A DNA stretch of 38,819 bases from an uncultured delta proteobacterium (GTDB lineage: Bacteria > Desulfobacterota > Desulfovibrionia > Desulfovibrionales > Desulfovibrionaceae): positions 2,871,171-2,909,989 of the forward strand of contig LT599018.1 in the NCBI GenBank assembly GCA_900079685.1. The letters are read 5' to 3'. Numbering within the stretch: the first letter of the stretch is position 1; every line of letters begins with the position of its first letter. Shown here in pieces: positions 1-38,819 of the stretch. The notes beneath the pieces are model-generated. The model had not been told where the DNA came from. It worked only from the letters and a program-made list of their open reading frames with translations, and made no database searches. Both the position numbers and the translations under genes were made by a program.

Positions 1-315
1 GACTTTGTTCAGACTATTACCTATGATAACGGCAAGGAGTTCAGCTACCATGCCGATGTGTCAGCTACACTCGAGGCTCAGGGATTTTTTGCGCACCCCT
101 ACCATTCGTGGGAGCGTGGCTTGAACGAGAACTCCAATGGCCTTCTACGCCAATACTTCCCCAAGGGGGTAAGCTTGGCATCGGTCACGCAAGATGAGAT
201 CATAGCGGCAATGTGCCGCTTGAACTGGCGGCCTAGAAAATGCCTTGGGTTTAAGACACCCTATGAAGTTTTTTTAGAAGACGCCAATACCCAAGGACTG
301 GGTGTTGCACTTTGA
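1..315 (+). CDS. IS30-family transposase, 5'-truncated by window edge
   Basis: C-terminal 104 codons of an IS30-type DDE transposase, open at the window start and ending in TGA at 313-315. It holds the second catalytic Asp in TYDNGKEF and the catalytic Glu in the segment ERGLNENSNGLLRQYFPKG, the family's most diagnostic stretch. As far as I can compare by eye, the sequence equals the 3' part of the copy at the right end of the window (38250-38819), in the opposite orientation. The N-terminal HTH domain lies outside the window, so intactness cannot be judged. Confidence 0.93.
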   Translation, partial: DFVQTITYDNGKEFSYHADVSATLEAQGFFAHPYHSWERGLNENSNGLLRQYFPKGVSLASVTQDEIIAAMCRLNWRPRKCLGFKTPYEVFLEDANTQGLGVAL

Positions 316-329
316 ACTTGAAACCGCGT
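312..329 (+). repeat. Right-hand terminal end of IS30 copy (left side of window)
   Basis: The bases cttgaacttgaaaccgcg immediately after the transposase stop are shared with the inverted copy at the right end (38236-38253). The two sequences diverge right after base 329, which marks the outer end of the element. IS30 elements end in terminal inverted repeats at this position; the matching left end is outside the window. Confidence 0.7.
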
Positions 330-672
330 TTGCTTAAACAGGTGGTTTCGTAAAAAAATATATCTTCTCTCCCTGAAAAAGTATTGGCAATAGGCATGAA
401 AATGTTTTCTGCAAGTACTTCGCATGGTTATAGCTAGACGCCCCATGCACTTCTAACTAAAGGATTTCACATACAAAATTTTGTGTGATCTTGGTTCCCC
501 CCCCCCCGGGACAGTGGGCGGCCCCGTCCGCTGTTCCCGTTCAAAAATGGAGACCGGACCGGGCGTTTGTCCCGTCTTTCGCAACCGTCTGCCCGTACCC
601 GCCTCCGCGCGCGGGGAGGGAGCGCCGTCCGGATAGTTTTTGCAACCAGTGACAGAAGTTAAGGAGGGTTTG
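330..672. other. Intergenic leader region upstream of symporter; structured, with poly-C tract
   Basis: I see no convincing gene here. The first 140 bases are AT-rich flank of the IS. A near-perfect palindrome (469-488) looks like an operator. An 11-base C run (497-507) follows. Bases 505-538 can fold into a long hairpin (about 13 pairs with one bulge and two wobbles), and further GC-rich inverted repeats occur to about 625. A Shine-Dalgarno AAGGAGG at 661-667 serves the short ORF starting at 673. The layout suggests a long structured 5' leader for the symporter transcript; a clear -35/-10 pair is not evident. Confidence 0.5.
469..488. promoter_or_regulatory. Operator-like palindrome cacatacaaaattttgtgtg
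   Basis: An inverted repeat centred on AAAA|TTTT with 8 of 9 positions per arm complementary. It lies about 185 bases before the short leader ORF of the symporter gene. Symmetry and position fit a binding site for a dimeric repressor or activator; the cognate protein is unknown. Confidence 0.35.
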
Positions 673-720
673 ATGAAACGAGTCGTTCCAACCACACCTG
701 CGCTCAAAGGAGAAAAGTAA
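673..720 (+). CDS. 15-residue leader ORF coupled to the symporter
   Basis: A short frame MKRVVPTTPALKGEK with a strong Shine-Dalgarno AAGGAGG (661-667) five bases before its ATG. Its stop TAA (718-720) overlaps the ATG of the symporter (720-722) as TAATG, and its last codons (AAAGGAGAAAAG) supply the symporter's own Shine-Dalgarno. This is the classic arrangement for translational coupling. The peptide has no membrane segment, so it is not one of the small hydrophobic symporter subunits; a leader peptide with no function of its own is the simplest reading. Not recognised from any family. Confidence 0.45.
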   Translation: MKRVVPTTPALKGEK

Positions 721-2507
721 TGGACGTTATTTCAGTCTCTATCGTCGTGATGGTCATCCTGATCATCGCCTTTATCCTTGCGGGCGTCTGGTTTCAGAAA
801 ATGGCCACCACTTCCGACGGCTTCCTCCTGGCCGGGCGCGGCGCTCCCTTCTGGCTCATGGGCAGCGCGTACCTTGGCGGGTATGTCGGCGGAGCCAGCG
901 TGTCCGGCTACGTCGGCATCGGGTTCAAAAGCGGCATCTCCGCCATGTGGGCATCGCTCTTCGTTATGTCCGGCTGTGCGGCCTTTACCTGGATATTCGC
1001 CCGCAGGGCCAACTACTTCGGCCGCAAACACGGCGCGGTGACCATCGCGGACTTCGTCTGCGCGCGGTTCGGCGAAAAGTTGCGGGTGCCCATCGCGCTG
1101 TGCGCCATCATGCGCCCGACCTTCCTCACCGGCATGCAGTTCCTAGCCATCGCCGTCGCGGCCAACGTCGTGTTCGGCCTGGACAAGACCGTCGGCATCG
1201 TGCTCTCCGCGGTCGTCATCCTGCTCTATCTGATCACGGCCGGCCAGTATTCGGCGCTTATCACCCAGTGGTTCCAGTCTCTGCTCCAGTCGCTCGGCAT
1301 CGTGCTGTTCGCGATTTTCGCGTATAAGATGCTCGGCGACCCCAGTTCCGTCACCACCGCCATGTACCAGTATCTGGAACCGGCCAAAATGAGTTTCTGG
1401 AGCCAGGAGTTCTCCCACTTCTCGGTCTGGTTCCTGACCTTCGGCTTGTTCTACCTCGTGGACCCCTGGATTTACATGTGGGCCTACATCGGCAAGACGC
1501 CGAAAGTCAGCTCCAACGCCATGCTGGCGGTTCTCGGCGGTTCCTACTACAACGTGCTGCCCTTCCTGGCCGGCATGTGCCTCGCGCTCGGCGTGGTCAC
1601 GGGCCATCTTGTGGTGCCGCAGGGCCTTTCCGGCGACGGCATGTACGTGTGGTTCACCAAGGACTTCATGCCGCCGGTCGTTGCCGTCATCGTTCTGGTG
1701 GGCCTGCTCATGACCATCGTGTCCTGTGGCTCCTCCTTTGCCATGAACGGCGTGACCATCTTCACCAAGGACATCTACCAGGGCGTCATCAACAAGAAAG
1801 CCACGGACAAGCAGGTGCTGTTCGCCAGCCGCGTGTCCCTGATCCTGGTCACCCTGATCGGCATCACCAGCGCCTTGTGGCTACCCATCCTGGTGCCCCT
1901 CTGGTCGCTGGCCCAGGCCATCGGCATTTCCGGCCTGTTCGCCACCACCATGTGCGCCTGGTTCTGGAAGCGCTCCACCACGACCGGAGCGTACGCCTCC
2001 ACGGTCTGCGGCGGCCTGGTGGCCTTTGCCTGGGCCTGCCTCGCCTGGTCCAAAACCGGCAGCCCCGGCGGCCTGGTGGACGTGGGCGGTTTCCCCCTGC
2101 ACGCCGCGCACGTGGGCCTGTTCGTTTCCATCCCGCTGATGTTCATCGTCAGCCTGGCCACCAAGCCCGAGTATGACAAGGCGGAAATCACCAACTACGG
2201 CGCCCTCGGCCGGGAAATGATGGCCGACGATACCGTGATGGACAAGCAGACCAGGCCCGGCTTCTTCGGCTGGCTCGGCGCGGATACCTCCTCCTGGAAA
2301 GCCTTCTGGGTCGTCACCTTTGTCGTGCTCGCGCTGCACTTCCTGCTGGCCTTCCTGTTCCATATCCCGGCGTTCGGCCTCAGCATGGTCTGGCTGTCCT
2401 TCCTCGTCGGCGTGCTGATGCTCATCATGCTGAGCTGGCTCGGCACCAGGGACGTCGTCGACATGGTGAAAGCCACGCACGCGACCGGCAAGGCGAACAA
2501 GAAGTAG
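720..2507 (+). CDS. Sodium:solute symporter (SSS family)
   Basis: A 595-residue polytopic inner-membrane protein of the SSS (SLC5-like) family, which couples Na+ entry to uptake of a small organic solute. The N-terminus begins with a hydrophobic helix, then the typical SSS segment FLLAGRGAPFWLMGSAYLG (about residues 36-54), followed by a long run of membrane helices to about residue 580 (around 13 by eye) and a short basic tail ending KANKK. Start chosen at 720 because it overlaps the leader ORF stop and has AAAGGAG just upstream. The next gene is an M20 amidohydrolase, so the likely cargo is an amidated or acylated amino-acid-like compound that is hydrolysed after import. That pairing is inference; the substrate cannot be read from sequence. 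Confidence 0.88.
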   Translation: MDVISVSIVVMVILIIAFILAGVWFQKMATTSDGFLLAGRGAPFWLMGSAYLGGYVGGASVSGYVGIGFKSGISAMWASLFVMSGCAAFTWIFARRANYFGRKHGAVTIADFVCARFGEKLRVPIALCAIMRPTFLTGMQFLAIAVAANVVFGLDKTVGIVLSAVVILLYLITAGQYSALITQWFQSLLQSLGIVLFAIFAYKMLGDPSSVTTAMYQYLEPAKMSFWSQEFSHFSVWFLTFGLFYLVDPWIYMWAYIGKTPKVSSNAMLAVLGGSYYNVLPFLAGMCLALGVVTGHLVVPQGLSGDGMYVWFTKDFMPPVVAVIVLVGLLMTIVSCGSSFAMNGVTIFTKDIYQGVINKKATDKQVLFASRVSLILVTLIGITSALWLPILVPLWSLAQAIGISGLFATTMCAWFWKRSTTTGAYASTVCGGLVAFAWACLAWSKTGSPGGLVDVGGFPLHAAHVGLFVSIPLMFIVSLATKPEYDKAEITNYGALGREMMADDTVMDKQTRPGFFGWLGADTSSWKAFWVVTFVVLALHFLLAFLFHIPAFGLSMVWLSFLVGVLMLIMLSWLGTRDVVDMVKATHATGKANKK

Positions 2508-2552
2508 TATCCCCTGTGCCGCGCCCATACGCGGCACCTGTACCATGAAAAC

Positions 2553-2579
2553 GCAAGCGGGGCTTCCCGCCCCGCTTGC
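2553..2579 (+). terminator. Hairpin after symporter gene
   Basis: Perfect 10-bp stem (gcaagcgggg / ccccgcttgc) with a 7-base loop, 45 bases after the symporter stop. No T-tract follows; only AAAC. It may stabilise the 3' end of the symporter message rather than terminate. Confidence 0.5.
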
Positions 2580-2584
2580 AAACG

Positions 2585-2617
2585 GCGGCAACGCCTTGCC
2601 GCGCAAGGCGTTGCCGC
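2585..2617 (+). terminator. Second hairpin, attenuator or terminator before the amidohydrolase gene
   Basis: A perfect 15-bp stem around a 3-base loop (gcggcaacgccttgc / gcaaggcgttgccgc), followed by cttgtttt. It lies 46 bases before the M20 amidohydrolase start, so it may reduce read-through from the symporter gene or protect one half of the transcript. Confidence 0.55.
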
Positions 2618-2663
2618 TTGTTTTCCCGCGCCGGTCCCGCCGGGAAACATCCGAGGAGTTGTT

Positions 2664-4067
2664 ATGGATGTAGCCGCCATCAAAAAATTTATCGTTGACT
2701 GGATAGAGGCCAACAAAGCCGAGTTTGACGCCTGTTCCCAGTTTCTGTTCGACAATCCCGAACTGGGCATGCAGGAATTTGAAGCGGTCAAGCTTTTCAC
2801 CGCCATGGGTGAAAGACACGGCTTTACCGTGGAAACGGGCGTCGCCGGCATGCCCACGGCCTTTGTCGCCACCTACGGTTCCGGGAAACCCGTTCTTGGC
2901 TTCAACATCGAATATGACTGTCTGCCGGGCCTCTCCCAAAAGGTTACCGAACAAAAGGACCCCGTGATCGAAGGCGCTCCCGGCCACGGTTGCGGGCACT
3001 GCCTGATCGGCGTCGGCGGCATGCAGGCCGGTATCGCCCTGCGCTACGCCATGGAAAAATTCGGGTTCACCGGCACGGTCAAGCTGTTCGGCACCCCGGC
3101 CGAGGAAATCTGCATCGGCAAGCCCTTTATGGCCAGGGCCGGGCTGTTCGACGGCGTGGACGCCTTCCTCGACTGGCACCCCTGGTTCAATAAGTCCTTC
3201 GTGCACAGGGGCACCAACGCCTATTTCAACAAGTACTACCATTTCAAGGGCAAAACATCGCACGGCAACGCGCCCTGGAACGGCCGCAGCTCGCTCGACG
3301 CGGGCATGCTGATGGGCCACGCCGTGGAACTCCTGCGCGAGCATATCGTGCCGGGCACGGAAGCCGCCGCCAACACCATCAACTACACCTTCTCCAACGT
3401 GGGGCCGGAATTTCCCAGCGTGGTGCCGGACCGTTCCTCCATGTGGTTCGTGGGGCGGTTCACCTCCACGGAAGTCATGGCCGATGTCATGGAACGCATC
3501 GACAACTGCGCCAAGGGCGCGGCACTGGCCACCGGGACGACCGTGGAGACGGAGCTGGTCACGGCCATCCATGAAAACCTGCCTAACAAGGTTCTCGGCG
3601 AGGTAGTGCACGAAAACTTCCTGGCGCTCGGCCCCATGCCGCTGACCGAGGCGGAGCAGAATTTCGCCAAGGCCTTGCAGAAGAATGCCGGGAACGACCC
3701 CGTGGGCGTGGTGCAGGACTACCTGCCGCCGGCGGAATTCGACGCGCCCGTGACGGACGTTTCCGAATACTCCTGGTTTGCGCCGCTCGCGACTCTCTGG
3801 ACCGCCGTCATGCCCGGCCCGGCTCTGCACCACTGGGTCTTTACCGCCGCCGCCGGCAGCACCATCGGGAAAAAAGCGTACAATTACGCGGCCAAGTTCC
3901 TCGCGACCTCCGCCGTGGACCTGATCGCCAAGCCCGAAGTCCTGGCGAAAGCCAAGGAAGAACACACGGAACGGCTGAAGGGCCGCGTGTACAAAAGCCT
4001 GCTGCCCGCCGACCTCATGCCGCCCCTGGACGCCAACAAGGCGACCATGGCAAAGTACAAAAAATAG
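2664..4067 (+). CDS. M20-family amidohydrolase, AbgB-like
   Basis: A 467-residue soluble metallohydrolase of the M20 peptidase/amidohydrolase family, closest in look to AbgB (p-aminobenzoyl-glutamate hydrolase subunit) and aminoacylase-type amidohydrolases. Visible motifs: GFNIEYDCLPG, the metal-binding GHGCGHC (about residues 109-115), GTPAEEICIGKPF with the catalytic Glu pair, and HHWVFTAAAG near the C-terminus. A GAGGAG Shine-Dalgarno precedes the ATG. AbgB normally works with AbgA and the AbgT carrier; here neither is present and an SSS symporter sits upstream, suggesting an import-then-deacylate pair. The exact amide substrate is unknown. Confidence 0.88.
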   Translation: MDVAAIKKFIVDWIEANKAEFDACSQFLFDNPELGMQEFEAVKLFTAMGERHGFTVETGVAGMPTAFVATYGSGKPVLGFNIEYDCLPGLSQKVTEQKDPVIEGAPGHGCGHCLIGVGGMQAGIALRYAMEKFGFTGTVKLFGTPAEEICIGKPFMARAGLFDGVDAFLDWHPWFNKSFVHRGTNAYFNKYYHFKGKTSHGNAPWNGRSSLDAGMLMGHAVELLREHIVPGTEAAANTINYTFSNVGPEFPSVVPDRSSMWFVGRFTSTEVMADVMERIDNCAKGAALATGTTVETELVTAIHENLPNKVLGEVVHENFLALGPMPLTEAEQNFAKALQKNAGNDPVGVVQDYLPPAEFDAPVTDVSEYSWFAPLATLWTAVMPGPALHHWVFTAAAGSTIGKKAYNYAAKFLATSAVDLIAKPEVLAKAKEEHTERLKGRVYKSLLPADLMPPLDANKATMAKYKK

Positions 4068-4096
4068 CGTTTCCCCCTTGGGGGATGCCATGAACA

Positions 4097-4130
4097 CGAA
4101 AATGCCCGCTGCGAACAGCGGGCATTTTCG
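4097..4130. terminator. Bidirectional rho-independent terminator
   Basis: A 15-bp perfect stem cgaaaatgcccgctg / cagcgggcattttcg around a CGAA tetraloop, between two convergent genes. The A-rich left arm and T-rich right arm make it usable from both strands. Confidence 0.85.
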
Positions 4131-4149
4131 TATTGGGAGCTTTTTCGAT

Positions 4150-5028
4150 CTACTCCAGCATTTCCCGTAACCGCGCGGGATAATCAGTAATAATGCCGTA
4201 CACGCCGTACCCGATTGCACGCTGCAAATTTTTTGACGAATTCACCGTCCAGATGTTAACGCCAAATCCCTTGTCCTGTACGGCCCTGACAAATTCGGCG
4301 TCCACAAAATCTTTGTCGGGGTGGAGAAACGCGGCTTCCGCGCCGCGGCACATGGCGACCGCCTCGTCCACGGTCAGGCCCGGCACGATGGCCGTCCCGG
4401 CCCTGCGCCCGGCTTGCGGGTCCTGTCCTTCGGACGGTTTTTCCACCAGCGCGCCGCGCGGTACCTGTGGGAGAAGCTCCGCCGCCTCGCGCAGATAACT
4501 ATGCTGGAACGAGGAGATAATGACGGACCGCTCCATGCCCAGTTCCTTAATGAGGGCGGCGACTTTTCGCGTCACCGTCGTGTGCCCGGCGTCACCGGCG
4601 TGGCTTTTTATTTCCACGTTCACGCGCCAGCCAAGATCCTTTGTCAGCCGCAGGGCCTCTTCCAGGGTGGGGATTTTCTCACCCTTGTAGGAAGCAAGCG
4701 CGGCGGCGTCCACCTTGCCGGAGGCCACGGTTTTAAAGGGATCGGTTTCGCCGAACCAGGAACCGGCGTCCAGGGTGCGTATTTCCTCCAAGGTGAAGCC
4801 GTCCACCGGCCAGGGCGCGCGGTCCGCGAATTCCGGCCGTTTCGCCACGTCCGTGGTCCTCTCCAGGGTATCGTCGTGGATGACCACGAGCTGCCCGTCC
4901 TTGGTGAGGCAGGTATCCAGCTCCCACATGTCGGCCTTGGCCGCGTGGGCCAGCCGGGCGGCGGCCAGGGTGTTTTCCGGCGCGTGGGCGCGCGCGCCGC
5001 GATGCGCGATAACGAGAGGTTTTTTCAT
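4150..5028 (-). CDS. ugpQ: Glycerophosphodiester phosphodiesterase
   Basis: A 292-residue GDPD-family enzyme, which hydrolyses glycerophosphodiesters to glycerol 3-phosphate and an alcohol. The TIM-barrel hallmarks are all present: IAHRGARAHAPENTLAA (catalytic His and Glu/Asn, residues 7-23), WELDTCLTKDG (metal-binding Glu and Asp) and VIHDDTLERTT (second catalytic His). The C-terminus GVYGIITDYPARL is typical of the family. There is no signal peptide, so it is cytoplasmic like UgpQ. Its ATG overlaps the stop of the upstream ATPase gene by 4 bases (ATGA), so the two are co-translated. Confidence 0.93.
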   Translation of the reverse strand: MKKPLVIAHRGARAHAPENTLAAARLAHAAKADMWELDTCLTKDGQLVVIHDDTLERTTDVAKRPEFADRAPWPVDGFTLEEIRTLDAGSWFGETDPFKTVASGKVDAAALASYKGEKIPTLEEALRLTKDLGWRVNVEIKSHAGDAGHTTVTRKVAALIKELGMERSVIISSFQHSYLREAAELLPQVPRGALVEKPSEGQDPQAGRRAGTAIVPGLTVDEAVAMCRGAEAAFLHPDKDFVDAEFVRAVQDKGFGVNIWTVNSSKNLQRAIGYGVYGIITDYPARLREMLE

Positions 5029-6146
5029 GCTTCCGCCGCGCCGGTCATGCGTTTATGGGTCGCCATGTCAAACAGGTGCGCCCTGCCGGGCCGCACCGCG
5101 AGAAACAGCGTCTCCCCGGGTTGCGGCCTGACGGAACCCTCGAGCCGCACAATGAGCAGCGGCCCGTATTCGGACTCCATGACGTCTTTCCCCTGCCCCA
5201 CGGCGCAGTGGACGAGCGTGTCCGCGCCGAGCGCTTCCGTGAGTTCCGCCGTGCAGCGCAGAACGCCCTCGCCGCCGCTCTCCGCCAGGCGGAAATCTTC
5301 GGGCCGTATGCCGAGCAGGGCGTCGCGTGTTCCGGGGCCGGGGGTGATGTCCGTTGCGACGGCGCCCGGCATGGCCGTGCCGTCGCCAAGCGCGGGCACG
5401 CCGTCCGTAACGCGGCATCGCAGCATGTTCATGTTGGGGGAACCGATGAACCGGGCCACGAACACCGAGGCCGGACGGAGGTAGAGGTCGTCGGGCGTGC
5501 CGTACTGTTCCATGGCGCCCTTGTTCATGACCAGGATGCGCTTGGCGAGCGTCATGGCCTCCACCTGGTCGTGGGTGACGTAAATGCTGGTGGTGCCGAG
5601 CCGTTCGTGCAGGCGGCGCAGTTCCACCCGCATCTGGTTGCGCAGGCTCGCGTCCAGGTTGGACAAGGGCTCGTCGAACAAAAAGACCGCCGGGTCGCGC
5701 ACGATGGCCCGCCCCATGGCCACGCGCTGGCGCTGCCCGCCGGAAAGCTGACGCGGCGTGCGGTCAAGGTATTCCGCAAGGCCGAGAAGGTCGGCGGCCT
5801 TGTTGACCCGCGCGTCCTGCTCCTCCTTGGGAACCTTGCGGACTTTGAGGCCGTAGCACATGTTCTCGCGCACGTTCATGTGCGGATACAGGGCGTAGTT
5901 CTGGAACACCATGGCCACGTTGCGGTCTTTGGGTTCCAGCGCGGCGACGTCCTTGCCGTTGATGTGGATTTCCCCGCCGCTGAGCTGCTCGAGCCCGGCA
6001 ATGAGCCGCAGCACCGTGGACTTGCCGCACCCGGAAGGCCCCACGATGACCAGGAAGGTGCCGTCGGGAACGACGAGCGAGAGGTCTTTGATGACCTGGT
6101 TGCCGCCGAAGCGTTTTTCCACGTGTTTCAGTTCTACTTGGGCCAT
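5025..6146 (-). CDS. ugpC: ABC transporter ATPase, UgpC/MalK type
   Basis: A 373-residue carbohydrate-uptake ATPase (CUT1). Walker [10 protein letters not shown] (about 37-45), Q-loop MVFQNYALYPHM, signature LSGGQRQRVAMGRAI, Walker B AVFLFDEPLSNLD and H-loop VTHD are all present. A C-terminal OB/TOBE regulatory domain (about 240-365) marks the MalK/UgpC group. Coupling to ugpQ points to glycerol-3-phosphate or glycerophosphodiester uptake. The ugpB, ugpA and ugpE partners are not in this window, so the ATPase must pair with permeases encoded elsewhere. A GAGAGG Shine-Dalgarno precedes the ATG. Being one of several near-identical sugar ATPases, its cargo is less certain than its class. Confidence 0.85.
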   Translation of the reverse strand: MAQVELKHVEKRFGGNQVIKDLSLVVPDGTFLVIVGPSGCGKSTVLRLIAGLEQLSGGEIHINGKDVAALEPKDRNVAMVFQNYALYPHMNVRENMCYGLKVRKVPKEEQDARVNKAADLLGLAEYLDRTPRQLSGGQRQRVAMGRAIVRDPAVFLFDEPLSNLDASLRNQMRVELRRLHERLGTTSIYVTHDQVEAMTLAKRILVMNKGAMEQYGTPDDLYLRPASVFVARFIGSPNMNMLRCRVTDGVPALGDGTAMPGAVATDITPGPGTRDALLGIRPEDFRLAESGGEGVLRCTAELTEALGADTLVHCAVGQGKDVMESEYGPLLIVRLEGSVRPQPGETLFLAVRPGRAHLFDMATHKRMTGAAEA

Positions 6147-6300
6147 CGGCGCCTCTCATCCGGTTGTCGGTTGTGTTCTCGGCATGGCGGATATCACCGC
6201 AGTACATGGCAGTTTACGCGACTTGCGCGGCGCAGTCCAGTTGGCGGAGGGAATTGCGGTGAATTATCATGGCCCGGGCGGCCTGAGCCGCGCCGGGACG

Positions 6301-6340
6301 AAAAAAAATTACGGACCCGGACCGCTAGTGCGATCCGGGC
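6301..6340 (-). terminator. Terminator of the gcvH operon
   Basis: Read on the minus strand: stem cccgga / tccggg (plus strand 6316-6321 and 6334-6339), then a spacer and an 8-base T-tract (A run at 6301-6308 on the plus strand). It lies about 80 bases after the GcvH-like gene stop and before the ugpC promoter region. Confidence 0.6.
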
Positions 6341-6418
6341 TCGAACGGCCGCGCCTTCACAAACGCCGGCTTTGCCGCATAGGGCGCCAGGCGGTCAGGA
6401 GGCGGACAGGCCCGGCGT

Positions 6419-6805
6419 TCAGTCCGCGACCAGCGCCGCGTATTCCGCCGCGCTGAGAAGCCCAGCTTCGTCGGGATCATCCGGGATGATGCGCACCAGC
6501 CAGCCTTCATCGTAGGGGCTGGAGTTCAACAGCTCCGGCGTGTCCCCCAGAGCCGCATTGACTTCCACGACCTTGCCGGACATGGGCATGATCGCCTCGG
6601 ACGTGACTTTTACCGATTCCAGCTCCGCGCCGGATTCTCCCTGGGCGAAGTGGGCCCCGATCGCGGGGAGGTCGACAAAGATGACGCTGCTGAGCCGGTC
6701 CTGGGCAAAATCGCTGATGCCGATGCGGACGGAGCCGTCCGCTTCCTTTTTGGCCCAGAGGTGTTCCTTGTGGTACAGGCGGTCTTCAGGGAAATGCAAA
6801 CTCAT
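6419..6805 (-). CDS. gcvH: Lipoyl carrier protein, GcvH-like
   Basis: A 128-residue H-protein homologue. In glycine cleavage the H-protein carries a lipoyl arm between GcvP, GcvT and dihydrolipoyl dehydrogenase. Family marks: HKEHLWAK near the N-terminus, GISDFAQDRLSSVIFVDLP, the lipoylation site ESVK with Lys66, and PYDEGWLVRI at the C-terminal side. The segment after the lysine (VTSEAIMPMSGKVV) is less canonical than the usual AASDIYAPVSG type. No gcvT or gcvP is present; it is the last gene of an operon with lpd, a glutaredoxin-like fusion, an arylsulfotransferase-like protein and an SLC13 carrier. A dedicated lipoyl carrier for another redox or thiol-transfer reaction, as LbpA is in sHdr sulfur oxidation, is therefore possible. 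Confidence 0.88.
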   Translation of the reverse strand: MSLHFPEDRLYHKEHLWAKKEADGSVRIGISDFAQDRLSSVIFVDLPAIGAHFAQGESGAELESVKVTSEAIMPMSGKVVEVNAALGDTPELLNSSPYDEGWLVRIIPDDPDEAGLLSAAEYAALVAD

Positions 6806-6863
6806 GGATACCCTCCTCAGGGGCTTGCGGAATGCCCCGCTTAGATTTACGGGACACTCCGCG

Positions 6864-8234
6864 CTAGTTGGAAACAGGCGTTCTCGGCGCGGTCAGCGCG
6901 CTTTTGAGTATCTCGTCCAGCGTGGGGTGGCAGAACATGAACGCGTGCAGGCTTTCCGGCGTATGGCGGCCGAGCACCAGAAGCTGCGCCGCCGTGACGA
7001 GGTGGGAGGCGCCGTATCCCACGGCGGCCATGCCCGCGAGTTCTCCGTCCGCCCAGACGGCCTTGGCGAACCCGGCGCTGCTCCCGTGAGCCTGGGCGAT
7101 GGGGTTCATGGACATGGGCGCGACGGAAACCTCCACGCGCCGTCCTTCGGCCAAGGCTTCCCTGGCTGTTTTGCCCACGCGCATGACCTCGGCGTGGCCG
7201 AACACGCAGGAGGGAACCGGGCCGGACGCGTAGGCTCCGTCCGTCCGGCCGAGGATGCGGCGGGCGACGTATTCGGCCTGGTGGTCGGCGGCATGGGCCA
7301 GCAGGGTTTTGCCGTTCACGTCGCCGATGGCGTAACAGCCGGGAGCCGCCAGCAACGTTTCGTCCACCTGGACGAACCCCCTGGCGTTCAGGCTGCCGCC
7401 GAGCGATTCCACCCCCAGGCCGCCGGTGTTGGGGCTCCGGCCCACGGCGACCAACGCTTTCGCGGCGACGAGAGTTTCCCCGTCCTCAAAGGTTAGTTCC
7501 GCCCGGCCGTCCCTGGTGGCAAGGGATGCGACCTTGCGGCCCGTGATGCAGGCCCGGCCGGACTTTTCCGTGATTTTCCGCAGTTCCGCCGCGATATCCG
7601 CATCCTCGGTGGGGACGAGTTGGGGCATGCCCTCGACCACGGTAACCTTTGCCCCGGCGGCGGCGAAGAAATCGGAAAATTCCATGCCGATGGCACCCGC
7701 GCCGATGACGAGCAGGCTTTCCGGGATTGCGCTCTGCGCCAGGAGCATGGTGCTGTCCAGCACGGCTTCGCCGTCCGGCTCCATGCCGGGGAACGACGCG
7801 GGACGCGAACCCGTCGCCAGGATGATGTCCTTGCCTGTCAGGGTCACGGGACTGTCCCCGTCAACCGCCACCGTTCCCGGCCCGGTTATACGGCCGCGTC
7901 CCATATGGACGGCCACTCCCAGCCCGGACAGGGTTTTGGATAACGACGCGGCGGTGCCTTTGACGAACCGGTCCTTGCGTTTCTGCAGCGCGGCGAAATC
8001 CATCGAAAGGGAACAGGTGAGGGCGCAGAAGCGCTCCTGGTCGTGCAGTTCCCCGATGGGGGCTGTCGCGGCCAGCAGGAATTTGGTGGGGATGCAGCCC
8101 TGGTTGAGGCAGGTGCCGCCGAGATGGGTATCCTCCACCAGGGCGACTTTTTTGCCTCCCTGGGCCAGAAGGCGGGCGGCGGTGGTGCCGCCCGGACCCG
8201 CCCCTATGATGATGACGTCGAATGTACTGTCCAT
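6864..8234 (-). CDS. lpdA: Dihydrolipoyl dehydrogenase
   Basis: A 456-residue flavoprotein disulfide reductase that reoxidises dihydrolipoyl groups with NAD+. FAD site IIIGAGPGGTTAARLL (residues 8-23), redox-active disulfide GGTCLNQGCIPTK (Cys42/Cys47), NAD site LVIGAGAIGMEF, second FAD motif YAIGDVNG, and the catalytic His-Glu dyad in CHPTLDEIL at the C-terminus. Start set at 8234 because the Rossmann motif begins right after it and a GTGGAG Shine-Dalgarno lies upstream; a longer frame would run into the preceding gene. It is 13 bases behind that gene and 58 bases before the lipoyl carrier gene, its likely substrate. Confidence 0.93.
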   Translation of the reverse strand: MDSTFDVIIIGAGPGGTTAARLLAQGGKKVALVEDTHLGGTCLNQGCIPTKFLLAATAPIGELHDQERFCALTCSLSMDFAALQKRKDRFVKGTAASLSKTLSGLGVAVHMGRGRITGPGTVAVDGDSPVTLTGKDIILATGSRPASFPGMEPDGEAVLDSTMLLAQSAIPESLLVIGAGAIGMEFSDFFAAAGAKVTVVEGMPQLVPTEDADIAAELRKITEKSGRACITGRKVASLATRDGRAELTFEDGETLVAAKALVAVGRSPNTGGLGVESLGGSLNARGFVQVDETLLAAPGCYAIGDVNGKTLLAHAADHQAEYVARRILGRTDGAYASGPVPSCVFGHAEVMRVGKTAREALAEGRRVEVSVAPMSMNPIAQAHGSSAGFAKAVWADGELAGMAAVGYGASHLVTAAQLLVLGRHTPESLHAFMFCHPTLDEILKSALTAPRTPVSN

Positions 8235-8247
8235 GCGTTTGCTCCAC

Positions 8248-9072
8248 TTAGTCTTTTGCAATATCCGCCTTGAAGAGATGGTTGCGCACGGCGGAGCGGT
8301 AGGGCAGGAACAGCTCGAAAGGCGCAAGGCCCTGCAGGCCCTGGGGCATAAGTTCCGTCACGGCGGCTATGGCAAAGGGCAGGCCGGGCTGGCCCGTGGC
8401 CTCGGCCACCATTTTGGCGGCGTCCCCCGCTTCTTCCTTGGTGAGCCAGGAGACGCTCCCGTCCGCCCGTTTGACCGGGCTGACCAGGAGGCGGATCTCC
8501 CCTTTGGGGGAAGCCTTTACCAGTTCGACGGTCCGGGCGATATCCTCGTTGCTGACGGCGCCGCCAAAGGATGCCGCGTACACCGAAGCCGGGCCGAGGA
8601 TGTTAAGTGCCAGCCGGGCAATGTTGCCCGCCGCGAGGAGGCGTTCCAAGAGATCGGGCCTGCGGCCGTCGGACTGCAGAAACACCTGCAGCCCGCCCTC
8701 GGCGAGATGGCGGACCAGCTCCACGTAGTTGTCCTCCTGCCCGGCCGGGCACTGGGAAGGGTAGAGGCCGGATATCCAGCCGTGCAGCAGGTCGCTGCGC
8801 GTCACACTGCCTTCCAGCGCATGGCCGGACAACAGATAGGCGATGATCTCCCCGCTGCCCTGCCGAACGACCTGCCCGTCGGAAAAGAGCGGGAACTCTA
8901 TGCCCTCGGGGTTGCGGTAGATCACGGGCCGGTTGGCGCGGTAAAATGCGTTGAATTCGTCTTTTTGCTCTTTGAAGTCAACGGCTGCGTAGGGCAGATT
9001 TTTAGCCGCCAGAAACGCCTTTACGATTTTGCAGCGCAGGCAGTCCGGAGCGGTATACAGGGTTATGGACAT
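8248..9072 (-). CDS. Glutaredoxin domain fused to a radical-SAM-activase-like barrel lacking the Fe-S cysteines
   Basis: A 274-residue protein with two parts. Residues 1-75 are a glutaredoxin-like fold: MSITLYTAPDCLRCKIVKAF with the redox pair Cys11-Cys14, then RPVIYRNPEGIEFPLFSDG (cis-Pro region). Residues about 95-250 resemble the second half of a radical-SAM activating enzyme of the NrdG/PflA type: LVRHLAEGGLQVFLQSDGRR, LLAAGNIARLALNILGPA, then EIRLLVSPV. The CX3CX2C cluster motif is missing. The start at 9072 follows a good GAGAGGAA Shine-Dalgarno. Its place before lpd and the lipoyl carrier gene suggests a thiol-disulfide role. The barrel assignment is my own pattern match and needs a structure comparison. 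Confidence 0.6.
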   Translation of the reverse strand: MSITLYTAPDCLRCKIVKAFLAAKNLPYAAVDFKEQKDEFNAFYRANRPVIYRNPEGIEFPLFSDGQVVRQGSGEIIAYLLSGHALEGSVTRSDLLHGWISGLYPSQCPAGQEDNYVELVRHLAEGGLQVFLQSDGRRPDLLERLLAAGNIARLALNILGPASVYAASFGGAVSNEDIARTVELVKASPKGEIRLLVSPVKRADGSVSWLTKEEAGDAAKMVAEATGQPGLPFAIAAVTELMPQGLQGLAPFELFLPYRSAVRNHLFKADIAKD

Positions 9073-9133
9073 GCTTGTTTCCTCTCGGGTTTTTCCCCGG
9101 AGCCGCAAGGCTCCGGGGAACCGTCTCACCGGT

Positions 9134-10585
9134 TTACTTGTCGAAGGTTTCGTCGTCTTTCGCGACGCACAGCGCGTTGGACCCCTGGAAGGGGAGGGTT
9201 CCGCCTTCCACTTCCACTTCCGCGATGCGGTCGCCGAAGGGGGCCGCGCCGGGCACACGGAAGGTCTGCGGGTTCAGCGCTTCGATGGCGCGTTCCTCGG
9301 GCTTGTCTGCCTGGGGGCACCATTCGTAGGGCACCCGGTAGGCGCGGTAGATCATGTTCATGGGCAGGAAACTGCCCTTGTAGGGGGAGATGTATTCCCA
9401 GACGATTTCGTGCTGGGCGGTCACTTCGAATATGCGGCCGTCCGAGCCTTCGGTTATCAGGGTGTTGCCGTTGGGCAGGCGCTGGGCGCCGGAGATGAAG
9501 GGGCTGTAGAAGCGGTTGGCGTCCATGGGCATGGCGAAGCCCGCTTCCGCCGGAGTATACTGCCACACGATCTTCATGGACACGGGGTCGATTTCCAGCA
9601 CGCGGGAGTAATCGCGGAGCGCGGCTTTCACGCCCTTGGGCGCGCCGGGGTTGGGGTTGTCGTAGCCGCCCCAGCCGCCGTTGTCGAAAATAAGAATATT
9701 GCCTTCGCCGGGCAGGCCGCGCGGGATCATGTGGGTGTGGTGCTGCCCGATGATCCAGCCGATGGCCCTTTCTTCCGGGGTACGGTCATAATCCGGGCCG
9801 AGTTGCCAGACGATTTTGCCCGTCTTTTTGCTGACGATGAGTTGGATGTTGGCTTCGCGGCCGTCCATGATGAGGTTGTCCGGGTGGAAGCGTTCATCCC
9901 CCGCGTCGTACCACTTGTTGGGGCCGAGCACGCTCATGGAGTTGATGTGCATCCAGTCGCCCATGCCGCCGCCGACCGGGCGGTAGTTCGGGTCGCGGCA
10001 CAGGGCGTTTTTCGCGGCTTCGCGGAAGCCCATCTGGTCGAAATGGTCGCTGCACTGCCATTCCCAGACGATTTCGCCGTCCCAGGTGACTTCCACGACC
10101 AGGTCGTCCAGAAGCAGCTTGTCGGAGATGTTCTTGTTGTAGAGGTTCCGGTGGGACAATACTAAGGTGTTGCCCGAAAGGCTCTGCGGCTCAAGGCCTG
10201 GAGCATAGTAGCCCACGGGGTTGCCCGTACGCTGGTAGTCGTGGTGCTGGCGGGCCATCCAGCGGGGTTTTTCGCCCGGATCTTCAATGTACTCGACCTT
10301 GTCGAATTCCCAGACGACCTTGCCGTTCCAGTCCAGCTGAACGAGGTTGACCTGGTCCTGCATGCCGTACTTGCCGCTGCGCAGGCCCCGCGAGCCGAGC
10401 ACGTGGCCGCCGGGGAAAATCTTGTTCGGGAAGCCGTGCAGGCCTTTCCAGAGGCGGACTTCCCTGCCGTTCATGTCGATGAGCAATGCGCCCAGTTCCC
10501 TGACGGGCATGATGGTAAAGCCGCTCCAGCATTTATCCGGGTTGTATACCGTCACGCCGGTGGGGTAAATTGTCGGGTGTCCCAT
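9134..10585 (-). CDS. Arylsulfotransferase (ASST)-like beta-propeller protein
   Basis: A 483-residue protein of the arylsulfotransferase family, six-bladed propellers that transfer sulfuryl groups through a catalytic His. Motifs matching the family are GDWMHINSMSVLGPNKWYD (active-site His region), GQHHTHMIPRG followed by NILIFDNGGWGGYDN, RVLEIDPVSMKIVWQY, and GAQRLPNGNTLITEGSDGRI. Repeated W-[DN]-G-[KE]-[IV]-V-W blade motifs run throughout. Unlike classical periplasmic ASST, no signal peptide is seen, so it appears cytosolic; no DsbA/DsbB-type partner adjoins it. AAGGAGATATTC precedes the ATG. It sits between the SLC13 carrier and the glutaredoxin fusion. True sulfotransferase activity is unproven. 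Confidence 0.78.
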   Translation of the reverse strand: MGHPTIYPTGVTVYNPDKCWSGFTIMPVRELGALLIDMNGREVRLWKGLHGFPNKIFPGGHVLGSRGLRSGKYGMQDQVNLVQLDWNGKVVWEFDKVEYIEDPGEKPRWMARQHHDYQRTGNPVGYYAPGLEPQSLSGNTLVLSHRNLYNKNISDKLLLDDLVVEVTWDGEIVWEWQCSDHFDQMGFREAAKNALCRDPNYRPVGGGMGDWMHINSMSVLGPNKWYDAGDERFHPDNLIMDGREANIQLIVSKKTGKIVWQLGPDYDRTPEERAIGWIIGQHHTHMIPRGLPGEGNILIFDNGGWGGYDNPNPGAPKGVKAALRDYSRVLEIDPVSMKIVWQYTPAEAGFAMPMDANRFYSPFISGAQRLPNGNTLITEGSDGRIFEVTAQHEIVWEYISPYKGSFLPMNMIYRAYRVPYEWCPQADKPEERAIEALNPQTFRVPGAAPFGDRIAEVEVEGGTLPFQGSNALCVAKDDETFDK

Positions 10586-10641
10586 GAATATCTCCTTCTC
10601 GTGTTAACGGTTGCAGCGCACGCGCGGCGCTTTTGTAACGT

Positions 10642-10668
10642 TCTTTGGCGCGGGGTGCGCGCCCGTTT
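10642..10668 (-). other. GC-rich hairpin between SLC13 and ASST-like genes
   Basis: Inverted repeat ggcgcg / cgcgcc around a 5-base loop (plus strand 10647-10663), just after the SLC13 stop. On the minus strand no T-run follows, so it is more likely an mRNA-stability or processing stem than a terminator; on the plus strand a T5 run follows, but no gene reads that way. Confidence 0.3.
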
Positions 10669-10670
10669 TT

Positions 10671-12134
10671 CTATTTCACTATCGGATCGAATACGCCCAG
10701 CATGCTCCAATAGGGGTAGGCGACCGCCGCCAGGAGGACGAAGGCGACGATGAAGCGCACGAAAAAGACCAGCATGATGTGCCGGAGGTTCACCCAGCCG
10801 GTGGCGTAGAAGAACAGCAGCACGGCGTATTCATAAGGGAAGATGTACTGCTCGAGCCCGTAGGAGAAAGCGTACATGACCGGGATGGGGCTCACCCCGA
10901 CCTCAAGGGCCAGTTCCGTGAGCGGGACTGTCATGGCGGAGAAGGCGGCGAGCGGCGTGAGCAGGAGGTTCATGGCCGAGCCCGCGAGGTAGCCGAGCAG
11001 CATGGAGGTCAGGCCGGACTGCCCCTTGAACAAGGGCGCGATGGCGTCGACCAGCATCTTGTCCGCGCCCGAGGCCTTGGCCGCGGAGCCGATGCTCATG
11101 CACCCCACCACGAAAAAGACCGAGGCGAGGGACATCTTCTGGAAGATGCTTTCGTTCATAAGGCCCACCGCCGGGATGAAGGCCACAAAGGACAGCATGA
11201 TGATGATCCACCCCGCGTCCAGGCCGTGGAAGCGGTCCGTGAGGAGGAGCAGGATCAGGAGAAGGATCAGCGTGCCGGTCTTTTTTTCGCCGGTGTCCAT
11301 GGGGCCGAGCTCGGCGTGGGCTTTTGTCACGTAGGCGGTGGAATCCTGATCCATTTTGGGCCGGAGCACGAGGATCAGCGTCAGAAGGCTCAGCACGCCG
11401 TAAATACAGGAAAGGGGGAAGTTGTGCAGGAAATATTCGCCCCAGCTGACCGGCTTGCCCATGACCTGCGCCATCTGGCCGACGTACATGGTGATGTCCG
11501 CGGCCCCGGTCAGGAGGCCGATCTTGGACGTGGCGATGCCGATGAACCCGGCCAGGACGACGGCCGAGGCCGCCTTGCTCTGCCGTTCAAGGCTCAGCGC
11601 CTCGCAGATGCCAATGCAGACGACGGAGATGAGCGCGGCCTTGCCCATGATGGACGGGATGGCCGGGCAGATGACGAAGCCCGCCAGCAGGATGCCCCAG
11701 AGCAGCCGGTTGAAGGACCCCCTGGTGATGTACAGCGCCCAGATGGCGAGGCGTTTGGCCAGCCCCGTGCGCATCATCATGTTGGCGAAAACGAGGCCGC
11801 CCACCACGATCCAGCCCACGGACGACATCCAGGAATTGAGGATCTGGTTGGGTTTTCCTACCTGGAGCACGATATAGAAGATGGGCAGGGCGATGGCCAC
11901 AAAGGTATCGCTCATGAGGCCGAGCGCCCAGAGCACGAGGGCCGAGGACGTCAGCGTGAAAAAGAGCGTCTGCTTGACCGGCAGCCCGCCCGCGGAACAC
12001 CCGGCATAGACGGCCAGGGGGATGAGCACCGCCAGCGCCCATTGCGCATACACCGCAAGCGGCGCTTTTTTGTTAACGTTTTCCGCGCGACCGCCCGCGG
12101 GGGGATTGCCTAGGGTGTTCTGGCTTGTGCTCAT
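10671..12134 (-). CDS. SLC13/DASS-family anion:Na+ symporter
   Basis: A 487-residue polytopic membrane protein of the divalent anion:sodium symporter family (CitT/SdcS/NaS-type), which import dicarboxylates, tricarboxylates or sulfate-like anions. It shows about 11-12 hydrophobic helices, including the helix-breaking segments SVGWIVVGGLVFANMMMRTG and NLLLTPLAAFSAMTVPL typical of the two substrate-binding hairpins. An AGGAGGCGCC Shine-Dalgarno precedes the ATG. As the first gene of the ASST-Grx-lpd-gcvH operon it probably supplies the anionic substrate of that pathway, perhaps a sulfonate, sulfate ester or carboxylate; this is inference from context. Confidence 0.87.
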   Translation of the reverse strand: MSTSQNTLGNPPAGGRAENVNKKAPLAVYAQWALAVLIPLAVYAGCSAGGLPVKQTLFFTLTSSALVLWALGLMSDTFVAIALPIFYIVLQVGKPNQILNSWMSSVGWIVVGGLVFANMMMRTGLAKRLAIWALYITRGSFNRLLWGILLAGFVICPAIPSIMGKAALISVVCIGICEALSLERQSKAASAVVLAGFIGIATSKIGLLTGAADITMYVGQMAQVMGKPVSWGEYFLHNFPLSCIYGVLSLLTLILVLRPKMDQDSTAYVTKAHAELGPMDTGEKKTGTLILLLILLLLTDRFHGLDAGWIIIMLSFVAFIPAVGLMNESIFQKMSLASVFFVVGCMSIGSAAKASGADKMLVDAIAPLFKGQSGLTSMLLGYLAGSAMNLLLTPLAAFSAMTVPLTELALEVGVSPIPVMYAFSYGLEQYIFPYEYAVLLFFYATGWVNLRHIMLVFFVRFIVAFVLLAAVAYPYWSMLGVFDPIVK

Positions 12135-12417
12135 GGCGCCTCCTGGTGCCGTTTGACGTTGCCGGTATGCCGCGCGGCCGGGCCGGAGAGATCACAAAAG
12201 GCTCGGCGGGTCGCGGGGTCTTAGAATGTATCTATAAAACAAATTATGATTATCGGGGAAATAAAAAATTAGTCTGGGCTAAGATGCGTCATTTTTTTTT
12301 AACTTTGTGCAATTTTCCGGCAATGGCGCGGAATGGCTTTGATTCCCTGCGCTTTTCTGGTACACCTCCGAGTGGAAGGACCCTTTTGTGGTGCATGGCG
12401 CCGACCGAGGAGGCCGC
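12135..12417. promoter_or_regulatory. Divergent promoter region, SLC13 operon and Crp/Fnr-type regulator
   Basis: A 283-base gap with an AT-rich core (about 12225-12315) inside GC-rich flanks, as expected for back-to-back promoters. The regulator's Shine-Dalgarno GAGGAGG is at 12408-12414. I searched for a symmetrical Crp/Fnr-type site and found none convincing; weak candidates are TTAG-N6-CTAA near 12269-12282 and the stretch around ttgtgcaattttccggcaat. Confidence 0.5.
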
Positions 12418-13107
12418 ATGACGAACACGCCGCAAGCCGGGCCGATTATCACCAGTACCGGCGATGTTTGGGAAAAATACCTGCATTACGGCGTCAGGCG
12501 CGCGTATCCGGCCAACCACACCCTGCTGCACCCGGGGGAACGATCCGATCTGATTTATTACATCCAGTCCGGCGAAGTGCTTATTTCCACGTATGCGTCG
12601 CCGGAAAGCCTGAGCCGCCTTTTCATCCTGCGCGGCAAATCCCTGCTCGGCCTTATCGGCATGTTCACGCAGAACGCGTCAATGGTTTCCTGGCTGACCC
12701 TGGAACCCTGCGTCTGCTATCTTTTCACCAAAAAAGACATTTACGAAAAACTCCCCCGCGAGCTGCTCCTGAACATGCTGGAGCAGCTCGGCGCGATGAG
12801 CAGTTCCATGACGCGGCGGTTCGCCCACGGCAACACGAAGCGTCTGGACGTCAGGCTGGCCCGCCTTCTGGTGCATCTGGCGGACGCCTGCCCCAAGGCG
12901 GATGCGCAACCGCCCGGCGGCCTTGTGGTAACGCCGAGCGTGACCCAGGAAATGGCCAGCGATCTTTTGGGCATGCACCCGGTGACCATGAACCGGCTCC
13001 TTGCCGCGTTGCGGGCCGAAGGGATTCTCGGCCGGTTCACCAAAAAAAAGCTCGAGGTGCTGGATTTCAAACGCCTCGTGGAATACGCGGAGGGCAACCA
13101 GCCGTGA
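12418..13107 (+). CDS. Crp/Fnr-family transcriptional regulator
   Basis: A 229-residue regulator. Residues about 20-130 form a cyclic-nucleotide-binding-type jelly roll (LLHPGERSDLIYYIQSGEV, then LFILRGKSLLGLIGMF); a dimerisation helix follows, and a winged HTH at about 170-220 holds VTQEMASDLLGMHPVTMNR. The N-terminus has no Fnr-type cysteine cluster, so the effector is not obvious. Start chosen at 12418, which has GAGGAGG five bases upstream; a longer frame from 12388 lacks this. It diverges from the SLC13-ASST operon and precedes a DUF169 gene, so it probably controls one or both. Confidence 0.87.
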   Translation: MTNTPQAGPIITSTGDVWEKYLHYGVRRAYPANHTLLHPGERSDLIYYIQSGEVLISTYASPESLSRLFILRGKSLLGLIGMFTQNASMVSWLTLEPCVCYLFTKKDIYEKLPRELLLNMLEQLGAMSSSMTRRFAHGNTKRLDVRLARLLVHLADACPKADAQPPGGLVVTPSVTQEMASDLLGMHPVTMNRLLAALRAEGILGRFTKKKLEVLDFKRLVEYAEGNQP

Positions 13108-13156
13108 TCGGGCGCCGCCGGACCGGCGGCGCGGAACCCATTGCAGCGAGGTACAC

Positions 13157-14005
13157 ATGAGCGGAATGCAGGCGGTCAACACGAAAACGGAACGGCTGCT
13201 GGAACTGTTGGGCCACGACGAAGGCCCTCTCGGCGTCCACTACACGGACGAAAAGCCGGACGGTTTCGGCCCCAAACCGGGGGAAATTTTTACCCGCGAG
13301 CGGGAGAGCGCCGGAAAAATTGACTGGAGCACGGCGTTTAACGATTTTTCCTGTATCATCGGCAATATCTGGCTGGCGCGTAAAAAGAGAAAAGCGGCCT
13401 GGCTCAGCCTTGAGGAAAGCGGCTGCATGGGGGGCGGGTTCTATTCGGGCCTCTGCGGCCCGTATCTGGAAACGAACGTGCACTACGTTTCCACCGGGAT
13501 TCCCGGCACGGTCATCGAGGGCGAGCATTACCTGCCGTCGGTGGCGTCCATGCGCTCGTTCATGGAGGATTCCACCCCGCCGCCGGCCACGGGCAAATAC
13601 TGCGTCATCAAGCCGCTGGAGCAGTTCACCGACGAATCCCTGCCGCTGGTGGTGGCGTTTTTCGCAAGGCCGGAAGCCCTGGCGGGCCTGTTCTCGCTCG
13701 CCTGCTACGCGGCCGCCAGCCACGAGGCCGTGGCCTCGCCCTTTGGCGCGGGGTGCACGAACATTATCGCCTGGCCGTTGATTTACCAGCAGAGGGGGCT
13801 GGAGCGCGCGGTCATCGGCGGGTTTGACCTCTCCGCGCGCAAATTCATGAAGACGGACGAGCTTTCGTTCGCGATGCCGCTTGCTTTGTACCGGAAAATG
13901 CTTGACGCCATGGAACCGTCGGCGCTCACGCGCCACACGTGGCAGGGCGGGCGGAAAAAAGTGCTGAAAAGCAGGCGCGCATGGGGCGAGGAGGCGAAAG
14001 AGTAA
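13157..14005 (+). CDS. DUF169-family protein
   Basis: A 282-residue protein of the DUF169 family (function unknown, common in anaerobes). It has the conserved blocks GPLGVHYTDEKPDGF near the N-terminus, ESGCMGGGFYSGL around residue 95 and SPFGAGCTNIIAWPL around residue 200, with several conserved cysteines that could bind metal or a cofactor. The ATG at 13157 is preceded by GCGAGG and lies 49 bases after the regulator stop, so the two genes are probably co-transcribed. No signal peptide or membrane segment. The role is unknown; neighbourhood suggests a link to the divergent ASST/lipoyl operon or to redox sensing. Confidence 0.82.
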   Translation: MSGMQAVNTKTERLLELLGHDEGPLGVHYTDEKPDGFGPKPGEIFTRERESAGKIDWSTAFNDFSCIIGNIWLARKKRKAAWLSLEESGCMGGGFYSGLCGPYLETNVHYVSTGIPGTVIEGEHYLPSVASMRSFMEDSTPPPATGKYCVIKPLEQFTDESLPLVVAFFARPEALAGLFSLACYAAASHEAVASPFGAGCTNIIAWPLIYQQRGLERAVIGGFDLSARKFMKTDELSFAMPLALYRKMLDAMEPSALTRHTWQGGRKKVLKSRRAWGEEAKE

Positions 14006-14040
14006 TCAATCGGGCTACCCGCGCGGGCGGGCGGAATGAG

Positions 14041-14077
14041 AAACAGGCGTGCTGCGGTTGGGGCAGCGCGCCTGTTT
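14041..14077. terminator. Terminator after DUF169 gene
   Basis: A 15-bp stem aaacaggcgtgctgc / gcagcgcgcctgttt with one G-T wobble and a 7-base loop, 36 bases after the DUF169 stop. Usable from both strands (A-rich left, T-rich right arm). Confidence 0.75.
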
Positions 14078-14176
14078 CGGTCTGGTAGCTTGGTTGCCTT
14101 CAGTCTTTCTCATAAGGTCCCACAGCCGGTCGGATAGGGCGTATTCCTGCATCAGGAAGCGGCTCTTCCAGCTCGG

Positions 14177-14488
14177 CTAGAGCTGTCCAGACCCGATGCG
14201 GGACCATGATGTTTTGCCGTGGACCCGTGCAAAGCTGCGGCGCGGCTTGCTGGCCTGGACCAGCGTATACCCGAGTTGGTTTGCCATGTATTCCAGGGGA
14301 CCCATATCATGGGTGCGCTTGATGATTTCGAACATGGTTTCCACGCCGAGCTTCGCGCCGGCGTCGTACGGGTTTGTTTCGCGCAGCAATGTCGAGTACG
14401 GCTTGCCGATTTCGTCAGCCAGGGCCTTTGCGGGTATGGGGCTGTCGAGTACGAGACGATGAAGGATGTTTTTCAGGTTAGCGCTCAT
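14177..14488 (-). CDS. Phage regulatory CII-like protein, orphan
   Basis: A 103-residue DNA-binding protein resembling the phage regulatory CII family: KALADEIGKPYSTLLRETNP, then GAKLGVETMFEIIKRT and PLEYMANQLGYTLV. The N-terminal half is a helix-turn-helix of the type used by temperate phages to control lysogeny genes. A strong GAGGAGGT Shine-Dalgarno sits 8 bases before the ATG. No integrase, structural or lysis gene is nearby, so it is either a prophage remnant or a domesticated regulator. The C-terminal tail (about residues 83-103) is basic and not recognisable. Confidence 0.7.
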   Translation of the reverse strand: MSANLKNILHRLVLDSPIPAKALADEIGKPYSTLLRETNPYDAGAKLGVETMFEIIKRTHDMGPLEYMANQLGYTLVQASKPRRSFARVHGKTSWSRIGSGQL

Positions 14489-15050
14489 AGTTTTGCACCT
14501 CCTCTGTGAACAAGACTCGCGGTATTATCAATACCCCCGTTGCTCTTCATTCACGTGGTTGTCTGCCGCGGGGCACTTACAGAATGTTGACACAGCAGGC
14601 AGTTGCATGAAAAAAACAGTAACATGTCATCCGGATTGAACAAATTTACTTTTTCCCCTACGGTTGCCTGTATATCCCTCCCGGCGTGCCTGCCACTAAT
14701 GGCTTACGGGTTTGTTGTTAAATGATAATTGATTTAAAATTGTACCGGTACCCTTTGCTATATGTATCGTACAATCTGCGTTAATAGTCAAGAAAGAAAT
14801 ATTCTTTGTGATAAATATTCTGCTCCGCTGCGTACTTTTGTGTACAAGATATTGTTTTTATTATTTTTCGTATTCAAAAAATTTACGCGCGAACGATTCG
14901 CTCCATTCCCGCGCCTGTTCCGGCGTTTTGCCGTGCCGGGTTCCGTTGCGCCGCGCCGCCCGGCGTGGCGGGCGCCGGCGGCGCGGATGCCATGGCTGCC
15001 GGCCGCGCCATGCGGCCCGGAGGGCGCGGGAATGCGGGGCGGTTTTGCCG

Positions 15051-15075
15051 TGCCGCTCCGCGCGGCATTTTTTTT
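15051..15075 (+). terminator. Orphan rho-independent terminator
   Basis: Stem tgccgc / gcggca with a 5-base loop, followed directly by eight T residues. No coding gene lies upstream on this strand for more than a kilobase, so it may end a small RNA or the remnant of a lost gene. Confidence 0.6.
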
Positions 15076-15208
15076 GAGCGCCATGCGAATACTATTGCCG
15101 GCGGGGGCAAGTATGGTGTGATTATTTTTTTTGCACCGGAAATCATCACAATATTAGACAAATAGCCGCGCCGCAGCCGGTATTCGCAAATGAGAAATGT
15201 ACGAACCA

Positions 15209-15278
15209 TTGATTTGTTTTTCGAGAGGGTGTAGTACTTAATGTATGATACAAGACAAGCCACTGTCATGGTGCAGTG
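15209..15278 (+). promoter_or_regulatory. Putative promoter and operator of the MocR-type regulator
   Basis: A TTGATT at 15209-15214 and TAGTAC at 15232-15237 with 17-base spacing could form a sigma70 promoter. Just downstream lie a perfect palindrome gtatgatac (15243-15251) and the inverted repeat cactg-N8-cagtg (15261-15278), good candidates for autoregulatory sites. An AAGGAGGT Shine-Dalgarno follows. Confidence 0.4.
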
Positions 15279-15291
15279 AAGGAGGTGTGCC

Positions 15292-16659
15292 ATGTGGGAT
15301 TTCAAAATTGTCGAATCGGGCAAGCCTCGATATCTGCAAATCGCGGATGCCCTGGAAAACGACATCCTTTCGGGGGAAATTCCCCCCGGCCGCAAGCTGA
15401 TGACCCACCGGGTGCTTGCCCAGATTACCGGCGTCACGGTTTCAACCGTCACGCGGGCATACGCGGAGGCGGAACGGCGCGGGCTGATCAAGACAATGGT
15501 GGGCAAAGGCACCTTTGTCCTGTCGATGGCTCCCGCGACAGAGCCATCCGCCTGGCAGGGACCGGTGATCGAGATGGGCGTGCCCATGCCCTTGTTTCTG
15601 GAGGAGCCCAGCGTCCGGCCGGTGCTGCAAAAAATCATCCATGAAGAGGATGTGGACGCGCTGGTGAAAAGCTTCGCGCCGTTCGGGTACGCGCACCACA
15701 GGGAAGTCGCGGCCGGGTGGATGCGGCGCTACGGCGTGGACGCGACGGCGGATACCCTGCTTATGGCGGCGGGGCACCCGCATGCGTTGGGTACCATTTT
15801 CCATACGTTTTTCAGGTACGGCGACAAAATTGCCGTTGACCAGATGACCAACCCCAGCGTCATATCTGTCGCGCAGCATTTGGGCTTTGATCTCAAGGCC
15901 GTGAAAATGGATGGCGACGGGATGATTCCCGAGGAACTGGACGCGCTGTGCCAGAGTGAGGAAATCAAGGGCCTCTATCTCAAGGCGGGCATCCAGTACG
16001 GGAGCGTCAAGGTGCTCCCCGCCAAGCGCCAGGAGGCGCTGGCCAAGGTTATCGAACGCCATCACCTCATTCTGGTCGAAGACGGTTCCTACGCATCCCC
16101 TGAGGACGGGAACAGCAGCACTGTCTCCGCGTTGCTCCCTGAAAGCAGCATGTTTTTCTCCAGTTTTTCAACCGTGATGTATTCCGCGTTACGGGTGGGG
16201 TTCATTCACGCCGCGCCGAAATTTCATACCCGGCTGGCCCAGGCCATTGTCGAGAACATGTGGACGGTGCCGCCGCTGTGCGTTGCCGTGGTCTGCGAAT
16301 GCATTACCAGCGGCATGGCGGAGAGAGCCGTCGAGCAGAAGCGCAAGGAGGTCGCCCGGCGGGTGAGCCTTCTGCAGGACAAGTTCGCGGAGTTTGACGT
16401 GATCAGTTCGGAGCAGGCCATTTATGCCTGGCTGCACCTGCCGGACTCATGGAAGAGCCGGGACTTCGAATATATGGCGGAAAAATCCGGGGTGCGCGTG
16501 TTTGCCACCGACAGGCTCGCCGTGCCGGGAACAGACGCGCCGAACAGCATCCGGATATCCATTACCGGCCCGCCGGATATGAACACCTTCAAAAAGGGCC
16601 TGGAGATTCTGGTAAGCCTGCTGAAAAGGGAAGGCGGCGTCATCAACCCCATCTGGTAA
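15292..16659 (+). CDS. MocR/GntR-type regulator with degenerate aminotransferase domain
   Basis: A 455-residue protein: an N-terminal GntR winged helix (residues about 10-78, PRYLQIADALENDILSGEIP and GVTVSTVTRAYAEAERRGLI) joined to a fold-type I aminotransferase domain (about 115-445). MocR proteins use bound PLP as effector. Here the usual Schiff-base lysine of the SFSK motif is replaced by Thr294 (SSFSTVMYSALRVGF), and the NPTG asparagine position reads QYGS (Tyr236), while the Asp that contacts the pyridine ring (VEDGSY, Asp264) is kept. It may not form an internal aldimine and could sense another ligand. It has an excellent Shine-Dalgarno. No divergent target gene is evident, so its target is unknown. 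Confidence 0.85.
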   Translation: MWDFKIVESGKPRYLQIADALENDILSGEIPPGRKLMTHRVLAQITGVTVSTVTRAYAEAERRGLIKTMVGKGTFVLSMAPATEPSAWQGPVIEMGVPMPLFLEEPSVRPVLQKIIHEEDVDALVKSFAPFGYAHHREVAAGWMRRYGVDATADTLLMAAGHPHALGTIFHTFFRYGDKIAVDQMTNPSVISVAQHLGFDLKAVKMDGDGMIPEELDALCQSEEIKGLYLKAGIQYGSVKVLPAKRQEALAKVIERHHLILVEDGSYASPEDGNSSTVSALLPESSMFFSSFSTVMYSALRVGFIHAAPKFHTRLAQAIVENMWTVPPLCVAVVCECITSGMAERAVEQKRKEVARRVSLLQDKFAEFDVISSEQAIYAWLHLPDSWKSRDFEYMAEKSGVRVFATDRLAVPGTDAPNSIRISITGPPDMNTFKKGLEILVSLLKREGGVINPIW

Positions 16660-16662
16660 CGG

Positions 16663-16711
16663 CGTTGCCGGGCGGGGTGACGCCGCTCTTTCTCTTTGCC
16701 GCCCGTTCGCG
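16663..16711. terminator. Weak convergent terminator between MocR-type gene and phoU
   Basis: Possible stems cggcgt / acgccg (followed by ctctttctcttt on the plus strand) or the longer-range cgggcgg / ccgcccg. Both lie in the 68-base gap between convergent stops. No clean T-tract, so only a tentative call. Confidence 0.3.
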
Positions 16712-16727
16712 CGCTTTTCGGGCATGT

Positions 16728-17426
16728 TTATTTCGCTGGCGTCTGGTGCTTGATGTTGACGCCTTCCACGACAAAGTAGGTGTGTTCCGCGATGTTGGCG
16801 CACCGGCGGCAGACGCGGTTGAGGGACCGGCAGATGAGGATGCCGTTCATCCCCTCGTAGCTCAGGCCTTTGCGCCCCTCGCCCGGCTCCCCACCAGGCT
16901 CCCCGCAAAAATGCTCCATCACCCGTTGCAGGGCCGCCATTTCCTGGCGGGCTATCTCGTCGTCCACCCGGCAGAGCCGCAAGGCACCGTCCTTGTTCGC
17001 CGTGCGGAAGGCGTCCATGGCCTGCACGTACATGGAAATCGCCGAGCGCATGAGAACCCCGGCGGCCTGCATGACCCCGGTCGGCAAGGATTTTTCCATG
17101 GTCACGGTCCTCTCCGCGATGCTCGCGGCTTCGTCGCCTATCCGTTCCAGGTCGATCACCATGCGCAGCGCGCCGACGACGAACCGCAGGTCGTGCGCCA
17201 CGGGCTGGTTGCGCACGAGGATGGACAGGGCCAGCTCGTCGATTTCGTTCTCCATGGCGTTGATGGCGGCGTCGCCGTCCACGACCGCCGCCGCGCGGAC
17301 CAGGTTGCCTTCTTCCAGGGCGGTGCAGGCTTCGTCCAGCGCGATGCCCACGGCCGCGCCCATCATGAGCAGTTTTGTCCGCAACTGCGTCAGCATCTGC
17401 TGGAGTTGGGTTTCTTTTTCGTGCAT
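16728..17426 (-). CDS. phoU: Phosphate signalling protein PhoU
   Basis: A 232-residue all-helical cytoplasmic protein made of two PhoU repeats. PhoU links Pst transporter state to PhoR and keeps the Pho regulon off when phosphate is ample. Family marks: EMENEIDELALSIL-like metal-binding motif (here AMENEIDELALSILVRNQPV), DLRFVVGALRMVIDLERIGD, and the second-repeat IAEHTYFVVEG near the C-terminus. Its ATG overlaps the pstB stop (TGATG), so it is translationally coupled as the last gene of phoB-phoR-pstB-phoU. Confidence 0.95.
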   Translation of the reverse strand: MHEKETQLQQMLTQLRTKLLMMGAAVGIALDEACTALEEGNLVRAAAVVDGDAAINAMENEIDELALSILVRNQPVAHDLRFVVGALRMVIDLERIGDEAASIAERTVTMEKSLPTGVMQAAGVLMRSAISMYVQAMDAFRTANKDGALRLCRVDDEIARQEMAALQRVMEHFCGEPGGEPGEGRKGLSYEGMNGILICRSLNRVCRRCANIAEHTYFVVEGVNIKHQTPAK

Positions 17427-18187
17427 CAGCCGAACCTCCCTGTGATGTAATCTTCCGTTTGTTTCAGCGAAGGCCGCGTGAACATGGTGTCCGTGGCGTC
17501 CTCTTCAATGAGTTTGCCCATGTAGAAAAACGCGGTCCGGTCGGAGATTCTGGCCGCCTGCTGCATGTTGTGCGTCACGATGATGATCGTGAGCTGGCTT
17601 TTGAGCTCATGCACGCTTTCCTCAATTTTCTGCGTGGCTATGGGGTCGAGCGCGCTGGCCGGCTCGTCCATGAGCAGCACCTCCGGCTCCACCGCGAGCG
17701 CGCGGGCGATGCAGAGGCGCTGCTGCTGCCCGCCGGAAAGCCCGAGGGCAGAGGCGTGCAGCCGGTCCTTGATTTCCTCGAAAATGGCCGCCCGGCGCAG
17801 GGATTCCTCCACCTTGTCCTCGATCACCGAGGCTTTGGTTTCCCCGGTGACGCGCAGCCCGTAGGCCACGTTTTCAAAAATCGTCTTGGGGAAGGGGTTC
17901 GGCTTCTGGAACACCATGCCGACCTTGCGCCGCAGGGAAACGACGTCCGTCTGCCCTGTGTTGATGTCTTCGCCGTCGAGCAGGATTTCCCCCTCGGCCC
18001 GCGCGCCGGGGATAAGGTCGTTCATCCTGTTCAGGCAGCGCAGAAACGTGCTTTTGCCGCAGCCGGAAGGGCCGATGAGCGCGGTGACCTTGTTTTCCGC
18101 GAAATCCAGGTTGATTCCGTGGAGCGCCTGGTGCCGGCCGTAGTAAAAGTCGATGTTCCGCGCCCGCAGTTTTGTGTTTGTCGTCAT
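17426..18187 (-). CDS. pstB: Phosphate ABC transporter ATPase PstB
   Basis: A 253-residue ATPase of the high-affinity phosphate transporter. Walker [21 protein letters not shown]-loop [20 protein letters not shown], signature [16 protein letters not shown] and Walker [15 protein letters not shown] are textbook PstB. Start set at 18187 by length and homology ([17 protein letters not shown]); a longer frame overlaps phoR. It lies 25 bases after the phoR stop. Unusually it is split from pstSCA, which run the other way from the shared promoter region, so ATPase and permease levels depend on two divergent transcripts. Confidence 0.96.
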
Positions 18188-18212
18188 GTCTGGCCCTGAT
18201 GTCCGGGTTGGT

Positions 18213-19973
18213 TCAAGTGTTTCCCGCCACCGGGAGCGTGAAGAGCATGGCCGTCGCAAAGCCCTGGTAGGGGCTTTCCGCCCATATTGTGCCGCCGTGG
18301 CGTTCGATGATGTGCTTGCTGATCGCCAGCCCGATGCCGGAAGAGCCGCTGTTGCGCTGCTTCTTCACCTGGTACAGCCGTTCGAAGATCCGGGTCAGCT
18401 CTTCCTGGGGGATGCCCGGTCCCTGGTCTTTCACGGAGAAGAGCATCTCCTTCCCGGTGACGCGGCCGGAAACGACGATCTCGCCGCCCTCGGGGGAATA
18501 GCGGCAGGCGTTTTCAAAAAGATTGCGGAACACCTGCGTGAGGAGCGACGCGTTGCCCATGACGGATACCCCGTCTTCCAACTCCACCGCGAACCGCACC
18601 CGTCTGCTTGCCGCCAGATCCGCGCAGAGCCGCATGGCTTCGTGCAGCGGCTGCTCCGGCAATACGGGCGCGAGCGGTATTTTTTCCTTCGCGTCCTCGA
18701 TGCGGGTGAGGGCGAGCAAATCACTGATGACGCGGCCCAGGGCCTGGGCGTGTTTGTGGATGATGGCGGCGAAGTTCCGGTGCGCCGGGTCCATCTCCTC
18801 AAGGTGCATCAGGGTTTCCGCGTAGCCGGAAATGGCCGTCAGGGGAGTGCGCAGCTCGTGGGAGACGTTCGCCACGAAGTCCCTGCGCACGCGTTCAAGC
18901 CGCATGATGGCCGTGGCGTCGTATATGACGATCACCGCGCCCAGCGACTGGTTTTTTTCCACGGGCCGGGATATGTGCGCGACCAGAAAACGCCCGTCGC
19001 GCTCGAAGTGGACGGCCTCTTCACCATCCCGGGCGGCGGTTTTGCCCTGGAGTATCTCTTCGACGCGGCGCTGCAGGGCCGGGACAGGCAGAGCCTCGAT
19101 GAGCTGTTTGCCCTCGGCTTCGGCGATGGCCGGAAACAGGGTGCGCATGGCCCGGTTATACCGCCGGATATTGCCCGTGGGGCCGAGAACCAGGATGCCT
19201 TCATGCATGCTTTCGAGAATGACCTCGAGTTGGGTGTGCTGGTCCGTGGTGGTGGTGACGTATTCCTCGATGTTCTCGGCCATTCTGTTGACGGCGTAGG
19301 CAAGGGGCAGGAATTCCCTGCCCGGCACCTTGAGGAGCCTGCGGCCGCCCTTGTTCTTGGCGATGGCCGCGACCACCTCCGCCATGGTGTCGATGCCGCC
19401 CCTGAACCGGCGGGTGATGTACACGGAGAGCAGCAGGCAGAGCGCCGCAACGCCTGCCAGCGTCAGGGTGAGGGCGGAGAGGTGTTTTTCGATATTGCGC
19501 CGGATGCCGGCCAGCGGCACGGCGAGGCGGAGCGTGCTCCCGTTCGCCATCCGCTGCGCCGCGTACACGGCGTCTATGCCGAGCGTGTTGCTGTGGCGGA
19601 TGGAGACGCCCTGGCCGGTCGCAAGGGCCGCTTCTATTTCCGGCCTGTCGTTGTGGTTGTCCAGCTCCTGCAACGCCGGGCCTTCAAGGTGGGAATCGTG
19701 GATGACCTTGCCGTCCTTGTCGGCCACGGTCAGGCGCTCCCCCATTTCCTTGATCGTGCCCAGCACGGCGGTGATCTGCACGTCGTTCGCGCCCGCGTCC
19801 AGCATGCTTCTGATGGCCGTGACCTGCGCCATGGCCTGGCGGCTCTCCAGTTCCAGCCGGTCGTGGTACAAGGTGTTGCGGGAAAGGACGGCGGGCAGCG
19901 CGACGGCGATGACCGTCACCAGGGCGAAGGCCCAGAGAAGCCGGGCCTGCAAGGTGCCGCGAGTGGTTATCAT
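18213..19973 (-). CDS. phoR: Phosphate regulon sensor histidine kinase PhoR
   Basis: A 586-residue membrane histidine kinase. TM1 about residues 11-31, an extracytoplasmic domain of about 130 residues, TM2 about 165-187, HAMP (188-240), PAS (about 245-350), HisKA with [19 protein letters not shown] (His372) and a C-terminal ATPase domain with the N box [14 protein letters not shown] and G boxes DQGPGIP and GSSGIGLAI. Longer than E. coli PhoR (431 residues) because of the periplasmic domain, as in Bacillus-type PhoR. Its ATG overlaps the phoB stop (ATGA). It phosphorylates PhoB when phosphate is low. Confidence 0.93.
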
Positions 19974-20659
19974 GATTTGTTTCCTTTGGCCCGGTACCCG
20001 ATGCCGCGAATCGTCTCGATCAAATCCGCTCCCTCGCCGAGTTTGGCCCGCAGCCGGCGGACGTGGGTATCCACGGTCCGGGAGTATCCTTCAAAACTGT
20101 GGCCCCAGACGGCCGTCAGGATCTGTTCCCTGTCTCTGACCTTGCCGAGGTTTTGCAACAGGTCTTCAAGAAGGCGGAATTCCGTGACGGTCAGGTCCAC
20201 GTCCGCGCCGTCCACCCGGACGGTGTGGCTGACCGGGTCCAGCGTTATGGGGCCGCAGTGCAGCACGGCGGGTTTGGCCTCGGCGTTCCCGCGTTTGAGC
20301 ACCGCGCGGATGCGCAAGGCGACTTCCCGCAGGCTGAACGGCTTGACGATGTAGTCCGCGGCCCCCAGCTCCAGCCCGACGATGCGGTCGACTTCCTCGC
20401 CCTTGGCCGTCAGCATGATGACCGGGATATCGGCCGTTGCCGGGTCCCGCTGCATCTGCCTGCACACGCCGAGCCCGTCCATGCCGGGCAGCATCAGGTC
20501 CAGGATGACCAGGTCCGGCCGCTTCATGGCCGCCAGGCTGAGGGCGGTCACGCCGTTATCCGCCTCGAGGACCGTGAACCCTTCCCGCGCCAGGCTGTAG
20601 GCAAGCAGTTCCCGGATATCCTTTTCGTCTTCCACGATGAGAATTGTCGCTTCCGCCAT
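19970..20659 (-). CDS. phoB: Phosphate regulon response regulator PhoB
   Basis: A 229-residue OmpR/PhoB-class regulator. The receiver domain (1-120) has the acidic pair ED at 10-11 and phospho-acceptor Asp54 in VILDLMLPGMDG; Lys in PVIMLTAKGEEVD is conserved. The winged HTH (about 130-227) contains LTVTEFRLLEDLLQNLGKV and SRTVDTHVRRLRAKLG, the DNA-reading helix. Start at 20659 supported by a GGGAG Shine-Dalgarno; the frame is open further up but homology begins here. First gene of a leftward operon with phoR, pstB and phoU. Probable targets are the Pho boxes at 20692-20805 and 35154-35171. Confidence 0.95.
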   Translation of the reverse strand: MAEATILIVEDEKDIRELLAYSLAREGFTVLEADNGVTALSLAAMKRPDLVILDLMLPGMDGLGVCRQMQRDPATADIPVIMLTAKGEEVDRIVGLELGAADYIVKPFSLREVALRIRAVLKRGNAEAKPAVLHCGPITLDPVSHTVRVDGADVDLTVTEFRLLEDLLQNLGKVRDREQILTAVWGHSFEGYSRTVDTHVRRLRAKLGEGADLIETIRGIGYRAKGNKS

Positions 20660-20691
20660 GAAGCCGCTCCCGTTTGAAAATACTGTCCACG

Positions 20692-20709
20692 CCGTCGTAC
20701 GGTTGTCAC
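20692..20709 (+). promoter_or_regulatory. Putative Pho box near phoB
   Basis: Two half-sites with 7-4-7 spacing: CCGTCGT, acgg, TTGTCAC. They resemble the PhoB consensus CTGTCAT-N4-CTGTCAC. It lies 33 bases upstream of the phoB ATG but is oriented towards pstS. Confidence 0.5.
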
Positions 20710-20743
20710 AATGCCCATGAAGTGCGGCGATAGTACGGAGGTT

Positions 20744-20805
20744 GCGTGACGATTGTGTGACAAAACCGTCATCAGGAAACCATGGTTCCGTAACACGGAT
20801 GTAAC
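20744..20805 (+). promoter_or_regulatory. Phased array of Pho-box half-sites upstream of pstS
   Basis: Six 7-mers at exact 11-base intervals: GCGTGAC (20744), GTGTGAC (20755), CCGTCAT (20766), a degenerate AAACCAT (20777), CCGTAAC (20788) and ATGTAAC (20799). Five share the core GT-N-A-[CT] of the PhoB half-site CTGTCAT. The 11-base period is that of tandem PhoB binding on one face of the helix. Confidence 0.7.
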
Positions 20806-20815
20806 ACAAGAACGC

Positions 20816-20821
20816 CATAGT
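20816..20821 (+). promoter_or_regulatory. pstS -10 element candidate
   Basis: CATAGT lies 10 bases after the last Pho half-site, the spacing seen where PhoB replaces the -35 contact of sigma70. The pstS Shine-Dalgarno AAAGGAG follows at 20876-20882. Confidence 0.5.
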
Positions 20822-20892
20822 CTCCCCAACGCGGCACCGCGACGAGCGCTGTGACCGCATTGTTACCATGCACTCAAAGGAGTAATCTATTT

Positions 20893-21714
20893 ATGAAACG
20901 CATCGCAATAGCTCTTTCACTGGTTCTTTCCGGCCTGTTGGCCGCGCCGGCTTTCGCCGCGCAGCAGGAAATCATCATCAGCGGCTCCACCACGGTGCTG
21001 CCCGTCATGCAAAAAGCCGGTGAAGCCTTCATGGCCGCCAACCCCGGCATCAGCCTGGCCATCTCGGGCGGCGGCTCCGGCAACGGCATCAAGGCCCTGA
21101 ACGAAGGGCTGTGCGACATCGCCATGTCCTCCCGCGACATCAAGGAAACCGAAGTGGAACAGGGCAAGGCCAAGAACGTGACCCCGGTCAGAACCGCGGT
21201 GGCCGTTGACGCGCTGGTCCCGGTGGTGCATCCTGAAAACCCGGTCAAGGCGCTCACCACCGAGCAGCTGCGCGACATTTACGCGGGCAAGATCACCAAC
21301 TGGAAGGAACTGGGCGGCAAGGACGACACAATCGTGGTCATCTCCCGCGATACTTCCTCCGGCACCTACGAAACCTGGGCCGACATCATCATGAAAAAGG
21401 AAAAGGTCGCGCCTTCCGCCCTGTTGCAGGCTTCCAACGGCGCGGTCGCCCAGGCCGTCTCCAAGAACAAGAAATCCATCGGCTACATCGGGTTCGGGTA
21501 CCTGAACAAGTCCTTGAAAAAGCTCGACGTCAATGGCGTGGAAGCCACCCCGGCCACGGCGCTTTCCAAGCAATGGCCCATTGCCCGCGAACTGTACATC
21601 TTCACCAACGGCCAGCCTTCCGGCGCTTCCAAGAAACTGGTGGACTTCCTGCTTGACCCCCAGAAGGGCCAGAAAGCGGTTTCCGAAGTCGGCTACATTC
21701 CCCTGCAGAAGTAA
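20893..21714 (+). CDS. pstS: Phosphate-binding periplasmic protein PstS
   Basis: A 273-residue substrate-binding protein of the high-affinity phosphate transporter. A Sec signal peptide MKRIAIALSLVLSGLLAAPA ends at AFA-AQQ (about residue 23). Phosphate-binding blocks are ISGSTTVLPVMQK, ISGGGSGNGIKALNEG, DIAMSSRD and SRDTSSGTYETW. It belongs to the shorter PstS group of about 270 residues. Start at 20893 because the signal peptide begins there and AAAGGAG sits 11 bases upstream. First gene of the rightward pst operon, below the Pho-box array, so strongly PhoB-induced by inference. Confidence 0.95.
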   Translation: MKRIAIALSLVLSGLLAAPAFAAQQEIIISGSTTVLPVMQKAGEAFMAANPGISLAISGGGSGNGIKALNEGLCDIAMSSRDIKETEVEQGKAKNVTPVRTAVAVDALVPVVHPENPVKALTTEQLRDIYAGKITNWKELGGKDDTIVVISRDTSSGTYETWADIIMKKEKVAPSALLQASNGAVAQAVSKNKKSIGYIGFGYLNKSLKKLDVNGVEATPATALSKQWPIARELYIFTNGQPSGASKKLVDFLLDPQKGQKAVSEVGYIPLQK

Positions 21715-21738
21715 CTTCAATCAAGTAGGTATCGTGTA

Positions 21739-22626
21739 ATGACCGTCCTGAGCTATGCCCGCAAGGAAGCGCTCATCCGCCGGGTCCTGGCGGGCATAGC
21801 CGGGTGTTCCCTGCTGTTCCTGGCCCTGATTATGATCTTCCTGTTCATGGAAGGGCTGCCTATTTTCGCCATCCTGTCGCCGAAGGATTTCTTCCTCGGC
21901 ATGGGCTGGTACCCCACTGCCGAGCCGCCGGAATTCGGCATCCTGCCCCTTATCGCCGGGTCGGTGGCGGTGACGGTGGTTTCTTCCGCCATGGCCATCC
22001 CGCTCGGCGTGATGACCGCCGCCTGGCTGACGGAAATAGCGCCCCGGACCGTGCGCCGGATCGTGAAGCCCGTCATCGAGCTTTTGGCGGCGCTCCCCTC
22101 GGTGGTGGTGGGGTTCTTCGGCATGGTCATCATGGCGCCGCTCCTGCAAAACTGGTTCGACGCGGATACCGGGCTGAACCTCTTTAACGCCGGGCTCATG
22201 CTGGCGTTCATGAGCGTGCCCACCATCTGCTCCATCGCCGAGGACGCGCTGCACGCCGTACCGGCTTCCTTGCGCGAAGCTTCGCTCGCTCTCGGCGCGA
22301 CGCGCTGGGAAACCACCATCCGGGTGGTCATTCCGGCGGCCTTTTCCGGCATCGGCACGGCCTGCATGCTGGGCATGTCGCGGAGCATCGGCGAGACCAT
22401 GGTCGTGCTGATGGTGGCCGGGGGCGCGGGCATCATCCCGCATTCCCTGTTCGCCCCGGTCCGGCCCATGCCCGCCGCCATCGCGGCGGAAATGGCGGAA
22501 GCCTCGTTCCGGGGCGAGCACTACCACGCGCTGTTCGCCATAGGGATGGTTCTTTTCCTCTTCACGCTGGCGTTCAACATCATCGCCCAGCGGATAACGG
22601 AAAAGAACAGACAGTCATTGGATTAG
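21739..22626 (+). CDS. pstC: Phosphate ABC transporter permease PstC
   Basis: A 295-residue inner-membrane permease with six or so helices. Typical PstC segments: the extended loop after TM1 (ILSPKDFFLGMGWYPTAEPP), GILPLIAGSVAVTVVSSAMA, LAALPSVVVGFFGMVI, and the EAA-type coupling loop VPASLREASLALGATRWET that contacts PstB. It starts 24 bases after pstS and is followed by pstA after 23 bases. Confidence 0.94.
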   Translation: MTVLSYARKEALIRRVLAGIAGCSLLFLALIMIFLFMEGLPIFAILSPKDFFLGMGWYPTAEPPEFGILPLIAGSVAVTVVSSAMAIPLGVMTAAWLTEIAPRTVRRIVKPVIELLAALPSVVVGFFGMVIMAPLLQNWFDADTGLNLFNAGLMLAFMSVPTICSIAEDALHAVPASLREASLALGATRWETTIRVVIPAAFSGIGTACMLGMSRSIGETMVVLMVAGGAGIIPHSLFAPVRPMPAAIAAEMAEASFRGEHYHALFAIGMVLFLFTLAFNIIAQRITEKNRQSLD

Positions 22627-22649
22627 CCGGGGTAAAGAGGACTTACCGC

Positions 22650-23519
22650 ATGTTCCGCAGCACAACCGTCAAAAGCCGCCTGACCAGGCAATCGGTCATG
22701 TTTTCCTTTCTCCGCCTGGCGGCGTTCATCAACATGTTCGCCCTGTTCAGCGTCTGCGTCTTCCTGGTCTGGAACGGCCTGCCCGCCATTTCCTGGGAAT
22801 TTCTGACCGCGCCGCCCGCCAGGGCCATGACCGCGGGCGGCATCTGGCCCTGCATCGTGGGCACGGCGCTCCTGGCCTTCGGCGCGCTGGCCATCTCCTT
22901 CCCGCTCGGCGTGGCTTCGGCCGTGTACCTGCACGAGTATGCGGGCAGGTCGCGGTTCGCCGGGTATATCCGGCTGGGCGTGAATAACCTCGCCGGGGTG
23001 CCGTCCATCGTGTTCGGCCTGTTCGGCATGAGCTTTTTCGTCATTTACTGCGGGTTGGGCATCTCCCTGCTTTCGGGCATCCTGACCCTGGCCGTTTTAA
23101 CGCTTCCTGTCATCATCGGCACGGCGGAGGAAGCCCTGCGCCAGGTGCCCGGGACCTACCGGGAAGCCTCCCTCGCGCTCGGCGCGACCCAGAGCCAGAC
23201 CATCGCCCGGGTGGTGTTGCCCGCGGCGCTCCCCGGCATGCTGACCGGGGCCATCCTGGGCCTTGCGCGCGCCGCCGGGGAAACAGCGGCCATCATGTTC
23301 ACGGCCGTGGTCTTTTTCACCAAAAAGGACGTGGATTCCCTGCTCAGCCCGGTCATGGCGCTTTCCAACCACATGTACGTGCTCGCGACCTCCGGCACGG
23401 ACATCGAGAAAACCATGCCGTTGCAGTACGGCACGGCGCTGGTGCTGATCGTCCTGGTGCTGGGCATGAACCTCCTGGCCATCGTGCTCCGCGACCGGCT
23501 GCAAAACCGGAAATGGTAG
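22650..23519 (+). CDS. pstA: Phosphate ABC transporter permease PstA
   Basis: A 289-residue permease partner of PstC. Family marks: GGIWPCIVGTALLAFGALAI, YLHEYAGRSRFAGYIRLGVN, NLAGVPSIVFGLFGMSFFV and the coupling loop VPGTYREASLALGATQSQT. The C-terminal stretch NHMYVLATSGTD is typical of PstA. The stop is only three bases before the next start, so the downstream membrane protein belongs to the same transcript. Confidence 0.94.
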   Translation: MFRSTTVKSRLTRQSVMFSFLRLAAFINMFALFSVCVFLVWNGLPAISWEFLTAPPARAMTAGGIWPCIVGTALLAFGALAISFPLGVASAVYLHEYAGRSRFAGYIRLGVNNLAGVPSIVFGLFGMSFFVIYCGLGISLLSGILTLAVLTLPVIIGTAEEALRQVPGTYREASLALGATQSQTIARVVLPAALPGMLTGAILGLARAAGETAAIMFTAVVFFTKKDVDSLLSPVMALSNHMYVLATSGTDIEKTMPLQYGTALVLIVLVLGMNLLAIVLRDRLQNRKW

Positions 23520-23522
23520 GGC

Positions 23523-24413
23523 ATGGACGACAGCCGTAACAGAGACGCTTTCTTACTGTCCTTTCCCGCCGGGATGCACGACCGGATCAGGCGTTTCTGG
23601 GACAGAAGGGAAACCTCGCGCCGGGTGTCGCTGTGCCTGCTGGCCTTTTTCATCCTGGCGACAAGCCTGATACTCCTGAACCGCGCGGCGCTCCTGCCGC
23701 CGTCCGTCGCCGCGCTGCTGCCGAGCGACATCTTTGCCGCCGTGCGCCTGGCCTTCAGCCTCGTGCTGGCGGTGGAAGTCATCGAGCTCATCTTCGCGCT
23801 TTCCGATTCGGTCTCTCTGGCTGTCGGCAAACAGCTTGAAATCATGGCGCTGTTGCTCCTGCGCGAATCCTTCACGGACATAAGCCTGCTCAATTCCCAC
23901 GTCGCGCTGGAGCGGGACTGGCTCATCCTGACGCAGATAGGCCTGACGGCCGTCTCGGGCCTTGCGCTGTTCGTCATCCGGATTCTGTTCGCCCGCTGGC
24001 ACTACATCCACAGCTACCGGGACATGCAGGGGTACGTAAGCACAAAAAAATGCATTTCCCTGTTCCTGCTGTTCGTTTTTTGCGGGGCGCTCTGCTACGA
24101 CGTCCATACGGTCGTCTTTGCCGGGGGCAAAACCGTGTTTTTTGAAATTTTCTACACCACCCTGATATTCACGGATATTCTGCTCGTTTTGGTGGGGCAG
24201 TATTTCGCGCCGTCCTTCCAGGCCACGTTCCGGAATTCCGGGTTCGCCGTGAGCACGCTTCTCATGCGCATCGCCATCGGCGCGCCGCATCACGTCAGCG
24301 CGCTGCTCTGCGTGTTCGCGGGGGTGTACCTGCTGGCGCTGAGTTGGGCGCTCATCCGGTTTGACGCCTTGCAACGGAAAGGCGGCGCCTCTATGCGGCT
24401 TGCGTCAGAATAG
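23523..24413 (+). CDS. Unrecognised polytopic membrane protein in the pst operon
   Basis: A 296-residue protein not assigned to a family. After a basic cytosolic N-terminus (residues 1-35, many Arg/Asp) come about seven hydrophobic segments: roughly 36-56, 70-95, 105-115 (short), 138-158, 176-198, 208-228 and 240-275. Charged residues inside or beside helices (VEVIELIF, LLLLRESFTD) are notable. There is no signal peptide and no catalytic motif I recognise. It begins three bases after the pstA stop, so it is translated with the transporter and presumably induced by phosphate limitation. It could be a transporter accessory, a sensor link to PhoR, or a PsiE-like starvation protein; none of these is shown by sequence. 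Confidence 0.75.
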   Translation: MDDSRNRDAFLLSFPAGMHDRIRRFWDRRETSRRVSLCLLAFFILATSLILLNRAALLPPSVAALLPSDIFAAVRLAFSLVLAVEVIELIFALSDSVSLAVGKQLEIMALLLLRESFTDISLLNSHVALERDWLILTQIGLTAVSGLALFVIRILFARWHYIHSYRDMQGYVSTKKCISLFLLFVFCGALCYDVHTVVFAGGKTVFFEIFYTTLIFTDILLVLVGQYFAPSFQATFRNSGFAVSTLLMRIAIGAPHHVSALLCVFAGVYLLALSWALIRFDALQRKGGASMRLASE

Positions 24414-24463
24414 CCGGCGCGCCGCCGGGGAAAATCCGCGGTGCGGAGAAGAGGGCTTTTTTC
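24414..24463 (+). terminator. Hairpins after the pst operon
   Basis: A stem ccggcg / cgccgg (24414-24428) directly after the stop codon, then tccgc / gcgga and, ten bases on, a T6 run near 24457-24462. Together a plausible but weak terminator for the rightward pst transcript. Confidence 0.4.
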
Positions 24464-24465
24464 CC

Positions 24466-24492
24466 AAAAAAACACCCGGCGGCGGCGCCGGG
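24466..24492 (-). terminator. Terminator of the phn operon
   Basis: On the minus strand: stem cccggcg / cgccggg with a 4-base loop, then TG and a T7 run (A7 at 24466-24472 on the plus strand). It follows the last gene of the phosphonate operon by 22 bases. Confidence 0.8.
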
Positions 24493-24513
24493 AGCAGGCG
24501 CATCAGCGGCCCG

Positions 24514-25296
24514 TCACGCCGGGGAGTCTTTTCCGGAAAGAATGTGCGGCGCGGGTTGCGCCGCGTACAGGGCGGAGGATATCCCGGTGGGGAACGGCGC
24601 CCGGTGCAGGACCGTGAAGTTGCCTTCCCCGTCGCTGCGGCAGACGGTGATGGCTTCTATCCAGTTGTTTTTGCAGGCGGGGGCCAGGTACAACCGCAAA
24701 TTCGCTTCCAGCGCGGCGGCGAGAATCGGGTCCCGGATACTGTCCGTCAGGGTGATGTGGAAGCGGAACTCGTCAAAGACGTAAGGGTATCCCCAGCGCC
24801 AAAGATACCGCTCCTGGCGTAGCGTCAGGCCCTTTGCGCGCCGCCGGTTTAATTCCTCCTCGGAAGGAGGAGCGCGGAAACCGTCGAAAAAGGCGACCGC
24901 TTCCCTGGCCAGAATCCGGACGTTTTCCGCTTCTTCCGCTTCCGCGTCGTTCCTCGGGTGGACGGTAAGGGCGAGAAAGGAGCCGATGCGGGTGACAGCC
25001 AGGGCGGGCAGCGGGAGCGGCCGTCTTGCGGCGGTGAACGCTTCGGCGGCGTCGATGAGATCGTGCTCCGTCATGCCGGGTTGCAGGAAAAACGGCGGTT
25101 TGAGCGTGGCGTGCAACCCGTAGCGCCTGGCGTCCCGCGTCAGCGAAAACAATTCCTCCGCCGTGAGGCCGCCCAGGTCCGGTTGCGCCGGAAGGCTCAC
25201 GCCGTGAATGTCCCTGCCCAGCAGGGAGGAGCCCAGGCGCTCGAGGGCGGACCCCCGCTCGGGCACATGGTAAACGGCATAGCGCGGTGCTTTCAT
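24514..25296 (-). CDS. DUF1045 phosphonate-operon protein, 2H phosphoesterase-like
   Basis: A 260-residue protein of the DUF1045 family found in C-P lyase operons. It carries the two H-x-T/S motifs of the 2H phosphoesterase superfamily: YGLHATLKPPF (about residues 60-70) and FRFHITLTDS (about 178-187), spaced as in cyclic phosphodiesterases. The start is four bases after the phnM stop. In E. coli the cyclic product of PhnJ, 5-phosphoribosyl 1,2-cyclic phosphate, is opened by PhnP; no phnP is seen here. A 2H enzyme would be chemically suited to that step, so DUF1045 may substitute for it. That is inference. Confidence 0.85.
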   Translation of the reverse strand: MKAPRYAVYHVPERGSALERLGSSLLGRDIHGVSLPAQPDLGGLTAEELFSLTRDARRYGLHATLKPPFFLQPGMTEHDLIDAAEAFTAARRPLPLPALAVTRIGSFLALTVHPRNDAEAEEAENVRILAREAVAFFDGFRAPPSEEELNRRRAKGLTLRQERYLWRWGYPYVFDEFRFHITLTDSIRDPILAAALEANLRLYLAPACKNNWIEAITVCRSDGEGNFTVLHRAPFPTGISSALYAAQPAPHILSGKDSPA

Positions 25297-25299
25297 GGG

Positions 25300-26445
25300 T
25301 TACAACACCTGTTTTCCTTCCCGCCAGACGGCCCGGACCATGGGCACGCCGTTGACGAGGCGCACCCGCACGGCGTCCGCGCGTTTGCCGGGAGCGAGTT
25401 CTCCCCGGTCTTCCAGGCCCACGGCCCTGGCCGGGGCCAGCGTCACGGTGCGCAGCGCGTCGCGCAAGGGGATACCCGCGAGGGAGGGCAGCATGAAGGC
25501 GGCGTGCAAAAGGCTCGCGGGCATGTAGTCCGAGGAGAGGATGTCCAAGAGGCCCTCGCGGGCGAGTTCCACGGCCGCCACGTTGCCGGAATGCGAGCCG
25601 CCCCGCACCACGTTGGGCGCGCCCATGACGATGGAAAGCCCCAGGGACCGCGCTTCCCGCGCCGCTTCCAGCGTGGTGGGGAACTCCGCTATCCGCATGC
25701 CTTGCGCTGCGTTTTCCCGCACGTGTTCGGTTGTGGTATCATCGTGGCTGGCGAGAGGGAAGCCGTTTTTCCGGCAGATATGGATGATTTCCAAAAGATT
25801 TCCCCGGGCGTTTTTGGCCTGGAGCGCGCGCAGCCCGTCTATTCGTTCTTGAATCAGGTGTTCCGGCTCGTGCTGGATGTTGCAGTACCGCTTGTACGCC
25901 TCCAGGTCGCGCCACTGCCGCTGGCCCGGCGTGTGGTCCATGACCGAGAACAGCTTCAGGTTTTTCCGGCCCAGCAGCGGCTCCACCCGGTCTATGACGT
26001 CGTCGCCCGCGATTTCGCACCGCAGGTGCAGGTAGTGGTCCGCCCGCAGAAGGCCGGCTTCTTCCGCGTCTTCCAACGCGTCCAGGCTCGAGTGGAAGAT
26101 TTCCTGCCGCATGTGCTTGTTGCCCGGCTCCCCGACGGTCACCGCGTCAAAAACCGTGGTCACGCCGGAGCCGACCATGTGCACATCGTGCGCGACCACC
26201 GAGGAGAGCCCCACGGGCCAGCTCACACCCGTGCGCGGCACGAAATGTTTTTCCAGGTTGTCGGTGTGCAGTTCCACCAGGCCCGGGATGAGATAATCGC
26301 CCTCAAGGTCCGTGGAATCCGGCGCGCCGTGCCCGGTGCAATGGCGGGCGCAATGGTCCGCCACGTGCGCGCCCTCGAACGAAAGGGCGCGCACTTCCCC
26401 CATGTCGGATAAAATATGGCCGTTATGAAACGTGTGTGTCAGCAT
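25300..26445 (-). CDS. phnM: Alpha-D-ribose 1-methylphosphonate 5-triphosphate diphosphatase PhnM
   Basis: A 381-residue amidohydrolase-superfamily enzyme that removes pyrophosphate from the PhnGHIL product. Marks: DYLIPGLVELHTDNLEKHF (metal site, His-x-Asp-N variant typical of PhnM), VAHDVHMVGSGVTT, LASHDDTTTEHV, VMGAPNVVRGGSHSGN and LSSDYMPASLLHAAF. Start at 26445, where GAGGAA provides the Shine-Dalgarno and overlaps the phnE stop; the frame runs six codons further up without a site. Confidence 0.94.
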   Translation of the reverse strand: MLTHTFHNGHILSDMGEVRALSFEGAHVADHCARHCTGHGAPDSTDLEGDYLIPGLVELHTDNLEKHFVPRTGVSWPVGLSSVVAHDVHMVGSGVTTVFDAVTVGEPGNKHMRQEIFHSSLDALEDAEEAGLLRADHYLHLRCEIAGDDVIDRVEPLLGRKNLKLFSVMDHTPGQRQWRDLEAYKRYCNIQHEPEHLIQERIDGLRALQAKNARGNLLEIIHICRKNGFPLASHDDTTTEHVRENAAQGMRIAEFPTTLEAAREARSLGLSIVMGAPNVVRGGSHSGNVAAVELAREGLLDILSSDYMPASLLHAAFMLPSLAGIPLRDALRTVTLAPARAVGLEDRGELAPGKRADAVRVRLVNGVPMVRAVWREGKQVL

Positions 26446-26455
26446 GGCTGTTTCC

Positions 26456-27250
26456 TCATACAAAGCGTTTGCGCAAACATTGCGAGAGAAGGTCGAAAAC
26501 GACCACCACCGCGATGATGATGGCCATGACCGCCGCGGTTTTGGCGAAATAGAACCCCCGGATAAGTTCCCAGAGGATCACGCCGATGCCGCCCGCGCCC
26601 ACCATGCCGACCACGGTGGCGGAGCGGATGTTGGATTCAAACCGATAGAGCGCGAAGGAGATCCAGAGCGGCATCACCTGCGGGATGACGCCGAAGATCA
26701 CTTCCTCCACGCCCAGGGCGCCGGTCGCGCGGATGCCTTCCACGGGCTGCGGGTCAATGGCTTCCACCGCCTCGGAAAAGAGTTTCGACAAGACCCCGGT
26801 GGTGTGCACGAAGAGCGCCAAAACCCCGGCAAAGGGGCCGAGGCCCACGGCCACCACGAACAGCATGGCGAAGACCATTTCATTGATGGCGCGGCAGCCG
26901 TCCATCAGGCGGCGCACCGGCTGGTAGACCCACCAGGGAACGATGTTGTCGGAACTGAGAATGCCGAAGGGCACGGCGAAGATGACCGCCAGGAAGGTGC
27001 CCCACACGGCCAGCTGGATGGTTATGGCCATCTCTTCCACATACAGGCGCCAGTCGGCGAAGTCCGGCGGGAAAAAATCCTTCGCGAACATGACCATGTT
27101 GGCGGCGTCCGTGAACAGCGCCATGGGCCGGATTTCCGCCCCGTTCCACGACCAGGCCAGGACCGCCAGACCGAGGCCCCACCCCAGGCAGGAGAAAAGC
27201 GTTTGCTTCGGCGCGGCGGCGGGAGAGGGTGCAAGAGTAGTACTGCTCAT
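26456..27250 (-). CDS. phnE: Phosphonate ABC transporter permease PhnE
   Basis: A 264-residue inner-membrane permease of the phosphonate importer PhnCDE. It has an N-terminal anchor (about 20-38), a conserved [20 protein letters not shown] segment, [20 protein letters not shown], the coupling-loop region [20 protein letters not shown], and [14 protein letters not shown], typical of PhnE. Start at 27250 by homology and a CAGGGAA upstream. Only one phnE is present, as in most full operons. Confidence 0.92.
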
Positions 27251-27330
27251 CGTGATTCCCTGCCGCCTTCCGGCGCGGGCCGTCCCGTTTGGCCGGGCAC
27301 GGCCGCGCCGCCGGAGGCGGCGTTTTGTTC

Positions 27331-28344
27331 TTATTTTTTGATGACCGCCATGCGGGTGCCGAGTTCGACCAACTTGTCGTCGATTTCCTTGATCTTCGCG
27401 GCTTTTTCCGCTTCGTTCATGTCGGTGTTCGCGGCCAGGCTGCCTTTGGCCTTGAAAAGCTCGAGCTGGCGAATGGGCAGGAGGTGGTCGTCGGTGGCGG
27501 CCAGGAACGGACCCCACTGCAAGGCTTTCAGCACTTCCTTCTCATGGGCGGTCTGTGTGCCCTTGGCGCCGTAGGTCATGAAGAATTCCCGCAGCGTTTT
27601 TTTGACGTCCTCGGGCAGGTCTTTGCGCCAGACCAGCGGGTCGCTCGGGATGAGGGGAGAAGTCCAGACGACCTTAATCAGCTTGCGCTTTTCAGGGTGC
27701 GCCAGTTCGAGGCGTTCGAGGGCCTCGTTGTTGCAGGTGGCGACGTCCACCTGCTTGTTGGCAACGGACAGGGCATTGGTTTCGTGGTTGGCGTTGAGCG
27801 TGCGCTTGAACATTTTCTTGGGGTCCAGGCCGTTTTTGGCGAACACGTAATAGCCCGGAACCAGGAAGCCGGAGGTGGAGTTGGGGTCGCCGTTGCCGAA
27901 GGTCAGGTCTTTCGCGCCTGCGATGACGTCCTCCACGGTGTTCAGCGGGGAATCCACGTTGGCGACGAGGTGGGAGTAATAGCCGTCCGAGCCGTCATAG
28001 CTGGTGGTCTGCATGAAGACTTCGCCCTTGGCCCGGTCCACGGCTTCCATGGCCGACTTGTTGCCGTACCAGGCGAGCTGGACCTTGTCGTATTGCATGG
28101 CCGTGACGACCCCGGCGTAGTCCGAAGCGAAAAAGGCGTTTATGGTGTAGCCGGTGCGCGCTTCCATGTCTTTCAGAAAGGGTTCCCACACGGAGCGCAG
28201 GTTTTGCGAGGCCTCGGTGTTGATGATGCCGAAGTTGAGCACACGCTTGTCCGCGGCGTGGGCGACGGAAGCGTAGAGAATGAAGCACATGCCCAAGAGG
28301 CCGATGATCGACGTTACGAAAATTTTGCGAAAGACCGTAATCAT
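27331..28344 (-). CDS. phnD: Phosphonate-binding periplasmic protein PhnD
   Basis: A 337-residue substrate-binding protein. The signal peptide runs through [19 protein letters not shown] (about residues 12-30) with cleavage at AHA-AD. Family blocks: [68 protein letters not shown] and [20 protein letters not shown] strong AAGGAG lies 10-15 bases upstream of the ATG. It is separated from phnC by about 180 bases that hold a palindromic mobile-element-like sequence, so its expression relative to phnC may differ from the rest of the operon. Confidence 0.94.
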
Positions 28345-28379
28345 TCTGAAATCTCCTTTTGCGATGGTGTGTGTTGTTT

Positions 28380-28529
28380 TAGGGGAGCGCTGATTAATGA
28401 GAATTTTTATTCTTTGTCGAGGAAGGCGAGTTCCGGGCGGAGCGAAGTGTATCAGGACATACATGAGCTTCGCACGGGACGAGCCTGACGCGGGCAAAGG
28501 GCAAAAAGACCATTAAGCAGTGCTCCCTA
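28380..28529. mobile_element. MITE-like palindromic element between phnC and phnD
   Basis: Imperfect terminal inverted repeats: left gggagcgctgattaatg (28383-28399) and right cattaagcagtgctccc (28511-28527), 15 of 17 positions matching. Both ends are flanked by TA (28380-28381 and 28528-28529), as expected for a TA target duplication. The similarity between arms continues inwards (ttttt..ctttg on both sides), and the middle folds as gcgaag ... cttcgc around gtat / atac. It encodes nothing and looks like a small non-autonomous element of the IS630/mariner or IS5 kind. Confidence 0.6.
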
Positions 28530-29402
28530 GGCCGCGACGGGATTCGTCGTGGTGACGGGTATCCGCACGGGGGCTTTGAGGCGGGGTTTTGCGGCCCCCC
28601 CCCCCTGGTCCGCTTTTGGGGCTGCTTTTTCCGTCATGGGCGCGAACATTTCCTCGCTGGCCGCGCCGTAGATTTCCCGCAGGAAGGCGGGAGTGAGGGC
28701 GGCGGATGGGCCGTCGTACACGATCTTGCCGTCCTTGAGGGCGATGGTCCGTTTGCAGTATTTGATGGCGTAATCGACCTGGTGCAGCGTCACCAGGACC
28801 GTGATGCCGTCCCGCGTGTTGATGTCCGCCAGGATCTCCATGACGCGGCGGGAGGATTCCGGGTCGAGCGAGGCGATGGGCTCGTCGGCCAGCAGCAGTT
28901 TGGCCTTCTGCACCAAAGCGCGGGCAATGGCCGCGCGCTGTTGCTGCCCGCCGGACAGGGTGGAGGCGCGCTGGTACGATTTGTCCACGATGCCCACGCG
29001 GTTAAGGGCTTCAAAGGCGAGCCGCCTGTCCTCCTCGCGGAACAGGCCGAGCATGGTCCGCCAGATCGGGGTTCTGCCCAGAGCGCCGAGCATGACGTTG
29101 GTGTACACGTTGAGCCTGTCCACCAGGTTGAACTGCTGGAAAATCATGCCGACGTCCGCCCGGATTTTCCGGATGTCGCCCCTGAGACGCCCGCCGCGCT
29201 GCACGGTTTTACCCATTACCGCGATGCTGCCGCCGTTTTTGTCGCCGCGCATCAGGCCGGAAATGTGGCGGAGGAGCGTGGACTTGCCGGAGCCGGAAGC
29301 GCCGATAAGGGCGACCATCTCGCCGGGGTTGACGGAAACGGATACGGAATCAAGCGCCCGGTGGGCGGCGAAGGTCTTGGTGAAATTCTGTATGGTGAGC
29401 AT
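28527..29402 (-). CDS. phnC: Phosphonate ABC transporter ATPase PhnC
   Basis: A 291-residue ATPase. Walker [38 protein letters not shown], signature [16 protein letters not shown], Walker [14 protein letters not shown] and H-loop [11 protein letters not shown] identify PhnC. The start at 29402 follows homology ([17 protein letters not shown]); AAGGAGAAGCGC lies upstream. About 35 extra residues follow the normal family end (after PMTEK), rich in Ala/Pro/Lys, containing Gly codons from an 11-base G run (C11 at 28595-28605), and stopping at a TAG formed by the edge of the adjacent palindromic element. The tail probably reflects that insertion. Confidence 0.93.
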
Positions 29403-29544
29403 GCGCTTCTCCTTTTGTTTCACGATATGAAGGCAGCCTATGCCGCCAATGTTGCGGAACGATGACCGTCGCATGGTTCTTTGGAAACAAAACAGCCCTG
29501 TTCCGTGTTGGGAGCAGGGCTTCGGCAATGCGGCGCGGGCTGCG

Positions 29545-30201
29545 TCAGGCGGCGCGGGAGGCTGCGGACGCGGGGGATGCTGCAAAAGCATGCGGCATGG
29601 CCGTGTCTTCCCGCAGGTTCAGGATAAGACGGGAAAAGGCCGCGACGGCGCTCTCCAGCGGCCCGGAATTATCGATGACGACCAGCCCCGGAACGTCCGG
29701 CACGGCCAGCGCCGCGCGGCGGATGCGCTCGTCTATTTCTCCGGCTGTCTCCCGGCCCCGCGCGGCGAGGCGTTGGCGCAGCGCTTCCGGGGTCACGCGG
29801 ATGAGCACCGGGACCAGGTGGGGGTACATTTTTGCGGCCTCGGGCAGGTATTCGCGCGAGCCGTTCACGATGACCACGGCGTCGGCCGCGAGCCAGCCGT
29901 CTATCTCCCTGCTGATGCCGTAGGAAAGGCCGTGGCTTTCCCAGTGCATGACGAATTCGCCTTTTTGGAGGGCGCGGGCGAATTCGGCATCCGTCATTTC
30001 GTGGTGGTTTTCCGCGCTGCCCCCGGCCGGGCGGGTGATGCGCCGCCGGGCGACGTGCAGGGGCCGCGTTTCCAGGGAGCCGGTGGGCATATCCTGCACG
30101 CGGGCGATGAGGGTATCCTTGCCGGCGCCCGAGGGGCCGACCACATACACGAGCACGCCCGGCAGGGCCGCGCCGGTGGGAGAATTCTTGCTGTCAGGCA
30201 T
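29545..30201 (-). CDS. phnN: Ribose 1,5-bisphosphate phosphokinase PhnN
   Basis: A 218-residue guanylate-kinase-like enzyme that turns ribose 1,5-bisphosphate into PRPP, the last step of the C-P lyase route. P-loop [13 protein letters not shown] (residues about 19-31), [33 protein letters not shown] and [16 protein letters not shown] are PhnN-specific. Start at 30201 with AGGAGG just upstream; it overlaps the phnL stop by 8 bases. The C-terminal 20 residues are Ala-rich and not conserved. Confidence 0.92.
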
Positions 30202-30922
30202 GGGCCGCCTCCTTTTCCCGCTGTTTTCCAAAGGCGAAAGTGCGTTCCGCCACGGTCTCGCGGACCTCGTCGTCGTGGAAAATCCCGATGACCGCCGCGC
30301 CTCTGGCCTTGGCCTCGCCTATCAACTCCACCACGGTTTGGCGGTTTTTGCCGTCAAGGGAGGCCGTGGGTTCATCCAGCAACAGAATGGGGTATTCCCG
30401 GATAAACCCGCGCGCGATATTGACCCGCTGCTGCTCCCCGCCGGAAAAGGTGGCCGGGGCCAGGTTCCAGAGGCGTTTGGGAATGCGCAGCCGGTTCAGC
30501 AGTTCCCCGGCCCGTTCCCGGGCTTCTTCCGCGTCTATCCCTTGTTCCGTCAGCCGCTCGGCCACAATGTCGATGGTCGAAACCCTGGGGATGACCCGCA
30601 GAAACTGGCTGACATAGCCCATGGTCTCGCGCCGGACTTCCAGAACCGTGCGCGGCTCGGCGGTGACCATATCGACCCGGGTCCGGCCGTGACGGACGAC
30701 GATGCTCCCGGCCGTCGGCTTGTAGTTGGCATAGAGAGAGCGCAGCAGCGTGGACTTGCCGGAGCCGGAGGGGCCGTGCAGCGCAAGGCATTCCCCGGCC
30801 CAGGCGTCAAGGTTCAGCCCGTGGAAGGCGTCAATGACCGCGCCGCCCTGGGCGTGGAGCACGAAGGTCTTGGACAGGTTCCGGACCGCGACGTGCGGGG
30901 TATCGGCAGTGTTTTGGCTCAT
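30194..30922 (-). CDS. phnL: C-P lyase ABC-type protein PhnL
   Basis: A 242-residue ATPase-like subunit needed, with PhnGHI, to couple phosphonate to ATP-derived ribose. Walker [41 protein letters not shown], signature FSGGEQQRVNIARGF and Walker B PILLLDEPTASLD are clear. The segment after Walker A (GSIVVRHGRTRVDMVTAEP) is typical of PhnL. No membrane partner is expected. It is 5 bases behind phnK. Confidence 0.95.
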   Translation of the reverse strand: MSQNTADTPHVAVRNLSKTFVLHAQGGAVIDAFHGLNLDAWAGECLALHGPSGSGKSTLLRSLYANYKPTAGSIVVRHGRTRVDMVTAEPRTVLEVRRETMGYVSQFLRVIPRVSTIDIVAERLTEQGIDAEEARERAGELLNRLRIPKRLWNLAPATFSGGEQQRVNIARGFIREYPILLLDEPTASLDGKNRQTVVELIGEAKARGAAVIGIFHDDEVRETVAERTFAFGKQREKEAAHA

Positions 30923-30927
30923 GGCTG

Positions 30928-31860
30928 TTATCCTTGCAAAATGGATGAAACGAGCAGTTGCGTGTATTCATGCCGGGGGTCGTCCAGGACCTGGTCCGCG
31001 AGGCCGGTCTCCACCACCTCGCCGCGCCGCATGACCATGAGCCGGTGCGCCAGAAGCCGCGCCACCGCAAGATCGTGCGTGACGAGCACCACCGAGAGGC
31101 CCATTTCCCGGACCAGAGTGCGGACGAGATCCAGGAGCTTCGCCTGCACGGAAACATCTAATCCCCCTGTAGGCTCATCCATGAACACGAGCCGGGGGGC
31201 GGAGACGAGGTTACGCGCGATCTGGAGGCGCTGTTGCATGCCGCCGGAATAGGCGGACGGGGTATCGTCGATGCGGTCCGCGCCGATCTCCACCCGGCCG
31301 AGCCAGGAGAGGCCCGTTTCCCGGATGTTCCCGTAATGCCGGTTTCCGCAGGCCATGAGCCGCTCGCCGATGTTGCCCCCGGCGGAGACGCGCATGCGCA
31401 GCCCGTCGCGCGGGTTCTGGTGCACATAGCCCCACTCGGTCCGCAAAAGACGACGGCGGGCCGCTTCCGGCAGGTTGTGGATGTCCAGCAGCGCGCCGGA
31501 AGCGTCCCGGTAGCGAACCCTGCCCGAGGTCGGGGCCATGCGGCCGGAAACAAGGTTCAGCAGCGTGCTTTTGCCGGAGCCGGATTCCCCGACAATGGCC
31601 AGCACTTCGCCGGGCCAGAGCTCGAAGCTGACGTCCTTGCAGCCGACACGGCTGCCGTAATATTTGGAAACGCCCTCAATGTGCAGCAGTCCCTGTTCCG
31701 GGAACGGCTGCGGCCGCGCGGCCAAAGGCAGTTCACGGCCTGTTTGTGCCAAGGACAGACCATAGCCTGCTTGCGCCAAGGGCAATTCACGGCCCCCTTC
31801 CGCATTGAAGAGCGGTTTTTCACCGCGAAGGGGAAATCTGCTGACAGCCGGTTCAGCCAT
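30928..31860 (-). CDS. phnK: C-P lyase ABC-type protein PhnK with repeat-bearing N-terminal extension
   Basis: A 310-residue ATPase-like subunit that docks on the PhnGHIJ core near PhnJ. The ABC core starts near residue 52 (LLHIEGVSKYYGSRVGCKDV): Walker [41 protein letters not shown], signature YSGGMQQRLQIARNLV, Walker B LVFMDEPTGGLD, VVLVTHDLAVARLL. E. coli PhnK has 252 residues and lacks the first 50 or so; here they include three 9-residue repeats (GRELPLAQA, GYGLSLAQT, GRELPLAAR) from a 27-bp tandem repeat. The ATG at 31860 overlaps the phnJ end by 8 bases. An internal start closer to the core cannot be excluded. Confidence 0.93.
   Translation of the reverse strand: MAEPAVSRFPLRGEKPLFNAEGGRELPLAQAGYGLSLAQTGRELPLAARPQPFPEQGLLHIEGVSKYYGSRVGCKDVSFELWPGEVLAIVGESGSGKSTLLNLVSGRMAPTSGRVRYRDASGALLDIHNLPEAARRRLLRTEWGYVHQNPRDGLRMRVSAGGNIGERLMACGNRHYGNIRETGLSWLGRVEIGADRIDDTPSAYSGGMQQRLQIARNLVSAPRLVFMDEPTGGLDVSVQAKLLDLVRTLVREMGLSVVLVTHDLAVARLLAHRLMVMRRGEVVETGLADQVLDDPRHEYTQLLVSSILQG
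31714..31794 (-). repeat. Three tandem 27-bp repeats within phnK
   Basis: Units at 31768-31794, 31741-31767 and 31714-31740 (in coding order), imperfect, encoding GRELPLAQA, GYGLSLAQT and GRELPLAAR. The length of 27 keeps the frame, so copy number could vary without disrupting phnK. Confidence 0.75.
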
Positions 31861-32749
31861 TGGAGTCTCCTTGCCGGTTTTGGATGGCCGCGAGACGCGC
31901 GGCGCAGTGGTCCGTGTCCGAGCAGACATACAGGCGCGTGCCGTTGTCGTCCGCGATGATTTCATCCAGGTACGTGTCCGTGGCCCCGCAGATCTCGCAA
32001 GGCCTGTCCCAGTGCTGCACGCCGAAGGGGTAGTCTTCAAAATCCAGGCTGCGCACGTCCGTGTAGGGCGGGATGGCGTAGACCCGCTTTTCCCGGCCCG
32101 CGCCGAAGAGCTGCAAGGCCGGGCTCTGGTGCATCTTGGGGTTGTCGAATTTGGGCAGGGGGGAAGGGCTCATGACATAGCGGCCGTTAACCATCACCGG
32201 GTAATCGTAGCTGGTGGCGATCTCCCCGTGTCTGGCGATATCTTCATACAGCTTCACGTGCATGACGCCGTATTCCTCCAGCGCGTGCATGGTGCGGGTT
32301 TCCTTCTCGCTCGGCTCCATCCAGCGCAGGGGTTCGGGAATGGGCACCTGGTAGACCATGATCTGGCCGTCGCGCAAAGGCTCTTCCGGGATGCGGTGGC
32401 GCGTCTGGATGATGGTGGCGTCTTTCGTGGACGTGGTCACGGGGATAGCCGCGACCCGTTTGAAAAAGGACCGGATGGACACGGCGTTGGTCGTGTCGTC
32501 CGAGCCCTGGTCGATGACCTTGAAAACGTCGCTCTTGCCCATGATCGCGGCGCTGACCTGGATGCCGCCGGTTCCCCAGCCGTAGGGCATGGGCATTTCC
32601 CGCCCGCCGAACGGCACCTGGTAGCCCGGCACGGCCACCGCTTTCAGGATGGCCCGGCGGAGCATGCGTTTGGTCTGCTCGTCCAGGTACGCAAAATTGT
32701 AGGCCGCTGTCGCCGGAAGGCTCTCAGGGGCGATGGTGTCAACGGACAT
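31853..32749 (-). CDS. phnJ: C-P lyase catalytic subunit PhnJ (radical SAM)
   Basis: A 298-residue radical SAM enzyme that cleaves the carbon-phosphorus bond of ribose-linked methylphosphonate, giving methane and 5-phosphoribosyl 1,2-cyclic phosphate. The atypical cluster motif is intact: CEIC, then 21 residues to LYVCSDTDHC, i.e. CX2CX21C plus the catalytic Cys six residues later. Other blocks: MPMPYGWGTGGIQVSAAI, GSDDTTNAVSIRSFF, TTSTKDATIIQTRHRIPE. Start at 32749 by homology (MSVDTIAPESLP); it overlaps phnI by 11 bases. Confidence 0.96.
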   Translation of the reverse strand: MSVDTIAPESLPATAAYNFAYLDEQTKRMLRRAILKAVAVPGYQVPFGGREMPMPYGWGTGGIQVSAAIMGKSDVFKVIDQGSDDTTNAVSIRSFFKRVAAIPVTTSTKDATIIQTRHRIPEEPLRDGQIMVYQVPIPEPLRWMEPSEKETRTMHALEEYGVMHVKLYEDIARHGEIATSYDYPVMVNGRYVMSPSPLPKFDNPKMHQSPALQLFGAGREKRVYAIPPYTDVRSLDFEDYPFGVQHWDRPCEICGATDTYLDEIIADDNGTRLYVCSDTDHCAARLAAIQNRQGDSNG

Positions 32750-33875
32750 GAGTCTTCTCCTGCGCGGCGTCGCGCGCGGCATTTTCCGCATGGGCGCGCC
32801 GGAGCGAGCGCACCAGTTCGAGTTCCGCCTGGAAGTCGACGTAATGCGGGAGTTTCAGGTGCTGGACAAACCCGGAGGCTTCCACGTTGTCGCTGTGGTA
32901 CAGGACGAATTCCGCGTCCTGGGCCGGGCCTTTTATGGCTTCGCCCAGTTCTTCCGCCCGCAGGGAGCGGTCGACCAGCGCCATGCTCATGGCCTTGCGC
33001 TCGCCTTCCCCGAAGGTCAGCCCGTAGCCGCGCGTGAACGAGGCCGGAACGCCGCCGCCGCCGGTGAATTTGTTGACGGTCTCGCATTCCGTGACCGTGA
33101 TTTCCCCGACGGTCACCGGGAAGCCCAGTTCTTCGGGGATAAAGCTCACTTCCACCTCGCCCATGCGGATTTCCCCGGCAAAGGGGTGGGTGGAGCCGAA
33201 GCCGCGCTGGGTCGAGTAGGCGAGCGCCAGGAGCACCCCTTCGTCGCCGCGCGCAAGGTTCTGCAACCGGATATCCCGGCCCGCCGGGAGTTGCAGGGAC
33301 TCGCGGGTCAGGTCGCCGGGCGCGGTGCCGGAGTCCTTCTCTTCCGGCAGCAGGCCTTCTTTCTCAAGAAAGGAGAGGACTTTGGGGATACCGGCCGGGG
33401 TATCGGATGCGTGCTCGGCGGCATTGTCCGCTGGTATATTTTCCGGCGCTTCCGGCAAACCGTTGCCGGAAGCGGCCAGAGCGGGGTCCAGCAGGCGGTG
33501 GGTGTAGTCGAAGGTCGGCCCCAGGACCTGGCCGCCGGGAACGTCCTTGTACGTCGCGGAAACGCGGCGGCGGACGCGCATCGCTTCCGTATCCAGCGGA
33601 TCGGCGGAGCCGAAGCGGGGCAGGGTGGTGCGATAGGCCCGGACCAGGAACACGGCTTCAACCAAATCCCCTCTGGCCTGTTTGACGGCAAGGGCCGCCG
33701 TCTCGCGGTCGTAGAGCGACCCTTCGGCCATGATCCGGTCCACGGCGAGGGCGAGCTGTTCGCGGATCTGGTCCGTGCCGATTTCCGGCACGGCGGTATC
33801 CCCCCTGCGTTTTTCGGCCAGCAGCGCATGGGCGCCCGCAATGGCCTTCTCGCCCCCTTTTACTGCAACGTACAT
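32739..33875 (-). CDS. phnI: C-P lyase core subunit PhnI
   Basis: A 378-residue subunit with nucleosidase-type activity that, with PhnG, PhnH and PhnL, exchanges adenine of ATP for phosphonate. Family marks are MYVAVKGGEKAIAGAHALL at the N-terminus, EAVFLVRAYRTTLPRFG, LQNLARGDEGVLLALAYSTQ, GFGSTHPFAGEIRMGEV and LPHYVDFQAELELVR. An AAGGAG sits before the ATG. It overlaps phnH by 16 bases. A variable Glu/Pro-rich stretch near residues 140-165 is not conserved. Confidence 0.95.
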   Translation of the reverse strand: MYVAVKGGEKAIAGAHALLAEKRRGDTAVPEIGTDQIREQLALAVDRIMAEGSLYDRETAALAVKQARGDLVEAVFLVRAYRTTLPRFGSADPLDTEAMRVRRRVSATYKDVPGGQVLGPTFDYTHRLLDPALAASGNGLPEAPENIPADNAAEHASDTPAGIPKVLSFLEKEGLLPEEKDSGTAPGDLTRESLQLPAGRDIRLQNLARGDEGVLLALAYSTQRGFGSTHPFAGEIRMGEVEVSFIPEELGFPVTVGEITVTECETVNKFTGGGGVPASFTRGYGLTFGEGERKAMSMALVDRSLRAEELGEAIKGPAQDAEFVLYHSDNVEASGFVQHLKLPHYVDFQAELELVRSLRRAHAENAARDAAQEKTHVR

Positions 33876-34606
33876 GCTGTATTCTCCTTGAAGGCGCCGG
33901 AAGCCGCCCGGCTTGCCGGAACGGCGTCGGTGGTGCGCGGCAGACCGGCTATCCGGACGGCGTCACTGCCCGTCTGGCCGGAATCGATCTGGCCGGAATC
34001 GACGAAAAGGACGTCCACTCCCAGGGGATAGCCGGTCCGGTTCGCGGCCCGGTCTTCCCAGAACCAGGCGGGAAGGCCCGCCGGGTCGAAAGGAAGCCCG
34101 TGCGGATAGCGCGCGGGCGATATGCCGGGGCCGGAAAGCCGGAGGCCGGGGGCGGCAGCCGTAAAATCGGCGGCAATGATGAGTGTGGCCGAGCGGTCCG
34201 GGTATTCGGGATCGCCAGCGATAAATTTATCGAAACGCGGCATTTTTATCGCGTCGCCGATGAGGGCGAAACGCGCCGTGCCTGGCTCGGCAACGATGGG
34301 GCAGCCGCAATGGAAGCGGAGGTGCCGCCGCATGGCCGGGGTATCGAGGCAGGGATCGAGCCAGACCGGGGTATCGGCATCGCACAGGGTCAGGGCGACG
34401 GCGACCATGCCCGCGAGGCAGGCTGGCGGCATGGAGGCATTGAGGTACAGCGCCGGGGGCAGAACGGCGAGTTCCACCGGCTTGCCGGGGTGCGCCATGG
34501 CCTCAAGCACGGCCCGGAAGCAGCGCTGGGCATCGTGGATCGGGTCGGCGAAGCCGGGGAGGATGCCGGGCCTGTCCGCGGCGTTGGATGTGTCCGCGCG
34601 GTTCAT
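33860..34606 (-). CDS. phnH: C-P lyase core subunit PhnH
   Basis: A 248-residue subunit of the PhnGHIJ complex, needed in vivo, with a PLP-transferase-like fold but no PLP. Visible blocks: GFADPIHDAQRCFRAVLEAM, MAHPGKPVEL, PVWLDPCLDTPAMRRHLRFH, LSGPGI and GYPLGVDVLFVD. Somewhat longer than E. coli PhnH (194 residues) because of an N-terminal extension and a non-conserved C-terminal tail of about 40 residues. The start overlaps the phnG stop by 4 bases. Confidence 0.93.
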   Translation of the reverse strand: MNRADTSNAADRPGILPGFADPIHDAQRCFRAVLEAMAHPGKPVELAVLPPALYLNASMPPACLAGMVAVALTLCDADTPVWLDPCLDTPAMRRHLRFHCGCPIVAEPGTARFALIGDAIKMPRFDKFIAGDPEYPDRSATLIIAADFTAAAPGLRLSGPGISPARYPHGLPFDPAGLPAWFWEDRAANRTGYPLGVDVLFVDSGQIDSGQTGSDAVRIAGLPRTTDAVPASRAASGAFKENTACTLQ

Positions 34607-35088
34607 GCGTCTTCCCCCCGCACCATGGTGAAGAAGTCCACTCTGGTTTTCGCGGTTTCGGCCGCGGTTTTGCGGCGCGCCTGTTCCCGCGCGGCGGCGA
34701 GCGGCGCGACAAGCTCCGCCTCGAGCCGCTCCGCGTATGCGGGCTGCTGCATCAGGGCGTCCAGGACGGCGGCCATTTCCGCATGGCGGGGGCGGTTCCC
34801 CGCGACATAGGCGTGGCCGGAAACAACGCCATCCGCTGATGCCATGCGCACGGCGCAGCGGGTGACCAGCATTTCCCCGAGGTTGAAGCGCTGCCCGGCG
34901 TTGCCGGCTTTGCCTTCCAGCATGAGCATGCCTGCCTCCGGCTTGCGTAAAAAGCTATACGCGGGATAGGCGGCAAGGCGCGCGAGCCCCTTTTCAAGGA
35001 AACTCTCCTCGCCGAGCGCGAAGGCGCGCATCCAGCGCTGCCTGTCCTGGCCGGGCGTCCCGGCGGGTGCCTGCGGGTGTGAATCCAT
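34603..35088 (-). CDS. phnG: C-P lyase core subunit PhnG
   Basis: A 161-residue subunit of the C-P lyase core, first gene of the operon. Blocks matching the family: RQRWMRAFALG, RKPEAGMLMLEGKAG, FNLGEMLVTRCAVRM, GHAYVAGNRPRHAEMAAVLD and, at the end, TRVDFFTMVRGED. A GGAGGAAGT Shine-Dalgarno directly precedes the ATG. Upstream lies a Pho-box match, so the operon is likely switched on by PhoB; no phnF repressor gene is present. Confidence 0.94.
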   Translation of the reverse strand: MDSHPQAPAGTPGQDRQRWMRAFALGEESFLEKGLARLAAYPAYSFLRKPEAGMLMLEGKAGNAGQRFNLGEMLVTRCAVRMASADGVVSGHAYVAGNRPRHAEMAAVLDALMQQPAYAERLEAELVAPLAAAREQARRKTAAETAKTRVDFFTMVRGEDA

Positions 35089-35110
35089 ACTTCCTCCGTC
35101 AATGGATCGT

Positions 35111-35126
35111 CGCGGGAATGCCCGCG
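35111..35126 (-). other. Hairpin in the phn 5' leader
   Basis: Perfect 6-bp stem cgcggg / cccgcg with a 4-base loop, about 23 bases before phnG and downstream of the presumed promoter. It may protect the 5' end of the message. Confidence 0.35.
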
Positions 35127-35134
35127 TTACGGAG

Positions 35135-35171
35135 GTATTGTTGGTCCTTGAATGTTACAGGGGAATGACGG
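35135..35171 (-). promoter_or_regulatory. Pho box and -10 candidate of the phn operon
   Basis: On the minus strand: CCGTCAT (35171-35165), four bases, CTGTAAC (35160-35154), against the PhoB consensus CTGTCAT-N4-CTGTCAC, in the direction of phnG. A CAATAC at 35140-35135 lies 13 bases downstream and could be the -10. Confidence 0.65.
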
Positions 35172-35267
35172 TTGGACAGTAATAGCGTGACACGCCCCTT
35201 TCGGCCTCGACCTCGCGGCGCGGGTTTGGCATGCTTCGGCCGTTCATCGTCTGGAAAAGGAGGCGGT

Positions 35268-35708
35268 ATGGAAATCAGAACAATGACCATGCGGGATTAT
35301 GAGAGCGTGCATCAGTTGTGGCTCGGCACGCCGGGCATGGGCCTGAACAACCTGGACGACTCGCGGGAAGGCATCGCGCGGTATCTGGCCCGGAACCCGG
35401 CAACCTGTTTCGTCGCCGTGGGGGACCAGGGCCTTGCCGGTGCCATCCTTGCCGGGCACGACGGCCGCAGGGGCTACATCTACCATACGGCGGTGGCGGT
35501 ATCCGAACGCAAGAAGGGGATCGGCAACGCCCTGCTGGAAGCCGCGCTCGCGGCGCTCGAACGGGAAGGGATAACCAAGGCCGCGCTGGTGGTTTTCTCC
35601 CGCAACGAGACCGGCAACGGCTTCTGGGAGAATCGCGGGTTCACCGCGCGGAATGACCTGGTATACAGGAACAAGGCGATACAGGCTTCCGTCCGGATTG
35701 ATACGTGA
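35268..35708 (+). CDS. GNAT-family N-acetyltransferase
   Basis: A 146-residue acetyltransferase with the acetyl-CoA-binding block [20 protein letters not shown] (motif A, R/Q-x-x-G-x-G/A variant KKGIGNA) and [18 protein letters not shown] at the C-terminal side. Start at 35268 after a strong AAAAGGAGGCGG. It diverges from phnG across the Pho box. E. coli phnO, also a GNAT gene, acetylates aminoalkylphosphonates, so a phosphonate role is possible, but this protein has no specific PhnO signature visible and may act on another amine. Confidence 0.85.
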
Positions 35709-35815
35709 CGCGGCGCGCGCCGTCCGGAATCATGCGCGCGGGATGCACGGCAATTGACATAATGCATGTTGCCTTGTGCATGCGATACGGGTATATATCA
35801 AATCCTTTTTATCTT

Positions 35816-35835
35816 CCGGCTTCTGCCGGTTTTTT
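35816..35835 (+). terminator. Terminator between GNAT and chemotaxis genes
   Basis: Stem ccggc / gccgg with loop ttct, followed by a T6 run. It ends 19 bases before the chemotaxis gene start, so it terminates the GNAT transcript or acts as an attenuator in the leader of the receptor gene. Confidence 0.65.
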
Positions 35836-35854
35836 ATGTGGGGGAGATATAACC

Positions 35855-37897
35855 ATGTTGCGTACGATACAGGCCAAACTGCTTATGCCCATCCTGGCTG
35901 TTGTTCTGGTTTCCGGGCTGGGCATGGGGTTTGCGAGTTACGAGGTTGCGAGCACTGCCATCAACGAGGCCAGCCGCAATGACGGGATGCGTTCGGTGCA
36001 CGCCCTGCGGCGGCTTGTGGAACTGGTCATGGACACGGCCCGGTTCGACATATCCGGCATCGCGTCGAACCCTTCCCTCAAACTGCTGCTGTCGGATGCG
36101 GCGGAAACCGCCGGCCACCTGGAGACGCTCCAGGAGCAGATGCGCGAGCTTGTGAAGCGCCAGCCGCTCTATAACAGCATCATCGTGCTGAACAAGGACG
36201 GCGTCATCACGGCCAGCACCTCCGGCAGCAACGGCGGCAAACGCGGCGACCGCGAATATTTCAAATCGTCCATGACCGGCAAGTTTTATATTTCGCCGCC
36301 GTCCACCAGCAAACAGACCAACAAGACCGTCATTTTTATTTCCGTTCCGGTGTATGGAGCCGGTACCGGCAGCGCGGTGGGCGTGGTCATGGCCTCGGTG
36401 CAGGTGGAACCTTTCAACGAGCAGTACATAGAGCCGGTGCGGATGCTGGAAACCGGATACGCCATGCTCATCAACGATCAGGGCAGGTTCATCGGCCACA
36501 AGGACGAAACAATGATCGCCACGGACGGCATGGCCCCCGAGCTTTTGGCGCAGTTCAAAAACCTGCCGGCGGAAGCGGTCATGAAAGAAGGGGAAATGAA
36601 CGGGCAGCGCGTGCTGTTCTTTACCGAAGCGTCTCCCTCCACCGGCTGGCGGCCCATCATAGTATGCCCCCGCGCGGAATTTTACCGCGCGGACAATAGA
36701 ATGGCCCTGGTCAACAGCGCGTTTGCCCTGGCCCTGATTCTGCTGGTGGCCTGCATCACCTATTTCGCGGTGCGCGGCGTGGCCAAAGACCTCGGCAGAA
36801 GCACCCGGTTCGCCTCTTCCGTCGCGGGCGGCGATTTGAGCAGCACGCTTGCCATTCACCGTGACGACGAGCTTGGCGTGCTCGCCAACGCCCTGACGAC
36901 GATGGTCAATAAACTCAAGAGCATGATCGCCGACGCCGAAGAGAAAACGTGCGAATCGCACCGCCGCACCGAGGAAGCCTCAGAGGCCCGGCGCGAAGCC
37001 GAGCAAGCCCGGCGCGATGCCGAACAGGCCCGGCGCGACGGCATGCACCAGGCGGCCTCGCGCCTCAAGGAAATCGCCCTGACGCTTACGGACGCGATCC
37101 GTTCCATCACGGCGCAGGTAGCCGAGGCGTCGGGCGGGGCGTCCTCCCAGAACAAACTGGCCGCCGAGGCCATGCATTCCATGCAGCGCATGGACGCGAC
37201 GGTGGATGAGGTTTCCCGCAAGGCCAGGGAAGCGGACGAAAGCTCGGCCCAGGCCAGAAACAAGGCGGAAGCCGGAGCCAAGGTGGTCGCGGACGTCATC
37301 GCCTCCATCTCCGTGGTGGACGGTAAAACGGCCGTGCTCAAGAAGAGCATGGCCGATCTGGCCGCCCGGGCCCAGGGTATCGGGCAGATCATGGGGGTCA
37401 TCACGGATATAGCGGACCAGACCAACCTGCTGGCCCTGAACGCCGCCATTGAGGCGGCCCGGGCAGGGGAAGCCGGGCGCGGTTTCGCCGTTGTGGCGGA
37501 CGAGGTGCGTAAATTGGCCGAAAAAACCATGACCGCGACCAAGGAAGTGGGAGACGCGGTAAAGGCCATTCAGGGCAGCACGCAGAGTAATATCACGGGT
37601 ATGGAGGAAACCTCCCGGGCCGTGGCCCAGAGCACGGAAATGGCGCAAGAGGCGGGAGGCGCGCTGCGGGAGATCGTCAGCATTTCCGACGTTTCCGCCG
37701 GGCAGGTCAAGCATATCGCCGCCACCAGCGACGAACAGCTCGCAGTGAGCCGGGAGATCGGCACGGACACGTCCGAAATCAACGCCATCGCCGGCAAGAC
37801 CGCCACCCTCATGACCGACGTCGGCCATACGGTGCACCAGATCTCGACGTTGACGGACCGCATCAATGCACTGGTAAAGGAATTGCAGCAGGCATAA
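35855..37897 (+). CDS. Methyl-accepting chemotaxis protein (dCache-HAMP-MA)
   Basis: A 680-residue transmembrane chemoreceptor. TM1 about residues 8-28; an extracytoplasmic Cache-type ligand domain to about 280 ([56 protein letters not shown]); TM2 about 283-305; HAMP to about 360; then a charged coiled coil with 2.6 copies of a 7-residue repeat ARRxAEQ; and the signalling domain with the conserved tip [20 protein letters not shown] and [15 protein letters not shown] (near residue 540). The Cache domain points to amino acids or small organic acids as ligands. No C-terminal CheR-docking pentapeptide. GGGGAG precedes the ATG. Confidence 0.93.
36986..37039 (+). repeat. 21-bp tandem repeat in the chemoreceptor gene
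   Basis: Two full copies (36986-37006, 37007-37027) and a partial third, encoding the heptad ARREAEQ / ARRDAEQ / ARRD. Unit length equals one coiled-coil heptad, so copy changes would keep frame and helical phase. Confidence 0.75.
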
Positions 37898-37931
37898 CCG
37901 GCCCGGCCGTTCAATCGTTTTTCCGCCGTCC

Positions 37932-37973
37932 CGCGCGGGGCAGTTGCACCCAACTGCCCCGCGCGTGTTTTTT
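37932..37973 (+). terminator. Strong terminator after the chemoreceptor gene
   Basis: Perfect 15-bp GC-rich stem (cgcgcggggcagttg / caactgccccgcgcg), CACC loop, then TG and T6. A textbook rho-independent terminator 35 bases after the stop codon. Confidence 0.95.
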
Positions 37974-38095
37974 ATCCCCCTCGTTTTTGTCGTTTACTCC
38001 AAGCCAGGCCTCCCCGCGCCGCAATTGCAACCATGTTTCCGGAAAAAAGCGGCGGGGCGATCCTTTCCCACCGGCATGCCCGCGGTGGCGGGCGG

Positions 38096-38124
38096 TTGAC
38101 ATCCCGTGCCGGGTTGGGTAGTGT
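38096..38124 (+). promoter_or_regulatory. Promoter-like sequence facing the right-hand IS
   Basis: TTGACA (38096-38101), 17-base spacer, TAGTGT (38119-38124). No gene follows before the IS end at 38236, so it may have served a gene that the insertion cut away. The remaining bases of 37974-38235 hold no gene I can support and become very AT-rich at the IS junction. Confidence 0.45.
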
Positions 38125-38235
38125 GTCAAAAAGCAAAACGATTGTTTCACAATTCGGCACAACGGGCTATGATAATAAAATATAACGCTAAATTATAAAT
38201 ACAATTTTTTTTGCCTGAATTTATAACGTTTTATT

Positions 38236-38253
38236 ACGCGGTTTCAAGTTCAA
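38236..38253 (-). repeat. Right-hand terminal end of IS30 copy (right side of window)
   Basis: Same terminal sequence as at 312-329, inverted. The two copies diverge immediately outside, so this is the element boundary. The flank is a highly AT-rich stretch (38165-38235), possibly the insertion target. Confidence 0.7.
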
Positions 38254-38819
38254 AGTGCAACACCCAGTCCTTGGGTATTGGCGTCTTCTAAAAAAACTTC
38301 ATAGGGTGTCTTAAACCCAAGGCATTTTCTAGGCCGCCAGTTCAAGCGGCACATTGCCGCTATGATCTCATCTTGCGTGACCGATGCCAAGCTTACCCCC
38401 TTGGGGAAGTATTGGCGTAGAAGGCCATTGGAGTTCTCGTTCAAGCCACGCTCCCACGAATGGTAGGGGTGCGCAAAAAATCCCTGAGCCTCGAGTGTAG
38501 CTGACACATCGGCATGGTAGCTGAACTCCTTGCCGTTATCATAGGTAATAGTCTGAACAAAGTCCTTAATGGGTGTCAAGAGTCCTTCAATGACCCGCCT
38601 TACTTCGCTGGCGCTTTTGTTGGGAGCCTTGCCAAACAGGAAAAGACGACTTTTACGCTCTGCAAGTGTCACCAAAACGGGGCCTCCTTTACTGCCTTCA
38701 ACGGTATCAGCCTCCCAATCACCAAGGCGTGAGCGCTCGGCAACAATGGACGGGCGTATGTCTATGCTGATACGCCCCTTGATTTGACCTCGTCTGTCGG
38801 GTTTGCCATATCGTCGTTT
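38250..38819 (-). CDS. IS30-family transposase, 5'-truncated by window edge
   Basis: The C-terminal 189 codons of an IS30 transposase; the frame is open to the window end, so the N-terminal HTH lies beyond. All three catalytic residues are present: Asp in RLGDWEADTVEG, Asp in TYDNGKEFSY, and Glu in WERGLNENSNGLLRQ. The overlap with the copy at 1-315 appears identical. Nothing suggests inactivation in the visible part. Confidence 0.94.
   Translation of the reverse strand, partial: KRRYGKPDRRGQIKGRISIDIRPSIVAERSRLGDWEADTVEGSKGGPVLVTLAERKSRLFLFGKAPNKSASEVRRVIEGLLTPIKDFVQTITYDNGKEFSYHADVSATLEAQGFFAHPYHSWERGLNENSNGLLRQYFPKGVSLASVTQDEIIAAMCRLNWRPRKCLGFKTPYEVFLEDANTQGLGVAL

Follow-up and report, generated by a model that had tools for sequence, protein, structure and literature searches.

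The question raised by this locus, which lies in a 38,819-nucleotide stretch (the window), is what single task could bring together an anion carrier, an arylsulfotransferase (ASST)-like propeller protein, a glutaredoxin (Grx) fusion, a dihydrolipoyl dehydrogenase (Lpd) and a lipoyl carrier. An earlier note had described the five genes as an operon, and its account of the layout is borne out: all are real, collinear and on the minus strand, in the order and at the coordinates it gave (Table 1), and, as the note had said of gcvT and gcvP, a profile search found no gcv gene of the glycine cleavage system in the operon. The intergenic gaps computed from the coordinates are 85, 61, 13 and 58 bp along the operon, and inspection found a plausible ribosome-binding site at every chosen start. 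For Lpd, ATG 8234 is a better start than the listed TTG 8327, which falls inside the Grx fusion gene, and for the Grx fusion ATG 9072 is better than the listed GTG 9258. The hairpin scan returned 16 terminator-like sites in 9 kb, where 8.8 were expected (sd 3.3), so that the terminator call rests on its position and its T run. Relatives of the divergent CRP/FNR-type regulator occur near the gene set in several other loci, and inspection of 12135-12417 showed no convincing palindromic site for such a regulator.

Table 1. Coordinates of the operon genes and flanking features in the window
Feature	Position	Strand	Details
DASS/SLC13-type anion carrier	10671..12134	-	487 aa; PF00939 84.4 bits (cut-off 27)
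ASST-type sulfotransferase	9134..10585	-	483 aa; PF05935 77.2 bits (cut-off 24.2)
Grx fusion: glutaredoxin (CxRC) and half-barrel domain without cluster Cys	8248..9072	-	274 aa
Dihydrolipoyl dehydrogenase-like flavoprotein (Lpd)	6864..8234	-	456 aa; PF07992 192.8 bits, PF02852 58.3 bits
GcvH-like single lipoyl-domain protein	6419..6805	-	128 aa; PF01597 120 bits; ESxK lipoyl motif
Terminator-like hairpin, then T run	6315..6340	-	Hairpin scan
CRP/FNR-type regulator, divergent	12418..13107	+	PF00027 and PF13545, matched on longer start 12388

By its fold and by five of the six published active-site residues, the propeller protein is a true ASST. It matches two PAPS-independent ASSTs, Streptomyces Cpz4 (9kf6) with Z 34.0 and Escherichia coli AssT (4p05) with Z 24.1, and shares their six-bladed propeller with the nucleophilic His, two other His, the Asn and the Arg. 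The active-site list given in a 2026 review comprises the nucleophile His436, His252, His356, Asn358, Arg374 and Thr501 (PMC13426309). Alignment to AssT equates His436 with H282, His356 with H213, Asn358 with N215 and Arg374 with R243, and the counterpart of His252 is H114/H115, by position only; these five are invariant in 50/50 alignment rows. The sixth residue is not kept: the position of Thr501, 364 here, is Ile in 48/50 rows and Val in 2/50, and adjoins an invariant S365. Loss of the nucleophile had been suspected from a column that is His in secreted paralogues and Arg384 in this clade; the idea was dropped since the alignment to AssT and the H436N mutant of AssT place the nucleophile at H282. 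In contrast to AssT and Cpz4, the window protein is partnered with importer and thiol-relay genes, and its C-terminal tail carries a conserved Cys. This residue, Cys473, is invariant in all 50 rows and lies in a part of the structure model that is poorly ordered; a Cys occurs within the last 40 residues in 89/89 full-length members. The match to AssT starts at AssT residue 117, so that the AssT N-terminal domain has no counterpart here. No signal peptide was found by inspection, and the enzyme is therefore predicted to be cytoplasmic.

The remaining three proteins look like the parts of a thiol relay. The Grx fusion was modelled with pLDDT 94.8, and its residues 1-84 match NrdH (1h75; Z 10.4, rmsd 2.3 over 73). 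The CxRC motif is present in every covering row of its alignment (31/31 and 32/32), one distant relative, L042, lacks it, and the window protein contains three Cys in total (C11, C14 and C108). The earlier note had called this protein a glutaredoxin/radical-SAM-like fusion. Its glutaredoxin part stands, as a Grx fold with CxxC, but the likeness to radical SAM proteins is one of fold only, and a radical SAM enzyme was rejected for want of the CX3CX2C cluster motif. Among profiles, GST_N_3 scored 22.4 bits, marginally above its cut-off of 22, and Glutaredoxin (20.8) and Radical_SAM (18.6) fell below theirs. The two-Cys redox motif and the C-terminal HPxxxE of Lpd occur in 35/35 Lpd proteins longer than 430 aa from the fetched loci and can be read in the window protein itself, which scores 374.3 bits against TIGR01350, under the curated cut-off of 408.8. 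The ESxK lipoyl motif is found in 37/37 cassette H proteins, and the window H protein scores 124.1 bits against TIGR00527, above the cut-off of 115.85. The relay from NAD(H) through Lpd and the lipoyl carrier to Grx, as first suggested, thus keeps its redox or lipoyl residues, and would run from NADH towards Grx.

The lipoyl carrier could have belonged to glycine cleavage, and the earlier note had allowed that the organism might have no other gcvH. A search for separate glycine-cleavage genes found a second gcvH at another site of the host genome, next to gcvPA and gcvPB, which rules out that role for the window protein. In a tree, the window H protein clusters with those of other cassettes (21 rows, 100/99), away from the second GcvH encoded by the host. 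The kinship with LbpA that had been raised is not supported by the Cys content. LbpA has two strictly conserved Cys near its two ends (PMC6067878) and the window H protein has none; among the 37 cassette H proteins 13 have no Cys, 18 have one and six have two or more, counted irrespective of position. What is shared with sHdr sulfur oxidation is a GcvH-like lipoyl carrier in sulfur metabolism outside glycine cleavage (PMC6067878; PMC10332631), but here the operon has no Hdr-like genes and the proposed direction is reductive. Neither shdr nor special lipoylation genes were found in the operon or among its direct neighbours, and LipB-like and LipA-like genes adjoin the set in 3/80 sampled loci.

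Since the propeller protein has an ASST active site, the relay probably handles the sulfuryl group; most likely, it acts on this group and frees sulfite. We propose that the substrate is an imported sulfate ester, perhaps a phenolic one, which the encoded proteins desulfurylate reductively, with sulfite passing to DsrAB, and give this reading a probability of about one half. The DASS carrier (81.8 bits against TIGR00785, under the cut-off of 198.6) would import the organosulfate anion. The chemistry of the family and the residues observed suggest that cytoplasmic ASST would take the SO3 group onto His282 and free the alcohol or phenol. The group would then move to a thiol and form an S-sulfonate, most likely on Cys473 and from there on the CxRC of Grx, or else directly on a thiol of Grx or of the dihydrolipoyl group. 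A second thiol would displace sulfite and leave a disulfide, as in PAPS reductase, and the thiols would be restored by NADH through Lpd, lipoyl-H and Grx. The net reaction would be R-OSO3- + NADH + H+ -> R-OH + HSO3- + NAD+, with no ATP. PAPS/APS reductases pair with thioredoxin or glutaredoxin, and the proposed chemistry is alike, with a sulfuryl group passing to a tail Cys and a redoxin freeing sulfite; the likeness is one of working and no membership is claimed, as there is no CysH-type protein here and the proposed donor is an organosulfate via sulfohistidine, not a nucleotide. The half-barrel domain of the Grx fusion is left without a role, which we count against the proposal.

Acceptors of ASSTs given in the 2026 review include phenols, alcohols, amines and sugars, and thiols were not seen among them (PMC13426309), which also counts against the proposal. 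An alternative is desulfation without reduction, in which ASST would transfer the sulfuryl group onto some other hydroxyl compound, either to detoxify or to gain carbon, while Grx, the lipoyl carrier and Lpd only keep the Cys of ASST reduced or reduce the freed aromatic. Such transfer is the known ASST reaction (PMC13426309), and in Paenibacillus and Clostridium cuniculi ASST is accompanied by an importer but by no relay genes. We nevertheless consider this rather unlikely, as it accounts neither for a lipoyl carrier and an Lpd dedicated to the set nor for their occurrence in dsrA-positive genomes without aprA and sat.

A gene order confined to this genome would have refuted the earlier note, but the set is not unique to it; co-occurrence of the families recurs in many others, among them the cultured type strain Solidesulfovibrio alcoholivorans DSM 5433. 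Strong relatives of the Grx fusion were found in 53/297 genomes of the order and relatives of the propeller protein across two phyla. Within 6 kb of ASST, 80 sampled loci held the Grx fusion in 49 cases and the H protein and Lpd in 23 each. A recognised importer was near in 69/80, which makes an imported solute likely, as had been supposed. The importers are of TRAP, TTT, NMT1-type ABC and DASS types, which also serve sulfonates in known pathways. The substrate might therefore be a sulfonate whose C-S bond the set cleaves reductively, again yielding sulfite, but the active site matches enzymes that transfer SO3 from O-sulfates and we know of no ASST that acts on C-S bonds, so that this seems distinctly unlikely. 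No relay gene is nearby in 29/80 loci, a point against the proposal; when 24 of these 29 genomes were searched, 13 had no Grx fusion at E <= 1e-15 and one more had a partial match only. The loci without relay genes would fit an importer-ASST pair that simply lies beside an unrelated Grx-lipoyl-Lpd redox unit. This is very unlikely in our view, given that the genes are found together in two phyla, in differing orders and with differing importers. On the ASST tree the label for nearby relay genes, to which contig ends add noise, changes 14 times against 15.5 in shuffles; the linkage is thus not one inherited block, and with this scatter no argument on sulfate versus sulfite can be drawn from the tree.

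The host genome has dsrA, and aprA and sat were not detected in it; on this gene content it is probably a sulfite respirer incapable of using sulfate, and the operon would supply DsrAB in a host with no detected genes for making sulfite from sulfate. Moorella sulfitireducens likewise has ASST, the Grx fusion and dsrA, with aprA and sat not found. In the order, the Grx fusion occurs in 16/32 dsrA-positive, aprA-negative genomes against 32/235 with both genes, an enrichment driven by related genera, and 5/53 Grx fusion genomes lack dsrA at E <= 1e-100. Among the genomes searched across the loci, dsrA was below the cut-off in 9/50, two of which (L053 and L084) have the Grx fusion and H protein near ASST; carriers lacking dsrA speak against the proposal. 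As aprA was above the cut-off in 23/51 carriers, the set extends beyond organisms confined to sulfite. Those aprA genes, and the report of a gut sulfite respirer with AprAB and without Sat (PMC10507020), would suit transfer of the sulfuryl group to a nucleotide, giving APS or similar without ATP sulfurylase, with APS reductase then forming sulfite and the relay genes serving something else. Such a route is most improbable: the host has no aprA, 18/41 dsrA-positive genomes have none above the cut-off, and the thiol relay is left unexplained. Our proposal resembles the organosulfonate respiration described for Bilophila (taurine/isethionate, IslA) in that an organic sulfur compound donates sulfite to DsrAB in a sulfite respirer, but that route relies on a glycyl radical enzyme to break a C-S bond, whereas our proposal involves a thiol relay acting on an O-sulfuryl group.

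Taken beyond this host, at somewhat short of even odds, the set may represent organosulfate respiration, an undescribed anaerobic route from sulfate esters to sulfite by sulfohistidine-to-thiol transfer (Cys473 of ASST and Grx). NADH would drive this route by way of the dedicated lipoyl carrier, ATP sulfurylase and APS reductase would both be bypassed, and sulfite reducers as well as sulfate reducers from two phyla would share it. No description of the gene set was found among the titles and abstract openings covered. According to the 2026 review, the natural acceptors of most bacterial aryl sulfotransferases are unidentified and their physiological roles poorly understood (PMC13426309). If our reading is true, a large ASST clade would have a function, namely to supply sulfite respiration from sulfate esters with no ATP spent on activating sulfate. 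It would also give lipoyl carriers a further, reductive part in sulfur metabolism, and would link the sulfated phenols of hosts, plants or algae to sulfide production in guts and sediments.

The earlier note had placed five genes at 12134-6419 on the minus strand, and both position and arrangement were borne out in the window: a DASS carrier, a cytoplasmic ASST, a glutaredoxin fusion (Grx-fusion), Lpd and a GcvH-like H protein, the last three being referred to here as the relay genes. Revised starts and surrounding features are listed in the table.

Features of the operon and its surroundings in the window
Feature	Position	Strand	Remark
Grx-fusion	preferred start ATG 9072	-	start choice revised
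Lpd	preferred start ATG 8234	-	start choice revised
Terminator-like hairpin	6340-6315	-	downstream of the five-gene set
CRP/FNR-type regulator	12418-13107	+	divergent from the operon
DUF169 (COG2043) protein	13166-14005	+	directly behind the divergent regulator
C-P lyase type phosphonate cluster	24514-35031	-	
PhnJ	31853-32749	-	member of the phosphonate cluster
PhnI	32739-33875	-	member of the phosphonate cluster
DUF1045 protein and amidohydrolase	24514-26403	-	same phosphonate cluster

The ASST model (pLDDT 90.1) superimposed on Cpz4 (9kf6; Z 34.0, rmsd 2.8, 324 residues) and on E. coli AssT (4p05; Z 24.1, rmsd 3.6, 328 residues). Alignment to AssT and its mutant 4p04, which has Asn at that residue, identifies H282 as the nucleophile, and His356, Asn358 and Arg374 of AssT align with H213, N215 and R243; His252 is matched to H114/H115 by position only. 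All of these, numbered by counting along the alignment, were invariant in 50/50 ASST rows, and at the AssT Thr501 position the window ASST clade has Ile or Val instead; the roles of the AssT residues follow PMC13426309. Cys473 in the C-terminal tail, a region poorly ordered in the model, was likewise invariant (50/50), and a Cys within the last 40 residues was present in all 89 full-length members of the clade. By inspection, no signal peptide was found in the window ASST (N-terminus MGHPTIYPTG). Eight paralogues in some loci (27-34% identity) start with signal-like stretches; four of the eight have a Cys in the last 40 residues, at a different place in both readable cases (L033 and L035; L-numbers denote other genomic loci). 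An additional ASST is encoded at L052:6485-7855, L033:2764-4182, L035:12415-13761 and L036:7643-9013; it begins with a signal-like stretch, shares about 30% identity with the cytoplasmic protein and is possibly its periplasmic partner.

The Grx-fusion model (pLDDT 94.8) consists of an NrdH-like domain (residues 1-84; 1h75, Z 10.4) and a half-barrel resembling radical SAM folds (NifB 7jma, Z 9.7, rmsd 4.8, 156 residues), whose Foldseek matches include biotin and lipoyl synthases; no radical SAM cluster motif was found in this second domain. CxRC was conserved in every covering row of A5, the 41-row alignment of Grx-fusion relatives (C11 31/31, C14 32/32; 10 and 9 rows, respectively, stop short of the motif owing to start choice). 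A distant relative, L042:9393-10244, has lost CxRC and adjoins a 2513-aa ORF. The Lpd motifs (35/35) and the lipoyl ESxK motif of the H protein (37/37) were also conserved. The H protein had been described in the earlier note as an orphan lipoyl carrier, and a separate gcvH, sought elsewhere in the host, was indeed found adjoining gcvPA and gcvPB. A tree of 37 cassette H rows and 17 other GcvH-family rows required 2 label changes against 14.6 in shuffles; it used only a subset of the GcvH matches, comprising 30 loci of which 13 were cassette rows already. The window protein fell within a group of 21 cassette rows (support 100/99); a wider group of 32 was weakly supported (80/67) and left outside four Mailhella rows and L098. 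In the Mailhella-type loci L037, L072, L092 and L095, the H (45-46% identity) and Lpd (34-37%) proteins beside ASST belong to other, distant lineages, which would fit a replacement of the relay. LipB-like and LipA-like genes occurred near the set in 3/80 ASST loci (L074, L076, L088), and L039 has a LipA-like gene near the set.

Among 297 Desulfovibrionales genomes, 158 had Grx-fusion matches at E <= 1e-3, the weaker of which span only residues 90-210 or so and resemble other proteins; clear relatives (E <= 1e-27) were present in 53, some partial at contig ends. Twenty Grx-fusion loci, chosen for diversity and including short contigs, were inspected for neighbours, and co-occurrence of all five families was seen in eight of them (L033, L034, L035, L039, L049, L051 and L052, and L038 with a distant Lpd upstream). 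At L044:598-9912 the set is disrupted, ASST being split over two ORFs with another ORF in between and two transposase genes preceding a shortened Grx-fusion. Two other recurrent neighbours, L051:5983-7566 (~530 aa) and L040:5665-6567 (~300 aa), have signal-like starts and no Pfam match, and may be outer-membrane channels.

Scanning GTDB contigs with the ASST alignment gave 541 relatives from 589 candidate stretches. Because only the top 80 were kept, the neighbourhood counts describe the closest ASST relatives only, some sharing genomes with loci from the Grx-fusion search. Within 6 kb of ASST, Grx-fusion was found in 49/80 loci, and H and Lpd in 23 each; 16 loci had all three and 51 had at least one. 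A recognised importer was present in 69, and the three relay genes together with DASS in six. In the 43 loci with more than 6 kb on both flanks the corresponding numbers were 23, 12, 13, 9 and 24, with an importer in 40. Importers comprised DASS, MFS, TRAP (DctP, DctQM), TTT (TctA, TctB, TctC) and an NMT1-type ABC system, one or two members per type having been assigned through Pfam. In a 50-member ASST tree, the presence of nearby relay genes changed 14 times compared with 15.5 in shuffled labels, contig ends adding label noise, and the linkage is therefore not one inherited block. Of 29 loci without nearby relay genes, 24 genomes were searched (all but L063, L068, L102, L120 and L125) and 11 contained Grx-fusion (E <= 1e-15; one partial); L120 carries one farther away on the same locus. 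Grx-fusion is a frequent, non-obligate partner of ASST. In four Paenibacillus and Clostridium cuniculi, ASST is accompanied by an ABC importer but by none of the relay genes in its vicinity; in Paenibacillus this pairing may, we infer, serve sulfur assimilation with general thiols.

The host genome (3 contigs, 95.4% complete) contains dsrA and one ASST of the cassette clade; neither aprA nor sat was found in it. Of the 80 genomes, 50 were tested and 41 had dsrA above cut-off; aprA was above cut-off in 23/51, the host counted as negative, and therefore 18/41 dsrA-positive genomes were without aprA. A search for sat in 14 genomes, mostly picked from those lacking aprA, gave no match in 10 of them. 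Across the order, Grx-fusion occurred in 16/32 dsrA+ aprA- compared with 32/235 dsrA+ aprA+ genomes (Fisher p 8e-6). This difference is suggestive rather than conclusive, because related genera weigh heavily and some genomes are incomplete. There is evidence against a link with sulfite respiration: 9/50 cassette genomes lacked dsrA above cut-off, including L053 and L084, which have Grx-fusion and H near ASST, and dsrA was missing at E <= 1e-100 from 5/53 Grx-fusion genomes of the order.

This analysis established the gene content, the sequence conservation, the folds and the active-site residues, and it detected neither aprA nor sat in the host. In PAPS reductase a Cys accepts the sulfuryl group and a redoxin then releases sulfite. 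A thiol may similarly be the sulfuryl acceptor for the cassette ASST, sulfite would be the product, and electrons would run from NADH through Lpd and the lipoyl carrier to Grx. ASSTs form a sulfohistidine, according to PMC13426309. All parts of the cassette are members of known families, and neither their combination nor the proposed pathway was found described in the literature searched. We rate the pathway as a new variant of sulfite-donor respiration; the bold reading is that it would be an entirely new route.
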